From Micrococcus flavus (GTDB lineage Bacteria; Actinomycetota; Actinomycetes; Actinomycetales; Micrococcaceae): DNA of 64,000 bases. The stretch lies in contig NZ_JACHMC010000001.1 of the NCBI RefSeq assembly GCF_014204815.1, positions 1,612,001 through 1,676,000 of the forward strand, written 5' to 3'. Both the position numbers and the translations under genes were made by a program. The notes under the pieces are model-generated. The model saw only the letters and a program-made list of their open reading frames with translations. It searched no databases and was not told the DNA's origin. Positions 1 to 64,000 of this stretch are shown here, piece after piece (within the stretch, counting starts at the first letter, position 1; every line of letters starts with the position of its first letter).

Positions 1-1697
1 GACTCGGTGCGCTCCTTCGGCTGCGGGCCCGCCGGCAGCAGGGAGGACTGCGGCAGGTCGTAGATGCCCTCCCCGTCCAGGGTCTCCTGGGCGCTGCGGG
101 CGGGTTCGTGGAAGACCTCCGGGACGGGCTCGGGACGGCTGACCGAGGGCACCGCCGGCGCGGGCTCAGCCTCCTGCTCGGGCTCAGCCGGGGCCGGGGC
201 GGTCGAGGCGGGCGCGGCGGGGGCCGAGGCCTGCGGACGGTCCTCGTCGGACTCGCCTGAGCTCCCGTCGGCGGAGGGCGGCGCCTGGCGCTGCGCGGAC
301 TCCCGCACGGAGCGGGCGTGCTCGCGGACCTGCTCGAGCGCACGGTCGGCCGCGGTGGGCCGCCGCACGCCGGGCGGCAGGGCGGGCCCGTCGTCGGCCG
401 GCTGGGCGTCGGCGTCGTCGGCCCGGTCGACGTCGTCGCCGTCCTCGTCCACCCAGGGGTCGAAATCGTCGTCGGGCTCGGGACGGCGGCGGCCGCCGGC
501 GGCGGCCTCGGCGTCGAACACGTCCATCGCGGCCGCGTGCCGCGGGCGGGTGCGGCGCCGGGGCGACGGGGCAGGGAGAATTTCGGTGGGCTGGTCCCCG
601 GCGGCGTGGGATCCGGCCGCGGAGGGGTCCGCCGACGCGGGGGCCTCCTCGATCACGGCCGTGTCGTAGGCGCGGGTCCCGCGGACGGGCGCGGCGGGGG
701 GCTGCTCCCGGTCTCCGCCGCGGCCGAGGAGGCGGGCCAGCAGCCCGGGCCTCCTCTCCCTCCGCGCCGGCGCGATGTGCGCGCCGTGGGCGGTGCGCGG
801 GGTGTCCAGGTAGGACTGGTCGTGGTCCGGGTGGGTGCGTCCCTGCGAGCGGTCCTCGGAGAACAGGTCCAGGTCCTGCTGATCGCCCCGGTGCTCCGCG
901 CCGGAGGCCTCACGACGGGCGCGGCGGGCCTCCGCCCGCTCCTGTCGGCGGCGCTCCGCCCCCTCCGCGTCCTGGCCCGTGAGCCAGACGTAGGCCCCCC
1001 GGAGGCGGGACCCGATGGAGCCCACGGGGGTGGCCGTGAGCACCAGCAGGGAGAACACCGCCAGCGCGAGCATCAGGATCCACACCGGCACCGCCGTCAG
1101 GAGGGAGGCCAGGGGGACGGTGGCGAAGTAGCCCACCATGCCGCCGGCGCGCAGGACGTCCTCGAACGCCGCGGCCGCCGAGGGCAGGCCGCCCACCAGG
1201 TGGGCGATGCCGCTGCCGGCCACGGTGGCCAGCAGCAGGCCGATCACGATGCGCCCGTTGTCCCGGTGGCGGGTCGGATGGCGGAAGCAGCGGACCGCGA
1301 CCACGGTCAGCACGACCGGCACGAGCAGGGCGAACCAGCCGACGGTGCCGCCGACCACGGAGTGGACCACGCGCCCCACCGCCGTGTCCCGCAGTCCCCA
1401 CCACTCGATCGCGGCGACGAGCGCGGCGATCAGGATCAGGAGGAGCCCGGTGCCGTCCCGGCGGTCCTCCCGCGGGATGCGCACGTCGGGTCCGGCCTTG
1501 CGCACGGCGGCGCCCACGGGGGTGGCCAGGGCCATCCACGCCGTGCGCAGGGCGCGCACGAACGCGGGCTGCTGATCGCGGTCGGAGGTGGCGGCGGACG
1601 CGCCCTTCCCGGAGGAGCCCTTCACGGACCGGGCGGAACCGGACCGGGGCTTCGACGAGGAGGACGACGACCGCGCGGGGGAAGTACGGGTCGCCAT
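1..1697 (-). CDS. ftsK: DNA translocase FtsK/SpoIIIE, N-terminal part (runs off the window)
   Basis: Double-stranded DNA translocase that pumps chromosome ends through the division septum. About 565 residues are visible. They start with a Ser/Arg-rich cytoplasmic tail, continue with a group of hydrophobic membrane helices (roughly residues 82-215), and then a long acidic, Pro/Ala-rich linker. The last visible residues, YDLPQSSLL, match the stretch that precedes the motor domain in actinobacterial FtsK. The RecA-like motor and the gamma domain lie beyond position 1. The start ATG at 1695-1697 has no Shine-Dalgarno sequence but has a -10-like box (TACGTT) six bases upstream, so the mRNA is probably leaderless. 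dapA lies directly upstream on the same strand, as in related genomes, where RNase J often sits between them; it is absent here. Confidence 0.9.
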   Translation of the reverse strand, partial: MATRTSPARSSSSSSKPRSGSARSVKGSSGKGASAATSDRDQQPAFVRALRTAWMALATPVGAAVRKAGPDVRIPREDRRDGTGLLLILIAALVAAIEWWGLRDTAVGRVVHSVVGGTVGWFALLVPVVLTVVAVRCFRHPTRHRDNGRIVIGLLLATVAGSGIAHLVGGLPSAAAAFEDVLRAGGMVGYFATVPLASLLTAVPVWILMLALAVFSLLVLTATPVGSIGSRLRGAYVWLTGQDAEGAERRRQERAEARRARREASGAEHRGDQQDLDLFSEDRSQGRTHPDHDQSYLDTPRTAHGAHIAPARRERRPGLLARLLGRGGDREQPPAAPVRGTRAYDTAVIEEAPASADPSAAGSHAAGDQPTEILPAPSPRRRTRPRHAAAMDVFDAEAAAGGRRRPEPDDDFDPWVDEDGDDVDRADDADAQPADDGPALPPGVRRPTAADRALEQVREHARSVRESAQRQAPPSADGSSGESDEDRPQASAPAAPASTAPAPAEPEQEAEPAPAVPSVSRPEPVPEVFHEPARSAQETLDGEGIYDLPQSSLLPAGPQPKERTE

Positions 1698-1703
1698 GGA
1701 TCC

Positions 1704-1709
1704 AACGTA
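1704..1709 (-). promoter_or_regulatory. -10 box of ftsK, leaderless start
   Basis: TACGTT on the minus strand, six bases before the ftsK ATG. No convincing -35 hexamer and no ribosome binding site are seen. Confidence 0.45.
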
Positions 1710-1777
1710 CCGTGCGCCCCGGACACGGTGGGCACGGGGGCGGGGCGTGCGCGGCCCGGCCGGAGGCACACGACCGG

Positions 1778-2695
1778 TCAGAACCGGATGCCGGCCTCCG
1801 CGAGGTCGGCGCGGATGGCGTCGAGCTCCGCCGCCGTGGCGCGGACGAGCGGCAGGCGCACCGTGTCCGTGGGGATGACGCCCTGGGCGGCGAGGACGGC
1901 CTTCGAGGCGACCGCGCCCTGGACATGGCCCATGATGCCGCGCTGCACGGGGTCGAGGGCGTAGTGCGCGGACCGGGCCGCGGCGAGGTCGCCAGCGTGG
2001 ACGGCGTCCACGAGCTCGCGGTACAGGCCGGGGGCCACGTGGGCGGCCACGGACACGACGCCGACGGCGCCCAGGGCCATGAGCGGCAGGGTGGCGCCGT
2101 CGTCGCCCGAGTACAGCTGGAGGTCCGTGTGGGCCAGCACCGTGGTGGTGGACTGCAGGTCGCCCTTGGCGTCCTTGAGGGCCACGATGTTCTCGTGCGC
2201 CGCGAGCGCGATCAGGGTCTTCGGCTCGATCGGCATGACGGAGCGGCCGGGGATGTCGTACACCATCACGGGCAGCCCGGCCGCGTCGGCGATCGCCTCG
2301 AAGTGGGCGCGGATGCCGGCCTGGTTGGGCTTGTTGTAGTACGGGGTGACGATCAGCAGGCCGTCGACGCCGGTCTCGGCGGCCCGGCGGGAGAGCTCCA
2401 CGGAGTGGGCCGTGTCGTTCGTGCCGGTGCCCGCGATCACCTTCGCCCGGTCCCCCACCGCCTCCACCACCGTGCGGAACATGGCGAGGTTCTCCTCGTC
2501 CGTGAGCGTGGAGGTCTCGCCCGTGGTGCCGGTGACCACGAGGCCGTCCGCACCGCCGTCCACGAGGTGCCGGGCCAGGGCCGCGGCCGCCTCCAGATCG
2601 ACGGCGCCGTCCCGGTCCATCGGCGTCACCATGGCGGGCACGACGGTGCCGAAGGGCAGGTCGGACGGGTTCACGGGTCCAGGCGCGGCAGTCAT
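1778..2695 (-). CDS. dapA: 4-hydroxy-tetrahydrodipicolinate synthase
   Basis: Condenses pyruvate with aspartate semialdehyde, the first committed step to lysine and meso-diaminopimelate. The 305-residue length is normal for the family. Visible signatures are GTTGETSTL near residue 55, the YDIPGRS segment with the catalytic Tyr, and the Schiff-base Lys in VALKDAKGD near residue 168. The frame stays open far upstream, but the family N-terminus (PFGTVVPAMVTP) fixes the start at 2695. That start follows a TAGGGT box by seven bases and lacks a Shine-Dalgarno sequence. dapB, the next pathway enzyme, is about 2 kb away on the same strand, separated by two unrelated genes. Confidence 0.96.
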   Translation of the reverse strand: MTAAPGPVNPSDLPFGTVVPAMVTPMDRDGAVDLEAAAALARHLVDGGADGLVVTGTTGETSTLTDEENLAMFRTVVEAVGDRAKVIAGTGTNDTAHSVELSRRAAETGVDGLLIVTPYYNKPNQAGIRAHFEAIADAAGLPVMVYDIPGRSVMPIEPKTLIALAAHENIVALKDAKGDLQSTTTVLAHTDLQLYSGDDGATLPLMALGAVGVVSVAAHVAPGLYRELVDAVHAGDLAAARSAHYALDPVQRGIMGHVQGAVASKAVLAAQGVIPTDTVRLPLVRATAAELDAIRADLAEAGIRF

Positions 2696-2702
2696 GGGGC
2701 AC

Positions 2703-2708
2703 ACCCTA
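2703..2708 (-). promoter_or_regulatory. -10 box of dapA, leaderless start
   Basis: TAGGGT on the minus strand, seven bases before the dapA ATG. Confidence 0.45.
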
Positions 2709-2833
2709 CCTGCGAGGATGGTCCCGTCCCCGTGTGCGGCGGGCCTGCGACGCCGGGCGTCCCCACACGTCGCGACCCGCCCCCGGCCCTCCGTCCCGCC
2801 GCGCCCGGCGCGGCCCCGTCCCCCGAGGTTTCC

Positions 2834-4042
2834 ATGCCCGTCCTCCCCCACCGGCTGACCGGGGTCGACGCCGCCCGCGGCGTCGCCCTGCTGGGGCTCG
2901 CCGCCGTCCACGTGACCGATCCGGCGACCGCGGCGGGCCACCCCGATCCGCTGCACCTCGTGTTCTCCGGCGGCGCGGCCGCCCTGTTCGTGACGCTCGC
3001 CGGCGTGGGCCTGGCCCTCGCCGCGGGCGGCCCCGAGCCCGTGCCGGCCGCCGCGGCCGCCGTGCTGCGCCGCCGCACACTCCGCCGTGCCGGAGTGCTG
3101 TTCGTGCTCGGGCTGGCGTGCGGGGCGCTGGGCACCCCGGTCGCCGTGATCCTGTGCCACTACGCGCTCCTCTTCCTCCTCGCCCTGCCGCTGCTGCGGC
3201 TGCGCGGCGGGGCGCTCGCAGCCCTCGCGGGGGCCTGGCTGGTCCTGGGGCCGGTGCTCGTCTTCGGGCTGCGGGCCGCCGGTCAGGCGATGCTCGGCCG
3301 GGAGGAGTTCCTGCAGGGGGCGCGCCTGTGGACCTCCCCCGCCCCGACGGATCTGGCCACCCCCGCCCTGCTGCTCACCGACCTCCTGGTGACCGGCTAC
3401 TACCCGGTCCTGTCCTGGGGCGCCTTCCTGGTGGCCGGCCTGGCGATCGGGCGGCTGGACCTGCGCGCCCCGCGGACGGCTGCTCTCCTGGCCGTGGGGG
3501 GCGTCGGGGCGGGGGCGGCGGCCCTCGGGGTCGGGGCGGCCGTGCGCGGGGCGGACGGCGTGGTGGCGCGGATCGCGGCGGCGACGGGCGCCGCCCCGGA
3601 GGAGCTGGACACGACCCTGCTCACGGGCGAGCACCGGCTGGCGTGGCTCATCCCCGACCCGCTGTGGCTGGCGCTCGCGACCCCGCACGGCGGGTCCCCG
3701 CTCGAGGCCGTCCGGGCGCTGGGCTGGGCCGTGGCCGTGCTGGGCCTCTGCCTGCTGCTGTCCCGTCGGCGCGGACGCGCGCCGGGCGCCGGGGTGCTGC
3801 CCGGCGTCGGGCGCCTCTCCCTGACCCTCTACGTGGGGCACCTCGTGCTGCTGGGGGCGCTCATGGCCGCCGGTGTCCCGTTCCGCGGACTCGCCGCGGC
3901 GGCCGTGCTGTGGATGCTCTTCCTCGCGGCCGGGTGGGCGGCGGCGCGCACGGGCGCGGACGGACCCCTCGAGTCGGGCATGCGCTCGCTCGTGCGCCGG
4001 GGGGAGGACGCGCGCCCCGGCGTCGCCCCGGGCCCGCACTGA
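2834..4042 (+). CDS. Polytopic membrane acyltransferase-like protein (DUF418/DUF1624 type)
   Basis: A 402-residue integral membrane protein with about ten hydrophobic segments. The N-terminus, LTGVDAARGVALLGLAAVHV, is the hallmark of the DUF1624/heparan-alpha-glucosaminide N-acetyltransferase-like group. The C-terminal GRLSLTLYVGHLVLLG resembles the DUF418 ending. Such proteins are thought to move acyl groups across the membrane onto sugars or lipids, but the substrate here cannot be deduced. It is transcribed away from dapA and converges on the TPR-like gene. The ATG at 2834 is chosen because the conserved motif begins seven residues later, although the open frame continues upstream. Confidence 0.75.
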   Translation: MPVLPHRLTGVDAARGVALLGLAAVHVTDPATAAGHPDPLHLVFSGGAAALFVTLAGVGLALAAGGPEPVPAAAAAVLRRRTLRRAGVLFVLGLACGALGTPVAVILCHYALLFLLALPLLRLRGGALAALAGAWLVLGPVLVFGLRAAGQAMLGREEFLQGARLWTSPAPTDLATPALLLTDLLVTGYYPVLSWGAFLVAGLAIGRLDLRAPRTAALLAVGGVGAGAAALGVGAAVRGADGVVARIAAATGAAPEELDTTLLTGEHRLAWLIPDPLWLALATPHGGSPLEAVRALGWAVAVLGLCLLLSRRRGRAPGAGVLPGVGRLSLTLYVGHLVLLGALMAAGVPFRGLAAAAVLWMLFLAAGWAAARTGADGPLESGMRSLVRRGEDARPGVAPGPH

Positions 4043-4058
4043 GCGCGGCCCCGGGGCG

Positions 4059-4565
4059 TCAGCGGGCCCGGTGCAGGCGGACGGCCTCGCGGGCCGCGGC
4101 GCGGGCCCTCGTGCGGTCCCCTGCGGCCGCGTAGGCCAGGGAGAGGCGGTAGCGGGCGCGCCAGTCCCGGGGCGCGGCGCGGACGGCGTCGGCGAACCCC
4201 GCGAACTGGGCGTCGGCGGCGGCACGGTCGATCCGCCCGCCGGGCGAGCGCGGCAGGTCGTCCTCGGGGAGTCCCCCCTCGGCCTCGAGGATCGCCGCGA
4301 GGCGCTCCGTCTGCAGGCCGAACAGCAGCTCGCGGCCGATCAGTGCCAGGCCGAGCGCCACCACCACGATGACGGACACACCGATGACGACGGGCAGCGC
4401 GCCGCCCGCCCCGATCAGGGCGACGGCCGCGCGGACCACGAAGAACGCGAAGAACAGCGTGAGCAGCACGACGAACGCCACCCACAGCTTGGAGCGCAGG
4501 GTCGCCCCGGCGGCCGGGGAGGCGGGCACGGTGCCGGCGTCGTCGGCGCGGTCAGTCGAGCTCAA
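4059..4565 (-). CDS. Small membrane protein with a TPR-like tail
   Basis: A 168-residue protein. It has two adjacent transmembrane helices at about residues 29-50 and 58-80, then a soluble part ending in a helix pair (WRARYRLSLAYAAAGDRTRARAAAREA) that reads like one tetratricopeptide repeat. The function is unknown. A TPR tail would suggest protein-protein contacts at the inner face of the membrane. The start overlaps the end of dapB by 14 bases, so it is probably cotranscribed and translationally coupled with it. Confidence 0.7.
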   Translation of the reverse strand: MSSTDRADDAGTVPASPAAGATLRSKLWVAFVVLLTLFFAFFVVRAAVALIGAGGALPVVIGVSVIVVVALGLALIGRELLFGLQTERLAAILEAEGGLPEDDLPRSPGGRIDRAAADAQFAGFADAVRAAPRDWRARYRLSLAYAAAGDRTRARAAAREAVRLHRAR

Positions 4566-5340
4566 GGACGCCGTCCAGACCGTAGGTGAGCCCCGGGCGC
4601 GAGGCCACGGTGCGCAGGCCGAGGACCACGCCGGGCATGTAGGCGCCGCGGTCGAAGGCGTCGTGGCGGACGGTCAGCTGCTCGCCGGGCCCGCCCATCA
4701 GCACCTCCTGGTGGGCCTCGAGGCCGCGCAGGCGCACCGCGTGCACGTGGACCCCGTTCACGACGGCGCCGCGCGCCCCGTCCGGGTCCCGCTCGGTGGC
4801 GTCCGGGGACGGGTCCACGCCGGCGGCGGCCCGGGCGTCCCCGATCATCTCGGCGGTGCGGACCGCGGTGCCCGAGGGGGCGTCCAGCTTGGCGGGGTGG
4901 TGCAGCTCGACCACCTCCACGGACTCGAACCAGCGGGCGGCCTTCGCCGCGAACGCGGAGGCCAGCACGGAGCCCACCGAGAAGTTCGGGGCGATCAGCA
5001 CGCCCACCCCGGGGTGCTCGGCCAGCTGCGCCTCGAGGGCCCGGCGGCGCTCGGCACCCCAGCCGGAGGTGCCCACCACCGCGTGGAGGCCGTGCTCCAC
5101 CGCGAAGGCCACGTTGTCCGGGGAGGCGTCCGGGACGGTGAGGTCCAGGAGGTGCGTGGCACCGGCGTCGAGCACGGCCTGCAGCGGGTCCCGCGAGCCC
5201 AGCTCGGCGACCAGCTCGAGCCCGGCGGCCTCGCGCACGGCGGGCACGGCGTGGCGGCCCATCTTGCCGCCGGCGCCCAGGATCGCCACGCGCGGCACGG
5301 CGTCCGCGGGCGCGGGGGTGGTGGGGGTGGTCTCGCTCAT
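4552..5340 (-). CDS. dapB: 4-hydroxy-tetrahydrodipicolinate reductase
   Basis: NAD(P)H-dependent reductase that follows DapA in lysine and diaminopimelate synthesis. In its 262 residues the dinucleotide-binding motif GAGGKMGR lies at about 22-29 and the catalytic signature HHPAKLDAPSGTA at about 140-152, with the conserved His pair and Lys. The length is normal. The M16 peptidase gene ends 26 bases upstream on the same strand, an arrangement common in actinobacteria (pnp, pepR, dapB). Confidence 0.96.
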   Translation of the reverse strand: MSETTPTTPAPADAVPRVAILGAGGKMGRHAVPAVREAAGLELVAELGSRDPLQAVLDAGATHLLDLTVPDASPDNVAFAVEHGLHAVVGTSGWGAERRRALEAQLAEHPGVGVLIAPNFSVGSVLASAFAAKAARWFESVEVVELHHPAKLDAPSGTAVRTAEMIGDARAAAGVDPSPDATERDPDGARGAVVNGVHVHAVRLRGLEAHQEVLMGGPGEQLTVRHDAFDRGAYMPGVVLGLRTVASRPGLTYGLDGVLELD

Positions 5341-5366
5341 GTGCTCAGCCTACGCGCGTGGGCGGC

Positions 5367-6683
5367 TCAGGCCGGGGCCACGACGACGCGGGCCCGCTCC
5401 CCCTCGGCCAGGCGGGCGGCCACCGCGCGGACCTGCGCGGCGTCCACGGCGCGCACCCGCGCGAGGGAGGCGGACAGGTCCACGAACTCCCCCGTGACCA
5501 GCTCGGCCCGGCCCAGCCGGGACATGCGCGCGCCGGTGGACTCCATGCCGAGCACGGTGCCGCCGCAGATCTGCCCGTGCGCGCGCTCGAGCTCCTCGCC
5601 GGTGACCTCCTCCACCGCCATGCGCTCGAACTCGGCCGTCATGAGCGCGGCCACCTCGTCCACGCGCTCGGGCTGGCACCCGGCGTAGAGCCCGTAGTAG
5701 CCGGCGTCGGAGTAGCCGGCGGAGAACGCGTACGTCGAGTACGCCAGTCCGCGCTTCTCGCGGACCTCCTGGAACAGGCGGGAGGACATGCCGCCGCCGA
5801 GCACGGACATCATGACCCCGAGCGCGAACCGGTCCGGGTCCGTGGTGGACAGGGAGCGCCCGCCGACGATCACGTTGGCCTGCTCCACCGCCTTCTCCAC
5901 CGTGTGGACGCCCGGGCGCACGCGGGCCGCGGCGGCCGCGGCGGTGTCCACGGTCCGGCGGGGCGCGGGAACCGCGCCCCGCCGCAGGTCCCAGCCCGAC
6001 TGCTGGAGGGCGGAGAGCACGAGGCGGCAGACGTCGTCGTGGTCCAGGTGGCCGGCGGCCGTGATGACCAGCTCGTCCGGGCGGTACCAGCGCCGGTAGT
6101 GGTCCATGACATGCTCGCGCGTGACGGCGCGGATGGTCTCCGGGGTGCCGCCGATCGGCCGGCCCAGCGGGTGCCCGTCCAGCACGACGCCGGCCAGCTC
6201 CTCGTGGGCCACGTCCACCGGGTCGTCGGCGTCCATCGCGAGCTCCTCGAGGATGACCCCGCGCTCGGTCTCGAGCTCGTCCGGGTCGATCAGGGAGGAG
6301 GTGACCATGTCCGTCAGCACGTCCACGGCCATGGGCAGGTCCTCGTCCAGGACGCGCGCGTGGTAGACCGTGGACTCCTTGGCCGTGCCGGCGTTGGACT
6401 CGCCGCCCACCCGGTCGAACGCCACGGCGATGTCCATGGCGCTGCGCGTGGGCGTGCCCTTGAACAGCAGGTGCTCGAGGAAGTGGGTGGCGCCGTACCC
6501 CTCGGGCGACTCGTCCCGGGAGCCCACGGCCACCCAGTAGCCGATGGTCACGGAGCGCTGGTCCGGCATGGACTCGGTGAGCACGCGCACCCCGCCGGGC
6601 AGCACGGAGCGGCGCACCTCGGACCCGCTCTCGGCGGCGAGCACGCCCTCGAAGTCCAGCGGGATCTCTCGGAGCACAGTCAT
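5367..6683 (-). CDS. M16 family zinc metallopeptidase
   Basis: A pitrilysin/mitochondrial-processing-peptidase-type protease of 438 residues. The inverted zinc motif HFLEH is at residues 67-71, and the distal acidic ligand region (RGVILEELAM) follows about 75 residues later. Both the N-terminal catalytic half and the C-terminal non-catalytic half are present. The ATG at 6683 is preferred over an in-frame ATG nine bases upstream, because a CACAAT box lies seven bases before it and no ribosome site is present. In related genomes it lies just downstream of pnp. Here a convergent small gene (6729-7178) separates the two. Confidence 0.9.
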   Translation of the reverse strand: MTVLREIPLDFEGVLAAESGSEVRRSVLPGGVRVLTESMPDQRSVTIGYWVAVGSRDESPEGYGATHFLEHLLFKGTPTRSAMDIAVAFDRVGGESNAGTAKESTVYHARVLDEDLPMAVDVLTDMVTSSLIDPDELETERGVILEELAMDADDPVDVAHEELAGVVLDGHPLGRPIGGTPETIRAVTREHVMDHYRRWYRPDELVITAAGHLDHDDVCRLVLSALQQSGWDLRRGAVPAPRRTVDTAAAAAARVRPGVHTVEKAVEQANVIVGGRSLSTTDPDRFALGVMMSVLGGGMSSRLFQEVREKRGLAYSTYAFSAGYSDAGYYGLYAGCQPERVDEVAALMTAEFERMAVEEVTGEELERAHGQICGGTVLGMESTGARMSRLGRAELVTGEFVDLSASLARVRAVDAAQVRAVAARLAEGERARVVVAPA

Positions 6684-6690
6684 GCCCGCC

Positions 6691-6696
6691 ATTGTG
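6691..6696 (-). promoter_or_regulatory. -10 box of the M16 peptidase gene
   Basis: CACAAT on the minus strand, seven bases before the chosen ATG, consistent with a leaderless mRNA. Confidence 0.35.
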
Positions 6697-6728
6697 TCAG
6701 CAGCGGAGCACCCGGTTGACTCCACCCC

Positions 6729-7178
6729 ATGAGGCCCGACCGCCCCGGCTCCGCGTCCGCCCGCCCGTCCCGACCCGTCCTCGCCCTCCTGATCCTGCTC
6801 GGTGGCCTGCTCATCTTCCTGACCCAGGGGCTGGTACCGCTCGTCGTCGACGACGGCCTGGCCGCCGTCCACTCACCCGCCGACGTGGTTCCCCGGGCGG
6901 ATCCGGTCTCTCTCGGCGGCCCCGTCGGCTGGACGGTCGCCATGGCCGTCCTCATGCTGCCCCGCCGGCGCGCGCACCCGCTGACCAGCACGCTCGTCGG
7001 CCTGGCCGCCTACGTCGCCGGCCTGGCCCTGGCCTTGATGGCGCTGGACGAGTCGACCCGCACGGGCGGATGGGGGTTCGGCTGGGACGTCGCGTTCTTC
7101 GTGCTCATGCTCACGGGCGTCTGGGTGCCCGCCCTCGTCGTGAGTCCGGCCCTGGCTCTGCTCACACGCCGCCGCTGA
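6729..7178 (+). CDS. Small hypothetical membrane protein
   Basis: 149 residues with four hydrophobic segments, at about 17-38, 60-75, 85-104 and 117-145, and an arginine-rich C-terminal end. No family was recognised. It sits between the M16 peptidase and pnp, on the opposite strand from both, and ends in a shared hairpin terminator (7186-7224). The position and the codon usage, which looks like that of its neighbours, argue for a real gene rather than a shadow frame. Confidence 0.6.
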   Translation: MRPDRPGSASARPSRPVLALLILLGGLLIFLTQGLVPLVVDDGLAAVHSPADVVPRADPVSLGGPVGWTVAMAVLMLPRRRAHPLTSTLVGLAAYVAGLALALMALDESTRTGGWGFGWDVAFFVLMLTGVWVPALVVSPALALLTRRR

Positions 7179-7185
7179 ACCGACG

Positions 7186-7224
7186 ACGGCGCCCCGCCCC
7201 TCACGCGGAGGGACGGGGCGCCGT
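7186..7224. terminator. Bidirectional hairpin terminator
   Basis: Perfect 11-bp arms ACGGCGCCCCG and CGGGGCGCCGT flank an 18-base loop between the convergent small membrane gene and pnp. There is no T-tract, as is usual in such GC-rich genomes. Confidence 0.7.
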
Positions 7225-7262
7225 ACGGTGCCGGGCGGGTGGGGCCGCCGCGGCGGGCGGGA

Positions 7263-9527
7263 TCAGGCCTCGAGGCCCGAGGACTCCAGCGCGTCGGCCG
7301 TCTCGGCCTGGGCGGCGTCGTCGTCCGCCACCACCGGGGCGAGCGACAGCTTGCCGCGGTCGTCGATCTTGGTGATCTCCACCTGGACCTTCTGGCCCAC
7401 GCCGAGCACGTCCTCGACGTCCTCCACGCGCTGGCCCTCGTTGAGCTTGCGCAGCTCCGAGATGTGCAGGAGGCCGTCCTTGCCCGGGGTGAGCGAGACG
7501 AACGCGCCGAACGAGGTCAGCTTCACCACGGTGCCGAGGTAGCGCTCGCCGACCTCGGGGACCTGCGGGTTGGCGATCGCGTTCACGGCGGAGCGCGCGG
7601 CCTCGGCCGAGGCGCCGTCGGTGGCGCCGATCAGCACGGTGCCGTCGTCCTCGATGGTGATGTCCGCGCCCGTGTCGTCCTGGATCTGGTTGATCATGGC
7701 GCCCTTGGGGCCGATGACCGCGCCGATCTTGTCCACCGGGATGCGCACGGAGATGATCCGCGGCGCGGTGGGGGCGAGCTCGTCCGGCTGGTCGATCGCG
7801 GCCTCGAGGACCGAGAGGATGTGCAGCCGGGCCTCGCGGGCCTGGGTCAGCGCACCGGCCAGCACGGAGGCGGGGATGCCGTCCAGCTTGGTGTCCAGCT
7901 GGATGGCGGTGACGAACTCGGACGTGCCGGCCACCTTGAAGTCCATGTCGCCGAACGCGTCCTCGGCGCCGAGGATGTCGGTCAGCGCCGCGTACTGGGT
8001 CTGGCCGTCCACCTCGGCGGAGACCAGGCCCATGGCGATGCCGGCCACGTGGGCGCGCAGCGGCACGCCCGCGTTCAGGAGGGACAGGGTGGAGGCGCAC
8101 ACGGAGCCCATCGACGTGGAGCCGTTGGAGCCGAGGGCCTCGGAGACCTGGCGGATCGCGTAGGGGAACTCCTCACGCGAGGGCAGCACGGGCACCAGGG
8201 CGCGCTCGGCGAGGGCGCCGTGGCCGATCTCGCGGCGCTTCGGGGAGCCCACGCGGCCGGTCTCGCCCGTGGAGTAGGGCGGGAAGTTGTAGTGGTGCAT
8301 GTACCGCTTGGACTCCGTGGGGGCCAGCGAGTCGATCTGCTGCTCCATCTTGAGCATGTTGAGCGTGGTCACGCCCATGATCTGGGTCTCGCCGCGCTCG
8401 AAGATCGCGGAGCCGTGCACGCGCGGCAGCACCTCGACCTCGGCGGTCAGCTTGCGGATGTCCGTCAGGCCGCGGCCGTCGATGCGCACCTGGTCCTTGA
8501 GGATGCGGCGGCGCACGATCTGCTTGGTCAGGGAGCCGTAGGCCTTGGCGATCTCGCCGCGACGCTCCGCGAACTCCTTGCCCTCGCCCGCGAGCTCCTC
8601 GATGACCTCGAGGTGGTACGCGTCCGAGGCGGCCTCGCGCTCCTGCTTATCGCCGATCGAGAAGATCTCGGTCAGACGGTCCGTGGCGAGCTTCTCCACC
8701 GCCGCGTAGGCGTCATCCTCGTAGTCCGTGAAGACGGGCACCTCCACCGGGTCCTTGCCGGCGCGGGACACCAGGTCCGCCTGCGCCTCGCACAGGGTGC
8801 GGATGAAGGGCTTGGCGGCCTCGAGGCCCTCGGCCACGACCTCCTCGGTGGGGGCCTGGGCGCCGCGGTCCTTGATCAGCTCCCACGCGTTGTCGCCCGC
8901 CTCGGCCTCGACCATCATGATCGCGACGTCGTCGCCCACCACGCGGCCGGCCACGGCCATGTTGAACACGGCGTCCTCGAGCTGGGAGTGCTTCGGGAAG
9001 GCGACCCACTGGCGCTGGCCGGAGCCGTCGTCGATCAGGGCCATGCGCACGCCGCCGATGGGGCCGGAGAACGGCAGGCCGGAGAGCTGCGTGGACAGCG
9101 AGGCGGCGTTGATGGCCACCGTGTCGTAGATCTCGTCCGGGGCGATCGAGGTGACGGTCACGACGACCTGGACCTCGTTGCGGATCCCCTTGGTGAAGGC
9201 CGGGCGCAGCGGACGGTCGATCAGGCGGCACGTCAGGATGGCGTCCGTGGACGGCCGGCCCTCGCGGCGGAAGAAGGAGCCGGGGATGCGGCCGGCGGCG
9301 TACATGCGCTCCTCGACGTCCACCGTCAGGGGGAAGAAGTCGAAGCCCTCGCGGGGGCTCTTGCCCACCGTGGTGGCGGACAGCATCGACGTCTCCTCGT
9401 CGATGTACACCATGGCGGCGCCGGCGGCCTGCTGGGCGAGGCGGCCGGTCTCGAAGCGGACGGTGCGGGTGCCGTGGCGGCCGTTGTCGATGACGGCTTC
9501 GGCGAACGTGATCTCAGGACCTTCCAT
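7263..9527 (-). CDS. pnp: Polyribonucleotide nucleotidyltransferase (PNPase)
   Basis: Phosphorolytic 3'-5' exoribonuclease of mRNA decay. In its 754 residues there are two RNase PH-like halves, then a KH domain (region with [12 protein letters not shown], about residue 595) and a C-terminal S1 domain (about 660-735). The start at 9527 is fixed by the family N-terminus and by AAGGAGG eight bases upstream, although the frame is open further. rpsO lies upstream on the same strand, the classic rpsO-pnp order, with a hairpin terminator between them. Confidence 0.97.
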
Positions 9528-9780
9528 GGGGTCCCTCCTTTTCAGACAGGACCGACCCGCGTGCGAGGCCGTCGACCTGGTCTTCGATCGAGGCCCTCGG
9601 ACGGCCCCGCGCATGGCGGGGCTCCGGGAGCCACTGTCGAGGACCGCGATCCGACGGGGCGGGGCGATCGGCGTGCCCGCGCGGACGGCGTCCGGCGCGG
9701 AACGGGTGTTCGGTGGTGGACGCGCCGCCGGGAGCAGCGCGCCTTCCTCCAGGGTAACGACCGGAGGCGGGGAAGACGAA

Positions 9781-9824
9781 GGGCGGCGCCCCGCGGGGAT
9801 CACTCCCCGCCGTGGGCGCCGCCC
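9781..9824 (-). terminator. Hairpin terminator between rpsO and pnp
   Basis: Outer arms GGGCGGCGCC/GGCGCCGCCC enclose an inner stem GCGGGGA/TCCCCGC with a four-base loop. It is placed eleven bases after rpsO. In other bacteria the rpsO-pnp junction hairpin is also an RNA-processing site. Confidence 0.7.
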
Positions 9825-9834
9825 TCCGGCCGGC

Positions 9835-10104
9835 TCACTTGCGCAGGCCGAGGCGCTCGATCAGCGAGCGGTAGCGCTCGATGTCGGTGTCCTTGAGGTA
9901 GCCCAGCATGCGACGACGACGACCGACCATGGCCATCAGACCGCGGCGGGTGTGGTGGTCGTGCTTGTGCTCCTTGAGGTGCTCGGTCAGGTCCTTGATG
10001 CGACGCGACAGGACCGCGATCTGCACCTCGGGGGAGCCGGTGTCGCCCTCGTGGGTGGCGTACTCCTTGATGATCTGCTGCTTCACAGCGGGATCCAGGG
10101 CCAT
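9835..10104 (-). CDS. rpsO: 30S ribosomal protein S15
   Basis: Primary 16S rRNA-binding protein of the central domain. The 89-residue length is exactly that of the family. The conserved central region with [11 protein letters not shown] and the [10 protein letters not shown] core are intact. The start is set by the invariant N-terminus [11 protein letters not shown] and by GGAGG upstream. Confidence 0.98.
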
Positions 10105-10268
10105 GGCAGGCCTCCTTCTCTGTGGTACCGCGAACACGGGCCGCGCACACCCCGCAGGGCGCACGACGGGGCCTCTCCACCGCGGACTGCAGCGAGGCCT
10201 GAGGGGTGATCCTATCAGCTGAGCCGGATTCATCCCTGCGGGGGAGGCCGATCTCCCCGGGCCGTCCC

Positions 10269-10274
10269 TAGTCT
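10269..10274 (+). promoter_or_regulatory. -10 box of the CPBP protease gene, leaderless start
   Basis: TAGTCT six bases before the GTG at 10281. This spacing is why 10281 is preferred over an in-frame GTG at 10275. Confidence 0.45.
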
Positions 10275-10280
10275 GTGTGC

Positions 10281-11327
10281 GTGACCACGACGCCTCCCCC
10301 GCCGCCGGCATCCCCGGCCGCCTTCCCCACGCCCGCCCCCTCCCCCGCGCCCTGGCCCGCACCGGCCTCCGCCCCCGCCGCGCCCCTGGACCTGCCGCTG
10401 ATCGGCCACACCTACCCGGAGCTGATGCGCACGCCGCGCGCCCGCTGGTGGAACCCGCTGGCGTCCCTCGGGATGGTCGTGGCCGGCGTCACCGCGGTGT
10501 CGGTCCTGCTCCTGGTGCCCATGGCGCTCGTGCTGTTCGCCCAGCTGGATCCGGAGGAGCTGTGGTCCGAGGCCGGCCCCTCCGAGGCCGCCTTCGAGCT
10601 GGCGTTCTTCTCCGCGCCCATGGTGCTGCTCAACAACCTGCTGCTGGCCGCGCTGATCGGGGTGGCGCTGCTCGCCGTCCTGGTGGCGCACCCGGTGCAG
10701 GCCCGCTTCCTGCACTCCGTGGAGGGGCGGGTGCGCTGGCGCTGGCTGCTGCGCGCCCACCTGGTGCTGCTCCCGCTGTTCGTCGTGTACATCCTGGGGG
10801 CGTGGCTGCTCGACGGCGCCCGCGTCCTGCCCCGCGCCGAGGACTGGGTGTGGCTGCTGGTGATGGCCTTCCTGCTGACACCCTTCCAGGCCGCCGGCGA
10901 GGAGTACCTCTTCCGCGGCTGGGTGATGCTGGCGATCGGCGCATGGATCCGCCGCCCCGTGGTGACCGTGGCGGTCTCCGCCGTGGTGTCCGCCGTGGCC
11001 TTCGCCCTGGCCCACGGCTCTCTGGACCCGTGGATCCTCCTGGACCTGGCCGTCTTCGCGGTGGCCGCGGTGATCCTCACGTGGCGCACGGGCGGCCTCG
11101 AGGCGGCCGTGGCCCTGCACGTGGTGAACAACGTCGTGATCATCGTGTTCGGCTCGCTCACCGGCCTGGACAAGGAGAGCTACGTGACGGACTCCGCCCA
11201 GGGCGACCCGTTCGCCACGGCGCTCTCCGCGGCCGTGGTCACGCTCGCCACCGTGCTGCTGATCTGGCAGGCCAAGCGGGCCGGCGTCGAGCGCACGGTG
11301 CCCGCCGCGGTGGGCGCGCGCCCCTGA
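10281..11327 (+). CDS. CPBP-family intramembrane metalloprotease
   Basis: A 348-residue membrane protein of the CAAX-protease/bacteriocin-processing (Abi) family. A Pro-rich cytoplasmic N-terminus of about 45 residues is followed by about eight membrane helices. The glutamate motif EEYLFRGW is at about 209-216, and a conserved His follows in LAHGSLDP near 246; together these form the expected active site. The substrate is unknown. It converges on the methyltransferase gene with only seven bases between the two stops. Confidence 0.88.
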
Positions 11328-11334
11328 GCCCGCG

Positions 11335-12180
11335 TCAGGGCCGGGCGGCCCGCCACGCCACGGTCACATAGGGCAGGGCGATCCGCTCGTCCGCCCCGTG
11401 GCCGAGGTGCTCGTGGAGATACCAGGCCAGGTTCGCCGTCATCCGGGCGCGGACCTGCTCGTCCGCCCGCAGCCAGGACGCGCGGGAGGCCATGAGGGCG
11501 TGCAGCCCGGCCGGCGTCGTGGTGTCCTGCCACGACCAGGCGGCGTGCTCCTCCGTCCCGAAGGGCACGGCGAACCGGCGGCGCTCCGGGTGCACGGCGT
11601 GCACGTCCCCGGCGTGCATGATCCGGGTGAGCCGGTGCACCCACGGCACCGTGACGTCGAGCTGGTTCCACACCGCCGCCAGGCGTCCGCCCGGGCGCAG
11701 CACCCGGGCGGCCTCCGTGGACGCCGCCCGCGGGTCCATCCAGTGCCAGGCCTGGGCCGCCACCACGACGTCGGCGCCCGCCGCCGGCAGGCCGGTGGCC
11801 TCCCCCGTGCCGGGGACGGCGCGGACGCGGCCGCCGGAGCCGGCGACGACCTCGCGCTCCAGGACTGCGCGCATGGGCGAGGAGGGCTCCACCGCTGTCA
11901 CCGTGCGCACCCGTTCGGCCGGGCACGCCGCCAGCAGGCGGGTGAACAACCCCGTCCCTGCGCCCGTCTCCACGACATCCCGGCCACGGTCGGACTCCCC
12001 GCCGGGCATCCCCGCGAGCACCCAGTCCACCGCCTCCGCGGGGTAGGACGGCCGGACGGCGTCGTAGTGCTCCCCCACGGCCGCCCCGCCGAGTCCGAAC
12101 GCGTTGGGCGCGGCACGGTCCGGCCGGGCGGTGCGGCGCGGCAGGTTCGGGGTCGGCCGGTCCGGGGCGGGCTCAGGCAC
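11335..12180 (-). CDS. Class I SAM-dependent methyltransferase
   Basis: 281 residues with the SAM-binding motif I ETGAGTGLFTRL at about residue 70, an acidic motif II (VEPSSPM), and WHWMDP, a signature of the trans-aconitate/ubiquinone-type methyltransferase group. The N-terminal GEHYDAVRPSYP resembles many uncharacterised actinobacterial members. The acceptor molecule cannot be deduced. Its start overlaps the 3' end of ribF by eight bases, so it looks like the last gene of the truB-ribF operon. Confidence 0.85.
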   Translation of the reverse strand: MPEPAPDRPTPNLPRRTARPDRAAPNAFGLGGAAVGEHYDAVRPSYPAEAVDWVLAGMPGGESDRGRDVVETGAGTGLFTRLLAACPAERVRTVTAVEPSSPMRAVLEREVVAGSGGRVRAVPGTGEATGLPAAGADVVVAAQAWHWMDPRAASTEAARVLRPGGRLAAVWNQLDVTVPWVHRLTRIMHAGDVHAVHPERRRFAVPFGTEEHAAWSWQDTTTPAGLHALMASRASWLRADEQVRARMTANLAWYLHEHLGHGADERIALPYVTVAWRAARP

Positions 12181-13159
12181 GGCCGGGCGGCTGCGGCGCG
12201 GCGTCCAGGATCGCGCGTGCCTGGTCCACGTCCTGATGCATCTGCGCGACCAGCTTCTCGACGCCCTCGTAGGCCACCATGCCGCGCAGGCGCGCCACGA
12301 ACTCGACCTCGACCAGCTGGCCGTAGAGGTCGAAGTCCTCCACGCGCTCGACGGGGCGGTCGATCACGTGGGCCTCCACCACACGGGCCACGCCCTCGAA
12401 CGTGGGGTTGGAGCCGATCGAGACGGCCGCCGGCCAGGCGGTCCCCTCGGCGTCGTGCAGCCAGCCGGCGTACACGCCGTCCGCGGGGATCATGCCCGCC
12501 ACGTCCGTCTGGAGGTTGGCCGTGGGGAAGCCCAGCTCGCGGCCCCGGGCGAACCCGTGGACCACCTGGCCGGCCACCACGTGGTTGCGGCCGAGCACGT
12601 GGGCCGCCTGGGCCACCTCCCCGTCCGCCAGCAGCTCCCGGATCCAGGTCGAGGAGCAGCGGCGCGCGTCGCCGTCGCCGTCCTCCGCGGGCAGGTCGTC
12701 CACGGCGGCCACCGCGAAGCCGTGCTCCCGGCCGAGGCGGACCATCTCCGCGAAGTCGCCGGCGTTGTCCTTCCCGAACCGGACGTCCCGGCCCACCACC
12801 ACGGCGCACGCCCGCAGGCCGCGCACGAACAGGGAGAGGACGAACTCCTCGGGCGTCTGCGCGGCGAAGTCCAGCGTGTAGCGCTGCAGGAACAGCGCGT
12901 CGATCCCGGTCTCGGCGAGGAACACCGCGCGCTGCTCGGGGCTGAGGATCTCCTCGTGCGGGGCGTCCGGCTGGTGCACCACCCGGGGGTGCGGGGTGAA
13001 GGTCACCGCCACGGACATGGCGTCCTCGGCCCGGGCGAGCTCCACCACGCGCCTCAGCACGGCCCGGTGCCCGCGGTGGACGCCGTCGAAGTTGCCGAGC
13101 GCCACGACGGTGCGGGGCAGGTCCGTCGGGACCTCCGTCATCGAGTTCCAGACCTGCAT
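12173..13159 (-). CDS. ribF: Bifunctional riboflavin kinase/FMN adenylyltransferase
   Basis: Converts riboflavin to FMN and then to FAD. In its 328 residues the N-terminal nucleotidyltransferase domain carries GNFDGVHRGH at about 22-31. The C-terminal flavokinase domain carries GRELGFPTANL at about 205-215. The length is normal. The gene follows truB in most actinobacteria; here two small membrane-protein genes lie between them. Its start is immediately adjacent to the stop of the upstream gene. Confidence 0.95.
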   Translation of the reverse strand: MQVWNSMTEVPTDLPRTVVALGNFDGVHRGHRAVLRRVVELARAEDAMSVAVTFTPHPRVVHQPDAPHEEILSPEQRAVFLAETGIDALFLQRYTLDFAAQTPEEFVLSLFVRGLRACAVVVGRDVRFGKDNAGDFAEMVRLGREHGFAVAAVDDLPAEDGDGDARRCSSTWIRELLADGEVAQAAHVLGRNHVVAGQVVHGFARGRELGFPTANLQTDVAGMIPADGVYAGWLHDAEGTAWPAAVSIGSNPTFEGVARVVEAHVIDRPVERVEDFDLYGQLVEVEFVARLRGMVAYEGVEKLVAQMHQDVDQARAILDAAPQPPGRA

Positions 13160-13612
13160 TCAGCGCTCCTCACGGGACGCGGCCGCGTCCGATCGATCCG
13201 GACGGTGCGCCAGCAGCCAGGCCAGGCCCACCAGCGGCAGCACGAGCGGCACGTACCCGTAGCCCGCGCCGAAGCGGGACCACACGGTCTCGTCCGCGAA
13301 CAGTCCCGGGTCCAGGACGGTCCACAGGCCCACGCCCACGACGCCGGCCAGCTCCACCAGCACGGCCGCCAGGGCCACGCGCCACGCGCCGGGCCCCGAG
13401 CGGGCCAGGGACAGCGTGGCCACGACGTAGACCACCGCCGCGAACGCGGAGAGCAGGTACGCCACGGGGGCCACGTCGAACTGGCTGAGGATCTGGAACA
13501 GGCTGCGGGCGAACGCGGAGAGCGCGAACACGGCGTAGACCATCACGAGGATGCGGCCGAGCCCCTGGTTGCGCGCGGGGCGCGTCGGCGTCGCCGTCGT
13601 GCTGGATGCCAT
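13160..13612 (-). CDS. Hypothetical four-helix membrane protein
   Basis: 150 residues with about four transmembrane helices (25-45, 53-73, 80-105, 125-140) and charged ends. A good ribosome site, GAGGAG, precedes the ATG at 13612. No enzyme motif was recognised. It lies in the truB-to-ribF interval with the following small membrane protein, and its stop abuts the ribF start. The shared operon and close spacing suggest cotranscription with tRNA modification and flavin synthesis genes, but not a defined function. Confidence 0.7.
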   Translation of the reverse strand: MASSTTATPTRPARNQGLGRILVMVYAVFALSAFARSLFQILSQFDVAPVAYLLSAFAAVVYVVATLSLARSGPGAWRVALAAVLVELAGVVGVGLWTVLDPGLFADETVWSRFGAGYGYVPLVLPLVGLAWLLAHRPDRSDAAASREER

Positions 13613-13647
13613 CGCGGACTCCTCTCCGTCCTGCCGGGCTGTCCGGC

Positions 13648-14016
13648 TCACCACTGTCCGTACCAGATGACCTGCATGCGGTGGAGCATGACCACCACCG
13701 TGGGGCCGACCACCGCGAGCACGAGGTTCGCCCACCGGGTCCTGTCCGAGGCCGCCCAGAGCACCGCGATCACCGGGACCACGAGCGCCGTGAGCACGTA
13801 CCCCCAGAACTCCCACACGGGACCGTTCAGGGGGTCTCCCCCCAGCTGGCGGAACGCCCCCACCACACCGTAGACGAGCAGGAACAGCTCCACCGCCGCC
13901 ACGGACACGATGGAGGCGTCCGCCGGGTGCGTGCGCAGCGCCGTCATGGCCAGGCACACCAGCAGCGAGAGGACCCCCACCGCGGTGCCGGCCCAGAACC
14001 AGGTGTCGAGGATCAC
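13648..14016 (-). CDS. Hypothetical four-helix membrane protein
   Basis: 122 residues with four hydrophobic segments covering nearly the whole chain and a short Trp-containing tail (VIWYGQW). The GTG at 14014-14016 overlaps the truB TGA as GTGA and has GGAAGGGAGG upstream, so translation is probably coupled to truB. No family was recognised. With its downstream neighbour it could form a two-protein membrane unit, which is an inference from adjacency alone. Confidence 0.65.
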   Translation of the reverse strand: MILDTWFWAGTAVGVLSLLVCLAMTALRTHPADASIVSVAAVELFLLVYGVVGAFRQLGGDPLNGPVWEFWGYVLTALVVPVIAVLWAASDRTRWANLVLAVVGPTVVVMLHRMQVIWYGQW

Positions 14017-15026
14017 GACGCCCCTCCCTTCCCCTCGCCCTCCGCGGGCGCGAACACCAGGTGCGGGCGGGCGACGTCCCGTCCTGCACGGCGGCCGTCC
14101 TGCAGGAGGGCCACCACGGTGCCGTCCGGAGCGCGGCCGGCCACGAGGTCCGCGGGGGCCTTCCCCGACGACGACGGCGCACCCTCGGCGGGCGCCGCGC
14201 CGCCGGTGCCGGTCGGCGCGATCGCGCGGCCGAAGGACAGCTCCCGGGCCTCGTCGGCGGTGAGCTCGCGGACCGGGAAGAGCCCCGCCGCGGCGTCGGA
14301 GAGCTCGGTCATCACGAAGCGCTCCGCCAGGGCGTCCAGGCCCACGGCGTCGGCCACGTCGAAGGGGCCCACGGCGGTGCGGCGCAGCGCCGTGAGGTGC
14401 CCGCCGGTGTCCAGGGCCTCGCCGAGGTCCCGGGCCAGGGCCCGGATGTACGTGCCGGAGGTGCAGCGGACGGTGACGTCCAGGTCGACGGTGCGGCCGT
14501 CGTCGAGCCGCCGGAAGTCCGCCACGTCGAAGGCGTGCACGGTGACCTCCCGGGGGGCCAGCTGCACGTCCTCGCCTGCGCGGACGCGGTCGTACGCCTT
14601 CCGCCCGCCCACCTTGACGGCGGACACGGCCGAGGGGACCTGGGAGATGGTGCCCGTCAGCGCGGCGACCTGCTCGGCCACCCGCTCGGGGGTGACGGCG
14701 TTCGCCAGGCGGGTGGCGATCACCTCGCCCTCGGCGTCGTCCGTGAGGGTGGACTGCCCCAGCCGGATGGTGGCCGTGTAGGCCTTGTCCGTGCCGGTGA
14801 TGGCGGTGAGCAGGCGGGTGGCCTTGTTGACCCCCACCACGAGCAGACCCGTGGCCATGGGGTCGAGGGTGCCGGCGTGGCCGACCTTGCGGGTGCCGGC
14901 CAGCCTGCGGACCCGCCCGACGACGTCGTGCGAGGTCCACCCGGCCGGCTTGTCGACGAGGACGACCCCCGACGCCTCGGTGCCCGGGGCGTCGGGGGTC
15001 GGTCCGTGTGCGGTGCGTGCGGTCAT
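14013..15026 (-). CDS. truB: tRNA pseudouridine(55) synthase
   Basis: Makes the T-loop pseudouridine of tRNA. 337 residues. The catalytic Asp55 lies in HAGTLDPMATG, and KPAGWTSHD near residue 26 is the other signature. The C-terminal extension is Ala/Gly-rich before a PUA-like end, somewhat longer than in Gram-negative TruB. The rbfA stop is 12 bases upstream, giving the usual infB-rbfA-truB order. Confidence 0.96.
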   Translation of the reverse strand: MTARTAHGPTPDAPGTEASGVVLVDKPAGWTSHDVVGRVRRLAGTRKVGHAGTLDPMATGLLVVGVNKATRLLTAITGTDKAYTATIRLGQSTLTDDAEGEVIATRLANAVTPERVAEQVAALTGTISQVPSAVSAVKVGGRKAYDRVRAGEDVQLAPREVTVHAFDVADFRRLDDGRTVDLDVTVRCTSGTYIRALARDLGEALDTGGHLTALRRTAVGPFDVADAVGLDALAERFVMTELSDAAAGLFPVRELTADEARELSFGRAIAPTGTGGAAPAEGAPSSSGKAPADLVAGRAPDGTVVALLQDGRRAGRDVARPHLVFAPAEGEGKGGAS

Positions 15027-15038
15027 GTCAGCCGTGCC

Positions 15039-15473
15039 TCACGCCTGCTCGTCGTCGTCCGACGTCCGGTAGGGGTCCGCCTCGCCGGCGTACTGGGCGC
15101 CCTCGCGGGCACGGGCCAGCTCGGCGTCCCGCTCCTTGGCGGCGCGCAGCACGTCCTCGAGGTGCGCGGCCGCCTCGGGGACGGTGTCGGGCACGAACTC
15201 GAGGGTCGGGACCAGGCGGATGGTGAGCCCACGGCCCACCTCGCGACGCAGCACGCCGCGGTTCTCCTGGATCGCCTCGTGGGCGGCGGCCACGGTGGCC
15301 TCGTCCCCGAGGACCGTGTAGTACACGCTCGCATGCTGCAGGTCGTTGGTCACGCGGACCTCCGTCACGGTGACGGGCTCCACGCGGTCGTCCTTCACGG
15401 CGCGCCGCAGCGCCTCCGCGACGAGGACCTTGATGCGCTGGGCCAGGCGGCCTGCGCGGGCCGGATCGGCCAT
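15039..15473 (-). CDS. rbfA: Ribosome-binding factor A
   Basis: Cold-adaptation factor that matures the 5' end of 16S rRNA on the 30S subunit. 144 residues with the KH-like core (VTVTEVRVTNDLQHASVYYTV) at about 40-60. The ATG at 15473 is chosen because AAGGAG stands seven bases before it; an in-frame ATG 21 bases upstream lacks one. It ends in an acidic tail (TSDDDEQA). Confidence 0.94.
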   Translation of the reverse strand: MADPARAGRLAQRIKVLVAEALRRAVKDDRVEPVTVTEVRVTNDLQHASVYYTVLGDEATVAAAHEAIQENRGVLRREVGRGLTIRLVPTLEFVPDTVPEAAAHLEDVLRAAKERDAELARAREGAQYAGEADPYRTSDDDEQA

Positions 15474-15508
15474 GTCAGTCTCCTTCCGTGCCACGCTTCC
15501 GGGTCCGC

Positions 15509-15540
15509 GGGGCGGGGCGCCGTCACCGGCGCCCCGCCCC
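15509..15540 (-). terminator. Hairpin between infB and rbfA
   Basis: 13-bp perfect arms GGGGCGGGGCGCC/GGCGCCCCGCCCC with a six-base loop. It stands between two cotranscribed genes, so it may act as an attenuator or processing hairpin rather than a full stop. Confidence 0.6.
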
Positions 15541-15552
15541 GTCGTCGGACGC

Positions 15553-18375
15553 TCAGGCGCGTGGCTTCTCCTGCATCTCGAAGGTCTCGATCACGTCGCC
15601 CTCCTTGATGTCGTTGAAGTTGCCGAGGCCGATGCCGCACTCGTAGCCGTCGCGCACCTCGGTGGCGTCGTCCTTGAAGCGGCGCAGGGACTCGATCCTG
15701 AGGTTGTCGGCCACCACGCTGCCGTCGCGCACCAGGCGGGCCTGGGCGTTGCGGCGGATGAGGCCCGAGCGCACCAGCGAGCCGGCGATCGCGCCCCACT
15801 TGGAGGAGCGGAACACCTCGCGCACCTCGGCCGAGCCCAGCGCGACCTCCTCGTACTCCGGCTTGAGCATGCCCTTGAGGGCGTTCTCGATGTCGTCGAT
15901 CGCGTCGTAGATGACGGAGTAGAACCGCATGTCCACGCCCTCGCGGTCGGCCAGGTCGGCGACCCGCTCGGCGGGACGCACGTTGAAGCCGATGATGATG
16001 GCGTTGTCCACGGTGGCCAGGTTGACGTCGTTCTGGGTGATCGCGCCGACGCCACGGTGGATGACGCGCAGCTGCACCTCGTCCTCGCCGACCTCGATCT
16101 TGAGGAGCGAGTCCTCGAGCGCCTCCACCGGACCGGCGGCGTCGCCCTTGATGATGAGGTTGAGCGTGTCGAGCTTGCCCTCGGCCACGGCCTGGTCGAA
16201 GTCCTCGAGCGTGATGCGCTTGCGGCGCTTCGCGAGCTGTGCGTTGCGGTCGGCCGCCTCGCGCTTCTCGGCGATCTGACGGGCGGTGCGCTCGTCGTCG
16301 GTCACCAGGAACGAGTCGCCGGCGCGCGGCACCGAGGACAGGCCCAGCACCTGGACGGGGCGCGACGGGTCGGCCTCCTCCACGGGGTTGCCGTTCTCGT
16401 CGAACATGGCGCGCACGCGGCCGTGGGCGGAGCCCACCACCATCGTGTCGCCCACGCGCAGGGTGCCGGTCTGCACCAGCACGGTGGCGACGGCGCCGCG
16501 GCCCTTGTCGAGGTTCGCCTCGATGGCCACGCCGCGGGCGTCCTTGTCCGGGTTCGCCGTCAGCTCGAGGGCCGCGTCCGCCGTCAGCAGGATCGACTCC
16601 AGGAGCTGGTCGATGTTGAGGCCGTTGCGGGCGGAGACGTCCACGAACATCGTCTCGCCGCCGTACTCCTCGGGCACGATGCCGTACTCGGTGAGCTGGC
16701 CGCGGATCTTGTCCGGCTGCGCGCCGTCCTTGTCGATCTTGTTGACCGCCACGACGATCGGCACGTCCGCCGACTGCGCGTGGTTCAGCGCCTCGACCGT
16801 CTGCGGCATGACGCCGTCGTCGGCCGCGACCACGAGGACCGCGATGTCCGTGACCTTCGCACCGCGGGCACGCATGGCGGTGAACGCCTCGTGACCCGGG
16901 GTGTCGATGAAGGTCAGGCGGCGCTCCTCGCCCTCGTGCTCCACCGGCACCTGGTAGGCGCCGATGTGCTGGGTGATGCCGCCGGCCTCGCCCGCGATGA
17001 CGTTGGACTTGCGGATCGCGTCCAGCAGGCGGGTCTTGCCGTGGTCCACGTGGCCCATGACGGTGACCACCGCGGGGCGCGCGACGAGGTCGTCGGCGTC
17101 CTCGTTGGCCTCCTCGGCCTCGAGGTCGATGTCGAAGGCCTCCAGGAGCTCCTTGTCCTCGTCCTCCGGGGACACGACCTGGACCTTGTAGCCCAGCTCG
17201 TCGCCGAGCAGCTGGAAGGTGTCCTCGTCGAGGGACTGGTTGGCCGAGGCCATCTCGCCCAGGGTGAAGAGGACCTTCACGAGGTCCGCGACGTCCGCGC
17301 GGATCTTCTCGGCGAAGTCGGCCAGGGACGCGCCGCGGCGCAGGCGCAGGATCGTGGTGCCGTCGCCCTTGGGGACCTTGACGCCGCCGATCTCACGCGT
17401 GTGCTGCTGCTCGAACTCCTGGCGCTTCGCGCGCTTGGACTTGCGCCCCTTGCGCGCGCCGCCGCCGCCGCGGCCGAACGCACCCTGCGCGTTGCCGCGA
17501 CCGCGGTTCGGACCGCCGCCCGGACGGCCGGGGCCGCCGCCGGGGCCGCCGCCGGGACGGCCGCGACCGCCGCCGCCGCGGCCGGGGGCCGGAGCAGGGG
17601 TGATCTGCTTGGGCATCATGCCCGGGTTCGGGCGCGGACCGCCCGCACCCGCGGCCGGACGGGGACCGCCCGGACGGGGGCCACCGGCACCGGCGGCGGG
17701 ACGGGGACCGCCCGCACCCGCGGCCGGACGGGGACCGCCCGGACGGGGGGCGCGGTCCTCACGGCCCTGGCGCATGCCCTGGGACGGGGCGAACGGGTTG
17801 TTGCCCGGACGCGCGCCGCCCGGACGTCCGCCGGGACGGGCGCCCGGACGGGGGCCGCCCTGGCCGCCGGCGGCGCCCTTGGAGGTGAACGGGTTGTTCC
17901 CCGGGCGCGGGGCGCCCGGCTTGGCACCGCCCGGCTTCGGGGCGGTTGCGCCGGGCTTGGGGGCGGCGGCCGCCGGCGTGGGCGCGGCGGGACCGGCGGG
18001 GCGCGGGGCCTCGGCCTTCGGCTGCGCCGGGGTCTCGGCCTTCGGCTGGGCCGGCGCCGCCGGGGCGGGGGCCGGCTTCTGACCCGGCTTGGGCGCCGCT
18101 CCGGGGGTGGGGGTGGCCTTCTGGCCGGGCTTGGGACCCTGGCCGGCCTTCGGGGTGGGGGCCCCGGACTTCGGCGAGCCCTGGCCCGGGCCGCCGGAGG
18201 TCGGAGAGCCCTTAGCGGCGCCGGCGTAGGCGCCGCGCAGCTTCTTGACCACGGGGGGCTCGATGGTGGAGGAGGCGGAGGAGACGAACTCCCCCATGTC
18301 CTTGAGGGTGCTCAAGGCCTCCTTCGAGGTGATGCCGAGCTCCTTGGCGAGCTCATGGACGCGGACCTTTGCCAC
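15553..18375 (-). CDS. infB: Translation initiation factor IF-2
   Basis: GTPase that brings initiator tRNA to the 30S subunit. 940 residues. The short N-terminal IF2-N helix domain (1-55) is followed by about 290 residues of Pro/Gly/Arg/Ala linker. A second IF2-N-type domain precedes the G domain, which has GHVDHGKT near 440, DTPGHE and NKID. Domains II-IV follow. The start is a GTG preceded by CAGGAGAA. The linker carries RPGNNPF twice and near-identical GPRPAAGAG units encoded by a 45-bp DNA repeat (17636-17680 and 17705-17749). Confidence 0.96.
17636..17749. repeat. 45-bp direct repeat inside infB
   Basis: Two identical 45-bp copies, 17636-17680 and 17705-17749, with a 69-base period (23 codons), so copy number can change without a frameshift. 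They encode Gly/Pro/Arg/Ala linker units of IF-2. Confidence 0.9.
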
Positions 18376-18560
18376 GGTTCTCCTGTTCTGGCCTCGCGGG
18401 CCGCCGGAGCCGTGGGGCGCCGGTCAGCGCGTCGCGAGACCGTTGACGTCTGTCCAGGCCGTCGCGTCCGCCGTCCGGGCGTGCGCGTCGCGGCCTGCCT
18501 GATAGCAGGGGGTGAAGTTCATCGCTGGGCACTCATGCTTCAGTGCTCATCGGGTACGCA

Positions 18561-18905
18561 TCAGATCTCTGACCCGCCTTCATCTGTCGGTCTGTCAGCC
18601 GGCGCGGCGTGCTCCGTCCCGCCCGGCCCCTGCGGGGCCTCGTGGGTGGCCTGCGGCTCCGCCATGAGTCCGTCGGGATCCACGGGGCCACGGAAGGCCC
18701 GGTGGAACGCACGACGGCGCAGGGCGAGCTGCAGGCACTCCGGTCCGGGGTGCAGCCAGGCACCGCGTCCGGGACGGCGTCGGCTCCGGTCCCAGACGAC
18801 GGACGGGGGTTCCGTCGACGGGTCCAGCGCCACGCGCACCAGCTCTGTCCGGTCCACCTCGGCTCGGCACCCGACGCAGGTGCGCACGACCGTCCTGGAC
18901 GTCAT
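18561..18905 (-). CDS. YlxR-family RNA-binding protein (RnpM type)
   Basis: 114 residues. The DUF448/YlxR fold is seen from the N-terminal RTCVGCR (Cys10, Cys13), the ELVRVAL strand, and GRGAWLHPGPECLQLA. B. subtilis YlxR (RnpM) has been reported to bind RNase P RNA. The gene keeps the classic nusA-ylxR-infB position. The C-terminal 35 residues are acidic, Pro-rich and probably disordered. The 185 bases between it and infB hold no gene. Confidence 0.9.
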   Translation of the reverse strand: MTSRTVVRTCVGCRAEVDRTELVRVALDPSTEPPSVVWDRSRRRPGRGAWLHPGPECLQLALRRRAFHRAFRGPVDPDGLMAEPQATHEAPQGPGGTEHAAPADRPTDEGGSEI

Positions 18906-18979
18906 GCGTTCAGCCTCCTGCGGGCGCCGGAACGAGAATGGACCTCAGCCATCCTAGCGCGTCCGCCGGTCCGCAGGTC

Positions 18980-19987
18980 TCAGGACTGCTCGGGCGCGGC
19001 CGGGGCGGGGGCTCCGCCCCCCTGCGGGGCGTCGCCCACGATGTCGATGCGCCAGCCGGTCAGGCGGGCGGCCAGGCGGGCGTTCTGCCCCTCCTTGCCG
19101 ATGGCGAGGGAGAGCTGGTGCTGGGGCACGGTCACGCGGGCGGAGTGCTGGGCCTCGTCCAGGATCTCCACCGACACGGTCCGGGCCGGGGACAGGGCGT
19201 GGGCGATCATCTCGGCCGGGTCGTCCGAGTGCTCCACGATGTCGATCTTCTCCCCGCCGAGCTCGGCCATCACGGCCCGCACGCGGGTGCCCATCTCGCC
19301 GATCGCCGCGCCCTTGGGGTTCACGCCGGCGCGGGTGGCCCGGACCGCCATCTTGGTGCGGTGTCCGGCCTCGCGGGCCAGGGCGGTGATCTCCACCACC
19401 CCCTCGGCGATCTCCGGGACCTCGAGGGCGAACAGGCGGCGCACGAGGTCCGGGTGCGAGCGGGAGAGCGTGACGGAAGGGCCCTTGGGGCCGCGGGTGG
19501 CCGAGATGATCACGGCGCGCAGGCGGCGGCCGTGACGGTACTCCTCGCCCGGGACCTGCTCGGGCGGCGGCAGCACCGCCTCGAGGGTGCCGAGGTCCAC
19601 CTGGACCATGTGCCGGTGGGTGCCCTGCTGGATCACGCCGGAGACGAGCTGGCCCTCGCGGTCCTTGAACTCGCCGAGCACCTTCGCGTCGTCCGCGTCC
19701 CGCAGGCGCTGGAAGATGACCTGCCGCGCCGTGGAGGCGGCGATGCGGCCGAAGCCGTTGGGGGTGTCGTCGAACTCGCCCACCCGCGTGCCGTCGTCGT
19801 CCACCTCGGGCGCCCACACCGTCACGTGGCCGGTGGCGCGGTCCAGCTCCACGCGGGCGCCGCGGATGGCGCCGGGGGTGCGCTGGTAGGCCATCAGCAG
19901 GGCCTGCTCGATGGCCGGCACGAGACGGTCCAGGGGGATGTCCCGCTCCGCGACCAGCATGCGCAGCGCGCTCATGTCGATGTCCAA
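18980..19987 (-). CDS. nusA: Transcription termination/antitermination factor NusA
   Basis: RNA polymerase-associated factor. 335 residues, the short actinobacterial form: N-terminal domain, S1 domain (about 125-200) and two KH domains (GEKIDIVEHSDDP region and the C-terminal LAIGKEGQNARLAARLTGW). The acidic C-terminal repeats of E. coli NusA are absent. The start is the TTG at 19987, giving the family N-terminus MDIDMSALR. It lies one base after the rimP stop, so translation is coupled. Confidence 0.95.
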   Translation of the reverse strand: MDIDMSALRMLVAERDIPLDRLVPAIEQALLMAYQRTPGAIRGARVELDRATGHVTVWAPEVDDDGTRVGEFDDTPNGFGRIAASTARQVIFQRLRDADDAKVLGEFKDREGQLVSGVIQQGTHRHMVQVDLGTLEAVLPPPEQVPGEEYRHGRRLRAVIISATRGPKGPSVTLSRSHPDLVRRLFALEVPEIAEGVVEITALAREAGHRTKMAVRATRAGVNPKGAAIGEMGTRVRAVMAELGGEKIDIVEHSDDPAEMIAHALSPARTVSVEILDEAQHSARVTVPQHQLSLAIGKEGQNARLAARLTGWRIDIVGDAPQGGGAPAPAAPEQS

Positions 19988-19988
19988 C

Positions 19989-20573
19989 TCAGGCCTCCGT
20001 GTGCTCTGCCGTGTCCGATGCCCCGGAGCCGTCGGCGTCCTGGGCGGTCGACCACTCTACCTGGACCCGTCCGGGGCCGAGCCGGTCGAAGGGCACGTGC
20101 TCGGCGGGCAGCACCTTGGGCCGCATCCCCTTCTTGGCGCCGGCCCGGACGGTCTGCAGCTCGACGCCCACCGGCTCCACGGCGAGCACGCGCGCGGTGA
20201 CGGGCAGCGCCCGGTCGACGCTCACCTCCACGAGGCGGCCCACGGCCCGGGCCCAGTGGCGCGGCTCGGTCAGCGGTCGGTCGACGCCGACCGTGCCCAC
20301 CTCCAGCACGTACTCCCCCGTGCCGACGCCGGGCACGTGCGCGCCCTGGGCGTCGAGGGCGGCGGAGACCAGTCCGGAGAGCTCGGCGACCTCGTCCAGG
20401 CTGAGCCCCTCCGTGCCCTCCGCGCGGTCCAGGAGGACCTCCACGGTGGGCGTGGCCGCGGCGCCCGCCACGCGCACGGACTCCACCACGACGCCCCGGT
20501 GCGCGAGGGCGTCCGCGATCAGGGCCTCCAGCTCGGCGGGGGCGGCGGGGGCGGTCTCCGGCGTGCGGTCCAT
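19989..20573 (-). CDS. rimP: Ribosome maturation factor RimP
   Basis: 30S assembly factor. 194 residues with the two RimP domains; TEGLSLDEVAELSGLVSAALDA and the strand EVGTVGVDRPLTEPRHWARAVG are the family signatures. The ATG is preceded by GGAGG. It is the first gene of the rimP-nusA-ylxR-infB-rbfA-truB operon, the standard translation block. About 30 residues at the C-terminus are acidic. Confidence 0.93.
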   Translation of the reverse strand: MDRTPETAPAAPAELEALIADALAHRGVVVESVRVAGAAATPTVEVLLDRAEGTEGLSLDEVAELSGLVSAALDAQGAHVPGVGTGEYVLEVGTVGVDRPLTEPRHWARAVGRLVEVSVDRALPVTARVLAVEPVGVELQTVRAGAKKGMRPKVLPAEHVPFDRLGPGRVQVEWSTAQDADGSGASDTAEHTEA

Positions 20574-20652
20574 GGATCCTCCAGGCGGGGTCGGGCGGGG
20601 CGGGGCGCCGCGGTCCGCGGCACGGCCACTGTACGCGGGCCGGCGCGGGGCG

Positions 20653-21450
20653 TCAGGCCGCCAGCGGGGCCAGCACGTCCCAGCCCAGGCGTACGATCAG
20701 CGCCGCGACCACCGTCAGGAACACGACGCGGATGAAGCCGGCGCCGCGGGCGATCGCCATGCGGGCGCCGACGTAGCCGCCGGTGAGGTTCGCGAGGCCG
20801 AGCAGGAGCCCCAGCCCGAGCACCGCGTGGCCGGCGGGGAGGAAGAAGGCCAGCGCCCCGAGGTTGGTGGCGAGGTTCACGATCTTGGCCTTCGCGGAGG
20901 CCTGCAGGAAGTCGTAGCCGAGCACCCCCACCAGGCCCAGGATGAGGAACGTGCCCGTGCCGGGGCCGAGGACGCCGTCGTAGAAGCCGACGACGGCGCC
21001 CACCGCCAGGGCCCGCACGGCATGGGCGGCACCGGTGTGGCGCAGCCCCTGGGTCAGACCCATCTGCGGCCGCAGGGCCGTGACCAGCAGGACCACCACG
21101 AGTGCCACGAGGATGACCGGGCGGATCACCGCGGCGGGGAGCACCGTGGCCACCACCGCGCCGCCCAGGCTGCACACCAGGGCGACGCCGGCCATGGGCA
21201 GCGCCGTGCGCAGGTCCGGGCGCACCCGGCGCGTGTACGTGGCCGCGGACACCGCCGTTCCGAAGACGGAGCCCATCTTGTTGGTGGCCAGCGCCTGGAC
21301 CGGGCTCAGCCCGGGCACCAGGAGCATCACCGGCAGCTGCAGCAGGCCGCCGCCGCCGACCACCGCGTCGATCCAGCCGGCCGCGAACCCCGCGACCAGC
21401 ACCAGCAGCACGAGGCCGAGGGTGAGCTCGACGGGCCCGAAGAGGTCCAT
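20653..21450 (-). CDS. TSUP-family (TauE/SafE) membrane permease
   Basis: 265 residues with about eight transmembrane helices. The N-terminal AGFAAGWIDAVVGGGGLLQLP and the mid-protein YDGVLGPGTGTFLI are the two duplicated TSUP signatures. Members export sulfite, sulfoacetate or other organic sulfur anions, but the substrate here is not shown. The start is 18 bases after the proS stop, so the two are probably cotranscribed; no functional link is evident. Confidence 0.85.
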   Translation of the reverse strand: MDLFGPVELTLGLVLLVLVAGFAAGWIDAVVGGGGLLQLPVMLLVPGLSPVQALATNKMGSVFGTAVSAATYTRRVRPDLRTALPMAGVALVCSLGGAVVATVLPAAVIRPVILVALVVVLLVTALRPQMGLTQGLRHTGAAHAVRALAVGAVVGFYDGVLGPGTGTFLILGLVGVLGYDFLQASAKAKIVNLATNLGALAFFLPAGHAVLGLGLLLGLANLTGGYVGARMAIARGAGFIRVVFLTVVAALIVRLGWDVLAPLAA

Positions 21451-21468
21451 GGCCGGCGGGCGTCCGGG

Positions 21469-23295
21469 TCAGCCCCGGGGGCGGACGACGGCCAAAACCT
21501 CGGCCGCGGCGGAGTCCACGCGGATCGGGCGGGCCTCCCCGGTGGCGCGGTCCTTGAGCTCGAGCTCCCCGTCGGCCAGGCCGCGGCCGACCACCACCGC
21601 CGTGGGCACGCCGATCAGCTCGAAGTCCTTGAACTTCACGCCGGGGCTGACCTTCGGGCGGTCGTCCACGAGCACCGTCAGGCCATGGGCCTCCAGCTCG
21701 GCGGCCAGCGCGAGCGCGGCCGCCACGCCGTCCTCGCCCTTGGTGGCCACCACCACGTGCACGTCCGCGGGCGCGACCGCGCGGGGCCAGACCAGGCCCT
21801 TCTCATCGTGGTAGCGCTCGGCGATCGCGGCCACGGCGCGGGTCACGCCGATGCCGTACGAGCCCATGGTCACCACGACCTGCTTGCCGTTGACGTCGAG
21901 GACCTTCAGGTCCAGGGCCTCGGCGTACTTGCGGCCCAGCTGGAAGATGTGGCCCATCTCCATGCCGCGGCGCGCGCGCAGCGGGCCCGAGCCGTCCGGC
22001 GCGGGGGCGCCTTCGCGCACCGCGGTGGCCTCCAGGACGCCGTCCCAGTGGAAGTCACGGCCGGCGACGAGGCCGAACACGTGCTGCTGGGGGGCGTTCG
22101 CGCCCGTGATCCACACGGTGCCGGGGGCGACGCGCGGGTCCACGAACAACGGCAGGCCGGATACCGAGCCCTCGGCCCCCAGCACGGGGGTGCCCTCCAC
22201 CGCGCCGGCGGCGCCCGGGCCGATGTAACCCCGGACGAGCGCAGGGTGCTTCGCGAGGTCCTCGGCGGTGGCGGCCTCGAGCGTGGGCTCGCCGATGACG
22301 CCGAGGGCCGGACCCACCGACGCCTCGAGGCGCTTGAGGTCCACCTCGCGGTCGCCGGGCACGGCGACGACGAACCGGCGGCGCTCGCCGCCGTCGACGA
22401 CCGCCGTCAGGACGACGCACTTGAGCGTGTCCGCGGCCTCCCACGCGCGGTCCTCGCGGGGCTGCAGGGAGTTCGCCACGTCCACGAGGGCGGCGATGGT
22501 CGTGGAGTCCGGGGTGTCGTTCACCTCAGCGGCCGGCAGGGCCGCCATCTGCTCCTCGGTGAGGGCCTCGGGGGCCACGGTGGTGACGGCCTCCACGTTG
22601 GCGCGGTAGCCGCCGTCGGACTCCACGAAGGTGTCCTCGCCGACCTCGGTGGGGTGGAGGAACTCCTCCGAGCGGGAGCCGCCCATGGCGCCGGAGGTCG
22701 CCCTCACCGGCACGACCTCGAGGCCGAGGCGCTCGAAGATGCGCAGGTAGGCGGCGCGGTGGGCCTCGTACGCGACGTCGAGGCCGGCGTCGTCCACGGT
22801 GAAGGAGTAGGAGTCCTTCATGACGAACTCCCGGCCGCGCAGCAGGCCGGCCCGCGGACGGGCCTCGTCCCGGTACTTCGTCTGGATCTGGTACAGGTAC
22901 GCGGGCAGGTCCTTGTAGGACGAGTAGAGGTCCTTCACGAGGAGGGTGAACATCTCCTCGTGCGTGGGCGCCAGGAGGTAGTCGTTCTCCTTGCGGTCCT
23001 GCAGGCGGAACAGCCCGTCCCCGTACTCGTCCCAGCGGCCGGTGGCCTCGTAGGGCTCGCGGGGCAGCAGCGCCGGGAAGTGGACCTCCTGGCCGCCGAT
23101 CGCGTCCATCTCCTCGCGGATGACGGCCTCCACCTTCGCGAGCACCTTCAGGCCCAGCGGCAGCCAGGTGTAGATGCCGGGGGCGGCTCGGCGGATGTAG
23201 CCCGCGCGCACCAGCAGCCGGTGGCTGGCCACCTCGGCGTCGGCCGGGTCGTCCCGCAGGGTCCGCAGGAACAGGGTGGACATGCGCAGGGGCAT
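21469..23295 (-). CDS. proS: Prolyl-tRNA synthetase
   Basis: Class II aminoacyl-tRNA synthetase charging tRNA-Pro. 608 residues of the bacterial type, with the insertion (editing) domain between motifs 2 and 3 (about 230-400) and a C-terminal anticodon-binding domain ([11 protein letters not shown] onward). Motif 2 (FVMKDSYSF) and motif 3 ([16 protein letters not shown]) are intact. The start at 23295 has AAGGAGG at good spacing, so the extra MPLR before the family [10 protein letters not shown] is probably translated. Confidence 0.96.
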
Positions 23296-23374
23296 GGGTG
23301 GGCCTCCTTCGGGCGCCGGGTGGGGTGCGCGGCGGACGTGCGGCCGCGCCGTGGTGGCCCGATCCTATCGGCCG

Positions 23375-24322
23375 TCAGTACAGGACGGTGGCGAAGGTGC
23401 CCCGCTGCTCGAACCCCACCCGCGCGTACGTGCGCAGCGCCGGGGTGTTGAACGCGTTCACGTACAGGCTCACCCGGGGCGCACGGCGGGCGATCAGCCG
23501 GACGGCCTCGGCCATGGCGGGCACGGCCAGGCCGCGGCCGCGGTGCCCCGGGTGGAGCCACACGCCCTGGATCTGGGCGCAGCGGGAGGACAGCAGGCCG
23601 ATGTCCGCCTTGAACAGCACCCCCGAGGTGGGGTCCCCGTCCACGGGGCGGCCCGGGGCGTGCATCACCCGGCCGTCGGCCACCAGGCGCCGGACCCGGT
23701 CCCGGTACTGGGCCGCTCCCGTGAGGAACGGGGAGAAGCCGAGCTCCTCCTCGAACATCGCGGCGCTGGCCGGCACGACCGCGTCCAGGTCCTCCGGGGT
23801 CGCGGGGACGACGCCGACACGCGGGGCCGCCTCGTCCCGGAGAGGCGCACCCCGCTCCCCCCGCACGAGCAGGGGCTGGTCCTCCCGGACGGCGCGCGGG
23901 CGGTGGCCGGCGGCGCGCAGCGCCGCACCGATCGGCAGGACCACCGATGCCGGACCGTACACGGAGGCGAACCGGCGGCGCAGGGCGGCGACGGCGGCCG
24001 CGAGGGCCGGGGCGTCGTCGTCGTCCCCGGCCACGGGGACCACGGTGGAGCCCACCCACACGGCGGAGCGCAGCTCACCGGGCCGGGCCGGGTCCTCCGC
24101 GCCGAGGAACAGGGTGCCGTCCGCGCCGCCGCGGGGACCGGCCAGGCGGCCGGCCTCGAGGAGGGACTCGACGTAGACGTTGGACACCGGGTCCCGCGCC
24201 GCGAGGGCGGCGAGCGCCGCGGTGTCCGCGTCCGTCAGCGGGCGGACGCGGCCGTCCGAGACGGCGCGGACGTCCCGGTCAGTGGACGGAGACCGTCGGG
24301 GCACCGGCGGCAGGCGCCTCAC
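23375..24322 (-). CDS. GNAT acetyltransferase with a DUF4081-type N-terminal half
   Basis: About 315 residues. The C-terminal GNAT domain holds the acetyl-CoA loop [14 protein letters not shown] and the [17 protein letters not shown] segment. The N-terminal half ([15 protein letters not shown]) matches the DUF4081 part of two-lobed actinobacterial acetyltransferases. The substrate is unknown. The first start codon (GTG 24322) lies 44 bases inside the end of ispG; a GTG at 24304 is also possible. The gene sits between ispG and proS on the same strand. Confidence 0.82.
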
Positions 24323-25448
24323 CGCCGTCCTCCTGGTGGCCCATCTCGGCCGCGATGCGGCGGGCCTCCTCGACGAGGGTGTCCACGATCTGGTCTTCGG
24401 GCACGGTGCGGATGACCTCGCCCTTGACGAAGATCTGCCCCTTGCCGTTGCCGGAGGCCACGCCGAGGTCCGCCTCGCGGGCCTCGCCCGGGCCGTTCAC
24501 CACGCAGCCCATGACGGCCACGCGCAGCGGGACGGTGACGTCCTTGAGGCCCTCCGTGACCTCCTCCGCCAGGGTGTAGACGTCCACCTGGGCGCGGCCG
24601 CACGACGGGCAGGACACGATCTCCAGCTTGCGCTCCCGCAGGTTCAGCGACTGCAGGATCTGCAGGCCGACCTTGATCTCCTCGACCGGCGGGGCGGAGA
24701 GGGACACGCGGATGGTGTCCCCGATGCCCTTGCCGAGCAGGTAGCCGAACGCGGTGGCGGACTTGATGGTGCCCTGGAACGCGGGGCCGGCCTCGGTCAC
24801 GCCGAGGTGCAGCGGCCAGTCGCCCTGCTCCGCCAGCAGCTCGTAGGCGCGGGCCATGATCACCGGGTCGTTGTGCTTCACCGAGATCTTGAAGTCCTGG
24901 AAGCCGTGCTCCTCGAACAGCGACGCCTCCCACACGGCCGACTCCACGAGGGCCTCCGGCGTGGCCTTGCCGTGCTTCTGCAGCAGGCGCGGGTCCAGGG
25001 ACCCGGCGTTGACCCCGATGCGCAGCGACGTGCCGTGCTCGGTGGCCGCCTGCGCGATCTCCTTGACCTTGTCGTCGAACTTCTTGATGTTGCCCGGGTT
25101 CACGCGCACCGCGCCGCAGCCGGCCTCGATCGCGGCGAACACGTACTTCGGCTGGAAGTGGATGTCCGCGATCACGGGGATGGTGGACTGCTGCGCGATG
25201 ATCTTCAGCGCGTCCGCGTCCTTGTCCGTGGGGCAGGCCACGCGGACGATGTCGCAGCCGGCGGCGGTGAGCTCGGCGATCTGCTGGAGGGTGGCGCCGA
25301 TGTCGTGCGTCTTGGTGGTGGTCATGGACTGCACCGAGACCTGGTGCTGCGAGCCCACGCCCACGCGCCCCACCTGGATCTGCCGGGTGGGCCGGCGGGG
25401 GGCCAGCACGGGCGGCGGGGCGGACGGCATTCCAAGGCTCACAGGCAC
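24279..25448 (-). CDS. ispG: (E)-4-hydroxy-3-methylbut-2-enyl-diphosphate synthase
   Basis: Iron-sulfur enzyme of the penultimate step of the MEP isoprenoid pathway. 389 residues. The TIM-barrel half opens with [14 protein letters not shown], and the C-terminal [4Fe-4S] domain has SCPSCGR and [10 protein letters not shown] with the three ligand Cys. The length is typical of the two-domain form. dxr, an earlier step of the same pathway, lies 2.6 kb upstream in the same direction. Confidence 0.96.
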
Positions 25449-25513
25449 GGGGTGCTCCTCACGAGGGGGTCGAGGCTTCCGGCGCGGCCGCCGGACGTCC
25501 CGCCCAGTCTAGG

Positions 25514-25550
25514 CGCCGGGGGCCACACCCCCACAGGCGGGCCCCCGGCG
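25514..25550 (-). terminator. Hairpin terminator after the lipoprotein gene
   Basis: Perfect 11-bp arms CGCCGGGGGCC/GGCCCCCGGCG with a 15-base loop, seven bases beyond the lipoprotein stop. Confidence 0.65.
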
Positions 25551-25556
25551 TCGGTC

Positions 25557-26573
25557 TCACTGGTAGGACACGAACCAGGGCTTGGGCTCGACCTCGAAGG
25601 TCTCCTGGGGGGTGAACGTGGGGGTGTCCTCGTCGATGAAGTTCTTCCAGCCCATGGAGAAGTGCTCCGGCAGCTCCTTGAGGAGCCACTCCCAGGTGTT
25701 GAACTTCATTTCGGGATGGCCGTGGCCGTCCGCGTGCAGGACGAACGCGAGCCCCTCGCGGTCCACGATCTGCTCGCGCTGCTCGATCATGGTCAGCCGG
25801 AACTGGTGGAGCATGAACACCTTCTCCGGGAGCGACTCGCGGGCCACGAGGTCCGCCAGCCACGCGCTCGTGGCGTTGACCTCGGCGGCGGTGACCTGGC
25901 CGATGTCCCGCATGTGCTTCTGGCCCGGTCGCAGACGCCACTCCGGGTCCAGGGCGAGGCCCACATGGGGCTGGACGAGCAGGTCCTCGATGCGCTTGGC
26001 CTGGGTGAGGAAGTCCTCGAACCCGGTCTGCAGGTCCAGCACCACGTGGACGCCGGCTTCGCCCGCCCCGGTGACCCACTCCTCCAGCCGCTCCCTGTCC
26101 ACCGGCCGCGAGTACGCCCCCTGCGGGCCGGGGTCGGCGGTGGCCATGGTGGTGATCATCTCGAACGCCGGCTGCACCGGCTCCTCAGAGAAGGGCTGGT
26201 AGGAGGCCGCGAGGTCCTTGGCCCGCTCGATGCTCGCCTGCAGGTCCTGCTCGCCGAGCACGCCCAGCTGGGGCACCCCGGGAGTGCCGTAGAGGGCCAC
26301 CAGTCGCCGTGCGGGGAACATCTGGCGGCCACCGCCGGGCAGCTCGGCCTGCGCGGGGGTGGGGGTCGCCGTGGCCGTCGGCAGCGGGGAGGTGGACGTG
26401 GTGGAGCCCACCGACGTGGAGGGAGCGGAGCCGTCCGACGGGCCCGCCTTCACCGCGGACTCCTCCTGCGCGCCGCAGCCCACGAGCGCGGCGGTCAGGC
26501 CGCCCAGGCCCAGCAGGGCCGATCGGCGGGAGAGGGCAGGGACCCGTGGACGCAGGGAAGGCGATGATGACAT
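25557..26573 (-). CDS. Secreted lipoprotein of unknown function
   Basis: 338 residues. The signal peptide has SRRSALLG, Tat-like, and a lipobox LVGC with Cys33 as the lipidated residue. A Ser/Thr/Pro-rich spacer to about residue 75 would hold the domain away from the membrane. The globular part contains VHVVLDLQTG, GLALDPEWRL and FVLHADGHGHPEMKFNTWEW, suggesting an alternating beta/alpha (TIM-barrel-like) fold. The acidic and His residues at strand ends hint at an enzyme, but none is identified. It is transcribed separately from rseP and preceded by a TAGGTT box. Confidence 0.82.
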   Translation of the reverse strand: MSSSPSLRPRVPALSRRSALLGLGGLTAALVGCGAQEESAVKAGPSDGSAPSTSVGSTTSTSPLPTATATPTPAQAELPGGGRQMFPARRLVALYGTPGVPQLGVLGEQDLQASIERAKDLAASYQPFSEEPVQPAFEMITTMATADPGPQGAYSRPVDRERLEEWVTGAGEAGVHVVLDLQTGFEDFLTQAKRIEDLLVQPHVGLALDPEWRLRPGQKHMRDIGQVTAAEVNATSAWLADLVARESLPEKVFMLHQFRLTMIEQREQIVDREGLAFVLHADGHGHPEMKFNTWEWLLKELPEHFSMGWKNFIDEDTPTFTPQETFEVEPKPWFVSYQ

Positions 26574-26579
26574 GAGCCA

Positions 26580-26585
26580 AACCTA
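26580..26585 (-). promoter_or_regulatory. -10 box of the lipoprotein gene, leaderless start
   Basis: TAGGTT on the minus strand, six bases before the ATG at 26573. Confidence 0.45.
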
Positions 26586-26666
26586 TGGCACGCAGGTCAC
26601 GACTCGGTCACGGTCCGTCATCGGGCGGGCCGCCGGGGCCCGTCGCCCCGTCGCCCCGCCGCGCAC

Positions 26667-28037
26667 TCAGAACAGGCGCACCGGCTCCACCACGTCCGCC
26701 ACGATCAGCAGCACTCCCATGCCCAGCATGAGCGCACCCACTGCGTACGTCAGCGGCAGCATCACGGCCAGGTCGAACGGCCCCGGATCCGGACGACCCC
26801 GCAGGCGCGCCCACCACCGGCGCAGCCCCTCGTAGAGGGCTCCGGCCACGTGGCCGCCGTCCAGCGGGAGCAGCGGTATGAGGTTGAACACCATGAGCGC
26901 CACGTTGACCCCCGCCACCAGCGAGAGCATCAGGGCCGCCTTGTCCGCGAGCGCCACGGAGTCCAGGGCGGCGGCCTCCCCGGCGATCCGGCCGACGCCC
27001 ACTACGGACATTGGCCCGTTCGGGTCCCGCTCAGCGGGGGTCACCACGGCGACGGCGGTGTCCCACAGCCGCTGCGGCAGGACCAGGATCACGTCCGCCA
27101 CGGCGGCGATCTGCCGGCCCACGGTGGGGACGGCCTCCCACGCCGGCAGTCGCACCGTCTCCTGCTGCGAGCCGAGGCCGATGAACCCGACCGGCTCCGT
27201 GCGGACCCCGCCGTCCGCGGCGCGCTCGGGGACGCCCAGGGCGTCCGTCACGGGGCGCTCCGTGAGGCGCGGGGTGAGGGTCGACTCGATGCGCTCCCCC
27301 TCCCGCTCCCACGCGATCGGGGTCGGCTGCCCCGCCCGCTCGCGGATCGCGGCGGAGAGCTGGTCCCACGTCCGGATCTCCTGCCCGGCGAAGGACACCA
27401 CGGTGTCCCCCGGACGCAGACCCGCCTCGTAGGCGGGGGCCACCGGGTCGTCCTCCCGGCAGGCGCCCGGATCCTCCCCGGCGGCCTCACGGGCCTGTCG
27501 GTCCGGGGCGGAGACCACGCACCGGTACACCTCGGCCGCCGTCGTGGAGGGCTGGGAGACGCCGAACGCGCTCACCAGGACGCCGGTGAGGGCGAGGGCG
27601 ATCAGCAGGTTCATGAACGGGCCGCCCAGCATGATCACCACCCGCTGCCACACCGGCAGCTGGATGAACTGCCGGCCCTCGTCGGCGGCCGTCAGCTCGG
27701 CGGCCGCCTGGGCCCGGGCGTCGTCGGCCATGCGTCCGGCCCGGGCGAGCACGCCGGTGGACCCGGTGCGCGCCACCGTCCCGCCCTTCGGGGGCGGGAG
27801 CATGCCCACCATGGCGACGTAGCCGCCCAGCGGGACCGCCTTGACCCCGTACTCGGTCTCCCCGCGCCGCCACGAGGCCACCGTGGGGCCGAACCCCACC
27901 ATGTACTGCGTCACGCGCACCCCGAAGGCCTTGGCGGGGACCAGGTGCCCCACCTCGTGGAGGGCGATGGACAGGGCGAGACCGAGGGCGACGACGAGCA
28001 CGCCGGCCACGGACCAGAGGGCGTCCACGGGGCTCAC
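26667..28037 (-). CDS. rseP: Site-2 protease, M50 family (RseP/RIP type)
   Basis: Intramembrane zinc protease that typically releases anti-sigma factors. 456 residues. The zinc motif HEVGH is at 27-31 in the first membrane helix. A PDZ domain lies at about 190-280 ([17 protein letters not shown]), and the second active-site motif [12 protein letters not shown] is near the C-terminus. Long insertions relative to E. coli RseP fit the actinobacterial form. The GTG at 28037 overlaps the dxr stop as GTGA. The dxr-rseP-(ispG) order is common in actinobacteria; here a lipoprotein gene is inserted before ispG. Confidence 0.92.
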
Positions 28038-29302
28038 CAGCGGGCACGCGCGGCGCGGCGGGCCCAGTCCTCGGCGGCCAGCACGGCCTCCACCGTGAGG
28101 TCGTCCGGGTCCTGGCCGGCCGCGGCGAGGACGTCCTCGGGCCGGTACTCCCCCAGGACCGCGCGCACGGTCCCGAGGATCCGGTCGAAGCGGATCGCGC
28201 CGTCGTGGAAGGCGTCCACGGCCTCCTCGTTGGCGGCGTTGAACACGGCCATGTGCGTGGCCGAGGCGCCGGCGGCCTCCTTGGCCAGCGCGACGGCGGG
28301 GAACGCCTCCTCGTCGAGGGGCTCGAAGGTCCAGGTGGCCGCCTGCGTCCAGTCGCAGCCGGGGGCGGCGTCGGGCACACGCTCGGGCCAGCCGAGGCCG
28401 AGCGCGATCGGCAGGCGCATGTCCGGCGGGGAGGCCTGCGCGAGGGTGGAGCCGTCCGTGAACTCCACCATGGAGTGGACGACGGACTGGGGGTGGACCA
28501 CCACGTCGATCCGCTCGAGCGGGACGTCGAAGAGCAGGTGCGCCTCCACCACCTCGAGGGCCTTGTTCACGAGGGACGCCGAGTTGGTGGTCACCACCCG
28601 GCCCATGTCCCATGTGGGGTGGGCGAGGGCCTCGGCGGGGGTGACCTCGCGCAGCCGCGCGGGCGAGCACCCGCGGAACGGTCCGCCGGAGGCGGTGAGC
28701 ACGAGGCGGCGGACCTCCTCCGCGGTGCCGCCGCGCAGGGCCTGGGCGAGCGCGGAGTGCTCCGAGTCCACGGGCACCAGCTGTCCGGGGGCCGCGGCGG
28801 CCTTCACGAGGGCGCCGCCCACGATGAGGGACTCCTTGTTGGCCAGGGCGAGCCGGTGGCCGGCGGCGAGCGCGGCGAGGGTGGGGCGCAGGCCGATCGA
28901 GCCGGTGATGCCGTTGAGCACGGTGTCCGCGCCGGACCACGCGGCGATCTCCGTGGCCGCCTCGGGGCCGGTGAACACGTGCGGGCGGGGGTCCGGCCGG
29001 TCCAGACGTGCGGCGGCGTCGGCCAGGGCGGTGCGCAGCTGCTCCGGCGTGGCCGCGGCCGAGCCGACCGCCTCGACGCCGAACCGCACCGCCTGCTCCG
29101 CGAGCAGGGCGGTGTTCGTGCCGCCGGCCAGGGCCACGGCGCGGAACCGCTCCGGGGACCGGGCGATGACGTCCAGGCCCTGGGTGCCGATCGAGCCGGT
29201 CGAGCCGATCAGGGCGACGCGGCGGGGCGTCCGATCCGGGTCGGCGTCGGGCGCGGCGGCGTGGCGGGGATGCGTGAAGTCGGTGAGGGATCCGTGGGTC
29301 AC
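28034..29302 (-). CDS. dxr: 1-deoxy-D-xylulose-5-phosphate reductoisomerase
   Basis: First committed enzyme of the MEP isoprenoid pathway. 422 residues. The NADPH motif [13 protein letters not shown] is near residue 33, the metal and substrate site includes VDSEHSAL and TASGGPFRG, and NEEAVDAF lies in the C-terminal part. The GTG at 29302 is chosen because a CATGAT box stands six bases upstream; the frame stays open further but the extra residues are low-complexity. Confidence 0.95.
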
Positions 29303-29308
29303 CGGGCC

Positions 29309-29314
29309 ATCATG
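29309..29314 (-). promoter_or_regulatory. -10 box of dxr, leaderless start
   Basis: CATGAT on the minus strand, six bases before the GTG at 29302. Confidence 0.4.
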
Positions 29315-29363
29315 CCAGCGCGCCCTGGACGCCCGCCGGGGGGCACGGCGGCGGGGACGGCGA

Positions 29364-29405
29364 GGGCCCGCCGGTCCCGCCGGTGGGGGCGGGACGGGCG
29401 GGCCC
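29364..29405 (-). terminator. Hairpin terminator downstream of the symporter operon
   Basis: About 18-bp arms (GGGCCCGCC... and ...GGCGGGCCC) with one mismatch, starting 34 bases after the symporter stop. Confidence 0.6.
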
Positions 29406-29438
29406 GTCGTCGGGCGTCCGGTCACGGACGCGCCGGGA

Positions 29439-31058
29439 TCAGTGCTGGACCGGCTTCTCGGCGCCGACGCCGGTGAGCGAGCGCACCTCCATCTCCGCCT
29501 GCTTGTCCGGGTCCTCGGCCTCCTTGGAGGTCACGGAGCCCAGCCAGCCGAGGAGGAAGGCCAGCGGGATGGACACGATGCCCGGGTTCTTCAGCGGGAA
29601 GAGCGCGAAGTCGGCGCCCGGGATCATGGAGGTCTCCGCCCCGGACATCACCGGGGAGAAGACGATCAGGACGATCGCGGAGATCAGGCCGCCGTACATG
29701 GACCACACCGCGCCGCGCGTGGTGAAGCCTTTCCAGAACAGCGAGTACAGGATGGTCGGCAGGTTCGCCGAGGCCGCCACCGCGAAGGCGAGGGCCACGA
29801 GGAACGCGACGTTCTGGCCCTGCGCGGCGATGCCGCCGACGATCGCGAGGACGCCGATGACCACCACGGTGATCTTGCCGATGCGGACCTCCTCCTGCGG
29901 GGTGAGCGGCTTCTTCGCGATCACCGAGCCGTACACGTCGTGGGCGAAGGACGCCGCCGCCGTGATGGCCAGGCCCGCGACCACCGCGAGGATGGTGGCG
30001 AACGCCACCGCGGAGACCAGGCCCAGCAGAATGGAGCCGCCGAGCTCGAAGGCCAGCAGCGGAGCGGCCGAGTTGACGCCGCCGGGAGCCGCGAGGATGC
30101 GCTCGGGGCCGATCAGCGCGCCGGCGCCGGTGCCGAGCACGAGGGTGAAGAGGTAGAACGCGCCGATGAGCACGATCGCCCACACCACCGACTTGCGGGC
30201 CTCCTTGGCCGTGGGCACGGTGTAGAAGCGCATCAGCACGTGCGGCAGGCCGGCCGTGCCGAGCACGAGGGCCAGGCCGAGGGACAGGAAGTCCAGGCGC
30301 GTGGTGAAGTTCTTGCCGTACTGCAGACCGGGCTCGAGGATCGCCTCACCCTTGGGGTGGATGTCCACGGCGGCGCCCAGCATGCCGTTGAAGTCGAAGC
30401 CGAACAGCGCCAGCGACCACACGGTCATGACGGCCGCGGCGGCGATCAGCAGGATCGCCTTGATGATCTGGACGTAGGTGGTGCCCTTCATGCCGCCGAT
30501 CAGCACGTACACGATCATGAGCACGCCGACGACGACGATCACGAGCGCCTGGCCGGCCGCGTCCGTGATGTTGAGCAGGAGGGCCACGAGACCGCCGGCG
30601 CCGGCCATCTGGGCCAGCAGGTAGAAGAGGCAGACGGCCATGGTGCCGAAGGCCGCCGCGATGCGCACCGGCCTCTGGCGCAGGCGGAAGGAGAGCACGT
30701 CGGCCATGGTGAACCGGCCGGTGTTGCGCAGCAGCTCGGCCACGAGCAGCAGGGCGACGAGCCAGGCCACGAGGAAGCCGATCGAGTACAGGAAGCCGTC
30801 GTAGCCGTAGAGGGCGATGGCGCCCACGATGCCGAGGAACGAGGCCGCGGAGAGGTAGTCGCCGGCGATGGCGGTGCCGTTCTGGGTGCCGGAGAAGCCG
30901 CGGCCGCCGGCGTAGTAGTCGGCGGAGGAGTTGCTGGTCTTCGACGCGCGGATCACGATCACGAGGGTGACCACCACGAAGGCGACGAAGATGCCGATGT
31001 TGACCAGGGGGTTGCCCACCGTGGCCGTGGTCTGGAGCAGGGGCGTCGCGACGTTCAT
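29439..31058 (-). CDS. Sodium:solute symporter, acetate/monocarboxylate type (ActP/MctC-like)
   Basis: 539 residues with about 13 transmembrane helices. The SSS-family signature region [32 protein letters not shown] begins near residue 45, as in cation/acetate symporters. It would import acetate, pyruvate or propionate with a cation. The start overlaps the upstream DUF485 gene by four bases (ATGA), the standard two-gene arrangement for these transporters. A strong hairpin follows. Confidence 0.9.
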
Positions 31059-31432
31059 CGGGTGGCCTCCGGGGTCTCGGGGCCGGTGACGGCCTCACGC
31101 TCGAGGCGCTCACGCAGCGCGGTGGCGCGGGGGTCGAGGACGCGGTTGGAGAAGCGAACGTAGGCGAAGGTGATGGCGAACGTGGTGACGAACTGGAGCA
31201 GCCCGAGCACCAGCCCGAGCGTGATGTTGTCGTACACCCGGATCGCCATGACCTGGGGGAAGAACGCCCCCATGATCACGAACAGCAGGTACCAGACGAA
31301 GAACGCGACGGTCATGGGGAAGGCGAAGGAGCGGTGGGTGCGGCGGAGCTCGCCGAACTCCTCGGAGCGCTGTGCGGCGCGGAACTGCTCGGCCGTCGGC
31401 GACGACGGCGGAGCGTGCTCGGTGGATGACAT
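31055..31432 (-). CDS. DUF485 membrane protein, symporter partner
   Basis: 125 residues with two transmembrane helices, at about 38-60 and 73-98. The family signature RTHRSFAFPMTVAFFVWYLL starts near residue 29. DUF485 proteins are nearly always encoded just before acetate symporters and are assumed to be accessory subunits. The ATG has CCGGAGG upstream. The 158 bases before it, up to the citE stop, contain no gene. Confidence 0.9.
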   Translation of the reverse strand: MSSTEHAPPSSPTAEQFRAAQRSEEFGELRRTHRSFAFPMTVAFFVWYLLFVIMGAFFPQVMAIRVYDNITLGLVLGLLQFVTTFAITFAYVRFSNRVLDPRATALRERLEREAVTGPETPEATR

Positions 31433-31590
31433 GGGTGCCTCCGGTGGGTGGGTGCGGGGACGCCGTGACCGGGATCACAGTGGCGCTCACCACACTCTGG
31501 GCCCTCGGGGGACCCGGGGTCAAGCGGAAATGTATACACGTCTCTGCATGACGGCTGTATGACGTTCCGCTCTCACCGTGCCCCGTGCCC

Positions 31591-32466
31591 TCACGAGGGC
31601 GGCGCGTCGCCGATTCGCTCCGCCCGCGCCAGAACCGCCCGCGCCTGCGCGAGCACCACTTCATCCACCATCGCACCGTCCAGCGCGAAGGCGCCGTGCC
31701 GACCCCGCGCTGCCGCCAGGATCCGGCGGGCACGCGCGACCGTCTCCGGCGCCGGCATGTATGCAGACCGCACCACCGATACCTGCTGCGGATGCAGGCA
31801 CACGGTGGCGGTGCACCCGAGGGCGGCGGCGTCCTCGGCCTCGGCCGCGAGGCCGTCGCGGTCCGCGAGATCCAGGAAGACCGCGTCCCAGGCGGCCACG
31901 CCGTGGGCCGCCGCGGCGAGCAGGACGGCCGAGCGCGCGTGGCGCACCGGTTCCCGATAGCCGCCGTCGGCGTGCCGCGAGGACGTCCCGCCCATCGAGG
32001 CGACGAGGTCCTCCGCCCCCCACATCAGCGCGCCGACGTGCGGGTGCGCCGCGAGCGCGGGCGCCGCGAGGACCCCCGCGGCGGTCTCGCACAGGGCGGC
32101 CACGCGCACGTCCTCCCCCAGGGCCGCGACGATCCCGTCCACCTGGGCGGGGTCCTCCGCCTTGGCGAGCATGAGGGTGCGCCAGCCGGTCTCGACGAGC
32201 GCGGCCAGGTCCGCCTCGTGGTCGGCGGTGCCCGCGGGGTTCACGCGCACGAGCACGCGTTCCGGGTCCAGCCCGGTGACCTCACGCGTGGCCCAGGCCT
32301 CGGCCACGGCGCGGCGGGCGGCCGGCCGCGCGTCGGGGGTGACGGCGTCCTCGAGGTCGAGGATGACGGCGTCGGCCTTCGCCAGCCCGCCGGCGAACCG
32401 CTCCGGCCGGTCCGCGGGCGTGAACATCACGGCCGGCCCGTGCGCCAGGCGCGCCCCGGCGCTCAT
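31591..32466 (-). CDS. citE: CitE-like HpcH/HpaI-family acyl-CoA lyase
   Basis: A 291-residue TIM-barrel lyase. Seen: [14 protein letters not shown] near residue 35, RVNPAGT, the metal-binding CETAAGVL segment, [13 protein letters not shown], and the C-terminal CLHPQQV. The gene order accD1-accA1-fadE-maoC-citE equals the M. tuberculosis Rv2502c-Rv2498c block. There the CitE protein has been reported to act as a beta-hydroxyacyl-CoA lyase in leucine and itaconate breakdown (recalled knowledge). The ATG overlaps the maoC stop (ATGA). It is the last gene of the TetR-controlled operon. Confidence 0.88.
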
Positions 32467-32951
32467 GCGCCCGCCTCCCGGTGGGCGGCGGCGGTCCACA
32501 TCAGGCACGTGCGCTGCGCGCGGGCCACCACCGTGCCGTCCTGGTTGGTCCCGGTGTGGGCGAACACCACGATCCGCTGACCCGGCCGCGAGGAGGACTC
32601 CCGGATCGAGACGACCTCGGTGGAGGTGGTGAGCGTGTCGCCGTGGAACACGGGCGCGGGGAAGGCGATCTCCCCCAGACCCAGCTGGGCCACGAGCGTG
32701 CCCTGGGTCAGCTGCCCCACGGACTGGCCCACCATGGTGGACAGGGTGAGCATGGAGTTCATCAACGGGCGCCCGAAGGTCTGCGTCGCGGCGAACGCGT
32801 GGTCCAGGTGGAGCGCCTGGGTGTTCATGGTGAGCGTGGTGAACGCGACGTTGTCCGCCTCGGTGAGCGTGCGCCCCGGGCGGTGGACGTACACCTGCCC
32901 GACCTCGAGCTCGTCGGCGTAGCGGCCGCGCTGGACGATCGGCTCTACCAT
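32463..32951 (-). CDS. MaoC-type acyl-CoA hydratase
   Basis: 162 residues with a single hot-dog fold. The hydratase signature is seen around [26 protein letters not shown] (Asp and His expected for catalysis). The family hydrates enoyl-CoA thioesters. In the homologous mycobacterial cluster this position has been proposed to encode an itaconyl/mesaconyl-CoA-type hydratase acting just before CitE, which would suit the neighbour here. Four bases separate it from the acyl-CoA dehydrogenase. Confidence 0.85.
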
Positions 32952-32955
32952 CGGC

Positions 32956-34143
32956 TCAGAGCCCCAGCTCGCGCGCGATCAGCATGAGCTGCACCTCGGT
33001 GGTGCCCTCGCCGACCTCGAGGATCTTGGAGTCGCGGTAGTGGCGGGCCACGAGGGACTCGTTCACGAACCCGTAGCCGCCGAACACCTGCGTGGCGTCG
33101 CGGGCGTTGTCCATGGCGGCCTCGCCGGAGATGAGCTTGGCCAGGGCGGCCTCGGTCTTGAACGGCTTGCCGGCGAGCATCTTCTGCGCCGCCTCGTAGT
33201 AGGCCAGGCGCGCGGCGTGCGCGCGGGCCTGCATGCGGGCGATCTTGAAGGACACGGCCTGGAAGCTCGCGATCGGGGAGCCGAAGGAGGTGCGCTGCTT
33301 CGCGTAGGCGATGCACGCGTCCACGCAGCCCTGGGCGGCGCCGGTGGCCAGGGCCGCGATGGCGATGCGCCCCTCGTCCAGGATGGACAGGAAGTTCGCG
33401 TAGCCGAGGCCGCGGGTGCCGAGCAGGTTCTCCTCGGGGACCATCGCGTCCTTGAAGTGCAGCGGGTGGGTGTCCGACGAGTTCCAGCCGACCTTGTCGT
33501 AGGCCTTGCCCACCGTGAAACCGGGGGTGTCCGAGGGGACGATGATCGTGGAGATCTCCTTGGCGGGGCGGCCGTCCGGGCCGGTCTTCCCCTCCACCTG
33601 GCCGGTGACCGCGGTGACGGTGACGAACCGCGTGATGTCCGTGCCGGAGTTGGTGATGAACTCCTTGGCGCCGTTGACCCGCCAGGACCCGTCCTCGAGG
33701 CGCGCGGTGGTCTGGGTGCTGCCGGCGTCGGAGCCGGCGCCCGGCTCGGTGAGGCCGAAGCCGGCCAGGGCCTCCCCCGCGGCCAGGGAGGGCAGCCAGC
33801 GCTCCTTCTGCTCCTGGGTGCCGAACTTGAGGATCGGCATGGCGCCGAGGGAGACGCCGGCCTCGAGGGTGATGGCCACGGACTGGTTCACGCGGGCCAG
33901 CTGCTCGAGCGCGAGGGACAGGGCGAAGTAGTCCCCGCCCATGCCGCCGAACTCCTCCGGGAAGGGCAGGCCGAACAGGCCCATCTCCCCCATCTGGGCC
34001 ACGATCTCGTACGGGAACTCGTGCTTCGCGTCCAGCTCGGCCGAGACGGGGGCGACGACCTCGTCGGCGAACTCGCGGACGGTGTCCGAGAGCAGCTGGT
34101 AGTCCTCCTCGAGGACGGGCAGGGTGCGGTGGGCGATGCTCAT
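32956..34143 (-). CDS. Acyl-CoA dehydrogenase, probably isovaleryl/branched-chain type
   Basis: FAD flavoenzyme. 395 residues. Seen: [14 protein letters not shown] (about 130-143), the [15 protein letters not shown] helix, [13 protein letters not shown] and the terminal [20 protein letters not shown]. Its place between a methylcrotonyl-type carboxylase and MaoC/CitE points to leucine breakdown, as for FadE19 of mycobacteria. The ATG overlaps the stop of the carboxylase alpha gene. Confidence 0.9.
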
Positions 34144-36269
34144 GCGAGGTCTCCTTCAGTGGCATGCTCGGGGGCGTCGTCGGGGTCGACGACGGCGATC
34201 AGGGAGCGGGCGGCGACGGCGTCGCCGACGCCCACGTGGACGGTGACGGTGCCGGCGACGCCAGCGGTGACGGGGTGCTCCATCTTCATGGCCTCGACGA
34301 CGGCGAGCTCGGCGCCGGCCTCGACGTGCTCCCCGGTGGCCACGGACACGGCCACGACCGTGCCAGGCATGGGCGCGCGGGCCTCGGGGGAGCCGCCGCC
34401 GGCCGGGGCTCGACGCGCGGCGGCCGCGGCGCGGGACGCCGCCACGCGCTCGGCACGGGACAGGCGCTCGACGCGACAGGTGGCGCCGTCGTGGTGGATC
34501 CAGACGGCGTCCGGGTCCGAGGGGTGGCGGAGCCACCGGCCGCCCACGTCTGCGGGCTCCGCCTCGTCCAGCGTGGTCGGCGAGCCCTCCGGGCCCACCG
34601 ACCCGGACCCGCGCCACAGCACGGAGAGGTCCTCCCAGCGCAGCGGCAGCGCGGGGGCGGGGGCGCCGGCGGCGCGCCAGGCGTCCTGGCGGTGCCACGC
34701 ACCGGCGGGCCGCGCCTGGAGGCCGGCCGCGGCCGCAGCCGCCTCGTCGATCCCGTGGATCGTGAGCGAGGAGGTGAAGGGGCCCGGAGCGAAGGCGCGG
34801 CCGGCGGCGTCCCACACCTCCACGCCGGGGGCCGGGGCCTCCCACGCGGGCGCCTCGTCGATCAGGGAGGTCGTCAGGTGGCCGGCCCGGACGTCGTCGC
34901 GGGCGGCGAGGTGCCGCAGCCAGCCGAGGTTGGAGCGGACGCCGAACAGGACGGTCTCCGCGAGCGCGGCGTCGAGGCGGTCGAGGGCCTGCGCGCGATC
35001 CTCACCGCGGGCGATGACCTTGGCGATCATGGGGTCGTAGTGGCCGGTGACCGCGGGCTGGGCGGGGGCGTCGCCGTCGGGGGCGGGCGGGAACAGCAGG
35101 GTGTCCACCCGCACGCCCTCCCCCTGGGGCGGCTCCCACAGCAGCACGGGCCCGGCGTCGGGCAGGAAGCCGTTCGCCGGGTCCTCGGCGTACACGCGGG
35201 CCTCGACGGCGGCACCCTCCAGGGTCACGTCCTGCTGCGCGAAACCGAGCGCCTGGCCGGCGGCGATCCGCAGCTGCAGCTCGACGAAGTCCAGGTCCTC
35301 GCCGCGCACGCGCACGACCTCCTCGGAGACGGGGTGCTCCACCTGCAGGCGGGTGTTCATCTCTATGAAGAAGAACTCGTCCGGGTTCTCGTCCGAGACG
35401 AGGAACTCCACGGTGCCGGCACCCACGTAGCCCACGGACTCTGCGGCGTCCACCGCGGCCTTCCCGAGCCGCTCGCGCAGCTCCGCACCGTGCGCCAGTC
35501 CGGTGAGCAGGGGCGCGGGGGCCTCCTCGATCACCTTCTGGTGGCGGCGCTGCAGGGAGCACTCCCGCTCCCCCAGGTGCACGGTGTGCCCGTGGGTGTC
35601 CGCGAAGACCTGCACCTCGATGTGGCGCGGGGCCGTGATGAGCCGCTCGAGCAGGAGCGTGTCGTCCCCGAACGCGGAGCGGGCGGTGCGGCGGGCCGAG
35701 GCCAGCGCGGCCGGGAGCTCGTCCGCGGCGTGCACGGCCACCATGCCCTTGCCGCCGCCGCCCGCGGAGGGCTTGATCAGCAGCGGGAAGCCCACGCGCT
35801 CGGCCTCGGCCAGGATCTGCTCGTCGGTCAGCGTGGGATCGGCGATGCCCGGCACCACCGGCACGCCCCGGGCGGACACGGTCTCCTTCGCGCGGATCTT
35901 GTCCGCCATCGCGTCCAGGGACGCCACGGACGGGCCCACGAACACGACGCCGGCCGCCTCGAGAGCGCGCGCGAAGTCCGCGTTCTCGGAGAGGAACCCG
36001 TAGCCGGGGTGCACGGCCTGGGCGCCGGTGTCGACGGCGGCGCGCACCACCGCGTCGATGTCCAGGTAGGACTCGCGGGCGGGGGCGGGGCCGAGACGCA
36101 CGGCGAGGTCGGCCTCGCGCACGTGGCGGGCGTCGTCGTCGGCGTCGGAGTACACGGCCACCGAGCGGATGCCGAGGCGGCGCAGGGTGCAGATGACCCG
36201 CACGGCGATCTCGCCGCGGTTGGCCACGAGGACGGTGTCGAAGAGGGGTGCGATCACGGCGGGGCTCAC
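34140..36269 (-). CDS. accA1: Acyl-CoA carboxylase alpha chain (biotin carboxylase + biotin carrier)
   Basis: 709 residues. The biotin carboxylase domain opens with [14 protein letters not shown] and contains SAGGGGKGM, the ATP loop, and [13 protein letters not shown] central BT-like region follows, and a C-terminal biotinyl domain with AMKMEHP has the biotinylated Lys near residue 660. It carboxylates biotin for the beta chain encoded just upstream; together they are most likely methylcrotonyl-CoA carboxylase. The GTG start overlaps the upstream stop as GTGA. Confidence 0.93.
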
Positions 36270-37888
36270 ATCCGGAACAGGCCGAAGCGGGGCTCCGGCA
36301 GCGGGGCTCGGGAGACGACGTCGAGCGCGAGGGCGAGCACGCGGCGGGTGTCCCCCGGCGTGATGATCCCGTCGTCCCAGAGGCGGGCGGTGGAGTACAG
36401 GGGGTTGCCCTGGTCCTCGTACTGGGCGCGGATGGGCGCGGCGGCCTCCTCGACCTGCTCGGGGGTCAGGGGGGTGCCTCCGCCGGCGACGATCTGGTCC
36501 TGCTTGATCTGGGTGAGGACGGAGGCCGCCTGCGGGCCGCCCATGACGGAGATGCGGGCGTGCGGCCACATCCACAGGAAGCGCGGGGAGTACGCGCGGC
36601 CGCACATGGCGTAGTTGCCGGCGCCGAAGGAGCCGCCGACCACCACGGTCAGCTTGGGCACGCGCGTGGTGGCCACGGCGGTGACCATCTTGGCCCCGTC
36701 CCGGGCGATGCCGCCGGACTCGGCGTCCCGGCCCACCATGAACCCGGAGATGTTCTGCAGGAACAGCAGCGGGATCCCCCGCTGGTCGCACAGCTCGATG
36801 AAGTGGGCGCCCTTGCGTGCGGAGTCGCCGAACAGGATGCCGTTGTTCGCCAGGATCCCCACGGGGTGCCCGTCGACCCGCGCGAACGCGGTGACCAGCG
36901 TGGTCCCGTAGCGGGCCTTGAACTCGTGCACGGAGCCGCCGTCCACGATCCGGTCGATCACCTCGCGCACGTCGTACGGGGTGGCGACGTCGGCCGGCAC
37001 CACCTCGGTCAGCGTCGCCGGGTCCACGGCGGGCTCCACGGCCGGCGCCACCGTCCAGGCCGGGCCCTGCGGGGCGGGCAGGGTCGCCACGATGTCCCGG
37101 AGGATCTGCATGGCGTGGACGTCGTCGTCGGCCAGGTGGTCCGCCACGCCCGACTGCTCGGTGTGCAGGACGCCGCCGCCGAGGTCCTCGGGGGTGACGT
37201 CCTCGCCGATCGCGGCCTTCACCAGGGGCGGGCCGCCGAGGAAGATGGTGCCCTGCTCGCGCACGATCACGGTCTCGTCGCACATGGCGGGCACGTAGGC
37301 GCCGCCCGCGGTGGAGGAGCCGCACACGGCGGCGATCTGCGGGATGCCGAGGGCGGAGAGCTGGGCCTGGTTGCGGAAGATCCGGCCGAAGTGCTCGCGG
37401 TCCGGGAAGACCTCGTCCTGCTTCGGCAGGAACGCGCCGCCGGAGTCCACGAGGTAGAGGCAGGGCAGGCGGTTCTCGAGGGCGATCTCCTGCGCACGCA
37501 GGTGCTTCTTGACGGTCATCGGGTAGTAGGTGCCGCCCTTGACGGTGGCGTCGTTGCCCACGACCATCACGTGCCGCCCGTGCACCAGGCCGATCCCGGC
37601 GACGACGCCGGCGGCGGGGCTGTCCCCGTCGTACAGGCCGTGTGCGGCCAGCGCCCCGACCTCGAGGAAGGGTGAGCCCTCGTCCAGGAGCGCGTCGATC
37701 CGGTCCCGCACGAGCAGCTTGCCGCGGGCGACGTGGCGCTCGCGGGAGCGCTCGGGGCCGCCCCGGGCCGTGCGGGCGAGGAGCTCGGCGAGCTCGGCCT
37801 CCAGACGGGCGTGCTCGGCGGCGTGACCGCCCGGACGGGCGTCGTCGGCCGCCGCCGCGGCGGCGCTGTCCTGCGATGCGAGCGTCAC
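36266..37888 (-). CDS. accD1: Acyl-CoA carboxylase beta chain (carboxyltransferase, methylcrotonyl-type)
   Basis: 540 residues. Seen: the acyl-CoA site with [44 protein letters not shown], and the C-terminal [25 protein letters not shown]. These are signatures of the methylcrotonyl/geranyl-CoA carboxylase subgroup rather than the propionyl type. The first gene of the operon. The GTG at 37888 has AGGGAGG upstream, and the leader carries a palindrome directly in front of it, the likely TetR site. Confidence 0.92.
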
Positions 37889-37904
37889 GCGGACCTCCCT
37901 TTCA

Positions 37905-37920
37905 GTGAATGGCGATTCAC
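37905..37920. promoter_or_regulatory. Palindromic operator of the carboxylase operon
   Basis: GTGAATGGCGATTCAC, 16 bp with six-base perfect arms (GTGAAT/ATTCAC). It lies downstream of the predicted transcription start and just before the ribosome site of the beta-chain gene. The divergent TetR gene begins 89 bases away, so it is the obvious candidate regulator. Confidence 0.7.
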
Positions 37921-37937
37921 CGGAATCGTCAGGCGCC

Positions 37938-37966
37938 ACAATAGGGGTCCACGTCACAGGTGTCCA
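37938..37966 (-). promoter_or_regulatory. Promoter of the carboxylase/leucine degradation operon
   Basis: TGGACA (37961-37966) and TATTGT (37938-37943) on the minus strand with 17 bases between them, the best -35/-10 pair in the window. Predicted transcription starts near 37931, just before the palindrome. Confidence 0.6.
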
Positions 37967-37995
37967 TGCGCGGGTCGGCTCCGCCGGTGGCTCAC

Positions 37996-38001
37996 TACAG
38001 T
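37996..38001 (+). promoter_or_regulatory. -10 box of the TetR gene, leaderless start
   Basis: TACAGT seven bases before the ATG at 38009. No -35 hexamer and no ribosome site are seen. Confidence 0.5.
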
Positions 38002-38008
38002 GGGGCCC

Positions 38009-38665
38009 ATGTCCGAGGCCCCCGTCACCTCCGCCGCGCCCGGCCGCGCGCCCGCGCGCACGGCCCGGGAGCGTGCCAAGGCCCGCCGCCGGGCGGACCT
38101 CCTGGCGGCCGCCGCCCGGCTGTTCGCCGCCGGGGGGTACGACGCGGCCCGACTCGAGGACATCGGGGCCGCCGCCGGAGTGAGCGGTCCGGCCGTGTAC
38201 CGCCACTTCGCCGGCAAGGCCGCCGTGCTCGTGGAGATCCTGGAGACCGCCAGCACGGGCCTGCTCGAGGGCGGGCACGACGCCGTCCGGGACCTCGCTC
38301 CCGGCGCCGAGTCCCTGCGCGCATTGATCGCGTTCCACACGGACTTCGCGGTGGACAACCGGGACGTCATCCGCGTGCAGGACCGGGACATGTCCTCCCT
38401 GCCCGACGCCGACCGCACCGCCATCGCGCGGGTGCAGCGCCGGTACATCGAGCTGTGGGCGGCCCAGCTGCGCCACATGCACCCGCACGAGGACCACGCC
38501 ACCGCCGTGTTCCGCGTGCAGGCCGTGCTGGGACTGCTCAACTCCACCCCGCACTCGGTCCGCCGCGCCCCGTCGGACCGCAGCGCGCGCCGTCAGACCC
38601 TGGTCTCGATGGCCTGGGCGGCGGCCTCCGCCCCGCTGCGGCCGGCGGCCCCGGTGGTAGCCTGA
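38009..38665 (+). CDS. TetR-family regulator of the carboxylase operon
   Basis: 218 residues. An Arg/Ala-rich N-terminal tail is followed by the TetR helix-turn-helix ([29 protein letters not shown] then [15 protein letters not shown], about 30-75). The C-terminal ligand domain ([25 protein letters not shown]) resembles TetR proteins next to mycobacterial fadD35-acc genes (Rv2506 position). It is divergent from accD1, and a good palindrome lies between the genes, so autoregulated repression relieved by an acyl-CoA is likely (inference). Confidence 0.88.
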
Positions 38666-38725
38666 CCGACACATCCGGGCGCCCCCACGGGAGCGCGCCC
38701 GCCCACCGACGAGAGGTCCATCGAC

Positions 38726-39196
38726 GTGCCCCTCCGCGACGTCCGCAGCGCGGACCTGGACGAGTTCTTCCTGCACCAGCAGGACGAGCGCGCCAACCTC
38801 ATGTCCGCGTTCGCGCCCCGCAACCCCGCCGACCGCGGCGTGTTCGACTACCACTGGGCGCACCTGCTGGGCGACCCGGACACCACCGTGCAGACCATCG
38901 AGCACGAGGGCCGGGCCGCCGGCGCGCTCGTGTGCTCGCGTGTGGACGGGGTGGACGAGCTCTCCTTCTGGACCGCCCGCGAGTTCTGGGGCCGCGGCCT
39001 GACCACCGCCGCCGTGGACGAGTTCCTGGCCTCCCACACCCGCCGGCCGATCCGCGCCCACGTCCCCGAGGACAACGCCGGGTCCATCAAGGTCCTCACC
39101 CGCCGCGGCTTCGAGAAGGTCGGCGAGGAGAAGGTGTTCTCCAACGCCCGCGCGGCGGTCGTCGTCGAGCACGTCCTCGAGCTCGACGGGGACTGA
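38726..39196 (+). CDS. GNAT-family N-acetyltransferase
   Basis: 156 residues. Seen: [23 protein letters not shown] (acetyl-CoA loop region) and [23 protein letters not shown], standard for RimJ/RimL-like GNAT enzymes. The substrate is unknown. The GTG start follows GAGAGG. It runs in the same direction as tetR, 60 bases after it, and ends in the strongest hairpin of the window. Confidence 0.85.
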
Positions 39197-39210
39197 CCCC
39201 TCCCCCGCAC

Positions 39211-39257
39211 GACGACGGCGGCCCCTCACCCGGTCGGGGTGAGGGGCCGCCGTCGTC
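39211..39257. terminator. 21-bp perfect hairpin, bidirectional terminator
   Basis: Arms 39211-39231 and 39237-39257 are perfectly complementary, begin with GACGACGG, and enclose a five-base loop. It separates the convergent GNAT gene and the keto-acid dehydrogenase operon. Confidence 0.85.
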
Positions 39258-39275
39258 CTGCGCCGCGGGCGCCGG

Positions 39276-40691
39276 TCAGACCAGGGCGAGCGTCATGCCC
39301 GGCCGGCGCAGCAGCGCCCCGACGTCCGCGAGGAAGCGGGAGCCCTGCTCGCCGTCGACGAGCCGGTGGTCGAAGGACAGGGACAGCGTCACCATGTCCC
39401 GCAGGGCGATCTCACCGCGGTGCTCCCACGGCTGACGACGCACGGCGCCGAGGCAGAGGATGGCCGCCTCCCCCGGGTTGATGATCGGGGTGCCCGTGTC
39501 CACGCCGAACACGCCCACGTTGGTCAGCGTGAACGTGCCACCGGTGAGCTCGCCCGGGGTCAGGGCGCCCTCGCGGGCCCGGCCGGTGAGCGCGGCGATC
39601 TCCTGCGCGAGGGCGCGCAGGTCCATGCCCTGGGCGTCCTTGACGTTGGGCACCATGAGCCCGCGCGGCGTGGCCGCGGCGAACCCGAGGTTCACGAAGT
39701 TCTGCCGGTGGATGCTGCCGGAGGCCTCGTCCCAGCGGGCGTTGACCTCCGGGGTGCGCTCCATCGCCAGCACGCACGCGCGGGCCGCCAGCGTCATGGG
39801 GGTCAGCTTCAGGTCCCGGAACGCCCGGTCCCGCTTCAGCTCGTCGATGAGCTCGAGGGACTCCGTGACGTCCACCGTGAGGAACTCGGTGACGTGCGGC
39901 GCCGTGAACGCCGACTGCACCATGGCCGCCGCGGTGGCCTTCCGGACGCCGCGGACCGGCTCCACCTCGACGCGCGGGCGCCCGCCGAGCGTGCGCCCGC
40001 CTGCGGCTCCCGCGGCCTCGCCGGCGCCGGGGGCGTCATCCGGAGAGGTCCCGGCGACCACGGCGGGCGACGCCGCGGCTCCGCCCTGCGCGGCGCGCTC
40101 GACGTCCTCGCGCAGGATGACCCCGTGGGCGCCGGAGCCGGTGACCGTCTCCAGGTCCACGCCGAGCCGGCGGGCCAGCAGGCGCACCGGCGGGGTGGAG
40201 CGCGGACGCTCGCCGACGGGACTGTCCGAGGTCGGCGCGGCGGTGGGCGTCTCGACGGACGCGGCCTCCGGGGCCGCGGGGGCCGGCTCGCCGGCGGTCG
40301 ACTCCGGGGCGGACGGGGCGGTCTCGCCCGTGGCGGGGGCGACCCCACGGCCGGCGCGTCGGCGCCGGGCGGGGGCGCCGGAGTCCGGCGCGGCGCCGTA
40401 GCCCACGAGGGTGGGCACGCGACCGGCGGCCTCGTCCTCCCCCTCGGCGGCGGCGACCTCGAAGGTCACCAGGGGCGCGCCGACGTCGAGCGTGGTGCCC
40501 TCGTCCGCGTGCAGTTCGGCGACCGTGCCCTCGAACGGGCTGGACACCTCGACGACGGCCTTGGCCGTCTCCACCTCCGCGAGGATCTGGTTCACCGCGA
40601 CGGCGTCGCCCGCGCTCACGCGCCAGGCCACCACCTCGGACTCGGTGAGGCCCTCGCCCAGGTCGGGCAGTCGGAAGACCTTCGTGGCCAT
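39276..40691 (-). CDS. bkdC: Branched-chain keto-acid dehydrogenase E2, dihydrolipoyl acyltransferase
   Basis: 471 residues. One N-terminal lipoyl domain (Lys44 in [10 protein letters not shown]) is followed by a long Ala/Pro linker, a peripheral subunit-binding domain ([30 protein letters not shown], about 165-200), and the catalytic domain ending with the [13 protein letters not shown] active-site motif. It transfers the acyl group from E1 to CoA. The stop codon of the upstream E1-beta gene shares a base with its ATG. The E3 gene is not in the window. Confidence 0.92.
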
Positions 40692-41758
40692 CAGCGGGCC
40701 CCCTTCCCTGCGGCGTGCTCGGCGAGGAACTGCTCGGCGGTCTGCGGCGCCGCGAAGGCGTCCACGGAGTCCAGCGCGTTCGGCCGGCCCATCACGCGGT
40801 CGATGCCGTCCAGGACGCGGTCCAGGTCCGGCAGGTGGACGTGCTCGAGCTTGGCGGGCGGGTACGGGATGTCCAGGCCGGTCACCCGGACGGGCGGGGC
40901 CTCGAGCCAGTGGAAGGCCCGTTCGGCCACCGTGGCCACGACCTCGGCGCCGAGGCCGCCGGTGCGGGAGGCCTCGTGGGCCACCACCAGGCGGCCCGTG
41001 CGGCGCACGGAGGACTCGACCAGGCCGATGTCCAGCGGGGAGAGGCTGCGCAGGTCGATCAGCTCGACCTCCACGCCCTCCTCCGCCGCCACCTCGGCCG
41101 CCTGCAGCGCCGTGCGGACCATCGGCCCGTAGGCGACGAGCGTCACGTGCGCCCCGGGGCGCAGCACCGCCGCGGTGGCCAGCGGCCGCGGGGCCGCCTC
41201 CAGGTCGACCTCGCCCTTGTCGTGGTAGCGGCGCTTGGGCTCGAGGTAGATCACGGGGTCGTCCGAGGCGATGGCGGCGCGGATCATGTCGTGGCCCTCC
41301 TGCGGGGAGGACGGGGAGACCACGCGCAGGCCCGGGGTGTGGAGGAAGTAGGCCTCCGGCGACTCCGAGTGGTGCTCCGGCGAGCCGATGCCGCCGCCGA
41401 ACGGGATGCGGATCGTGACCGGCATGGCCACCCGGCCCTGGGTGCGGGCCCGCAGCTTGGCGAGGTTCGCCACGATCTGGTCGAAGGCCGGGTAGACGAA
41501 GCCGTCGAACTGGATCTCCACGACGGGCCGGTAGCCGCGCATGGCCAGGCCCACGGCCGTGCCCACGATCCCGGACTCCGCGAGCGGGGTGTCCACCACG
41601 CGCTCAGGGCCGAACTCCTCCTGCAGCCCGTCCGTGATGCGGAAGACGCCGCCCAGGGCGCCGATGTCCTCGCCCATGAGCAGGACCTTGGGGTCATCCG
41701 TCAGGGCCCGGTGCAGGCCGCGGTTGATCGCGCGGCCGAACGTCATGCGCTCGCTCAC
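40691..41758 (-). CDS. bkdB: Branched-chain keto-acid dehydrogenase E1, beta subunit
   Basis: 355 residues. A transketolase-type pyrimidine-binding domain (ALTDDPKVLLMGEDIG, EFGPERVVDTPLAESGIVG, IRIPFGGGIGSPEHHSES) is followed by a C-terminal transketolase domain (VELIDLRSLSPLDIGLVESSVRRTGRLVV). Pairs with the alpha subunit encoded upstream to form the thiamine-diphosphate E1 enzyme. Overlaps its upstream neighbour by four bases. Confidence 0.93.
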   Translation of the reverse strand: MSERMTFGRAINRGLHRALTDDPKVLLMGEDIGALGGVFRITDGLQEEFGPERVVDTPLAESGIVGTAVGLAMRGYRPVVEIQFDGFVYPAFDQIVANLAKLRARTQGRVAMPVTIRIPFGGGIGSPEHHSESPEAYFLHTPGLRVVSPSSPQEGHDMIRAAIASDDPVIYLEPKRRYHDKGEVDLEAAPRPLATAAVLRPGAHVTLVAYGPMVRTALQAAEVAAEEGVEVELIDLRSLSPLDIGLVESSVRRTGRLVVAHEASRTGGLGAEVVATVAERAFHWLEAPPVRVTGLDIPYPPAKLEHVHLPDLDRVLDGIDRVMGRPNALDSVDAFAAPQTAEQFLAEHAAGKGAR

Positions 41759-42882
41759 GCCTGATCACCGCCCTCGAACTGGGCCAGGTGCAGGGCCAGC
41801 TCGCGCCGCTGGCGCTCGAGCTCCTGGTGCGGCTCGGCGTACACGTGCTCGAAGAGCGAGTCCGGCGCCGCCTCGGTCAGCCGGGCCAGGGCCGCCCGGA
41901 CGTCCGCGGCCAGGGCGTCGGCCGCCGTCGCCGACTCCGCGCGCACCGCCTCGACGTCCGCGCCGAGGGACGACAGATGCGCCTCCAGGCGGTCGATCGG
42001 GTCGCGGCGCCGCCAGGCCTCGAGCTCCTCGGGCGCCTGGTAGCGGGTGGGGTCGTCCGCCGTGGTGTGCGGACCCATGCGGTAGGTGACCGTCTCGATG
42101 AAGGTCGGCCCGCCACCGGCGGCCGCGCGCTCGACGGCGCGCCGGGTGGCGGCGAGCACGGCCAGGACGTCGTTGCCGTCCACGCGCAGCGACGGGATGC
42201 CGAAGCCCCACGGGCGGTCCGCGATGTGCCGACGGCTCTGCAGCCGCACCGGCTCGGAGATGGCCCAGTGGTTGTTCTGACAGAGGAAGACCACGGGCGC
42301 CTGATAGGAGGCCGCGAAGATCATGGCCTCGTTGACGTCTCCCTGGCTCGTGGCGCCGTCGCCGAAGTAGACGATCGTGGCGGCGTCGGAGCGGTCACGG
42401 GTGACGCCCATGGCGTACCCCACGGCATGCAGCGCCTGCGCGCCGATGATGATCTGCTGGGTGGCCACGCCGGTGGTGGCCGGGTCCCAGCCGGAGAACG
42501 TGGAGCCGCGCCACACGCGCAGCAGGTCCAGCGCCTCCACGCCGCGCAGCAGGGCCACGCCGTTCTCCCGGTACGAGGGGAACACGAAGTCATCCCCGCG
42601 CAGGGCCACCGCCGAGCCGACCTGGGAGGCCTCCTGGCCCAGCAGCGGGGGCCACAGGGCCAGCTCGCCCTGGCGCTGCAGGTGAGTGGCCTCGGTGTCC
42701 AGGCGACGGATCACCGTCATGTCCCGGTGCAGACGGGCCAGCATGGCCTCGTCCACGTCGTCCAGCCACGGGTCCAGCTCCGGCTCGGGCCGGCGGACGC
42801 CCTCGGCGTCCAGCACCTGGAGCTGGTCCGGCGGGGAGGTCGGCGGCGAGGCGGCCTCGGCGCTCAGGTCGACGTCGGTCAT
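41755..42882 (-). CDS. bkdA: Branched-chain keto-acid dehydrogenase E1, alpha subunit
   Basis: 375 residues. The thiamine-diphosphate motif GDGATSQGDVNEAMIFAASYQAPVVFLCQNN starts near residue 172, and RMGPHTTADDPTRY marks the phosphorylation-loop region of the BCKDH/PDH alpha family. It oxidatively decarboxylates the keto acids of Leu, Ile and Val. First gene of the operon; a CRP-like palindrome lies 81 bases upstream of the start. Confidence 0.92.
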   Translation of the reverse strand: MTDVDLSAEAASPPTSPPDQLQVLDAEGVRRPEPELDPWLDDVDEAMLARLHRDMTVIRRLDTEATHLQRQGELALWPPLLGQEASQVGSAVALRGDDFVFPSYRENGVALLRGVEALDLLRVWRGSTFSGWDPATTGVATQQIIIGAQALHAVGYAMGVTRDRSDAATIVYFGDGATSQGDVNEAMIFAASYQAPVVFLCQNNHWAISEPVRLQSRRHIADRPWGFGIPSLRVDGNDVLAVLAATRRAVERAAAGGGPTFIETVTYRMGPHTTADDPTRYQAPEELEAWRRRDPIDRLEAHLSSLGADVEAVRAESATAADALAADVRAALARLTEAAPDSLFEHVYAEPHQELERQRRELALHLAQFEGGDQA

Positions 42883-42962
42883 GCGACGGTCCTTCCGGTG
42901 ATCGCCCCCGGGTGCGGGGCGAGGCGGTCGCGCACCGACGGGTTGGTGCCGGGCGCACTGGA

Positions 42963-42978
42963 TGTGATTCTAATCACA
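42963..42978. promoter_or_regulatory. CRP/GlxR-type palindrome overlapping the bkd promoter
   Basis: TGTGATTCTAATCACA has 7-bp perfect arms and fits the TGTGA-N6-TCACA consensus of the CRP/GlxR family. On the minus strand the centre reads TAGAAT, a good -10 box for the bkd operon, so a bound protein would cover the promoter. Confidence 0.7.
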
Positions 42979-43005
42979 GCGGAGGGGAGGGTGTGAGCCT
43001 GTGCA

Positions 43006-43034
43006 CCCGGCCCGCCCGCCCCGGGCGGGCCGGG
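43006..43034 (-). terminator. Hairpin terminator after the DivIVA-repeat gene
   Basis: 12-bp perfect arms CCCGGCCCGCCC/GGGCGGGCCGGG with a five-base loop, eight bases beyond the stop. Confidence 0.7.
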
Positions 43035-43041
43035 CAGGGGG

Positions 43042-43596
43042 TCAGCCGCGGCGCAGCAGGACGTCGACGGCGGCGTCCAGGTAGGCGTCCACCTGCGCCT
43101 CGTCGTAGCCCTCGCGCCCGTCGGCCGAGCCGAACGACGCCCGGCGCACGTCGTCCGCGGTGAGGTCGCCGTCGCCGTCGAGGGCGGCCCGCAGGCGGTC
43201 CAGGAGGGCGTCCACCTGGTCCACGTCGTAGCTCTGCGCATCGTCCGAGGAGGGCCGGCGGAACCGCTCGGCCGGGGCGCGGTCGGCCCGTGCCACCAGT
43301 TCGGCGCTGTCCTGCGCGAGGGCGGAGGACCAGGCCTCGTCGTCCTGGGAGGACTCGCGCTCACGCGAGGTGAGGGCCTCCTCGAGGCGGTCCAGCTCGT
43401 CGTCGACCTGGTCCGCGGCGTAGCCGCCGTTGACGGTGGCGAACCGGGCCTGGCGGACGTCCTCGGCCGTGAGGGAGCCCTCGCCCCGCTCGGCGCGCCG
43501 GGCGCGGTCGAGGAAGGCGTCCACATGGCTGGGCTCGTAGCCGATCTCGTCCGACTCGACGTGGTCGAAGCCGGGGGCGTCGTGGGAGGTGGTCAT
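43042..43596 (-). CDS. DivIVA-domain repeat protein
   Basis: 184 residues built from four short units of the form F-x(n)-[GS]Y-x(3,4)-QVD-x(2)-LD: GYEPSHVDAFLDRA, GYAADQVDDELDRL, SYDVDQVDALLDRL and GYDEAQVDAYLDAA. Units 1-2 and 3-4 are joined by linkers of the type SLTAEDVRQARFAT and DLTADDVRRASFGS, so the protein looks like a duplicated pair. The motif is that of the DivIVA N-terminal domain, which senses negative membrane curvature and directs polar growth. There is no coiled coil of useful length. It follows cdsA and has AGGAG before the ATG. Confidence 0.78.
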   Translation of the reverse strand: MTTSHDAPGFDHVESDEIGYEPSHVDAFLDRARRAERGEGSLTAEDVRQARFATVNGGYAADQVDDELDRLEEALTSRERESSQDDEAWSSALAQDSAELVARADRAPAERFRRPSSDDAQSYDVDQVDALLDRLRAALDGDGDLTADDVRRASFGSADGREGYDEAQVDAYLDAAVDVLLRRG

Positions 43597-43646
43597 GGGC
43601 GTCTCCTGAGCGGATCGGGCCCCGAGCGGGGCGCGGGGTGGTGGGG

Positions 43647-44480
43647 TCAGAGCAGGGGCAGCGCGAGGACCGTGTAGGCCACGGGCGCCGCGAAGACCAG
43701 GGAGTCCAGTCGGTCCATGATGCCGCCGTGCCCGGGCAGGGCGGAGGACATGTCCTTGATGCCGAGCTCGCGCTTGACCATGGACTCGGAGAAGTCGCCG
43801 GCGGTGGCGGCGGCCACCGTGGCGGCCCCGAGCAGCGCGCCCGACCACCAGGGCTGGCCGATCAGCAGGGGGACCAGCACGGTGCCGACGGCGACCGAGC
43901 CGACGAGGGAGCCCAGGGCCCCCTCCCAGGACTTCTTGGGGCTGATTCGCGGGGCGATCGGGGTGCGCCCCCAGCGGTAGCCCACGATGTAGCCGAAGGT
44001 GTCGTTGGAGACGACCATCAGCAGCAGGCAGGCGACCATCAGGTTCCCGCGCGGCTGGTCCAGCAGGGCCACCGCGAAGGACAGCAGGAAGGGCGCCCAC
44101 AGGAGGACGAACACCCCGGCCAGCATGAACTGGCCGGTGGGGCGCCGGCGCGTGGCCGCCGTCCACGCGCACATGAGCAGGATGGCGGCCATGAGGGCCA
44201 GGAAGAGGGCCGGGATGCCCCCCGTCCATGCGGCCAGGGGCATGACGGCCGCGCCGATCCACAGGGGCGGGCGGGGCACGTCCATGCCGATCTGGCGGAC
44301 GGCCAGGGCGATCTCGCCGACCCCGCCGATCAGCAGGGCCACCACCAGCAGCACCAGCAGCCAGGGCAGCCAGACGAGGCCGACGAGGGCCGTCACCAGC
44401 AGACCGACCCCCACGAGGACGGCCGACTTGAGGTCTCGGCCGCCCCGTGGGGGCGCGGTGGTCTGCACGGAGGACGTCAT
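43647..44480 (-). CDS. cdsA: Phosphatidate cytidylyltransferase
   Basis: Makes CDP-diacylglycerol, the precursor of anionic phospholipids. 277 residues with about eight membrane helices and the C-terminal family signature SMVKRELGIKDMSSALPGHGGIMDRLDS. The start is 28 bases after frr, keeping the rpsB-tsf-pyrH-frr-cdsA order of actinobacteria. Confidence 0.94.
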   Translation of the reverse strand: MTSSVQTTAPPRGGRDLKSAVLVGVGLLVTALVGLVWLPWLLVLLVVALLIGGVGEIALAVRQIGMDVPRPPLWIGAAVMPLAAWTGGIPALFLALMAAILLMCAWTAATRRRPTGQFMLAGVFVLLWAPFLLSFAVALLDQPRGNLMVACLLLMVVSNDTFGYIVGYRWGRTPIAPRISPKKSWEGALGSLVGSVAVGTVLVPLLIGQPWWSGALLGAATVAAATAGDFSESMVKRELGIKDMSSALPGHGGIMDRLDSLVFAAPVAYTVLALPLL

Positions 44481-44508
44481 CGTCGAGCGTCTCGGGCGAA
44501 GCGGGCGC

Positions 44509-45066
44509 TCACACCTCGAGGAGCTCGGCCTCCTTCTTCTTGGCCATCTCCTCGATCGTGTCGGTGTGCTTCTTGGTCATGGCGTCGAGCTCCTTCTCGC
44601 CGCGCGTGCCCTCGTCCTCGCCGACCTCGCCGTCCTTGACGGCCTTGTCGATGGCCTCCTTGGCCTTGCGTCGGGCGTTGCGCACCGAGACCTTGTGCTC
44701 CTCGGCCTTGTTCTTCACCAGCTTCACATACTCCTTGCGGCGCTCCTCGGTGAGCTCCGGCATGACCACGCGGATGACCTTGCCGTCGTTGGACGGGTTG
44801 GCGCCGACCTCGGACTCGGAGAGGGCCTTCTCGATGTTGCGCAGGGCGGACACGTCGAAGGGCGTGATGAGCAGGGTGCGGGCGTCCGTGGTGGTGAAGG
44901 ACGCGAGCTGCTGCAGCGGGGTCATGGCGCCGTAGTAGTCCACCATCACCTTCGAGTACAGGCCCGGGTTCGCGCGACCGGTCCGCACGGACGCGAAGTC
45001 CTCACGGGTGGCGTCGATGGTGCGGTCCATCTGCTCCTGGGCGGACTTCAGGGTGTCCTGGATCAC
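44509..45066 (-). CDS. frr: Ribosome recycling factor
   Basis: Splits post-termination ribosomes together with EF-G. 185 residues, normal length. Seen: SVRTGRANPGLYSKVMVDYYG and the long three-helix bundle with MPELTEERRKEYVKLVKNKAEE. The GTG at 45066 follows GAGGAGA at good distance and gives the family N-terminus; upstream in-frame codons are low-complexity. Confidence 0.96.
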   Translation of the reverse strand: MIQDTLKSAQEQMDRTIDATREDFASVRTGRANPGLYSKVMVDYYGAMTPLQQLASFTTTDARTLLITPFDVSALRNIEKALSESEVGANPSNDGKVIRVVMPELTEERRKEYVKLVKNKAEEHKVSVRNARRKAKEAIDKAVKDGEVGEDEGTRGEKELDAMTKKHTDTIEEMAKKKEAELLEV

Positions 45067-45151
45067 GATCTCTCCTCGGTGGGGGTTCAGGTCTGCGCCC
45101 ATCCTACGTGGCCGGGCGGGCGGGTCCGGGGGCGGCGGCGCCACCCGGGGG

Positions 45152-45904
45152 TCAGGGGGTGACGGACGTGCCGATCGGCTCGCCGAGCAGGGCGCGGGTG
45201 ACGTTCCCGGGCCCCTCCATGCCGAAGACGCGCATGCTCAGGCCGTTGTCCTTGCACATGGTCATGGCGGTCAGGTCCATGACGCGCAGGCCGCGGCGCA
45301 GGGCGTCGTCGTAGGTCAGGTGGTCGAGGCGCTCCGCCGTGGGGTCCTTCTTGGGGTCGGCGGTGTAGACGCCGTCCACGCCCGACTTGGCCATGAGGAC
45401 CTCGTCCGCGCCCACCTCGAGGGCCCGCTGGGCCGCCACGGTGTCGGTGGAGAAGTACGGCAGGCCGGTGCCGGCGCCGAACACCACCACGCGCCCCTTC
45501 TGCATGTGACGGATGGCGCGCAGCGGGATGTAGGACTCGGCCACCTGCTCCATGTGGATCGCGGACTGCACGCGGGTGGAGACCCCGGCCTGGATGAGGA
45601 AGTCCTGCAGGGCCAGGCAGTTCATCACGGTGCCGAGCATGCCCATGTAGTCCGCGCGGCGGCGGTCCATGCCGTTCTCGGAGAGCTCGGCGCCGCGGAA
45701 GAAGTTGCCGCCGCCCACCACGATCGCGATCTCCACCTGGTCGGCGGCCGCCGCGATCTGCTCGGCGATGCCGCTGACCGTGTGCGGGTCGACGCCCACG
45801 GCGCCGCCGCCGAAGACCTCGCCGGAGAGCTTGAGCAGGACCCGCCGGCGGCCGGTGTCCTCGGAGTCGACGGACGGGGTCGCAGGGTGCGGGGTGACGC
45901 TCAT
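45152..45904 (-). CDS. pyrH: UMP kinase
   Basis: Phosphorylates UMP to UDP. 250 residues of the amino-acid-kinase fold, with [12 protein letters not shown] near residue 22, [13 protein letters not shown], and [11 protein letters not shown]. Encoded between tsf and frr as usual. A hairpin at 46007-46039 precedes it. Confidence 0.96.
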
Positions 45905-46006
45905 GGGTGCTCGTGCTCCTCGGGCTCGCGGACGGCGCGCACCGGGAGGCCGGCGCCGCTGGGGTCGCCGTCGATCCTACCGGCCCCTCCCCCGGCCCAC
46001 GACGAC

Positions 46007-46039
46007 GCCCCGCCCCCTCCGCACGGGAGGGGACGGGGC
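46007..46039 (-). terminator. Hairpin between tsf and pyrH
   Basis: GCCCCGCCCCCTCC paired with GGGAGGGGACGGGGC (one bulge), with a GACGAC flank. It may end the rpsB-tsf message or attenuate pyrH. Confidence 0.6.
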
Positions 46040-46083
46040 ATCGGGGTGCGGCCTCGGGGCGGGACCCCGCGGCCGCGGTGGGA

Positions 46084-46920
46084 TCAGTTGCCCACGCGGA
46101 AGCGCGCGAAGCCGGTGACCTTGGTGCCGGCGTCGGAGGCGACCTTGCCCACGGTGGTCTTCGGGTCCTTCGCGAACGGCTGGTCCTCGAGGACGATCTC
46201 CTTGAAGAAGCCGGTCAGGCGGCCCTCAACGATCTTCGGCAGGGCCTGCTCCGGCTTGCCCTCGGCGCGCGCGGTCTCGTCGGCGATGCGACGCTCGTTC
46301 TCCACGGTCTCGGCCGGGACGTCCTCACGGGAGAGGTAGGTCGGCGAGTACGCGGCGGTGTGCACGGCGATGTCGTGCGCGGCGGTCTTGGCCTCGGCGG
46401 AGTCGGCGTCGACGGCGAGCAGCACGCCCACCTGGGCCGGCAGGTCCTTGGAGGTCTTGTGCAGGTAGGCGTCCACGGTGGCGCCCTCGACACGGGCCAC
46501 GCGGCGCACGACCACCTTCTCGCCCAGCAGCGCGCCCTCCTCGGTCACGTGGTCGCCCAGGGTGCGGCCCTCATGCTCGGAGGCCAGCAGGGCGTCGACG
46601 TCGGCGGCGCCGGAGGCCACGGCGGCCTTCAGCACCACGTCGCCCAGGGTGATGAACTTCTCGGCCTTGGCCACGAAGTCGGTCTCGCAGTTCAGCTCGA
46701 CCATCACGCCGACGCCGTTCTCCACGGTCGCGGCGATCAGGCCCTCGGCGGCGGAGCGGCCCTCGCGCTTGGTGGCGCCCTTGAGGCCCTTCACGCGGAT
46801 GATCTCGATCGCCTTCTCGGCGTCGCCGTTGGCCTCGTCGAGGGCCTTCTTGACGTCCATCATGCCGGCGCCGGTGCGCTCGCGCAGGGCCTTGATGTCA
46901 GCAGCGGTGTAGTTCGCCAT
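46084..46920 (-). CDS. tsf: Elongation factor Ts
   Basis: Nucleotide exchange factor for EF-Tu. 278 residues. The N-terminal UBA-like part (IKALRERTGAGMMDVKKAL) is followed by the core with ELNCETDFVAK. Normal length for actinobacteria. It follows rpsB with a hairpin (46967-46994) between them. Confidence 0.96.
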   Translation of the reverse strand: MANYTAADIKALRERTGAGMMDVKKALDEANGDAEKAIEIIRVKGLKGATKREGRSAAEGLIAATVENGVGVMVELNCETDFVAKAEKFITLGDVVLKAAVASGAADVDALLASEHEGRTLGDHVTEEGALLGEKVVVRRVARVEGATVDAYLHKTSKDLPAQVGVLLAVDADSAEAKTAAHDIAVHTAAYSPTYLSREDVPAETVENERRIADETARAEGKPEQALPKIVEGRLTGFFKEIVLEDQPFAKDPKTTVGKVASDAGTKVTGFARFRVGN

Positions 46921-46966
46921 GCTCGTTCGGTCCTTCCCGATGTCTGGGGTCTAGCGGGGTCTGGGC

Positions 46967-46994
46967 GGGAGGGGCGGGGCGTGCCGCCCCTCCC
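46967..46994 (-). terminator. Hairpin between rpsB and tsf
   Basis: 11-bp perfect arms GGGAGGGGCGG/CCGCCCCTCCC with a six-base loop, seven bases after the rpsB stop. Within an operon this would act as an attenuator. Confidence 0.6.
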
Positions 46995-47000
46995 GGGGGC

Positions 47001-47918
47001 TCACTCGGAGGCGGGGGCGGCCTCGTCGGCGGAGACCTCGGCCTGCTCGGCGACCGGGGCCTCGGCGGGCTCGGCGGCCATGGGGGCGGCCGTGGGCGAC
47101 GCGGCCTCCTGGGCCGGGGTCACCTCCGGCTGCTCGGCCTTCTGGCCCTGCTCGGCCTCGTGCTGCTGCAGGAGCTCGCGCTCCCACTCGGCCATCGGCT
47201 CGGCGGCGGCGTCGCCGGACTTGCCGCCCTGGCGGGCGATGAGGCCCTCGGCCACGGCGTCGGCCACGATGCGGGTGAGGACGGCGACGGAGCGGATCGC
47301 GTCGTCGTTGCCCGGGATCGGGTAGGTGACCTCGTCCGGGTCGCAGTTGGTGTCGAGGATGGCCACCACGGGGATGCCCAGCTTCTGCGCCTCGTCGACG
47401 GCGAGGTGCTCCTTCTTGGTGTCCACGATCCACACGGCGGAGGGGGTCTTGGACATGTCGCGGATGCCGCCCAGGTTGCCCTGGAGCTTCTGCAGCTCGC
47501 GGTTCAGGAGCAGGAGCTCCTTCTTGGTGTGGTTCGAGCCCGCCACGTCCTCGAAGTCGATCGCCTCGAGCTCCTTCATGCGCTGCACGCGCTTGGAGAC
47601 GGTCTGGAAGTTGGTGAGCATGCCGCCCAGCCAGCGGTGGTTCACGTAGGGCATGCCGACGCGGGAGGCCTGCTCGGCGATGGCCTCCTGGGCCTGCTTC
47701 TTGGTGCCGACGAACAGGATGGTGCCGCCGTGGGCGACCGTCTGCTTGACGAACTCGTAGGCGCGGTCGATGTGGGTCAGCGACTGCTGCAGGTCGATGA
47801 TGTAGATGCCGTTGCGCTCGGTAAGGATGAAGCGCTTCATCTTCGGGTTCCAACGGCGGGTCTGGTGGCCGAAGTGGACACCGGAGTCGAGCAGATTGCG
47901 CATGGTCACGACGGACAT
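47001..47918 (-). CDS. rpsB: 30S ribosomal protein S2
   Basis: 305 residues. Seen: [37 protein letters not shown] and [12 protein letters not shown]. The family core ends near residue 235. The last 60-70 residues are an acidic Ala/Glu/Pro tail, longer than in E. coli S2 but common in high-GC actinobacteria. AGAAGGG precedes the ATG. Confidence 0.97.
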
Positions 47919-48341
47919 GGCGTTCCCTTCTGTGGCAGCCGTGGGACCCCGCGCGGTGCGCGCGGGCGGTCTGCCGGTCGTTGCGTTTCACGGTTGGCGG
48001 CCGCCTCCATGGCGGCCCCTGGCATCACGACGGCGGCTGCCGGGCCCCACGATCACCCCGGCCGACCTTGCGGGCGGACGGGGACCGGACGTGGGGGCTG
48101 GACCCGCTCGGGCGGGACCATCGTGGTGCGCGGAGTCGGCGTCATGGCACGGCAGGGCGCCGGTGGCACGACACCGCTCCCGCGATCATACCCCACCGGC
48201 CCCCGCCTGCCCCGCCTCCCGGCCGGGTGGGGAGGCCGGGACCGCCGCCGCTCCTGCACAGGCTGCGCGGGGCCCTCGGCCCTCCACCGGCCCGTGCGGT
48301 CGGATGGCGGGTGAGGACCGCCGGACCCCACCGTGGAGGCC
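47919..48341. other. Divergent intergenic region between rpsB and the M23 peptidase
   Basis: About 420 bases without a credible gene. It holds a hairpin in the rpsB leader at 47948-47966 (CCCGCGC/GCGCGGG). S2 leaders can be autoregulated in other bacteria, but no known leader motif was recognised here. No clear -35/-10 pair was found. Confidence 0.4.
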
Positions 48342-49022
48342 ATGCCCCACCGTCTCGCGCACCGCCCGCACCCCCCGCACCCGTCCGGCCCGTCGGCGCC
48401 CCGGGGGACGCGTCCCCGCGGCTCCCGATGGGGGCCGCCGCTCGCGCTCACCGTCGGCCTCGCCCTGGTGGCCGGTGCGACGGGAGGGCCTGCCGGCCCG
48501 CCCGCGGCGGGGCCGGCGGAGGAGACCGTGCCGCGCGTCGTCGTCGCCCGCGCAGGGGCCTCGGGACCCGCCGCACCCCTGCTCCCGCCCGTGCCGGGAG
48601 CGGGCCCCGAGGACGTCCTCCGGGGCTTCGCCGCCCCCGCGAGGCCCTGGGGTCGGGGACACCGCGGCGTGGACGTGGCCGCCCCGGGCGGGCGGGTGAC
48701 GGCGCCGGCGCCCGGCACGGTGCGGTTCGTCGGCACCGTGGTGGGACGGGGCGTGGTGACGCTCGAGCATCCGGACGGGACCCTGAGCTCGTTCGAGCCG
48801 GTCGACTCGTCCCTCGTGGTCGGCCAGGCCGTGGCCGCGGGGCAGGAGATCGGCACCGCCTCCGCCGCCGTCCACTGCCCCGTGCGGTGCGTGCACTGGG
48901 GACTGCGCCGGGAGGATGCGTGGCGGGTGGGTGCGGCGCGCTACGACCGCTACCTCGACCCGCTGATCGCCCTCGGATGGTCCGGCCCCTCGGTGCTGTG
49001 GCCACAAGATCCCCCGGCCTAG
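48342..49022 (+). CDS. M23-family (LytM) peptidase-like secreted protein
   Basis: 226 residues. The signal or anchor segment at about 36-56 (LALTVGLALVAGATGG) is followed by a LytM domain (about 100-222) with GHRGVDVAAPGGRVTAPAPGTV and the C-terminal CVHWGLRRED. The first zinc pair H..D (HRGVD) is present, but the usual HxH near the end reads C-V-H, so one metal ligand is replaced by Cys. It may be a regulator rather than an active endopeptidase. A LytM gene next to rpsB is common in actinobacteria. An in-frame GTG nine bases upstream is an alternative start. Confidence 0.83.
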   Translation: MPHRLAHRPHPPHPSGPSAPRGTRPRGSRWGPPLALTVGLALVAGATGGPAGPPAAGPAEETVPRVVVARAGASGPAAPLLPPVPGAGPEDVLRGFAAPARPWGRGHRGVDVAAPGGRVTAPAPGTVRFVGTVVGRGVVTLEHPDGTLSSFEPVDSSLVVGQAVAAGQEIGTASAAVHCPVRCVHWGLRREDAWRVGAARYDRYLDPLIALGWSGPSVLWPQDPPA

Positions 49023-50164
49023 GCGCTCCGGCGCCGGGCCACCTGCTCCGCGAGGTCCAGCAGCGCGGCGGCCGAGGCGTCCCACGTGAACCGCGCGGCC
49101 TGGGCCACGGAGGCCCGCGAGGCCGCGGAGAAGACGTCCGGGTCCTCCAGCTCCCGGACGTGCCGTGCGAGGGCGGCGCCGCGGTCGCCCTGCAGGGGGA
49201 CGCCACGCCATGCGGCGGTGCCGGCGCCGGCCACCTCGCAGAACACGGGCAGCTCGGAGCACACGACCGGGGTGCCGTGCGCCTGGGCCTCCGCCACGGG
49301 GAGGCCGAACCCCTCAGCCCGGGACAGGGTCACGGACGCGGTGGCGCGGCGCAGCAGCCGGACGTACTCCGCCTCCTCGACTCCGTCGTGGAAGACCACC
49401 TCCGCCCCGTGCGCGCCGCGCCGGCCACGGGCGGCGGTCAGGTGCGCCTCGAGGGCGCGACGCCGCTCGTCGTCGACCCGCGAGAGCAGGTGCAGCGTGT
49501 AGCCGGGCAGGAGAGGGGCGGCATCGAGCACGGACTCGACGTCCTTGTAGGGCATGAACGAGCCCATGTAGAGGATCTCCCGGGCCGGAGGCTGGAGCGG
49601 GTCGCGCGGTGCGGCCACCGGCTGCGGGGCGTTCGGCACCACCCGGACGGGGCGCCGAGTCAGGCGGTGCCGGGCGATCAGGTCCGCTGTGGTCTGCGAG
49701 ACGGTGGCGACGGCGTCGGCGCGGTCCAGGAGCAGCCGCTGCGGCGTGTACGCCAGGTGGTACGCCCGCCACAGCCAGCGCAGCGGCTCGGGGAGGTCCC
49801 CGGGCGGGGTGGGGTGCTCGTGGTAGATGAGGTCGTGCAGCGTGAGGATGAGTCCGTGGCATCGGCCCCACGAGCCCATGGTCTGCAGGGGCGAGAACAC
49901 CACGTCCGGGTCGATCCGGCGGATCTGCCGCGCCACCCACGGCTCGCGGGCGGAGGTCGGCGAGGAGATCCGGTGCCAGGGGACGCCGGCCGGCAGCAGC
50001 CGCAGCTGGCGCTCGTCCGAGATCAGCATCTCCACGCGCACGCGGCCCGGGTCCGCGGTGCGGTGGACGGCCTCGACCAGGCTGGCGCCGTAGCGGGAGA
50101 TGCCGTCGTGGACGTCCACGCGGGTGTAGCGGGCGTCCATGAGCAGCAGCAGGGGGCGGGTCAC
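49019..50164 (-). CDS. Glycosyltransferase family 4
   Basis: 381 residues with the GT-B fold. The C-terminal donor-binding motif EGFGLPVAEAQAHGTPVVCSELPVFCEVAG and ILYMGSFMPYKDVESVLDAA are present. There is no membrane segment, so it acts at the inner face with a nucleotide-sugar donor; the acceptor is unknown. It overlaps the end of the M23 gene, with which it converges, by four bases. The GTG start follows a TAGCGT box by six bases. Confidence 0.85.
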   Translation of the reverse strand: MTRPLLLLMDARYTRVDVHDGISRYGASLVEAVHRTADPGRVRVEMLISDERQLRLLPAGVPWHRISSPTSAREPWVARQIRRIDPDVVFSPLQTMGSWGRCHGLILTLHDLIYHEHPTPPGDLPEPLRWLWRAYHLAYTPQRLLLDRADAVATVSQTTADLIARHRLTRRPVRVVPNAPQPVAAPRDPLQPPAREILYMGSFMPYKDVESVLDAAPLLPGYTLHLLSRVDDERRRALEAHLTAARGRRGAHGAEVVFHDGVEEAEYVRLLRRATASVTLSRAEGFGLPVAEAQAHGTPVVCSELPVFCEVAGAGTAAWRGVPLQGDRGAALARHVRELEDPDVFSAASRASVAQAARFTWDASAAALLDLAEQVARRRSA

Positions 50165-50170
50165 ACCCCC

Positions 50171-50176
50171 ACGCTA
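50171..50176 (-). promoter_or_regulatory. -10 box of the glycosyltransferase gene, leaderless start
   Basis: TAGCGT on the minus strand, six bases before the GTG at 50164. Confidence 0.4.
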
Positions 50177-50280
50177 ACGGCCGCGCACGCCGCCGACGGA
50201 GCGAATCCTCCGCAGCGGCGGCCCGGTCCGGCGCATGCCGGAGGGGGCGCGGTTCTGCGCTTCGACATGCGATTTCCTCC

Positions 50281-50351
50281 GAACGGCGACCGTTCACATT
50301 GCGTTTCGGTAACGATCCGGTACGGTAGGTCACGGTTCGGTCACGTGACCG
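50281..50351 (+). promoter_or_regulatory. Regulatory region of the LysM-NlpC/P60 gene
   Basis: Three signals lie in a row: the inverted repeat GAACGG-CGA-CCGTTC (50281-50295), a direct-repeat-like pair GTAACG (50309-50314) and GTACGG (50320-50325) spaced one helical turn apart, and the perfect 14-bp palindrome CGGTCACGTGACCG (50338-50351). The message would have a leader of about 140 bases before the TTG start. No riboswitch consensus was recognised. Confidence 0.45.
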
Positions 50352-50490
50352 AGACCACTCTTCCCTTCGCCGGACGTCTCCGTCGCCCGGTCAGCCCCGA
50401 TCACCTCTCGTCCCGGTGGGCCGGCATTCCGTCCCCGTGACCGCTCCCCGAGCGCCGCGTCCGCCCCCCCCCTCACCTCATGGAGCCACC

Positions 50491-51360
50491 TTGACCGAGC
50501 ACGCCCTCGCCCCCGCCCGTCGCGTCCGCACCTCCTCGGCCACCCTGGCCTTCGCCTTGGGCGCGAGCGCCCTCGCCACCGCCGGCGCCGCCACCGCCGT
50601 GGTCGCCCCCGCCGCCCAGGCCGCGGAGACCACCTACACGGTCCAGGCCGGTGACGGCTGGTGGATCATCAGCCAGCGCACGGGCGTGTCCACGTCCCAG
50701 CTGAGGCTCCTCAACGGCATGACGTCCAGCGACCTGCTCCACCCGGGCATGGTCCTGAAGACCTCGGGCGCCGTCTCCTCGACCACGACGTCGGGCACGT
50801 ACACGGTGCAGCCGGGTGACGGCTGGTGGATCATCAGCCAGCGCACCGGCACCTCGATGTCCACGCTGCAGCAGCGCAATGGCATGACGTCCTCCACCAT
50901 GCTGCACCCCGGCATGGTCCTGAAGACCACCGGCACCACCACGGCCCCCGCTCCGGCCCCGGACCCGGTCATCCGCCAGTCCTCCGGCAAGCAGGCCGCG
51001 ATCGACTTCGCGCTCGCCAAGGTCGCCGATCCGAACACCTACTACCTCTGGGGCGGCAACGGCCCGTACGGGTACGACTGCTCCGGGCTGACCAAGGCCG
51101 CCTTCGCGCAGGCGGGCATCACGATCCCGCGCACCTCGCACGACCAGTACATGGGCGCCCGCTCCTACCACTCGCTGTCCGACGCGCAGCCCGGTGACCT
51201 CGTGTTCTGGTCCAACCAGTCCACCGGCCGCATGTACCACGTGGCCATCTACCTCGGGAACGGCAAGATCGCCCACGCCCTGAACCCCACCGACGACCTC
51301 GTGGTCACGAGCATCGACATCATGACCTCCAACCGCATGGCGGTCGTCGGCCGCTACTGA
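50491..51360 (+). CDS. Secreted LysM-LysM-NlpC/P60 peptidoglycan hydrolase
   Basis: 289 residues from a TTG start with GGAG seven bases upstream. A signal peptide to about residue 45 (AAQA/AE) is followed by two LysM repeats, each containing GDGWWIISQRTG (about 48-92 and 101-145), and an NlpC/P60 domain (about 165-285). Catalytic Cys in GYDCSGLTKAAF and His in YHVAIYLGNG are present. It should cleave stem-peptide bonds in the cell wall during growth or division. The N-terminal ARRVR tail precedes the hydrophobic core. A strong terminator follows. Confidence 0.92.
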   Translation: MTEHALAPARRVRTSSATLAFALGASALATAGAATAVVAPAAQAAETTYTVQAGDGWWIISQRTGVSTSQLRLLNGMTSSDLLHPGMVLKTSGAVSSTTTSGTYTVQPGDGWWIISQRTGTSMSTLQQRNGMTSSTMLHPGMVLKTTGTTTAPAPAPDPVIRQSSGKQAAIDFALAKVADPNTYYLWGGNGPYGYDCSGLTKAAFAQAGITIPRTSHDQYMGARSYHSLSDAQPGDLVFWSNQSTGRMYHVAIYLGNGKIAHALNPTDDLVVTSIDIMTSNRMAVVGRY

Positions 51361-51378
51361 GCCGCCCACCGCGACGAT

Positions 51379-51416
51379 GTCGGCCCCCGCCCTGGACTGT
51401 CAGGGCGGGGGCCGAC
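51379..51416. terminator. 16-bp perfect hairpin terminator
   Basis: GTCGGCCCCCGCCCTG and its complement with a six-base loop. It ends the NlpC/P60 gene and, before the island inserted, would also have been the terminator of the tRNA gene reading toward it. Confidence 0.8.
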
Positions 51417-51427
51417 GTCGTGCCGGG

Positions 51428-51465
51428 GTAGGGCGTGCGGGGCTTGAACCCGCGACCCAGGGATT
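51428..51465. repeat. Left attachment repeat: copy of the tRNA 3' half
   Basis: 38 bases identical to 60529-60566. They cover the tRNA from the anticodon-loop 3' side through variable loop and T arm to the acceptor end, plus one extra base beyond the discriminator. Identity stops abruptly on both sides, the expected footprint of site-specific integration in a tRNA gene. Confidence 0.9.
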
Positions 51466-51623
51466 CAAGAGGCCTGGTGCGCGTCACCATCCGATGGTGT
51501 GCGTCAGCCGCACCAGCACGCCGATTCTGGGCCCTGCCCTGCCCTCTCCCCTGCCGTCATTTGCCGTCCCAACGCCTTGAAAGCGGTGGGTAAGCGGTGG
51601 GGATGTAGCGGGTCATGCAGTCG
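51466..51623. other. Island left end, candidate integrase/excisionase binding region
   Basis: 158 bases without a gene. It holds an inverted repeat CACCAT-CCG-ATGGTG (51485-51499) and a tandem pair AAGCGGTGGG (51581-51590 and 51592-51601), one helical turn apart. Such short repeats beside an attachment core resemble arm-type integrase sites, an inference only. Confidence 0.35.
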
Positions 51624-52298
51624 TCAGAGTTCCCACTCCCACTTGTTGCCGCTCATCGGCTCCTCGAGGAGCAGCACGCCCGACTCGGCGGGGACGTCCA
51701 GGAGGATGACCCCGCTGCTCTTCTCCCCCTCTCCGATGTCGGTCTTGAGCAGGTCCGCGATCGGGATGCAGCTGTAGGTGGCGAGCGTGGCGAGGTCACC
51801 GCTGAATGTCTCCCCGTCCTCGCCGATGAAGCGGAAGCGGCCACCGTTGAGGATCTCCCCGTCCACGTACTGATCGTCGGCGCCGGGGAACACCTCGAGC
51901 TCGGCCTCGAGAGCGACCAGCGAGCCGTTCTCGGGCGCGGTGGGGTCAGGCTCCGTGCAGGTGACCTCGGTAGAGATGTCGTTGATCGTGAACTCGATGA
52001 GGCTCTCACCGTCGGGGGTCGTCAGGCCTGCCATCTCTCCCGGCTGCTTCACGAGTGCACCTCGCGGGCTGATGGATCCCGTTGCGGCGCTAGCGGTGGT
52101 GGGCGACGCCGAGGCCGCGGAAGGCGCCGCCGGCTCTGCGGCTGGCGACATTGCCGCCCCCGGTGATGCCGTCACCGTCTGGGTAACCGTGACCGTGGGA
52201 GAAGATGTCCCACCGTCGGCGGCACAGCCGGTCAGGAGCGCGGCACCACTCCCGAAGAGGGTGAGTGCGAGGAGGGAGGGGGCTTCGAAGCGCGACAT
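51624..52298 (-). CDS. Island-encoded lipoprotein of unknown function
   Basis: 224 residues. The signal sequence has the lipobox LLTGC (Cys near residue 25), then a Ser/Thr/Ala/Pro spacer to about residue 75 and an acidic beta-rich domain with one Cys pair (TCTEPD and YSCIP). No family was recognised. A TAGGCT box lies six bases before the ATG. Lipoproteins on prophages sometimes block superinfection; nothing in this sequence proves that role. Confidence 0.75.
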   Translation of the reverse strand: MSRFEAPSLLALTLFGSGAALLTGCAADGGTSSPTVTVTQTVTASPGAAMSPAAEPAAPSAASASPTTASAATGSISPRGALVKQPGEMAGLTTPDGESLIEFTINDISTEVTCTEPDPTAPENGSLVALEAELEVFPGADDQYVDGEILNGGRFRFIGEDGETFSGDLATLATYSCIPIADLLKTDIGEGEKSSGVILLDVPAESGVLLLEEPMSGNKWEWEL

Positions 52299-52304
52299 GA
52301 GCCC

Positions 52305-52310
52305 AGCCTA
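52305..52310 (-). promoter_or_regulatory. -10 box of the island lipoprotein gene
   Basis: TAGGCT on the minus strand, six bases before the ATG at 52298. Confidence 0.45.
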
Positions 52311-52569
52311 GGTGGTGCACCAACTGGGTGAGCAGTGTGCCGGTCTACGCCGTGCCCACGCTCCCCGGCTGGCCTCGCGCTCTTCCGGTAGCGGTGGAAG
52401 TCCGGGCCGGCTCACCTCGGGACGACGTGCGTTATCGCGCGCAGAGACCTCCACGGGTGGAACATGGGCGCACCGTAGCGGTGAGGTGCGACACGTTACG
52501 CGGCGCCCGCTTCGCAGATGTTGCCCCGCGTCCCGGGGCCGCCCAGGGGCGTGTGCGACGATGGAACGC

Positions 52570-53025
52570 ATGCGTGAACAGATGTGGATCGTCGGCCACG
52601 GGTACGAGGGGCGCACGATCGCCCAGTACGTCGCCGACCTCTCCGCCTGGCGCGCGGACGTCGTCGTGGACGTCCGGCTCAACGCGATCTCCCGGAAGAA
52701 GGGCTTCTCCAAGACAGCTCTCCGGGCAGCGCTCACGGACGCCGGCATTCGCTACGAGCATCGCCCGGAGCTGGGCAACCCGAAGGACAACCGGGGCGGC
52801 TTCTGGGCCCCGGGCTCGGCCGACCACGCCCAGGCAGTGCATCGGTTCGGCGAGCTGCTCGGGGCGGACGCCGCACTGGAGGCTGTTCAGGAAGTGGCCG
52901 ACATGGCCAGATCCGAACGCGTCGTGTTGCTGTGCTTCGAGGCCTCTGAGCGGTGCTGCCATCGGCAGGTGGTGCTCGAGCGGGTGAAGGCGGTCGGCGC
53001 CGCGCGTGAGCTCGTGACCGCCTAG
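52570..53025 (+). CDS. DUF488-family protein
   Basis: 151 residues. The DUF488 signature is seen as IVGHGYEGRTIAQYVADL, DVVVDVRLNAISRKKGFSKTAL, YEHRPELGNP, and the C-terminal LLCFEASERCCHRQVV. The family is widespread near mobile elements, but its biochemical role is not established. The ATG at 52570 follows a GACGAT box by seven bases; an ATG at 52561 is also in frame. The stop codon TAG is part of the CTAG target into which the first insertion sequence jumped, so the protein is intact. Confidence 0.82.
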   Translation: MREQMWIVGHGYEGRTIAQYVADLSAWRADVVVDVRLNAISRKKGFSKTALRAALTDAGIRYEHRPELGNPKDNRGGFWAPGSADHAQAVHRFGELLGADAALEAVQEVADMARSERVVLLCFEASERCCHRQVVLERVKAVGAARELVTA

Positions 53026-54121
53026 GTGTGATGTCCAGGGACGTTGTTGCGTGAACAGCTGACAGGCGAAGGCCTCCTGTTGCGAGAGTGGAGTTGTCGA
53101 GAAACCGCTCACGCGAACAGAAGGCCTTCATGTCCCACGCTAACGCCGCCCTGACCCCTCGCGCCCGCCTACGCCTGGCCAAGCTCATCGTCGAGGAGCA
53201 CTGGCCGGTCGCCACCGCGGCCAAGATGTTCATGGTCTCCCCACCCACCGCACGCAAATGGGCCACACGCTTCCGGGCCGAGGGACCTGCAGGGATGGCA
53301 GACCGGTCCAGCCGGCCGTCCACGATGCCGACCAGAACACCGCCGGCGGTGGTGAAACAGATCGTGGCCGCCCGATGGCGCCGACGCCTCGGGCCGGCAC
53401 AGATCGCCGGAGAACTCAGGATGCCGGCCTCCACCGTCCATGCCGTGCTCGTGCGCTGCCGAATCAACCGCCTCGCCCGTCTGGACCGGGTCACCGGCGA
53501 GCCGATCCGCCGCTACGAGCACCCCCACCCCGGCTCGCTGATCCACGTCGACGTCACCAAGTTCGGGCGCATCCCCGACGGGGGCGGACACCGATTCGTC
53601 GGGCGCCGGCAGGGCCTGAAGCACCGCGCGGCGACCTCGGACCGCGAAGGAACCCGTGATGCCCGATACCAGCCCCGGCTCGGGGTGGGCTTTCTGCACA
53701 CCGTGATCGATGATCACTCCCGCTTCGCCTATGTGGAGATGCACTCCGATGAACGCAGCCAGACGGCCATCGCGGTGTTGCGCCGCGCGGTCGCCCACTT
53801 CGCGCGCCTGGGCGTGGAGGTGGAGCGGGTGCTGACGGACAACGGCTCGGCCTACCGCTCGCATGCCTGGCGTGATGCCTGCACCGAGCTCGGGATCAAG
53901 CCCAAGCGGACTCGGCCCTACCGGCCGCAGACGAACGGGAAGATTGAGCGGTTCCATCGCACGCTCGCTGACGGGTGGGCCTACGCCCGGTTCTACAGCT
54001 CAGAGACGCAGCGCAGGGCCGCGTTGCCTGGATGGCTGCACTTCTACAATCATCATCGCGTCCACTCCGCGATCGGCGCCGCGCCTGTCACCAGGCTCAA
54101 TAACCTCCCTGGACATCACAC
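53026..54121 (+). mobile_element. IS481-family insertion sequence, copy A
   Basis: 1096 bp. Terminal inverted repeats start GTGTGATGTCCAGGGACGTTG at the left and end with the complement (...CCCTGGACATCACAC) at the right. It is flanked by CTAG at 53022-53025 and 54122-54125, the IS481-type target duplication. The right CTAG is shared with copy B. Confidence 0.88.
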
Positions 54122-54125
54122 CTAG
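53130..54125 (+). CDS. IS481-family transposase, copy A
   Basis: 331 residues. An N-terminal helix-turn-helix (HWPVATAAKMFMVSPPTARKWATRF) is followed by a DDE integrase core: Asp in LIHVDVTKFG, the HTVIDDHSR block, Asp in LTDNGSAY, and Glu in TNGKIERFHRTL. The frame is intact. The stop TAG is supplied by the duplicated CTAG target beyond the right inverted repeat, so the element itself has no stop codon. Confidence 0.92.
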   Translation: MSHANAALTPRARLRLAKLIVEEHWPVATAAKMFMVSPPTARKWATRFRAEGPAGMADRSSRPSTMPTRTPPAVVKQIVAARWRRRLGPAQIAGELRMPASTVHAVLVRCRINRLARLDRVTGEPIRRYEHPHPGSLIHVDVTKFGRIPDGGGHRFVGRRQGLKHRAATSDREGTRDARYQPRLGVGFLHTVIDDHSRFAYVEMHSDERSQTAIAVLRRAVAHFARLGVEVERVLTDNGSAYRSHAWRDACTELGIKPKRTRPYRPQTNGKIERFHRTLADGWAYARFYSSETQRRAALPGWLHFYNHHRVHSAIGAAPVTRLNNLPGHHT

Positions 54126-55216
54126 GTGTACCCGGTCAGGACGTTGGTGGCACGAGGGAGCTTGAACAAAGGAGAACCTCCGGGTGGGATGTGGCTTGTC
54201 TAAGGCCCACATCACAAACCCAGAGGTTCTCATGTCCCACGGTAGCGCCCGCCTAACCGTTCACGGTCGTCGACTCATCGTCCAACGCCACCAAGCCGGA
54301 TGAACTCAAGCCCACATCGCCGCCGCGATGGGGGTCTCACGAAAATGCGTGAAGACCTGGATCGACCGGTACGCGTGCGAGGGCGATGCAGGCCTGGCCA
54401 CGCGTTCCTCCCGCCCCCACACCAGCCCCACGAGAACTTCTACAGCCACGGAGCAGGCGGTGCTCACCGCTCGCGCCGAGCACCGGTACGGGCAGGACCG
54501 TCTTGCCCCGCTCACCGGGGTTCCAGCACGCACGATCGGCAGGATCCTGCATCGTCATCACGTGCCCCGCCTGGCCGCATGCGACCCGATCACCGGGGAG
54601 GTGATCCGTTCTTCGAAGACGACCACGCGCCGGTACGAACGAGACCGGCCCGGGGAGCTGGTCCACGTGGACGTGAAGAAGCTGGGCAAGATCCCCGAGG
54701 GCGGGGGCTGGAGAGCACGAGGACGCGCGGCGACCGAGGCTGAGAAAGGCCGGCGCCCCAAGATCGGATACGACTACGTGCACGCGATGGTCGATGACCA
54801 TTCCCGCCTGGCCTACGCCGAGGTCCTGGCCGACGAGACCGGGCAGACGTGCGCGGGATTCCTGCAGCGGGCCGCGGCGTACTTCGCCTCTCGGGGGATC
54901 ACGAGGATCGAGCGTGTCATCACGGACAACGCGTTCGCGTATCGCCATAGTGCAGCGTTCCGGGCCGCGGTGGCCGGGCTCAGGGCCAAGCAGAAGTTCA
55001 TCCGCCCGCACTGCCCGTGGCAGAACGGCAAGATCGAGCGGTTCAACCGGACGCTGGCGATCGAGTGGGCCTACCGGCAGGTGTTCACCTCCAGTGCTCG
55101 CCGACAGGACGCGCTTGCCCCGTGGTTGGAGTACTACAACACTGAGCGGGGTCACGCCGCGCTCGGAGGACACCCGCCCATGAACCGGGTGCCACCAACC
55201 TCATGACCGGGTACAC
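54126..55216 (+). mobile_element. IS481-family insertion sequence, copy B
   Basis: 1091 bp, ends GTGTACCCGGTCAGGACG...GACCGGGTACAC. CTAG lies on both sides (54122-54125 and 55217-55220). The sequence differs clearly from copy A, so this is a second IS type that entered the same target, in the same orientation. Confidence 0.88.
54232..55206 (+). pseudogene. IS481-family transposase, copy B, interrupted by an in-frame TGA
   Basis: Frame from ATG 54232 to the TGA at 55204-55206, 324 sense codons plus one internal stop. The internal TGA at 54301-54303 is codon 24; reading continues in frame into VSRKCVKTWIDRY and the full DDE core (LVHVDVKKLG, AMVDDHSR, ITDNAFAY, NGKIERFNRTL). Aligned with copy A, the TGA falls exactly on a Trp (HW-PVATAAKMFMVS against AG-stop-TQAHIAAAMGVS), so a TGG to TGA change is the simple explanation. 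Internal initiation at the ATG 54328 would lack the first part of the DNA-binding domain. Confidence 0.8.
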
Positions 55217-55219
55217 CTA

Positions 55220-56160
55220 GGGCGTGTCTGAGAATGAATCCAGGGGCCGGATGACACCCTGGAGGACGTGTCTCGTTTCCAGATGCTCTCCGATGCCCAG
55301 TGGGAGCTGATCGCCCCGATGCTCCCAGCCAGGACGGGCCGACAGGGGCGGCCGTTCGCCGATGCCCGCACGATGGTCGAGGCGATCATCTACCGGTACA
55401 GGTGCTTCGATCCCCTGGCGGGATCTGCCCGAGGTCTACGGGCCCTGGCAGACCGTGTGGACCTGGCATCGGCGCTTGGCCGAAAAAGGCACATGGGACA
55501 CGGTGCTGGCCACGCTGACCGCCGCAGCTGACGCCGAAGGCCTGATCGATTGGTCGGTCTCGGTGGACTCCACGATCGCCCGCGCCCACCAGCACGCGAC
55601 GAACATCACCCGCCACACAGGGGGATGGATCGAACTACAAGAATCCGCGTGAGGAGCCGGCCGATCACGGCATCGGGCGCTCCCGTGGCGGGCTGAGCAC
55701 GAAGATCCATCAGCTCGTCGATGGGACCGGGCGGCCGCTGGTCAGCCTGATCACCCCCGGCCAGGCAGGGGACTCCCCGATGCTGCTTCCTCTTCTGGAG
55801 CAGCTGCGCGTGGCCCGGCCGGCAGGCCGGCCCCGGACCCGCCCCGAGGCGGTGCTGGGCGACAAGGCCTACTCCTCCCGGGCGATCCGCACCCACCTAC
55901 GTGCCCGCGACATCAAGGCGGTCATCCCCGAACCGGCCGACCAGCAGGGCCACCGCAGACGCCGCGGCACCCGCGGCGGCCGACCCGTCGGCCTCGACGC
56001 GGACGCCTACCAGGGGCGCAATGTAATCGAGCGCCAGTACGCGCACCTGAAGCAGTGGCGGGGTCTGGCGACCCGGTACGACAAGTACGCGATCGTCTAC
56101 CGGGCTGCCGTGATCCTGAACGCGGTGATCGCGTGGTCCAAACTATTGTCAGACACGCCC
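55220..56160 (+). mobile_element. IS5-family (IS427-group-like) insertion sequence
   Basis: 941 bp with inverted ends GGGCGTGTCTGAGAAT and ATTGTCAGACACGCCC (one mismatch). A TA dinucleotide lies on each side (55218-55219, 56161-56162), which is the expected target duplication. The target is again the centre of CTAG, at the right edge of IS copy B. Confidence 0.85.
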
Positions 56161-56163
56161 TAG
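55268..56163 (+). pseudogene. IS5-family transposase, two frame changes
   Basis: The first frame runs MSRFQMLSDAQWELIAPMLPARTG to IIYRYRC. From about 55405 the family sequence continues in the next frame (IPWRDLPEVYGPWQTVWTWHRRLAEKG, then VDSTIARAHQHATNITRHTGG). From about 55630 it continues in the third (NYKNPREEPADHGIGRSRGGLSTKIH, LGDKAYSSRAIR, RNVIERQYAHLKQWRGLATRYDKYA). The second change is where IS427-type elements normally use programmed frameshifting between orfA and orfB. The first looks like a one-base insertion (TGCTTCG) that disrupts the gene. Confidence 0.75.
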
Positions 56164-56482
56164 TACTAGTTCCAGTACCGAGACTGATCCGGGTACCGGC
56201 CCCCCATCGGCAGCGTGTGCATCCTGTGACACCCCCGCCCCACACAGGCGCCCACCGGCGCCGCGAACGGCCCGCAGGCGGCCACGCAACCCCTCCATCC
56301 CCAGCCGGCCCCGACGGGCGGCGGGCCAGGGGGCGGGGCGGCAGCTCCCAGCTCCACACCCCCACGCGCCATAACTCACGCCACGCGTGATGCCATCCCT
56401 ACGCCACACCCGCAGTCATATTCTTGATTTGCCACAGCATATCTTGGACAGATAAACAGAGATGCACATACCATTCATGCAT
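56164..56482. other. Gene-free spacer between the IS array and the low-GC patch
   Basis: About 320 bases. It begins with TACTAG next to the IS end and a small GTAC...GTAC inverted repeat, continues GC-rich to about 56410, then turns abruptly AT-richer. No gene or clear promoter is seen. Confidence 0.4.
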
Positions 56483-56956
56483 TCACCTGAATAATGGGCA
56501 CGCCTCACTTTTAAAAGTGCTTTCGTCAGAATTCTTCGGCACCGTAAAACACGCATTTGCCTTGTATGGTCGATCGTCAATCACGTCATTGTCATATTCG
56601 GCATGGATTCGAATACTTATACTATCTTCACCTACATCAACTACTTCCCAGGAGTAACCTGGATCAAATTCGAATGAGGCCCAATCGCCAATACTGAGCT
56701 TCTTTACCGAATGGTCGCCACTATCATCGTGAAGCTGGGCCACCAACCTGGGCATCAATTGACCCTCCGAATATGCTGCTACACGCTTGTCGTAATCAGT
56801 TTTGTGAAAATATTTGCAATATACAAATCCTAAGACCACGGCGCAGATTACTGCAACGCTATAAGCGACTGGCCTGTAAATAGGCTTTCTCTGCCCACCT
56901 AGACTAGTTTTCACGACCGGGTCAGAATGATTCTCCAGAGCCTGGAACCTTGGCAC
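56483..56956 (-). CDS. Low-GC hypothetical membrane-anchored protein
   Basis: 157 residues. A short basic N-terminus is followed by one transmembrane helix at about 30-48 (VAYSVAVICAVVLGFVY) and an outer domain of about 105 residues with an acidic, beta-rich pattern and two Cys near the end (NACFTV, EACPLF). No family was recognised. Base composition is clearly lower in GC than anywhere else in the window. The start lies 35 bases inside the end of the upstream M15-like fragment. Confidence 0.65.
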   Translation of the reverse strand: MPRFQALENHSDPVVKTSLGGQRKPIYRPVAYSVAVICAVVLGFVYCKYFHKTDYDKRVAAYSEGQLMPRLVAQLHDDSGDHSVKKLSIGDWASFEFDPGYSWEVVDVGEDSISIRIHAEYDNDVIDDRPYKANACFTVPKNSDESTFKSEACPLFR

Positions 56957-57359
56957 TATCTATCCTATCATTATTGACAATCTTCTGCGCTAATTTCTTC
57001 GACGTAACCCCCAAGGCTTTTCTCGTCATAAAGAACAGCGACTCGTCAGGAACCGCCAGGTCACCACCCCAGCTGATCTGCCCTTCCATTTCCCCTAGGA
57101 TCTCATAAATCGATGCCACTTGAATGGGATCAAAGTTTCCCTTTACGCCATAAGGAAAGTAGTTCGGTGCGACATCAACGGCCGTTGCAGAAAGGCGGTT
57201 GGACCGCTCCCTAGAGAGGACCCTTCGATCTACCATATGCGCAACAGACGCACGTTCGTTAATATTCATCACCTCATAATGGAATCTACGTACAACACGC
57301 AGTAGAATTGCAGCCGTTTCGTCTCTTCGGAGAACTAGTTTGAGGCCGGTTCCATCTAG
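56922..57359 (-). pseudogene. Degenerate M15-peptidase-like (endolysin-type) fragment, low GC
   Basis: About 145 residues read in frame from a point where GC-rich DNA stops. The pattern ILLRVVRRFHYEV ... SNRLSATAVD ... FPYGVKGNFDPIQVASIYEIL ... ISWGGD ... PDESLFFM matches the M15 D-Ala-D-Ala peptidase layout SNHxxGxAxD ... WGGD ... DEMHF, recalled from phage lysins. The His of the first motif is Arg and the His of the last motif is Leu, so the zinc site is gone. The 5' end seems to be missing at the junction with the HIRAN partner gene; an ATG at 57269 could start a shorter product of 115 residues. Confidence 0.5.
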
Positions 57360-57556
57360 GTCGAATCGGGCCCCGTGTCCTCGCGCAAGCGGATCCCGGC
57401 GACGCAGACTGTGTCCCCGTACTTCTGGGACGGCTGCGGGGTCGCCTTCACCGTGATCAGCACGCGGGCCGCCTTGGGCCGACGGTCGGTCTCCTTGGGG
57501 TAGAGGGCCCGGCCGTCTCCGACCATGAAGAAGAGGGCGCCGCCGAACTCGCTCAC
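57356..57556 (-). CDS. Small partner of the HIRAN protein, possibly truncated
   Basis: 66 residues from the GTG at 57556, which overlaps the HIRAN gene stop as GTGA. The segment GDGRALYPKETDRRPKAARVLITVKATPQPSQKYGDTVCVAGIRL looks like the conserved start of a larger globular protein. It ends (DTGPDST) exactly where base composition drops from GC-rich to low GC. The likely reading is that the 3' part was lost in a recombination event. Function unknown. Confidence 0.55.
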   Translation of the reverse strand: MSEFGGALFFMVGDGRALYPKETDRRPKAARVLITVKATPQPSQKYGDTVCVAGIRLREDTGPDST

Positions 57557-59010
57557 GCGCCCTCTCCGTCGCCCGGGTCCTGGTTCTCTTCGCCGACGCC
57601 GCCCCACTCCCGGTCCTGCTGGTCACGAGGTGTGAGCGGACCCGCAACGGATCCGCCGCGGTCAGCCTCGAGCGCGGAAGCTTTCCGAAGCTGGTCCGGG
57701 CCAGCAACGAACACGATGACGAGGGCCGCGATGGTCAACAGCGGTCCGATCCCTGGGATGCCGGCCAGCAGCAGGCCCAGAAGTGTGATGCTGACCAGTG
57801 CGATCCAGGCGGTACGCCGAGGGTGCTTGCCCGCGTTCGAGCGTTCACGATCGTCAACGAACACCTGCTTACCCTTGACCGTGTAGAAAACCGGTCGCCG
57901 CGGACCGGAGCCTTCGCCGAGGCGTACGACGGTGTCGCTAAGGCGGACGGGCAGCGGGTTGACCGGAGGCTGGGGTGCGGTGCGCTTCTTCGGCGCAGCC
58001 GGCACCGCCGACGTGGCTCCGGGCCGAGAGGCAGGGGCACCCTGAACGCGGTCGGATCCGCCGTCCGCACGGAGACCGGCCACGTCCGCATAGCCCGCTC
58101 GTGCGATCGCGGAACTCCCAGAGCGCGGTCCCGTCTGGCGAGTGGTGTTCTCCTTGCCCTTGGGCTTCCCCTGGTAGGTGTTCGGGACGTCGTAGGTGTG
58201 GGCCTCGGGCACAAGCCGCGGGAAAAGCGGCATGTCCCGCAACCATTGATCTGTGAGCTCAGTGGACTTGGCGCCCTTGATCGTCAGCTCTGCAGCGAGG
58301 CCGGATCCGGTGATGGTGCCCCACACGCCCACGACGCGCCCCATACCGTCGGCGTGGTCGATCACGGGCAGGTAGTGGGCTGACGTTGCCGTGGTGAGTT
58401 CGCCGGCTTTCTGCCCGTCGAGGCGAACTTCAACGGTTCGACGCACGTTGCCATTGCGGAGCGTCGTGTCCGCTGAGTGCAGGGTCAGCAGCACTGGCCC
58501 CTTGCCCGACTTGGGCACGAAGTTGAACAGGTGCTCGAAGTGCTGGTCTTCCTTCGTCACCTGGTAGGTCTGTCGCCCGTACGGCAGGACGCTGGTCGTG
58601 GCCGGGTAGCCATCGTTCAGCGGCGCCATCCAGTCGGGCTCGGGCAACCCGACCCAGGCGCTGATCTCCAGCTCGCCCCGATAGTCCACGTACGCGTAGA
58701 GACGAGCGCTCGAGCGCAGCACGGCTCCCGACGCGACGATCCGCTTGATCGGCAAGTGGTAATCCGCAGCTAGCTCACGGGAGAGGTACCCGATGACCTG
58801 TCCCTCCGCTCGGACCGAAACTGCACGTCGGTCATAGGGGTTGTCCGGCTCGGGCACGATCTCCACAGGCACGGTTGCCTCTGCCGGAGCACCGTCTGCC
58901 GGAAGGCGTGGCAGCGCCCGCAGGAGGGCCTCCTTGTATGCGAACTCACCCACGAGTTCGACGCCGTTATACCCGCCATGGGGCAACTCGTAGTGCGTCG
59001 TCTCCGGCAT
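57553..59010 (-). CDS. HIRAN-domain membrane protein
   Basis: 485 residues. The N-terminal HIRAN-like domain (about 15-110) shows VELVGEF, VEIVPEPDNPYDRRAVSVRAEGQVIGYLSREL. HIRAN domains bind DNA ends or modified DNA in helicases such as HLTF, though stand-alone bacterial versions are uncharacterised. A middle beta-rich region (TLHSADTTLRNGNVRRTVEVRLDGQKAGELT, about 180-250) resembles a second HIRAN-like unit. A Pro/Ala linker follows, then two membrane helices at about 405-440 (LVSITLLGLLLAGIPGIGPLLTIAALVIVFVAG). The ATG has GGGAGA upstream. It is the largest intact gene of the island. Confidence 0.72.
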   Translation of the reverse strand: MPETTHYELPHGGYNGVELVGEFAYKEALLRALPRLPADGAPAEATVPVEIVPEPDNPYDRRAVSVRAEGQVIGYLSRELAADYHLPIKRIVASGAVLRSSARLYAYVDYRGELEISAWVGLPEPDWMAPLNDGYPATTSVLPYGRQTYQVTKEDQHFEHLFNFVPKSGKGPVLLTLHSADTTLRNGNVRRTVEVRLDGQKAGELTTATSAHYLPVIDHADGMGRVVGVWGTITGSGLAAELTIKGAKSTELTDQWLRDMPLFPRLVPEAHTYDVPNTYQGKPKGKENTTRQTGPRSGSSAIARAGYADVAGLRADGGSDRVQGAPASRPGATSAVPAAPKKRTAPQPPVNPLPVRLSDTVVRLGEGSGPRRPVFYTVKGKQVFVDDRERSNAGKHPRRTAWIALVSITLLGLLLAGIPGIGPLLTIAALVIVFVAGPDQLRKASALEADRGGSVAGPLTPRDQQDREWGGVGEENQDPGDGEGA

Positions 59011-59193
59011 GGCGGTCTCCCTCGTCGTACTGGCTCTCCTCGCCCGCTACGTCCAACTCCCTCCCGGCCGCCAGGTTTAGGCCCGGGTGCGCGGTGAGGT
59101 TGGCACGGCAAGAACCGGGCATGGTCGCGAGCATAACGCCCACTAAGAACGAACGATGAGGACGACGCGGGGCGGGCCCTTGTCCCGCTGCCG
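59011..59193. other. Spacer between HIRAN gene and phage head pseudogene
   Basis: 183 bases with no gene, no strong hairpin and no clear promoter. Confidence 0.4.
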
Positions 59194-59985
59194 CTACTCG
59201 CCTTTGAGCTGCTTCACCGTGGTGACGCGCCACGAGTCCCGCCAGGCCGGCGTCTCGTGCTTGGTGGTCATGTCCTCCCAGGCCGCGGCGCCGTCCTGGT
59301 AGAGCTTGAACCGGTCGGGCCCCATGATCCTCCGCTGGGATTCCACGGTGAGGCCGTCGAATCATGCGCGGGCGTCAGGGATCGTGCTGGGCGGCTCCAC
59401 GCTGCCGGGGAATCCGAGCTCGACGGCGGTCTTGGTGAGCGGCAGGCGGGTGCAGCGGCCGTTCTGGTGATCGTTCGGCCCGTACTCGTCGACGGGGTAC
59501 TCGGTCCCGTGCTTGACGAGGCACGACACGCAGGTGCGCTTGTCGAACGTGGTGTACCACACCCAGCCCTTGAGGATCCCCCGGTTGCTCTGTTCGGCGG
59601 CGTGCTGGGCCACCCGGTGGGCGTCGAGCTGTTCTGTCCTGGCGATGCGTTCACCGCGGACGGCGCCGCCCATGAACGCGCCCTCGAGCTGAGTCATGAT
59701 GCGTCGGGCCGTCTGCCGCGGGGTCGCCCCGACAACGATCCCGTTGCGGAGCTGGGCGCGCATGACGGGGACCATGGTGTCCGGCAGGGGGAGGGTCAGG
59801 GCGTGGATCGTCTGGGTGGTGCGGGCGACGATCGCGTCCGCGGCGGTGAGGTCGAGCGCCACCCAGGACGGCAGGGTCGGGAGGTGCTGGAGCTGGGCCA
59901 GGGCGGCGGAGCGGGAGGCGTCCTCGGCCATGGTGACGATCTCGAGGATGGTGGCCGCGGTGGACTCGTTGGCGGTCTGGGCCAT
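59194..59985 (-). pseudogene. Phage minor head (SPP1 gp7-like head morphogenesis) protein, in-frame TGA
   Basis: A frame of 264 codons from ATG 59985 to TAG 59194 with one internal TGA at 59362-59364. Before it, the head morphogenesis signature is seen: RIARTEQLDAHRVAQHAAE, a Cys pair in DKRTCVSCLVKHGTEYP, and NDHQNGRCTRLPL. After it, the frame goes on as FDGLTVESQRRIMGPDRFKLYQDGAAAWEDM, the usual C-terminal tail of this family. A Trp is expected at the TGA. It is the only recognisable phage structural gene in the island. Confidence 0.78.
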
Positions 59986-60488
59986 GTGATCCCCAGGCAA
60001 CCACCAAGGCGTTAGACCGCCGCCGGAATAGGGTGCGGCATCCCAGCCTCCGCTATGCGTCGTTGGTGATGCTGTGGGGGGCGCTGCTCTGTGGACCCAG
60101 CGTCCGCCCCCACTCATTCCTGCTCCAGGTTGGCGCTCTTGGCGGAAACGGCTTCCCGGTCTTCGCGATCCTTGATGTGCGAACCGAACCCGGTTAAGCC
60201 TTCGTGGGTTCCAGCGGCACGTCGGTGTTCTCAATGGGCCCAGCGAACACCTCACCGATGGTCAATTGTCGACGGTGTCAGCAACCTGAATTCTTAACGG
60301 CCAGCATGGGAGATGACGGGTCTGGTGGCCCTCCCGGTAGCCGCGACCATGAAATTCCCCTTGCGGTCCAAACAAGCATCCGACCGCCGAGGTCCAGATG
60401 CACTCGCAGGTCCAGAGCGAGTCATTGAACAGCCCGCACGAATGCGGCGGGTATCCGATGAATGGCCCTGATCAAGCCTGACAGGAGC
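59986..60488. other. Gene-free stretch at the island right end
   Basis: About 500 bases upstream of the phage head gene. Long open frames here are low-complexity and match nothing recognised. GC content is lower around 60190-60430. Confidence 0.4.
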
Positions 60489-60522
60489 GGCCCCTGACCC
60501 TGCACAGGGCAGGTCAGGGGCC
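60489..60522. terminator. Hairpin terminator of the tRNA gene, inside the island
   Basis: 11-bp perfect arms GGCCCCTGACC/GGTCAGGGGCC, extended by a smaller inner stem. Seven bases beyond the tRNA 3' end. The island thus supplies a terminator in place of the one left behind at 51379-51416. Confidence 0.7.
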
Positions 60523-60528
60523 GTTCTT

Positions 60529-60566
60529 GTAGGGCGTGCGGGGCTTGAACCCGCGACCCAGGGATT
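60529..60566. repeat. Right attachment repeat, within the intact tRNA gene
   Basis: 38 bases identical to 51428-51465. The crossover edge lies in the anticodon loop of the tRNA, a known class of integration position within tRNA genes. Confidence 0.9.
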
Positions 60567-60603
60567 ATGAGTCCCCTGCTCTGACCGACTGAGCTAACGC
60601 CCC
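60530..60603 (-). tRNA. tRNA with anticodon CAU (elongator Met or Ile2)
   Basis: 74 nt folding as a full cloverleaf: acceptor GGGGCGT/ACGCCCT (one G-U pair), D stem GCTC/GAGC, anticodon stem GGGGA/TCCCT with loop CTCATAA, variable loop GGGTC, T stem GCGGG/CCCGC with TTCAAGC, discriminator A. CCA is not encoded. A CAU anticodon fits elongator Met or, with lysidine, Ile2; the sequence alone does not decide. The gene is the island attachment site and remains complete. Confidence 0.92.
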
Positions 60604-60663
60604 CCGTCCCGCGCGGCGCGCACGCCGCCCGCGGGACCCGCCCATCCTAGCCAGCGGTGCGCG

Positions 60664-61884
60664 TCAGAGCTCGGCGCGGATGCGTGCGGCGGTCTCCCCG
60701 CGGTAGAGGCGCTCGAAGAGGTCCACGGTGCGGTGCGCCGAGTGCTGCGCCGCCTTGGCGTGGGAGGCCTCGCCCATGGCGGCGCGTTCGGTGTCGGGCA
60801 GGTCCAGGACACGGGCGATCCGGTCGGCGAGGGCCACGGGGTCCCCCGGCGGGAAGAGCCAGCCGTTGACGCCCTCGTCCACGAGGTGGGGCAGGGCCAG
60901 GGCGTCGGCGAGGACCACCGGCGTGGACGCGCTCATCGCCTCGAGGGACACCAGGGACTGCAGCTCCGCGATGCCGGGCTGGCAGAACACGTCCGCGCGC
61001 AGGTACGCCCGATGCAGCTCCTCCTCGGACACGTGGCCGCGGCGGTGCACACGGTCCACCACGCCCTCCTCGGCGATGACGCGGTCGATCGCGTCGCGCT
61101 GCTCGCCGTCGCCCACGATCTCCGCATGCACGTCCAGGTCCGGCCGCGTGCGCGCCAGGTGGGCCACGGCGCGGACGAGCACGTCCACGTGCTTCTCCAC
61201 CGCCAGCCGGCCCACGAACAGGACGGTGGGGTTCGCAGGGCGCTCGACCACCTCGCCGGGCGCGGGCTCGTAGGCCGCGGCGTCGATCCCGTTCGAGATC
61301 GGCAGCACCCGGTCCAGCCCGGCCCGCTCCGCCATGGCGCGGGCGGCCAGCGCGGTGGGGGTGGTCACGGCGGCGCCCCTGCCCATGAGCCGGCCCATCT
61401 GCCACCACGAGTAGCGGGAGTAGCGGTCCAGGATCCACTGGGGGAACGGCAGGAACGGCTCGAGGTTCTCGGGCATGAAGTGGTTGGTGGACACCGTCCG
61501 GATGCGGCGCTGCTCGGCCACCCGGATGGCGGCCGCGCCGATCATGTAGTGGCACTGGGCATGCACCACGTCCGGCTCCACCTGGGCCATGATCCGGCGC
61601 ATGGAGCGGCGGGCACGCGGGGGGAACACCAGCCGGTAGTACTCGTGGGTCGGCGCGTGCCAGGACTGCAGCCGGTGGACGGTGGCCTCGGGCCGGTGCT
61701 CCACGGTGTCCGGACCGTCCTCGGTGCGGGCGGCCACCACGTGCACCTCGTGCCCACGGGCGTGCAGCGCGGTGGCCAGGCGGAAGCAGAAGGTGGCGGC
61801 CCCGTTGACGTCCGGCGGATAGGTGTCCGCGGCGATCATCACGGTCAGCGGACGCGGTGCGCCGGGGAGCTCTCGTGGGCTCAC
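60664..61884 (-). CDS. Glycosyltransferase family 4 (mannosyltransferase-like)
   Basis: 406 residues, GT-B fold. The N-terminal ADTYPPDVNGAATFCFRLATAL and C-terminal LFVGRLAVEKHVDVLVRAV ... IVGDGEQRD ... GIAELQSLVSLEAMSASTPVVLADALALPHLV are typical of GT4 enzymes such as actinobacterial MgtA/PimB-like mannosyltransferases. It is probably a GDP-mannose-dependent glycolipid enzyme on the inner membrane face, by similarity only. The start overlaps the EamA gene by four bases. Confidence 0.88.
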   Translation of the reverse strand: MSPRELPGAPRPLTVMIAADTYPPDVNGAATFCFRLATALHARGHEVHVVAARTEDGPDTVEHRPEATVHRLQSWHAPTHEYYRLVFPPRARRSMRRIMAQVEPDVVHAQCHYMIGAAAIRVAEQRRIRTVSTNHFMPENLEPFLPFPQWILDRYSRYSWWQMGRLMGRGAAVTTPTALAARAMAERAGLDRVLPISNGIDAAAYEPAPGEVVERPANPTVLFVGRLAVEKHVDVLVRAVAHLARTRPDLDVHAEIVGDGEQRDAIDRVIAEEGVVDRVHRRGHVSEEELHRAYLRADVFCQPGIAELQSLVSLEAMSASTPVVLADALALPHLVDEGVNGWLFPPGDPVALADRIARVLDLPDTERAAMGEASHAKAAQHSAHRTVDLFERLYRGETAARIRAEL

Positions 61885-62780
61885 GTGGGGGTGTCTCCTG
61901 AGGTCGGGGCGGGGGCGCGGCCGTCCTGCCTCCGGGCCAGCACGTCGGGATGGCTCCGGGCCAGCCGCACGATCCCCACGGTAGCAACCAGCGCCGCGGC
62001 CACGAGCCCCGGCCCCACCCAGCCCGGCACGTCCGGGCGCAGCTCACCCAGCACCAGGATGCCGATCAGGACGCCCACCATGGGGTCGATCACGGTGAGG
62101 CCCGCGACCACCAGGTCCGGGGGGCCGTGCCGGTACGCGGTCTGCACGAACCACACGCCCAGCAGGCCCGCCGCGGCGACGACGGCGATCACGTCCCCGT
62201 CCGGGACGCGCCCGTCGAGCAGCCGCACGGCGGTGAGCCGGACGGCCACGGCCACGAACCCGTACAGCACGCCCGCCGCCAGGATCGGCACGAGCGCGCT
62301 GACGTGCCGTCGCAGCCACAGTGCCGCCGGGACGGCCAGGAGGACGGCCGCCCAGGCGATCGCCACCGTGACGCGCTCCTGCGCCGGCGTGGGCACCGGG
62401 TTCTGCCGGGTGGCGGCCAGGGTGATGAGCACGAAGGCGGCGGACCCCACGGTGCACGCGGCGATGGCAGCCCACGTGCCGCGGTCGATGCGCAGGCCGG
62501 CGGTGCGGGCGTGCAGCACCGTGGTCACGGCCACGGCGATCGCCCCGAGGGGCTGGATCACGCTCAGCGGGGCCAGGGCCAGGGCGGTGACGTTGAGGAC
62601 GATGCCCGCCACCATGAGCGCCCCGCCCATGAGCCAGACGGGGGAGCGCAGCAGGGCCAGCATCCCGGCCCCCGCGGGGGCCCGTCCCTCGAGGGCGCGC
62701 ACGCCACGGGCCTGGCGCTCGCTGCCGAGCGCCAGGAACACCGCGCCCGCGAGGGCGCACAGGACCGGGATCAGCGGCAC
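61881..62780 (-). CDS. EamA/DMT-type membrane transporter
   Basis: 299 residues with ten predicted transmembrane helices in two halves, as in drug/metabolite transporters (first half ending near PLGAIAVAVTTVLHAR, second half with TVIDPMVGVLIGILVLGE). The substrate is unknown. The overlap with the downstream glycosyltransferase suggests they work in the same envelope process. The start is GTG at 62780; the ribosome site is weak. Confidence 0.82.
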   Translation of the reverse strand: MPLIPVLCALAGAVFLALGSERQARGVRALEGRAPAGAGMLALLRSPVWLMGGALMVAGIVLNVTALALAPLSVIQPLGAIAVAVTTVLHARTAGLRIDRGTWAAIAACTVGSAAFVLITLAATRQNPVPTPAQERVTVAIAWAAVLLAVPAALWLRRHVSALVPILAAGVLYGFVAVAVRLTAVRLLDGRVPDGDVIAVVAAAGLLGVWFVQTAYRHGPPDLVVAGLTVIDPMVGVLIGILVLGELRPDVPGWVGPGLVAAALVATVGIVRLARSHPDVLARRQDGRAPAPTSGDTPT

Positions 62781-62904
62781 GGTACGGCAACGGGTCCGGC
62801 GGCGGTGGACATGGTCTCCTCAGGGGGCGGACGGAGCGTCGGGCGGGAGCGGGCGGAGGAGACGAGCGCCGCACGCACGGGCCTGCCCCCCTCCCCCAGC
62901 CTAA

Positions 62905-62949
62905 CGACGACGACGCCCCGATCCGGAGCGGATCGGGGCGCCGTCGTCG
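62905..62949. terminator. Hairpin terminator with GACGAC arms
   Basis: About 19-bp arms (ACGACGACGCCCCGATC ... GATCGGGGCGCCGTCGT) with one mismatch. It ends the 62966-63949 gene. Confidence 0.75.
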
Positions 62950-62965
62950 GCGGCGGCCGCAGGGG

Positions 62966-63949
62966 TCAGTCGCGGCGGCCGCGCAGACGGGAGGCCAGGA
63001 CGGCGAACGCGGTGCCGGAGGCGCCGAGCAGCGCGAGCGGCTGCCAGCGATCCTTGACGTAGTCCTCCGCGGAGGCCACCTGCTCGCCGGCTCGGGCGGC
63101 GCCGGTGTACGGGGCGGTCTGGTCGGTCGCGTGGGCGGTGTCCGGCGTGGCGCCGCGCAGCTTGCGCTGGGCGGTGAAGGCGGCCACGTTGCCCTTGACG
63201 CTGGTGCGCTCCTCGAGGCCGGAGCGGATGTCGCCGAGGTGGCGGCGGCGCAGCTCGGCGCGCCGGCGCACCTCGTCCTCGGAGGCGTCGTCCTGGTCCG
63301 GGTGGGGAGCGGCGAGGCCGTTCTTGCGGGCCTTCTTGTTCTCCTCCTCCTCGATCTTCTTGCGCTCGGCCGCGCGCTGCTTCTCGATGCGCTGCGCCTC
63401 CTTGCGCTCGGCCTTCAGGCGGTCGTACTCGGCCGGATCGAAGTCGTTGCCCTCCTTGAGGTAGCCGAGGTCGTACTCGAGGTTCCGGACGGTCTCCTGC
63501 GGCACGAGCGGCATGGCGCCCTTGATCTGCATCGCGCCGACGCCGGCGAGGACCAGGCCGAGCACGAGGAACACGAGGGCCACCATGAGCGCCGGGAACC
63601 AGAAGGTCGGATCCGCGAAGGCGCCGATCAGGGCGACCACCAGGGCCACCAGCATGAGCGCCAGCAGGCCCAGGCCGAGGACGGCGAGGGCCGCGCCGAT
63701 GCCGACCTTCTTGCCCTTGGAGGCGAGGTGCCCCTTGGCCAGGGACAGCTCGTCCTTCAGCTGCAGCGGCAGCAGGCGCACGAGGGCGCCCAGGAGGTCG
63801 GACAGCGAGCTGGCGCGCGTCTGCGTGGTCACCGGGGTGGTGGGACGCGGCGCGCGCACGCCTGCGTGGGCGTGCGCGCCCGTCGGGTGCTGCTGATGAG
63901 CACCGGTGCTGGTCTGCGACGCGGTGCCCGTGGGAGCGGCGTGGGACAT
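62966..63949 (-). CDS. DUF1469-type (phage holin superfamily 6) membrane protein with coiled-coil tail
   Basis: 327 residues. A Thr/His/Pro-rich N-terminus of about 45 residues is followed by the region SSLSDLLGALVRLLPLQLKDELSLAKGHLASKGKKVGIG, with two membrane helices (about 87-112 and 118-145) as in DUF1469 proteins. A strongly charged helical stretch (YDRLKAERKEAQRIEKQRAAERKKIEEEENKKARK) follows, then a C-terminal helix (LALLGASGTAFAVLASRLRG) like that of DUF3618 proteins. The composite suggests a fusion of two normally separate small envelope proteins. The ATG at 63949 follows GGAAGG. Confidence 0.75.
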   Translation of the reverse strand: MSHAAPTGTASQTSTGAHQQHPTGAHAHAGVRAPRPTTPVTTQTRASSLSDLLGALVRLLPLQLKDELSLAKGHLASKGKKVGIGAALAVLGLGLLALMLVALVVALIGAFADPTFWFPALMVALVFLVLGLVLAGVGAMQIKGAMPLVPQETVRNLEYDLGYLKEGNDFDPAEYDRLKAERKEAQRIEKQRAAERKKIEEEENKKARKNGLAAPHPDQDDASEDEVRRRAELRRRHLGDIRSGLEERTSVKGNVAAFTAQRKLRGATPDTAHATDQTAPYTGAARAGEQVASAEDYVKDRWQPLALLGASGTAFAVLASRLRGRRD

Positions 63950-64000
63950 GGGACGTGCCTTCCGTGTGATCGTCGTCACGCAGCCGCTCGGGCCGCGCGC

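Follow-up and report, generated by a model that had tools for sequence, protein, structure and literature searches.

How a second copy of the 3' half of a tRNA gene came to lie 9.1 kb from the gene itself, and what kind of DNA separates the two, is the question raised by this Micrococcus flavus locus. In the 64,000-nt stretch analyzed (the window), ARAGORN finds one tRNA, a minus-strand CAT tRNA (60529-60603, anticodon 60567-60569), which it labels Met, a label that does not separate Met from lysidine-Ile2. An exact 38-nt direct repeat (51428-51465 and 60529-60566, spacing 9101) matches the tRNA from the base immediately 3' of its anticodon through its 3' terminus. A sequence-only reading had proposed that this repeat brackets a genomic island of about 9.1 kb inserted in the anticodon loop, and both copies were re-found exactly. 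The boundary features are as follows (G and L numbers are our labels for genomes and loci).

51372-51420: original tRNA terminator (hairpin), now adjoining the displaced copy; the same hairpin lies 7 nt from the tRNA in G003
51428-51465, minus strand: distal att copy, the displaced tRNA 3' half; repeat, single copy in the G003 and G009 empty sites
51466-60528: inserted DNA, 9063 bp, or 9101 bp with one 38-bp copy
60489-60522, minus strand: element-borne terminator, now behind the tRNA; core-terminator-arm site layout shared with G086 and G190
60529-60566, minus strand: tRNA-proximal att copy, the tRNA 3' half from the base after the anticodon; exact repeat
60529-60603, minus strand: tRNA(CAU) gene, the target, its 3' part element-supplied (ARAGORN); orthologous locus beside the same glycosyltransferase gene in other genera

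The search for the tRNA region covered 39 genomes, those of the host and relatives, among them ten other species of the genus with one genome each. In G003, window positions 49921-51465 align to L002 1-1538 and positions 60529-62399 to L002 1501-3371; the flanks overlap by exactly 38 nt, adjoin with exactly one copy of the repeat, and show the order terminator, 7 nt, tRNA. G009 has the same single-copy empty site, and one congener carrying that site has DNA 94-95% identical to the host's. Seven further congeners (G002, G004-G008, and G010) have these two flanks no more than about 1.2 kb apart, the G001 contig ends beside the tRNA, and the site was occupied in 0 of the 10 other species searched. 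The empty site shows that the tRNA 3' half was displaced by 9.1 kb, and a chance repeat is excluded because the G003 and G009 flanks adjoin with exactly one 38-bp copy. The island interpretation is thereby supported: the predicted joining of flanks in island-free congeners was seen in G003 and G009, the boundary is defined to the base as claimed, the old and new terminators stand beside the two copies, and neither a pair of repeat copies lacking the intervening genes nor island content conserved in all strains was seen among the congeners. In G008, 1.1 kb of DNA (L043, about 14341-15479) is inserted immediately upstream of the tRNA, matching the window junction 60651-60660.

Against a GC content of about 73% outside, the block has 66-70%, and a patch at 56-57.5 kb drops to near 50-54%. 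Pfam, PHROGs, and NCBIfam matches identified MuF, HIRAN, DUF488, and transposases belonging to three IS elements, two of the IS481 family and one of the IS5 family. The foreign contents listed in the earlier reading (phage head gene, IS elements, HIRAN and DUF488 genes, and low-GC patch) are thus present, with the refinements that the head gene is broken and that the IS elements number three.

51624-52298, minus strand: lipoprotein gene (phrog_25640), positioned like a prophage lipoprotein gene
52412-52465, minus strand: N-terminal remnant of an ImmA/IrrE-type (M78) peptidase gene; 12 of 15 residues equal the start of the M78 gene in the G006 tRNA-His element (Pfam)
52561-53025, plus strand: DUF488 gene, its stop codon inside the CTAG target of the IS stack
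53026-54121, plus strand: IS481-family element A; 100% identical copy at chromosome 27309-28417
54126-55216, plus strand: IS481-family element B
55221-56159, plus strand: IS5-family element C
56483-56956, minus strand: low-GC patch ORF, 157 aa, one probable membrane helix, without family match
56922-57356, minus strand: low-GC fragment similar to phage M15-type endolysins (phrog_1512, E 5e-12; Peptidase_M15_4 weak)
57356-57526, minus strand: short ORF, apparently truncated where the low-GC patch ends
57553-59010, minus strand: HIRAN-domain protein with a C-terminal hydrophobic segment
59200-59991, minus strand: MuF-type phage minor head gene, N terminus missing, in-frame stop at 59362-59364

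Evidence of a tailed-phage origin comes from the MuF gene, which is of phage-particle origin and whose product is 48% identical over 273 aa to a Glutamicibacter phage capsid protein, with about the first 83 residues absent. A frameshifted C terminus was considered and rejected, as the alignment gives an in-frame stop. Glutamicibacter phage BIM BV-113 and Arthrobacter phage TripleJ likewise encode MuF minor capsid proteins (48-51% identical), but they are full phages with complete structural modules, whereas the island holds this truncated gene as its only representative of a terminase, portal, capsid, and tail module. Pfam, PHROGs, and NCBIfam searches recognized no replication, primase, or regulator gene in the island. 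Near the distal end, the M78 start fragment and the lipoprotein gene resemble parts of a prophage lysogeny cassette, as in the G006 tRNA-His element.

When the whole island was searched across the genus, IS copies proved widespread, and among the matches listed there was one non-IS patch, of 78 bp in G006; the lipoprotein gene, and the HIRAN gene outside that patch, were not found in the ten congeners. Two short patches (window 57550-57627 and 52421-52498, 87% and 76%) are common to the G006 tRNA-His element (L080), which suggests module exchange between elements. The HIRAN protein had no match in phages and viral contigs, and it was left out of the element classification because seven of the eight loci fetched for its relatives have no tRNA within about 8-9 kb. 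DUF488 matches the PADLOC candidate models PDC-M19A and M45, which are weak evidence, and a defence role is not claimed for it. In the M15-endolysin-like fragment of the low-GC patch (window 56400-57356), which adjoins a small putative membrane protein, the expected histidine appears changed.

The three IS elements share single copies of CTAG (53022, 54122, 55217, and 56160), the first of which contains the DUF488 stop codon. This tetramer is rare in the window, with 20 occurrences seen against 155 expected from base composition, and IS ends bearing it seem to be favored targets for the next IS. In G002, five of the seven full-length IS5-family copies listed abut an IS481-family copy with an overlap of a few bases, with comparable pairs in G006, G008, and G010. 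Recurrent IS stacking is among the newer details of this element.

The site has been used repeatedly in the family. Four other elements were found in tRNA(CAU) genes, at least three of them (G086, G138, and G056) at the locus of the window, as the same glycosyltransferase gene adjoins the tRNA; G190 shares the tRNA(CAU) target, its locus not being confirmed by that neighbor. Two copies of the tRNA 3' half lie 40.7 kb apart in G138, 8.4 kb in G056, 7.6 kb in G190, and 0.7 kb in G153 (L112), the last perhaps an almost fully deleted element, and G178 has two copies on different contigs. In G086, a 40-nt repeat with copies 16.3 kb apart surrounds a defective prophage that has MuF and tape-measure genes and a fragment of an integrase. 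This prophage shares with the window element the tRNA locus, the start of the repeat in the anticodon loop, the terminator, the arm pairs, and MuF at 45-47%; unlike the window element, it keeps tape-measure, replication-initiator, and M78 genes and the integrase fragment, and it has no HIRAN match. The 40.7-kb G138 element (L107-L109), with TGCACACCATT arm repeats at both ends, is probably a full prophage. Outside cellular genomes, neither the att junction nor the tRNA 3' half was found in viral contigs, the island end had no match in plasmids, and the 38-mer showed partial similarity to phage and plasmid sequences (best 84-87% full-length), partly annotated phage tRNA genes.

Elements that target tRNA genes by means of a tyrosine integrase carry the integrase gene inside, near one end. 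The window element has the tRNA 3' repeat at both ends, the single-copy empty site, and arm-type repeats (binding putative) of that class, but not the gene, and it is filed as a remnant only. The integrase would be expected between about 60440 and 59991, because the tRNA end holds an integrase in G138, G056, and G190 and a fragment of one in G086; this stretch is about 450 bp without recognizable coding. None of the three PF00589 matches in the host genome falls inside the island, and a search of the island for an integrase remnant gave nothing above noise. Two of the three host genes look like XerC and XerD, the third lies at another locus with a tRNA-Ser in its flank, and none of them gave a tblastn match to the G190 or G086 integrase at E 1e-3. 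With no integrase inside and no close relative of it in the chromosome, the element is probably unable to excise.

The class of the lost integrase may nevertheless be legible from its candidate arm-type sites.

51584-51601, minus strand: distal candidate pair of integrase arm-type sites, CCCACCGCTTACCCACCG (period 11); single occurrence in the genome, T-loop distance 151 nt
60440-60465, minus strand: proximal candidate arm-type pair CCATTCATCGGATACCCGCCGCATTC, degenerate; by-eye count of about 23 in 29 bases shared with the G086 proximal pair

In a common orientation of all elements, the ACCCAACG pairs of G190 stand at +99/+110 and -145/-134 relative to the core; the CCCACCG pairs of the window stand at -145/-134, and its degenerate pair at about +96/+107. 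The distal 18-mer is identical at 17 of 18 positions between the window and G086, and the distance from distal pair to T-loop is 151 nt in the window, G086, and G190. It is 150-152 nt in Pseudarthrobacter siccitolerans, Arthrobacter sp. Bz4, A. ipis, P. oxydans, and Arthrobacter sp. efr-133-R2A-120, with outliers in A. cheniae (172) and Afipia (124); the background of tRNA-half-like matches near random positions in those loci was 34 in 34,000. The motif occurs once in the host genome (G000) and is present in 3 of 200 family genomes. Judged by position and period, we infer that the pairs are integrase arm sites, and these sites would place the lost integrase in the G190/G086 clade. Copies of the conserved 18-nt pair were seen near displaced 3' halves of several tRNA species (L115-L118, L121, L122, L120, G086, and G190), in Arthrobacter, Pseudarthrobacter, and once Afipia; differing tRNAs are hit in the loci of these three genera, with TAATCC after the anticodon common to most. 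A rather speculative extension is a wide family of actinobacterial integrases that attack several tRNA anticodon loops but have one arm signature, recognizable by CCCACC(G/A)CTTACCCACCG 150-152 nt from the T-loop; the window element would be a non-autonomous member, which any such integrase could still mobilize if another phage brought it in.

Taken together, we consider the block to be what is left, after decay, of a temperate tailed phage or a phage-derived element very close to one, inserted by means of a tyrosine integrase (probability roughly 85%). Recombination between an attP with its own copy of the tRNA 3' half and attB in the anticodon loop of the conserved tRNA(CAU) gene would have rebuilt the tRNA with element DNA and pushed its own 3' half 9.1 kb away. 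Subsequent deletions would have stripped the element of its integrase gene and of almost every structural and replication gene; unrelated genes would have entered, and three IS elements would have stacked at one CTAG. An intact element with the same gene content was not found, and the island may be a mosaic assembled stepwise, since one clear phage structural gene is left and the HIRAN gene, DUF488 gene, and low-GC patch are not phage specific.

Alternatively, the block could be a small integrative element or phage satellite whose integrase was supplied in trans. The elements of G190 and G056 (L110 and L111; 7.6-8.4 kb, with an integrase, an HTH regulator, and an AAA ATPase or prim-pol/D5 protein), which are possible phage satellites, give this idea its substance, as they share the tRNA(CAU) target, and the window arms reproduce the G190 spacing exactly. 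Unlike the window element, however, both carry an integrase and replication-type genes, and no phage structural gene was recognized among their larger ORFs. The integrase, regulator, and primase or replication gene that mark a PICI-like satellite without capsid genes were not recognized in the island, which contains instead a broken MuF structural gene, and the host genome has no integrase of the G190/G086 clade; we therefore regard a satellite origin as improbable. Still further from the evidence is a repeat produced by duplication of a tRNA fragment or by homologous recombination, with foreign genes later dropped in through IS activity. tRNA fragments, the subject of PMC9897764, are common in prokaryotes, three IS elements do lie inside, and the G153 copies are 0.7 kb apart. 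Such a history would account poorly for the precise single-copy empty site, the distal arm-type pairs at a fixed distance, which already disfavor it, the element-type terminator behind the tRNA, and the integrase-bearing elements of relatives at the same site, and we consider it very unlikely.

A tRNA-integrated prophage remnant, here decayed, belongs to a kind that is already well known. Islander (PMC4383910) describes tDNA islands of this kind, whose ends, like those of the window element, are marked by a regenerated target gene and a displaced fragment; their integration is catalyzed by a tyrosine integrase whose gene they normally carry and which is absent here. Nor is such an island unusual for a Micrococcus host, as Micrococcus luteus genomes have 4-15 predicted islands and 159-315 IS each (PMC7890812). 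The locus offers a base-exact history of insertion and deletion at a tRNA site used by several elements of the family, and the conserved arm-site ruler is the most useful of the newer details. By themselves, arm-type sites can indicate which class of integrase an element used before its integrase gene was lost, and reading them could help find fossil prophages missed by integrase-based searches. Beyond the distal end of the island, a 142-nt imperfect direct repeat in an NlpC/P60 gene (window 50631-50937) corresponds to repeated LysM domains.

What the first reader, a model, noticed from the sequence alone, without database searches (positions are those of the whole stretch)
53022..56163. Three different insertion sequences stacked end to end in a single CTAG target
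The order is CTAG, IS481-A, CTAG, IS481-B, CTAG, IS5-type, CTAG. Each junction shares the four bases, so each later element entered the target edge of the earlier one. CTAG appears scarce in the GC-rich DNA here. The arrangement makes a ready-made IS landing hot spot and a record of successive insertions.
Basis: seen in the sequence. Interest (0 to 1): 0.7.

Follow-up and report, generated by a model that had tools for sequence, protein, structure and literature searches.

The report
Three mobile elements stacked at CTAG
Three small jumping DNA elements from two unrelated families sit end to end in a Micrococcus-like chromosome because all of them enter the same rare four-letter site, which each insertion copies and so leaves open for the next.

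Summary
Two different IS481-family elements and one IS5-family element lie end to end at CTAG, which is rare here: 20 in the window against 56 expected.

IS481 duplicates six bases (NCTAGN), IS5 four (CTAG). The hexamers show that the right-hand IS5 came first and the IS481 copies landed in its left CTAG. The IS5 and IS481-B genes are broken and A is intact, so the likely order is IS5, B, A.

It is not a composite element: in a related genome, A|B and B|IS5 pairs exist in other orientations. Stacks recur in the genus, 15 of 28 A-type copies, 9 of 13 in one genome, in both insertion orders. That exceeds random landing on all CTAGs. In 80 loci drawn mostly from other genera the excess is weak (4 of 133 ends against 4 of 427, p = 0.096).

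Tandem IS pairs sharing the target motif are in print (B. pertussis), as are transposase stop codons supplied by CTAG. This is a well-resolved example of a known kind; whether IS ends are truly preferred landing pads stays open.

The parts
52312..53025 (+). Host ORF with DUF488 domain; its TAG stop codon lies in the leftmost CTAG, so it is not cut by the array
   Evidence: Pfam PF04343, E 1.7e-24, residues 105-224 of 237; ORF end 53025. The real start may be further in (inference).
53021..53026 (.). CCTAGG, left target duplication of IS481-A
53027..54120 (+). IS481-A, intact; transposase ORF 53088-54125 ends in the TAG of the next CTAG
   Evidence: inverted repeats, Pfam, a 99.7% copy at G000:C1:27310-28413
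54121..54126 (.). CCTAGG shared by IS481-A and IS481-B
54127..55215 (+). IS481-B; transposase frame from ATG 54232 has a TGA at 54301-54303, reopens as ORF 54328-55206
   Evidence: inverted repeats, Pfam; both full-length copies in G008 lack that stop
55216..55221 (.). CCTAGG shared by IS481-B and the IS5-type element; CTAG is 55217-55220 and the last G is the first base of IS5
55221..56159 (+). IS5-type element with orfA and orfB (IS427-like layout, label recalled); extra base near 55405 shifts orfA; orfB frame ends in the TAG of the last CTAG
   Evidence: inverted repeats, Pfam, alignment with seven other copies
56160..56163 (.). CTAG, right target duplication of the IS5-type element (followed by T, not G)

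Best explanation
Three independent insertions at one shared palindromic target. An IS5-type element first entered CTAG at the stop codon of the DUF488 gene, making a 4-base duplication. IS481-B and then IS481-A inserted at the left-hand CTAG, each making a 6-base NCTAGN duplication. Because the target is duplicated, a complete target stays on both sides of every element; where CTAG is rare, IS edges become a sizeable share of all landing sites. Shown: boundaries, duplications, recurrence of independent pairs, and (by hexamers) IS5 before the IS481 copies. Inferred: B before A, and that scarcity plus survival at harmless sites drives most of the pile-up.
For: Exact junctions and repeats. Hexamer logic: left CCTAGG, IS5 junction CCTAGG, right CCTAGT; 47 of 57 readable IS481 relatives have identical hexamers; 6 of 7 IS5 copies in this genome have CTAG on both sides. 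Independent pairs of the same elements in other orientations in G008. Both insertion orders seen among IS481|IS5 stacks: IS5 first in window, L183, L271; IS481 first in L266, L267; three of the eight in the table undecided. B and IS5 carry lesions that the compared copies lack, A is intact.
Against: No empty site was found: neither flank occurs in the other 10 genus genomes. The order rests on a single base (G against T), which a point mutation could change. Triple stack L262 has hexamers that no simple order explains.
Confidence: 0.88

Rival explanations
1. IS481 transposases actively seek the ends of existing IS elements, as IS30 does with its own inverted repeats, so the stack reflects end recognition and not target scarcity.
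For: 9 of 13 A-type copies stacked in G006, while random landing on about 470 CTAGs gives 1.6 to 2.0 and never 9 in 2000 runs. IS30 inserts next to its own repeats (PMC9333248, passages).
Against: Neighbours are often IS5, whose ends do not resemble IS481 ends, and IS5 also enters IS481 edges. About 70 to 100 usable CTAGs would explain the count without preference. The excess is weak in the set drawn mostly from other genera (p = 0.096).
Confidence: 0.25
2. The array is one composite element that moved as a unit.
For: Left and right outer sites share CTAG.
Against: Outer hexamers differ. 0 of 34 matching plasmid records cover 80%. In 396 genomes of the order the A|B junction occurs only in the own genome. 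In G008 the A|B and B|IS5 pairs have other orientations.
Confidence: 0.02
3. Recombination between IS copies, or an assembly error, brought the elements together.
For: Related copies exist to recombine with. L262 hexamers do not fit simple insertion.
Against: In the window each junction is exact to the base with the duplication each family makes; the same kinds of junction occur in other genomes.
Confidence: 0.05

Closest known systems
Side-by-side IS1002|IS481 and tandem IS481 in Bordetella pertussis (PMC4734536, passages)
   Same: Neighbouring IS481-family copies at one site, sharing the 6-base motif
   Different: Two elements of one family; the motif is printed there as NCATGN; here three elements of two unrelated families, with the order readable from unequal duplications
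TnRErm46 / ISRe46 of Rhodococcus equi (PMC6794481, passages) and ISLxc2 / ISLxx4 of Leifsonia xyli (PMC2516522, passages)
   Same: IS481 family, NCTAGN duplication, transposase stop codon supplied by the target; host genes may keep theirs
   Different: Not reported as stacks in the passages seen
ISMysh01, an IS5-family element with CTAG direct repeats in Mycobacterium shottsii (PMC9241763, passages)
   Same: IS5 family, about 930 bp, CTAG duplication
   Different: Single ORF there; here orfA and orfB in different frames
IS30 insertion beside its own inverted repeats (PMC9333248, passages)
   Same: Insertion next to existing IS ends makes tandem elements
   Different: IS30 recognises its own repeats; here the common factor is a shared target between unrelated elements

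Membership tests
IS481 family (A and B) | Single transposase with HTH, DDE integrase core (rve) and the IS481 leucine-zipper region | tested here: met
   PF00665, PF13683, PF13011 for both
IS481 family (A and B) | Short inverted repeats starting TGT and a 6-base NCTAGN duplication | tested here: met
   47 of 57 relatives of A with identical hexamers. All 12 near or more distant full-length B relatives listed with both ends have CTAG at each end.
IS481 family (A and B) | Active transposition | not testable with these tools
   A is intact with a near-identical second copy; B carries a stop
IS5 family (third element) | DDE_Tnp_1 transposase with DUF4096 N-terminal part | tested here: met
   PF13340, PF01609, PF13586
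IS5 family (third element) | Two overlapping reading frames joined by frameshift (IS427 group, recalled) | tested here: inconclusive
   The orfA/orfB layout and the GGGGG run at 55620-55624 are kept in all 8 aligned copies; frameshifting itself cannot be tested
IS5 family (third element) | 4-base CTAG duplication | tested here: met
   6 of 7 copies in this genome; the seventh has TTAG on one side
Composite transposon | Whole array at more than one place, or one outer duplication of the size the outer elements make | tested here: not met

The most novel reading that the evidence does not exclude
In CTAG-poor actinobacteria the edges of IS elements are the preferred landing pads of a guild of CTAG-targeting elements from two unrelated transposase families and several IS481 lineages. 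Each insertion adds a target, so stacks grow by themselves and draw insertions away from the rest of the genome, beyond what the number of tolerated CTAGs predicts.
Probability: 0.3. Interest if true: 0.6.

Novelty: new member of a known kind. Interest (0 to 1): 0.42.

Why it matters
Unequal duplication lengths (6 against 4 bases) make such stacks readable records of insertion order. Their frequency in one genus offers a natural test of why elements crowd together: rare targets, harm done at other sites, or a transposase that seeks IS ends. The stop-codon habit suggests how a common element can sit at gene ends without breaking the genes: 24 of 50 insertion sites end a coding-like ORF against 18 of 144 other CTAGs.

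Tried and rejected
Empty site: sought with the left flank and the right flank in 11 genus genomes; only the own genome carries them (the other matches are short, 30-52 bases), so none was seen.

Stacking excess outside the genus: tested in 80 loci (the best 80 of 402 relatives; a few are Micrococcus): 4 of 133 ends against 4 of 427 other CTAG sides, p = 0.096; three of the four background hits belong to two of the stacks themselves.

Stop codons in G006: a crude gene caller (coverage only 0.70) put 2 of 69 sampled CTAGs at stops and found no host gene ending at any of 13 A loci; with the ORF rule, 3 of 68. So the habit seen in the wider set is not visible in that genome.

Composite element: rejected. 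RNA features: no Rfam match in 50000-60000; one tRNA-Met at 60529-60603, unrelated. Literature searches; stacks came up only for B. pertussis (PMC4734536).

Full report
WHAT IS THERE. Three elements lie end to end: IS481-A (53027-54120), IS481-B (54127-55215) and an IS5-type element (55221-56159). Their inverted repeats end exactly at the CTAG sites. Pfam puts A and B with IS481 and the third with IS4/IS5. CTAG is scarce in the window, 20 against 56.4 expected. Eleven of the 20 lie in the stack (4) or just right of it, 56166-57356 (7), so it is scarcer still elsewhere. The closest relatives of A are in Micrococcus and the genome has 2.55 Mb; no tool names the species.

ORDER OF EVENTS. IS481 relatives of A duplicate six bases: 47 of 57 elements with both hexamers readable have identical NCTAGN. 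These elements were paired by having CTAG at both ends, so CTAG itself is not tested there; the identity of the two outer bases is. IS5 copies in this genome have CTAG on both sides in 6 of 7 cases; L020 has TTAG on one side. In the window every IS481 edge reads CCTAGG, and the last G left of IS5 is IS5's own first base; right of IS5 the site reads CCTAGT. Had an IS481 come first, its left hexamer should be CCTAGT. So IS5 came first, unless one base has mutated. A and B cannot be ordered by duplications. Decay suggests that B is older: B has a TGA at 54301-54303 that both full copies in G008 lack, while A is intact and has a 99.7% copy elsewhere. The IS5 copy has an extra base near 55405 that the seven copies aligned with it lack.

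NOT A COMPOSITE. Genome G008 of the same genus has two full B copies. One abuts an IS5 copy in the opposite orientation; the other abuts an A in the opposite orientation, itself interrupted by another long ORF. These are separate pairing events. 0 of 34 plasmid records with a match cover 80% of the array.

HOW OFTEN. In 396 genomes of the order, 45 A-type ends with CTAG were listed, in 23 genomes; by their outward bases five abut another IS end: G375, G126, G203 (IS5-like), G351 and the own genome (IS481-like). One search adds G402; its G035 match was not counted, since the flank lacks the usual repeat. In the 80 loci, 4 of 133 ends do so against 4 of 427 sides of other CTAGs (p = 0.096). Inside the genus (11 genomes) it is far commoner: of 80 IS5 ends, 11 abut an IS481 end and one another IS5 end. 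Of 28 A-type copies paired are stacked: G006 9 of 13, G000 1 of 2, G003 1 of 3, G004 1 of 2, G005 0 of 1, G007 1 of 3, G008 2 of 4. Some neighbours are remnants or bare ends (L269, L276). Triple stacks occur in the window, three times in G006 and once in G008 with an IS5 remnant. Of eight IS481|IS5 stacks tabulated, IS5 is first in three, IS481 first in two, and three are undecided. So each family uses the other's edges.

MORE THAN RANDOM? A 400 kb sample of G006 holds 71 CTAGs, about 470 in the genome. Random landing of 32 or 45 elements on 470 sites stacks 1.6 or 2.0 of 13 A copies on average, and 9 was never reached in 2000 runs each. With 100 usable sites the chance of 9 or more is 0.06 or 0.18, with 70 it is 0.20 or 0.42. 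The element numbers are assumptions. So either most CTAGs are not tolerated as insertion sites or IS edges are preferred; the data do not separate the two.

STOP CODONS. The A transposase and the IS5 orfB frame end in the TAG of the target, and so does the DUF488 ORF on the left. In relatives of A, 67 of 75 readable stops are that TAG; the eight others are TAA in CTAA (4), TAG in TTAG (3) and one TGA. Insertion sites end a coding-like ORF in 24 of 50 cases against 18 of 144 other CTAGs in the same loci (p = 1.3e-6). In G006 this is not seen. Stops supplied by CTAG are already published for ISLxc2 and TnRErm46 (passages). PMC9208149 reports an excess of IS481 between convergent genes (passages).

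KNOWN OR NEW. Six-base NCTAGN (PMC3053399, passages; Stibitz 1998 seen only as a reference entry), CTAG repeats of an IS5 relative (PMC9241763, passages), borrowed stops, and side-by-side IS1002|IS481 sharing the motif (PMC4734536, passages) are all in print. In my searches I did not find cross-family stacking or its frequency in Micrococcus. PMC13189705 says that the function of IS481 in M. luteus has not been investigated in detail (passages).

Noticed in passing
L211 (G000:C1:1211936-1212034): About 75 bases bounded by IS5-type ends and CTAG on both sides, like a miniature element without transposase; end pairs at the same spacing are listed in G002, G003 and G007. In G003 the pair abuts an IS481-like end.
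   Followed up: partly
G000:C1:1212008, G002:C1:2468298, G007:C2:104122: The same outward flank follows an IS5-type end in three genomes, as if one CTAG were occupied in several lineages.
   Followed up: no
L147, L148, L150, L030: A-type IS481 ends 2.3 to 3.7 kb apart with extra DNA between left end and transposase, like cargo-bearing IS481 transposons; L148 and L150 share part of it.
   Followed up: no
L264:1300-2431 and L263:1900-3028 (G006): IS481-like ends (TGTACTG...) beside ORFs that look like regulators by eye instead of a transposase; not searched.
   Followed up: no
L261 and L263 (G006): Two IS5 copies end in CTAA on the far side, which still gives a stop codon (TAA).
   Followed up: no
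L273:1194-2136 (G008): IS5 copies joined at CTAG, with a further IS5-like end beyond the second.
   Followed up: no
window 56166-57356: Seven CTAGs in 1.2 kb just right of the stack, a much higher density than elsewhere in the window.
   Followed up: no
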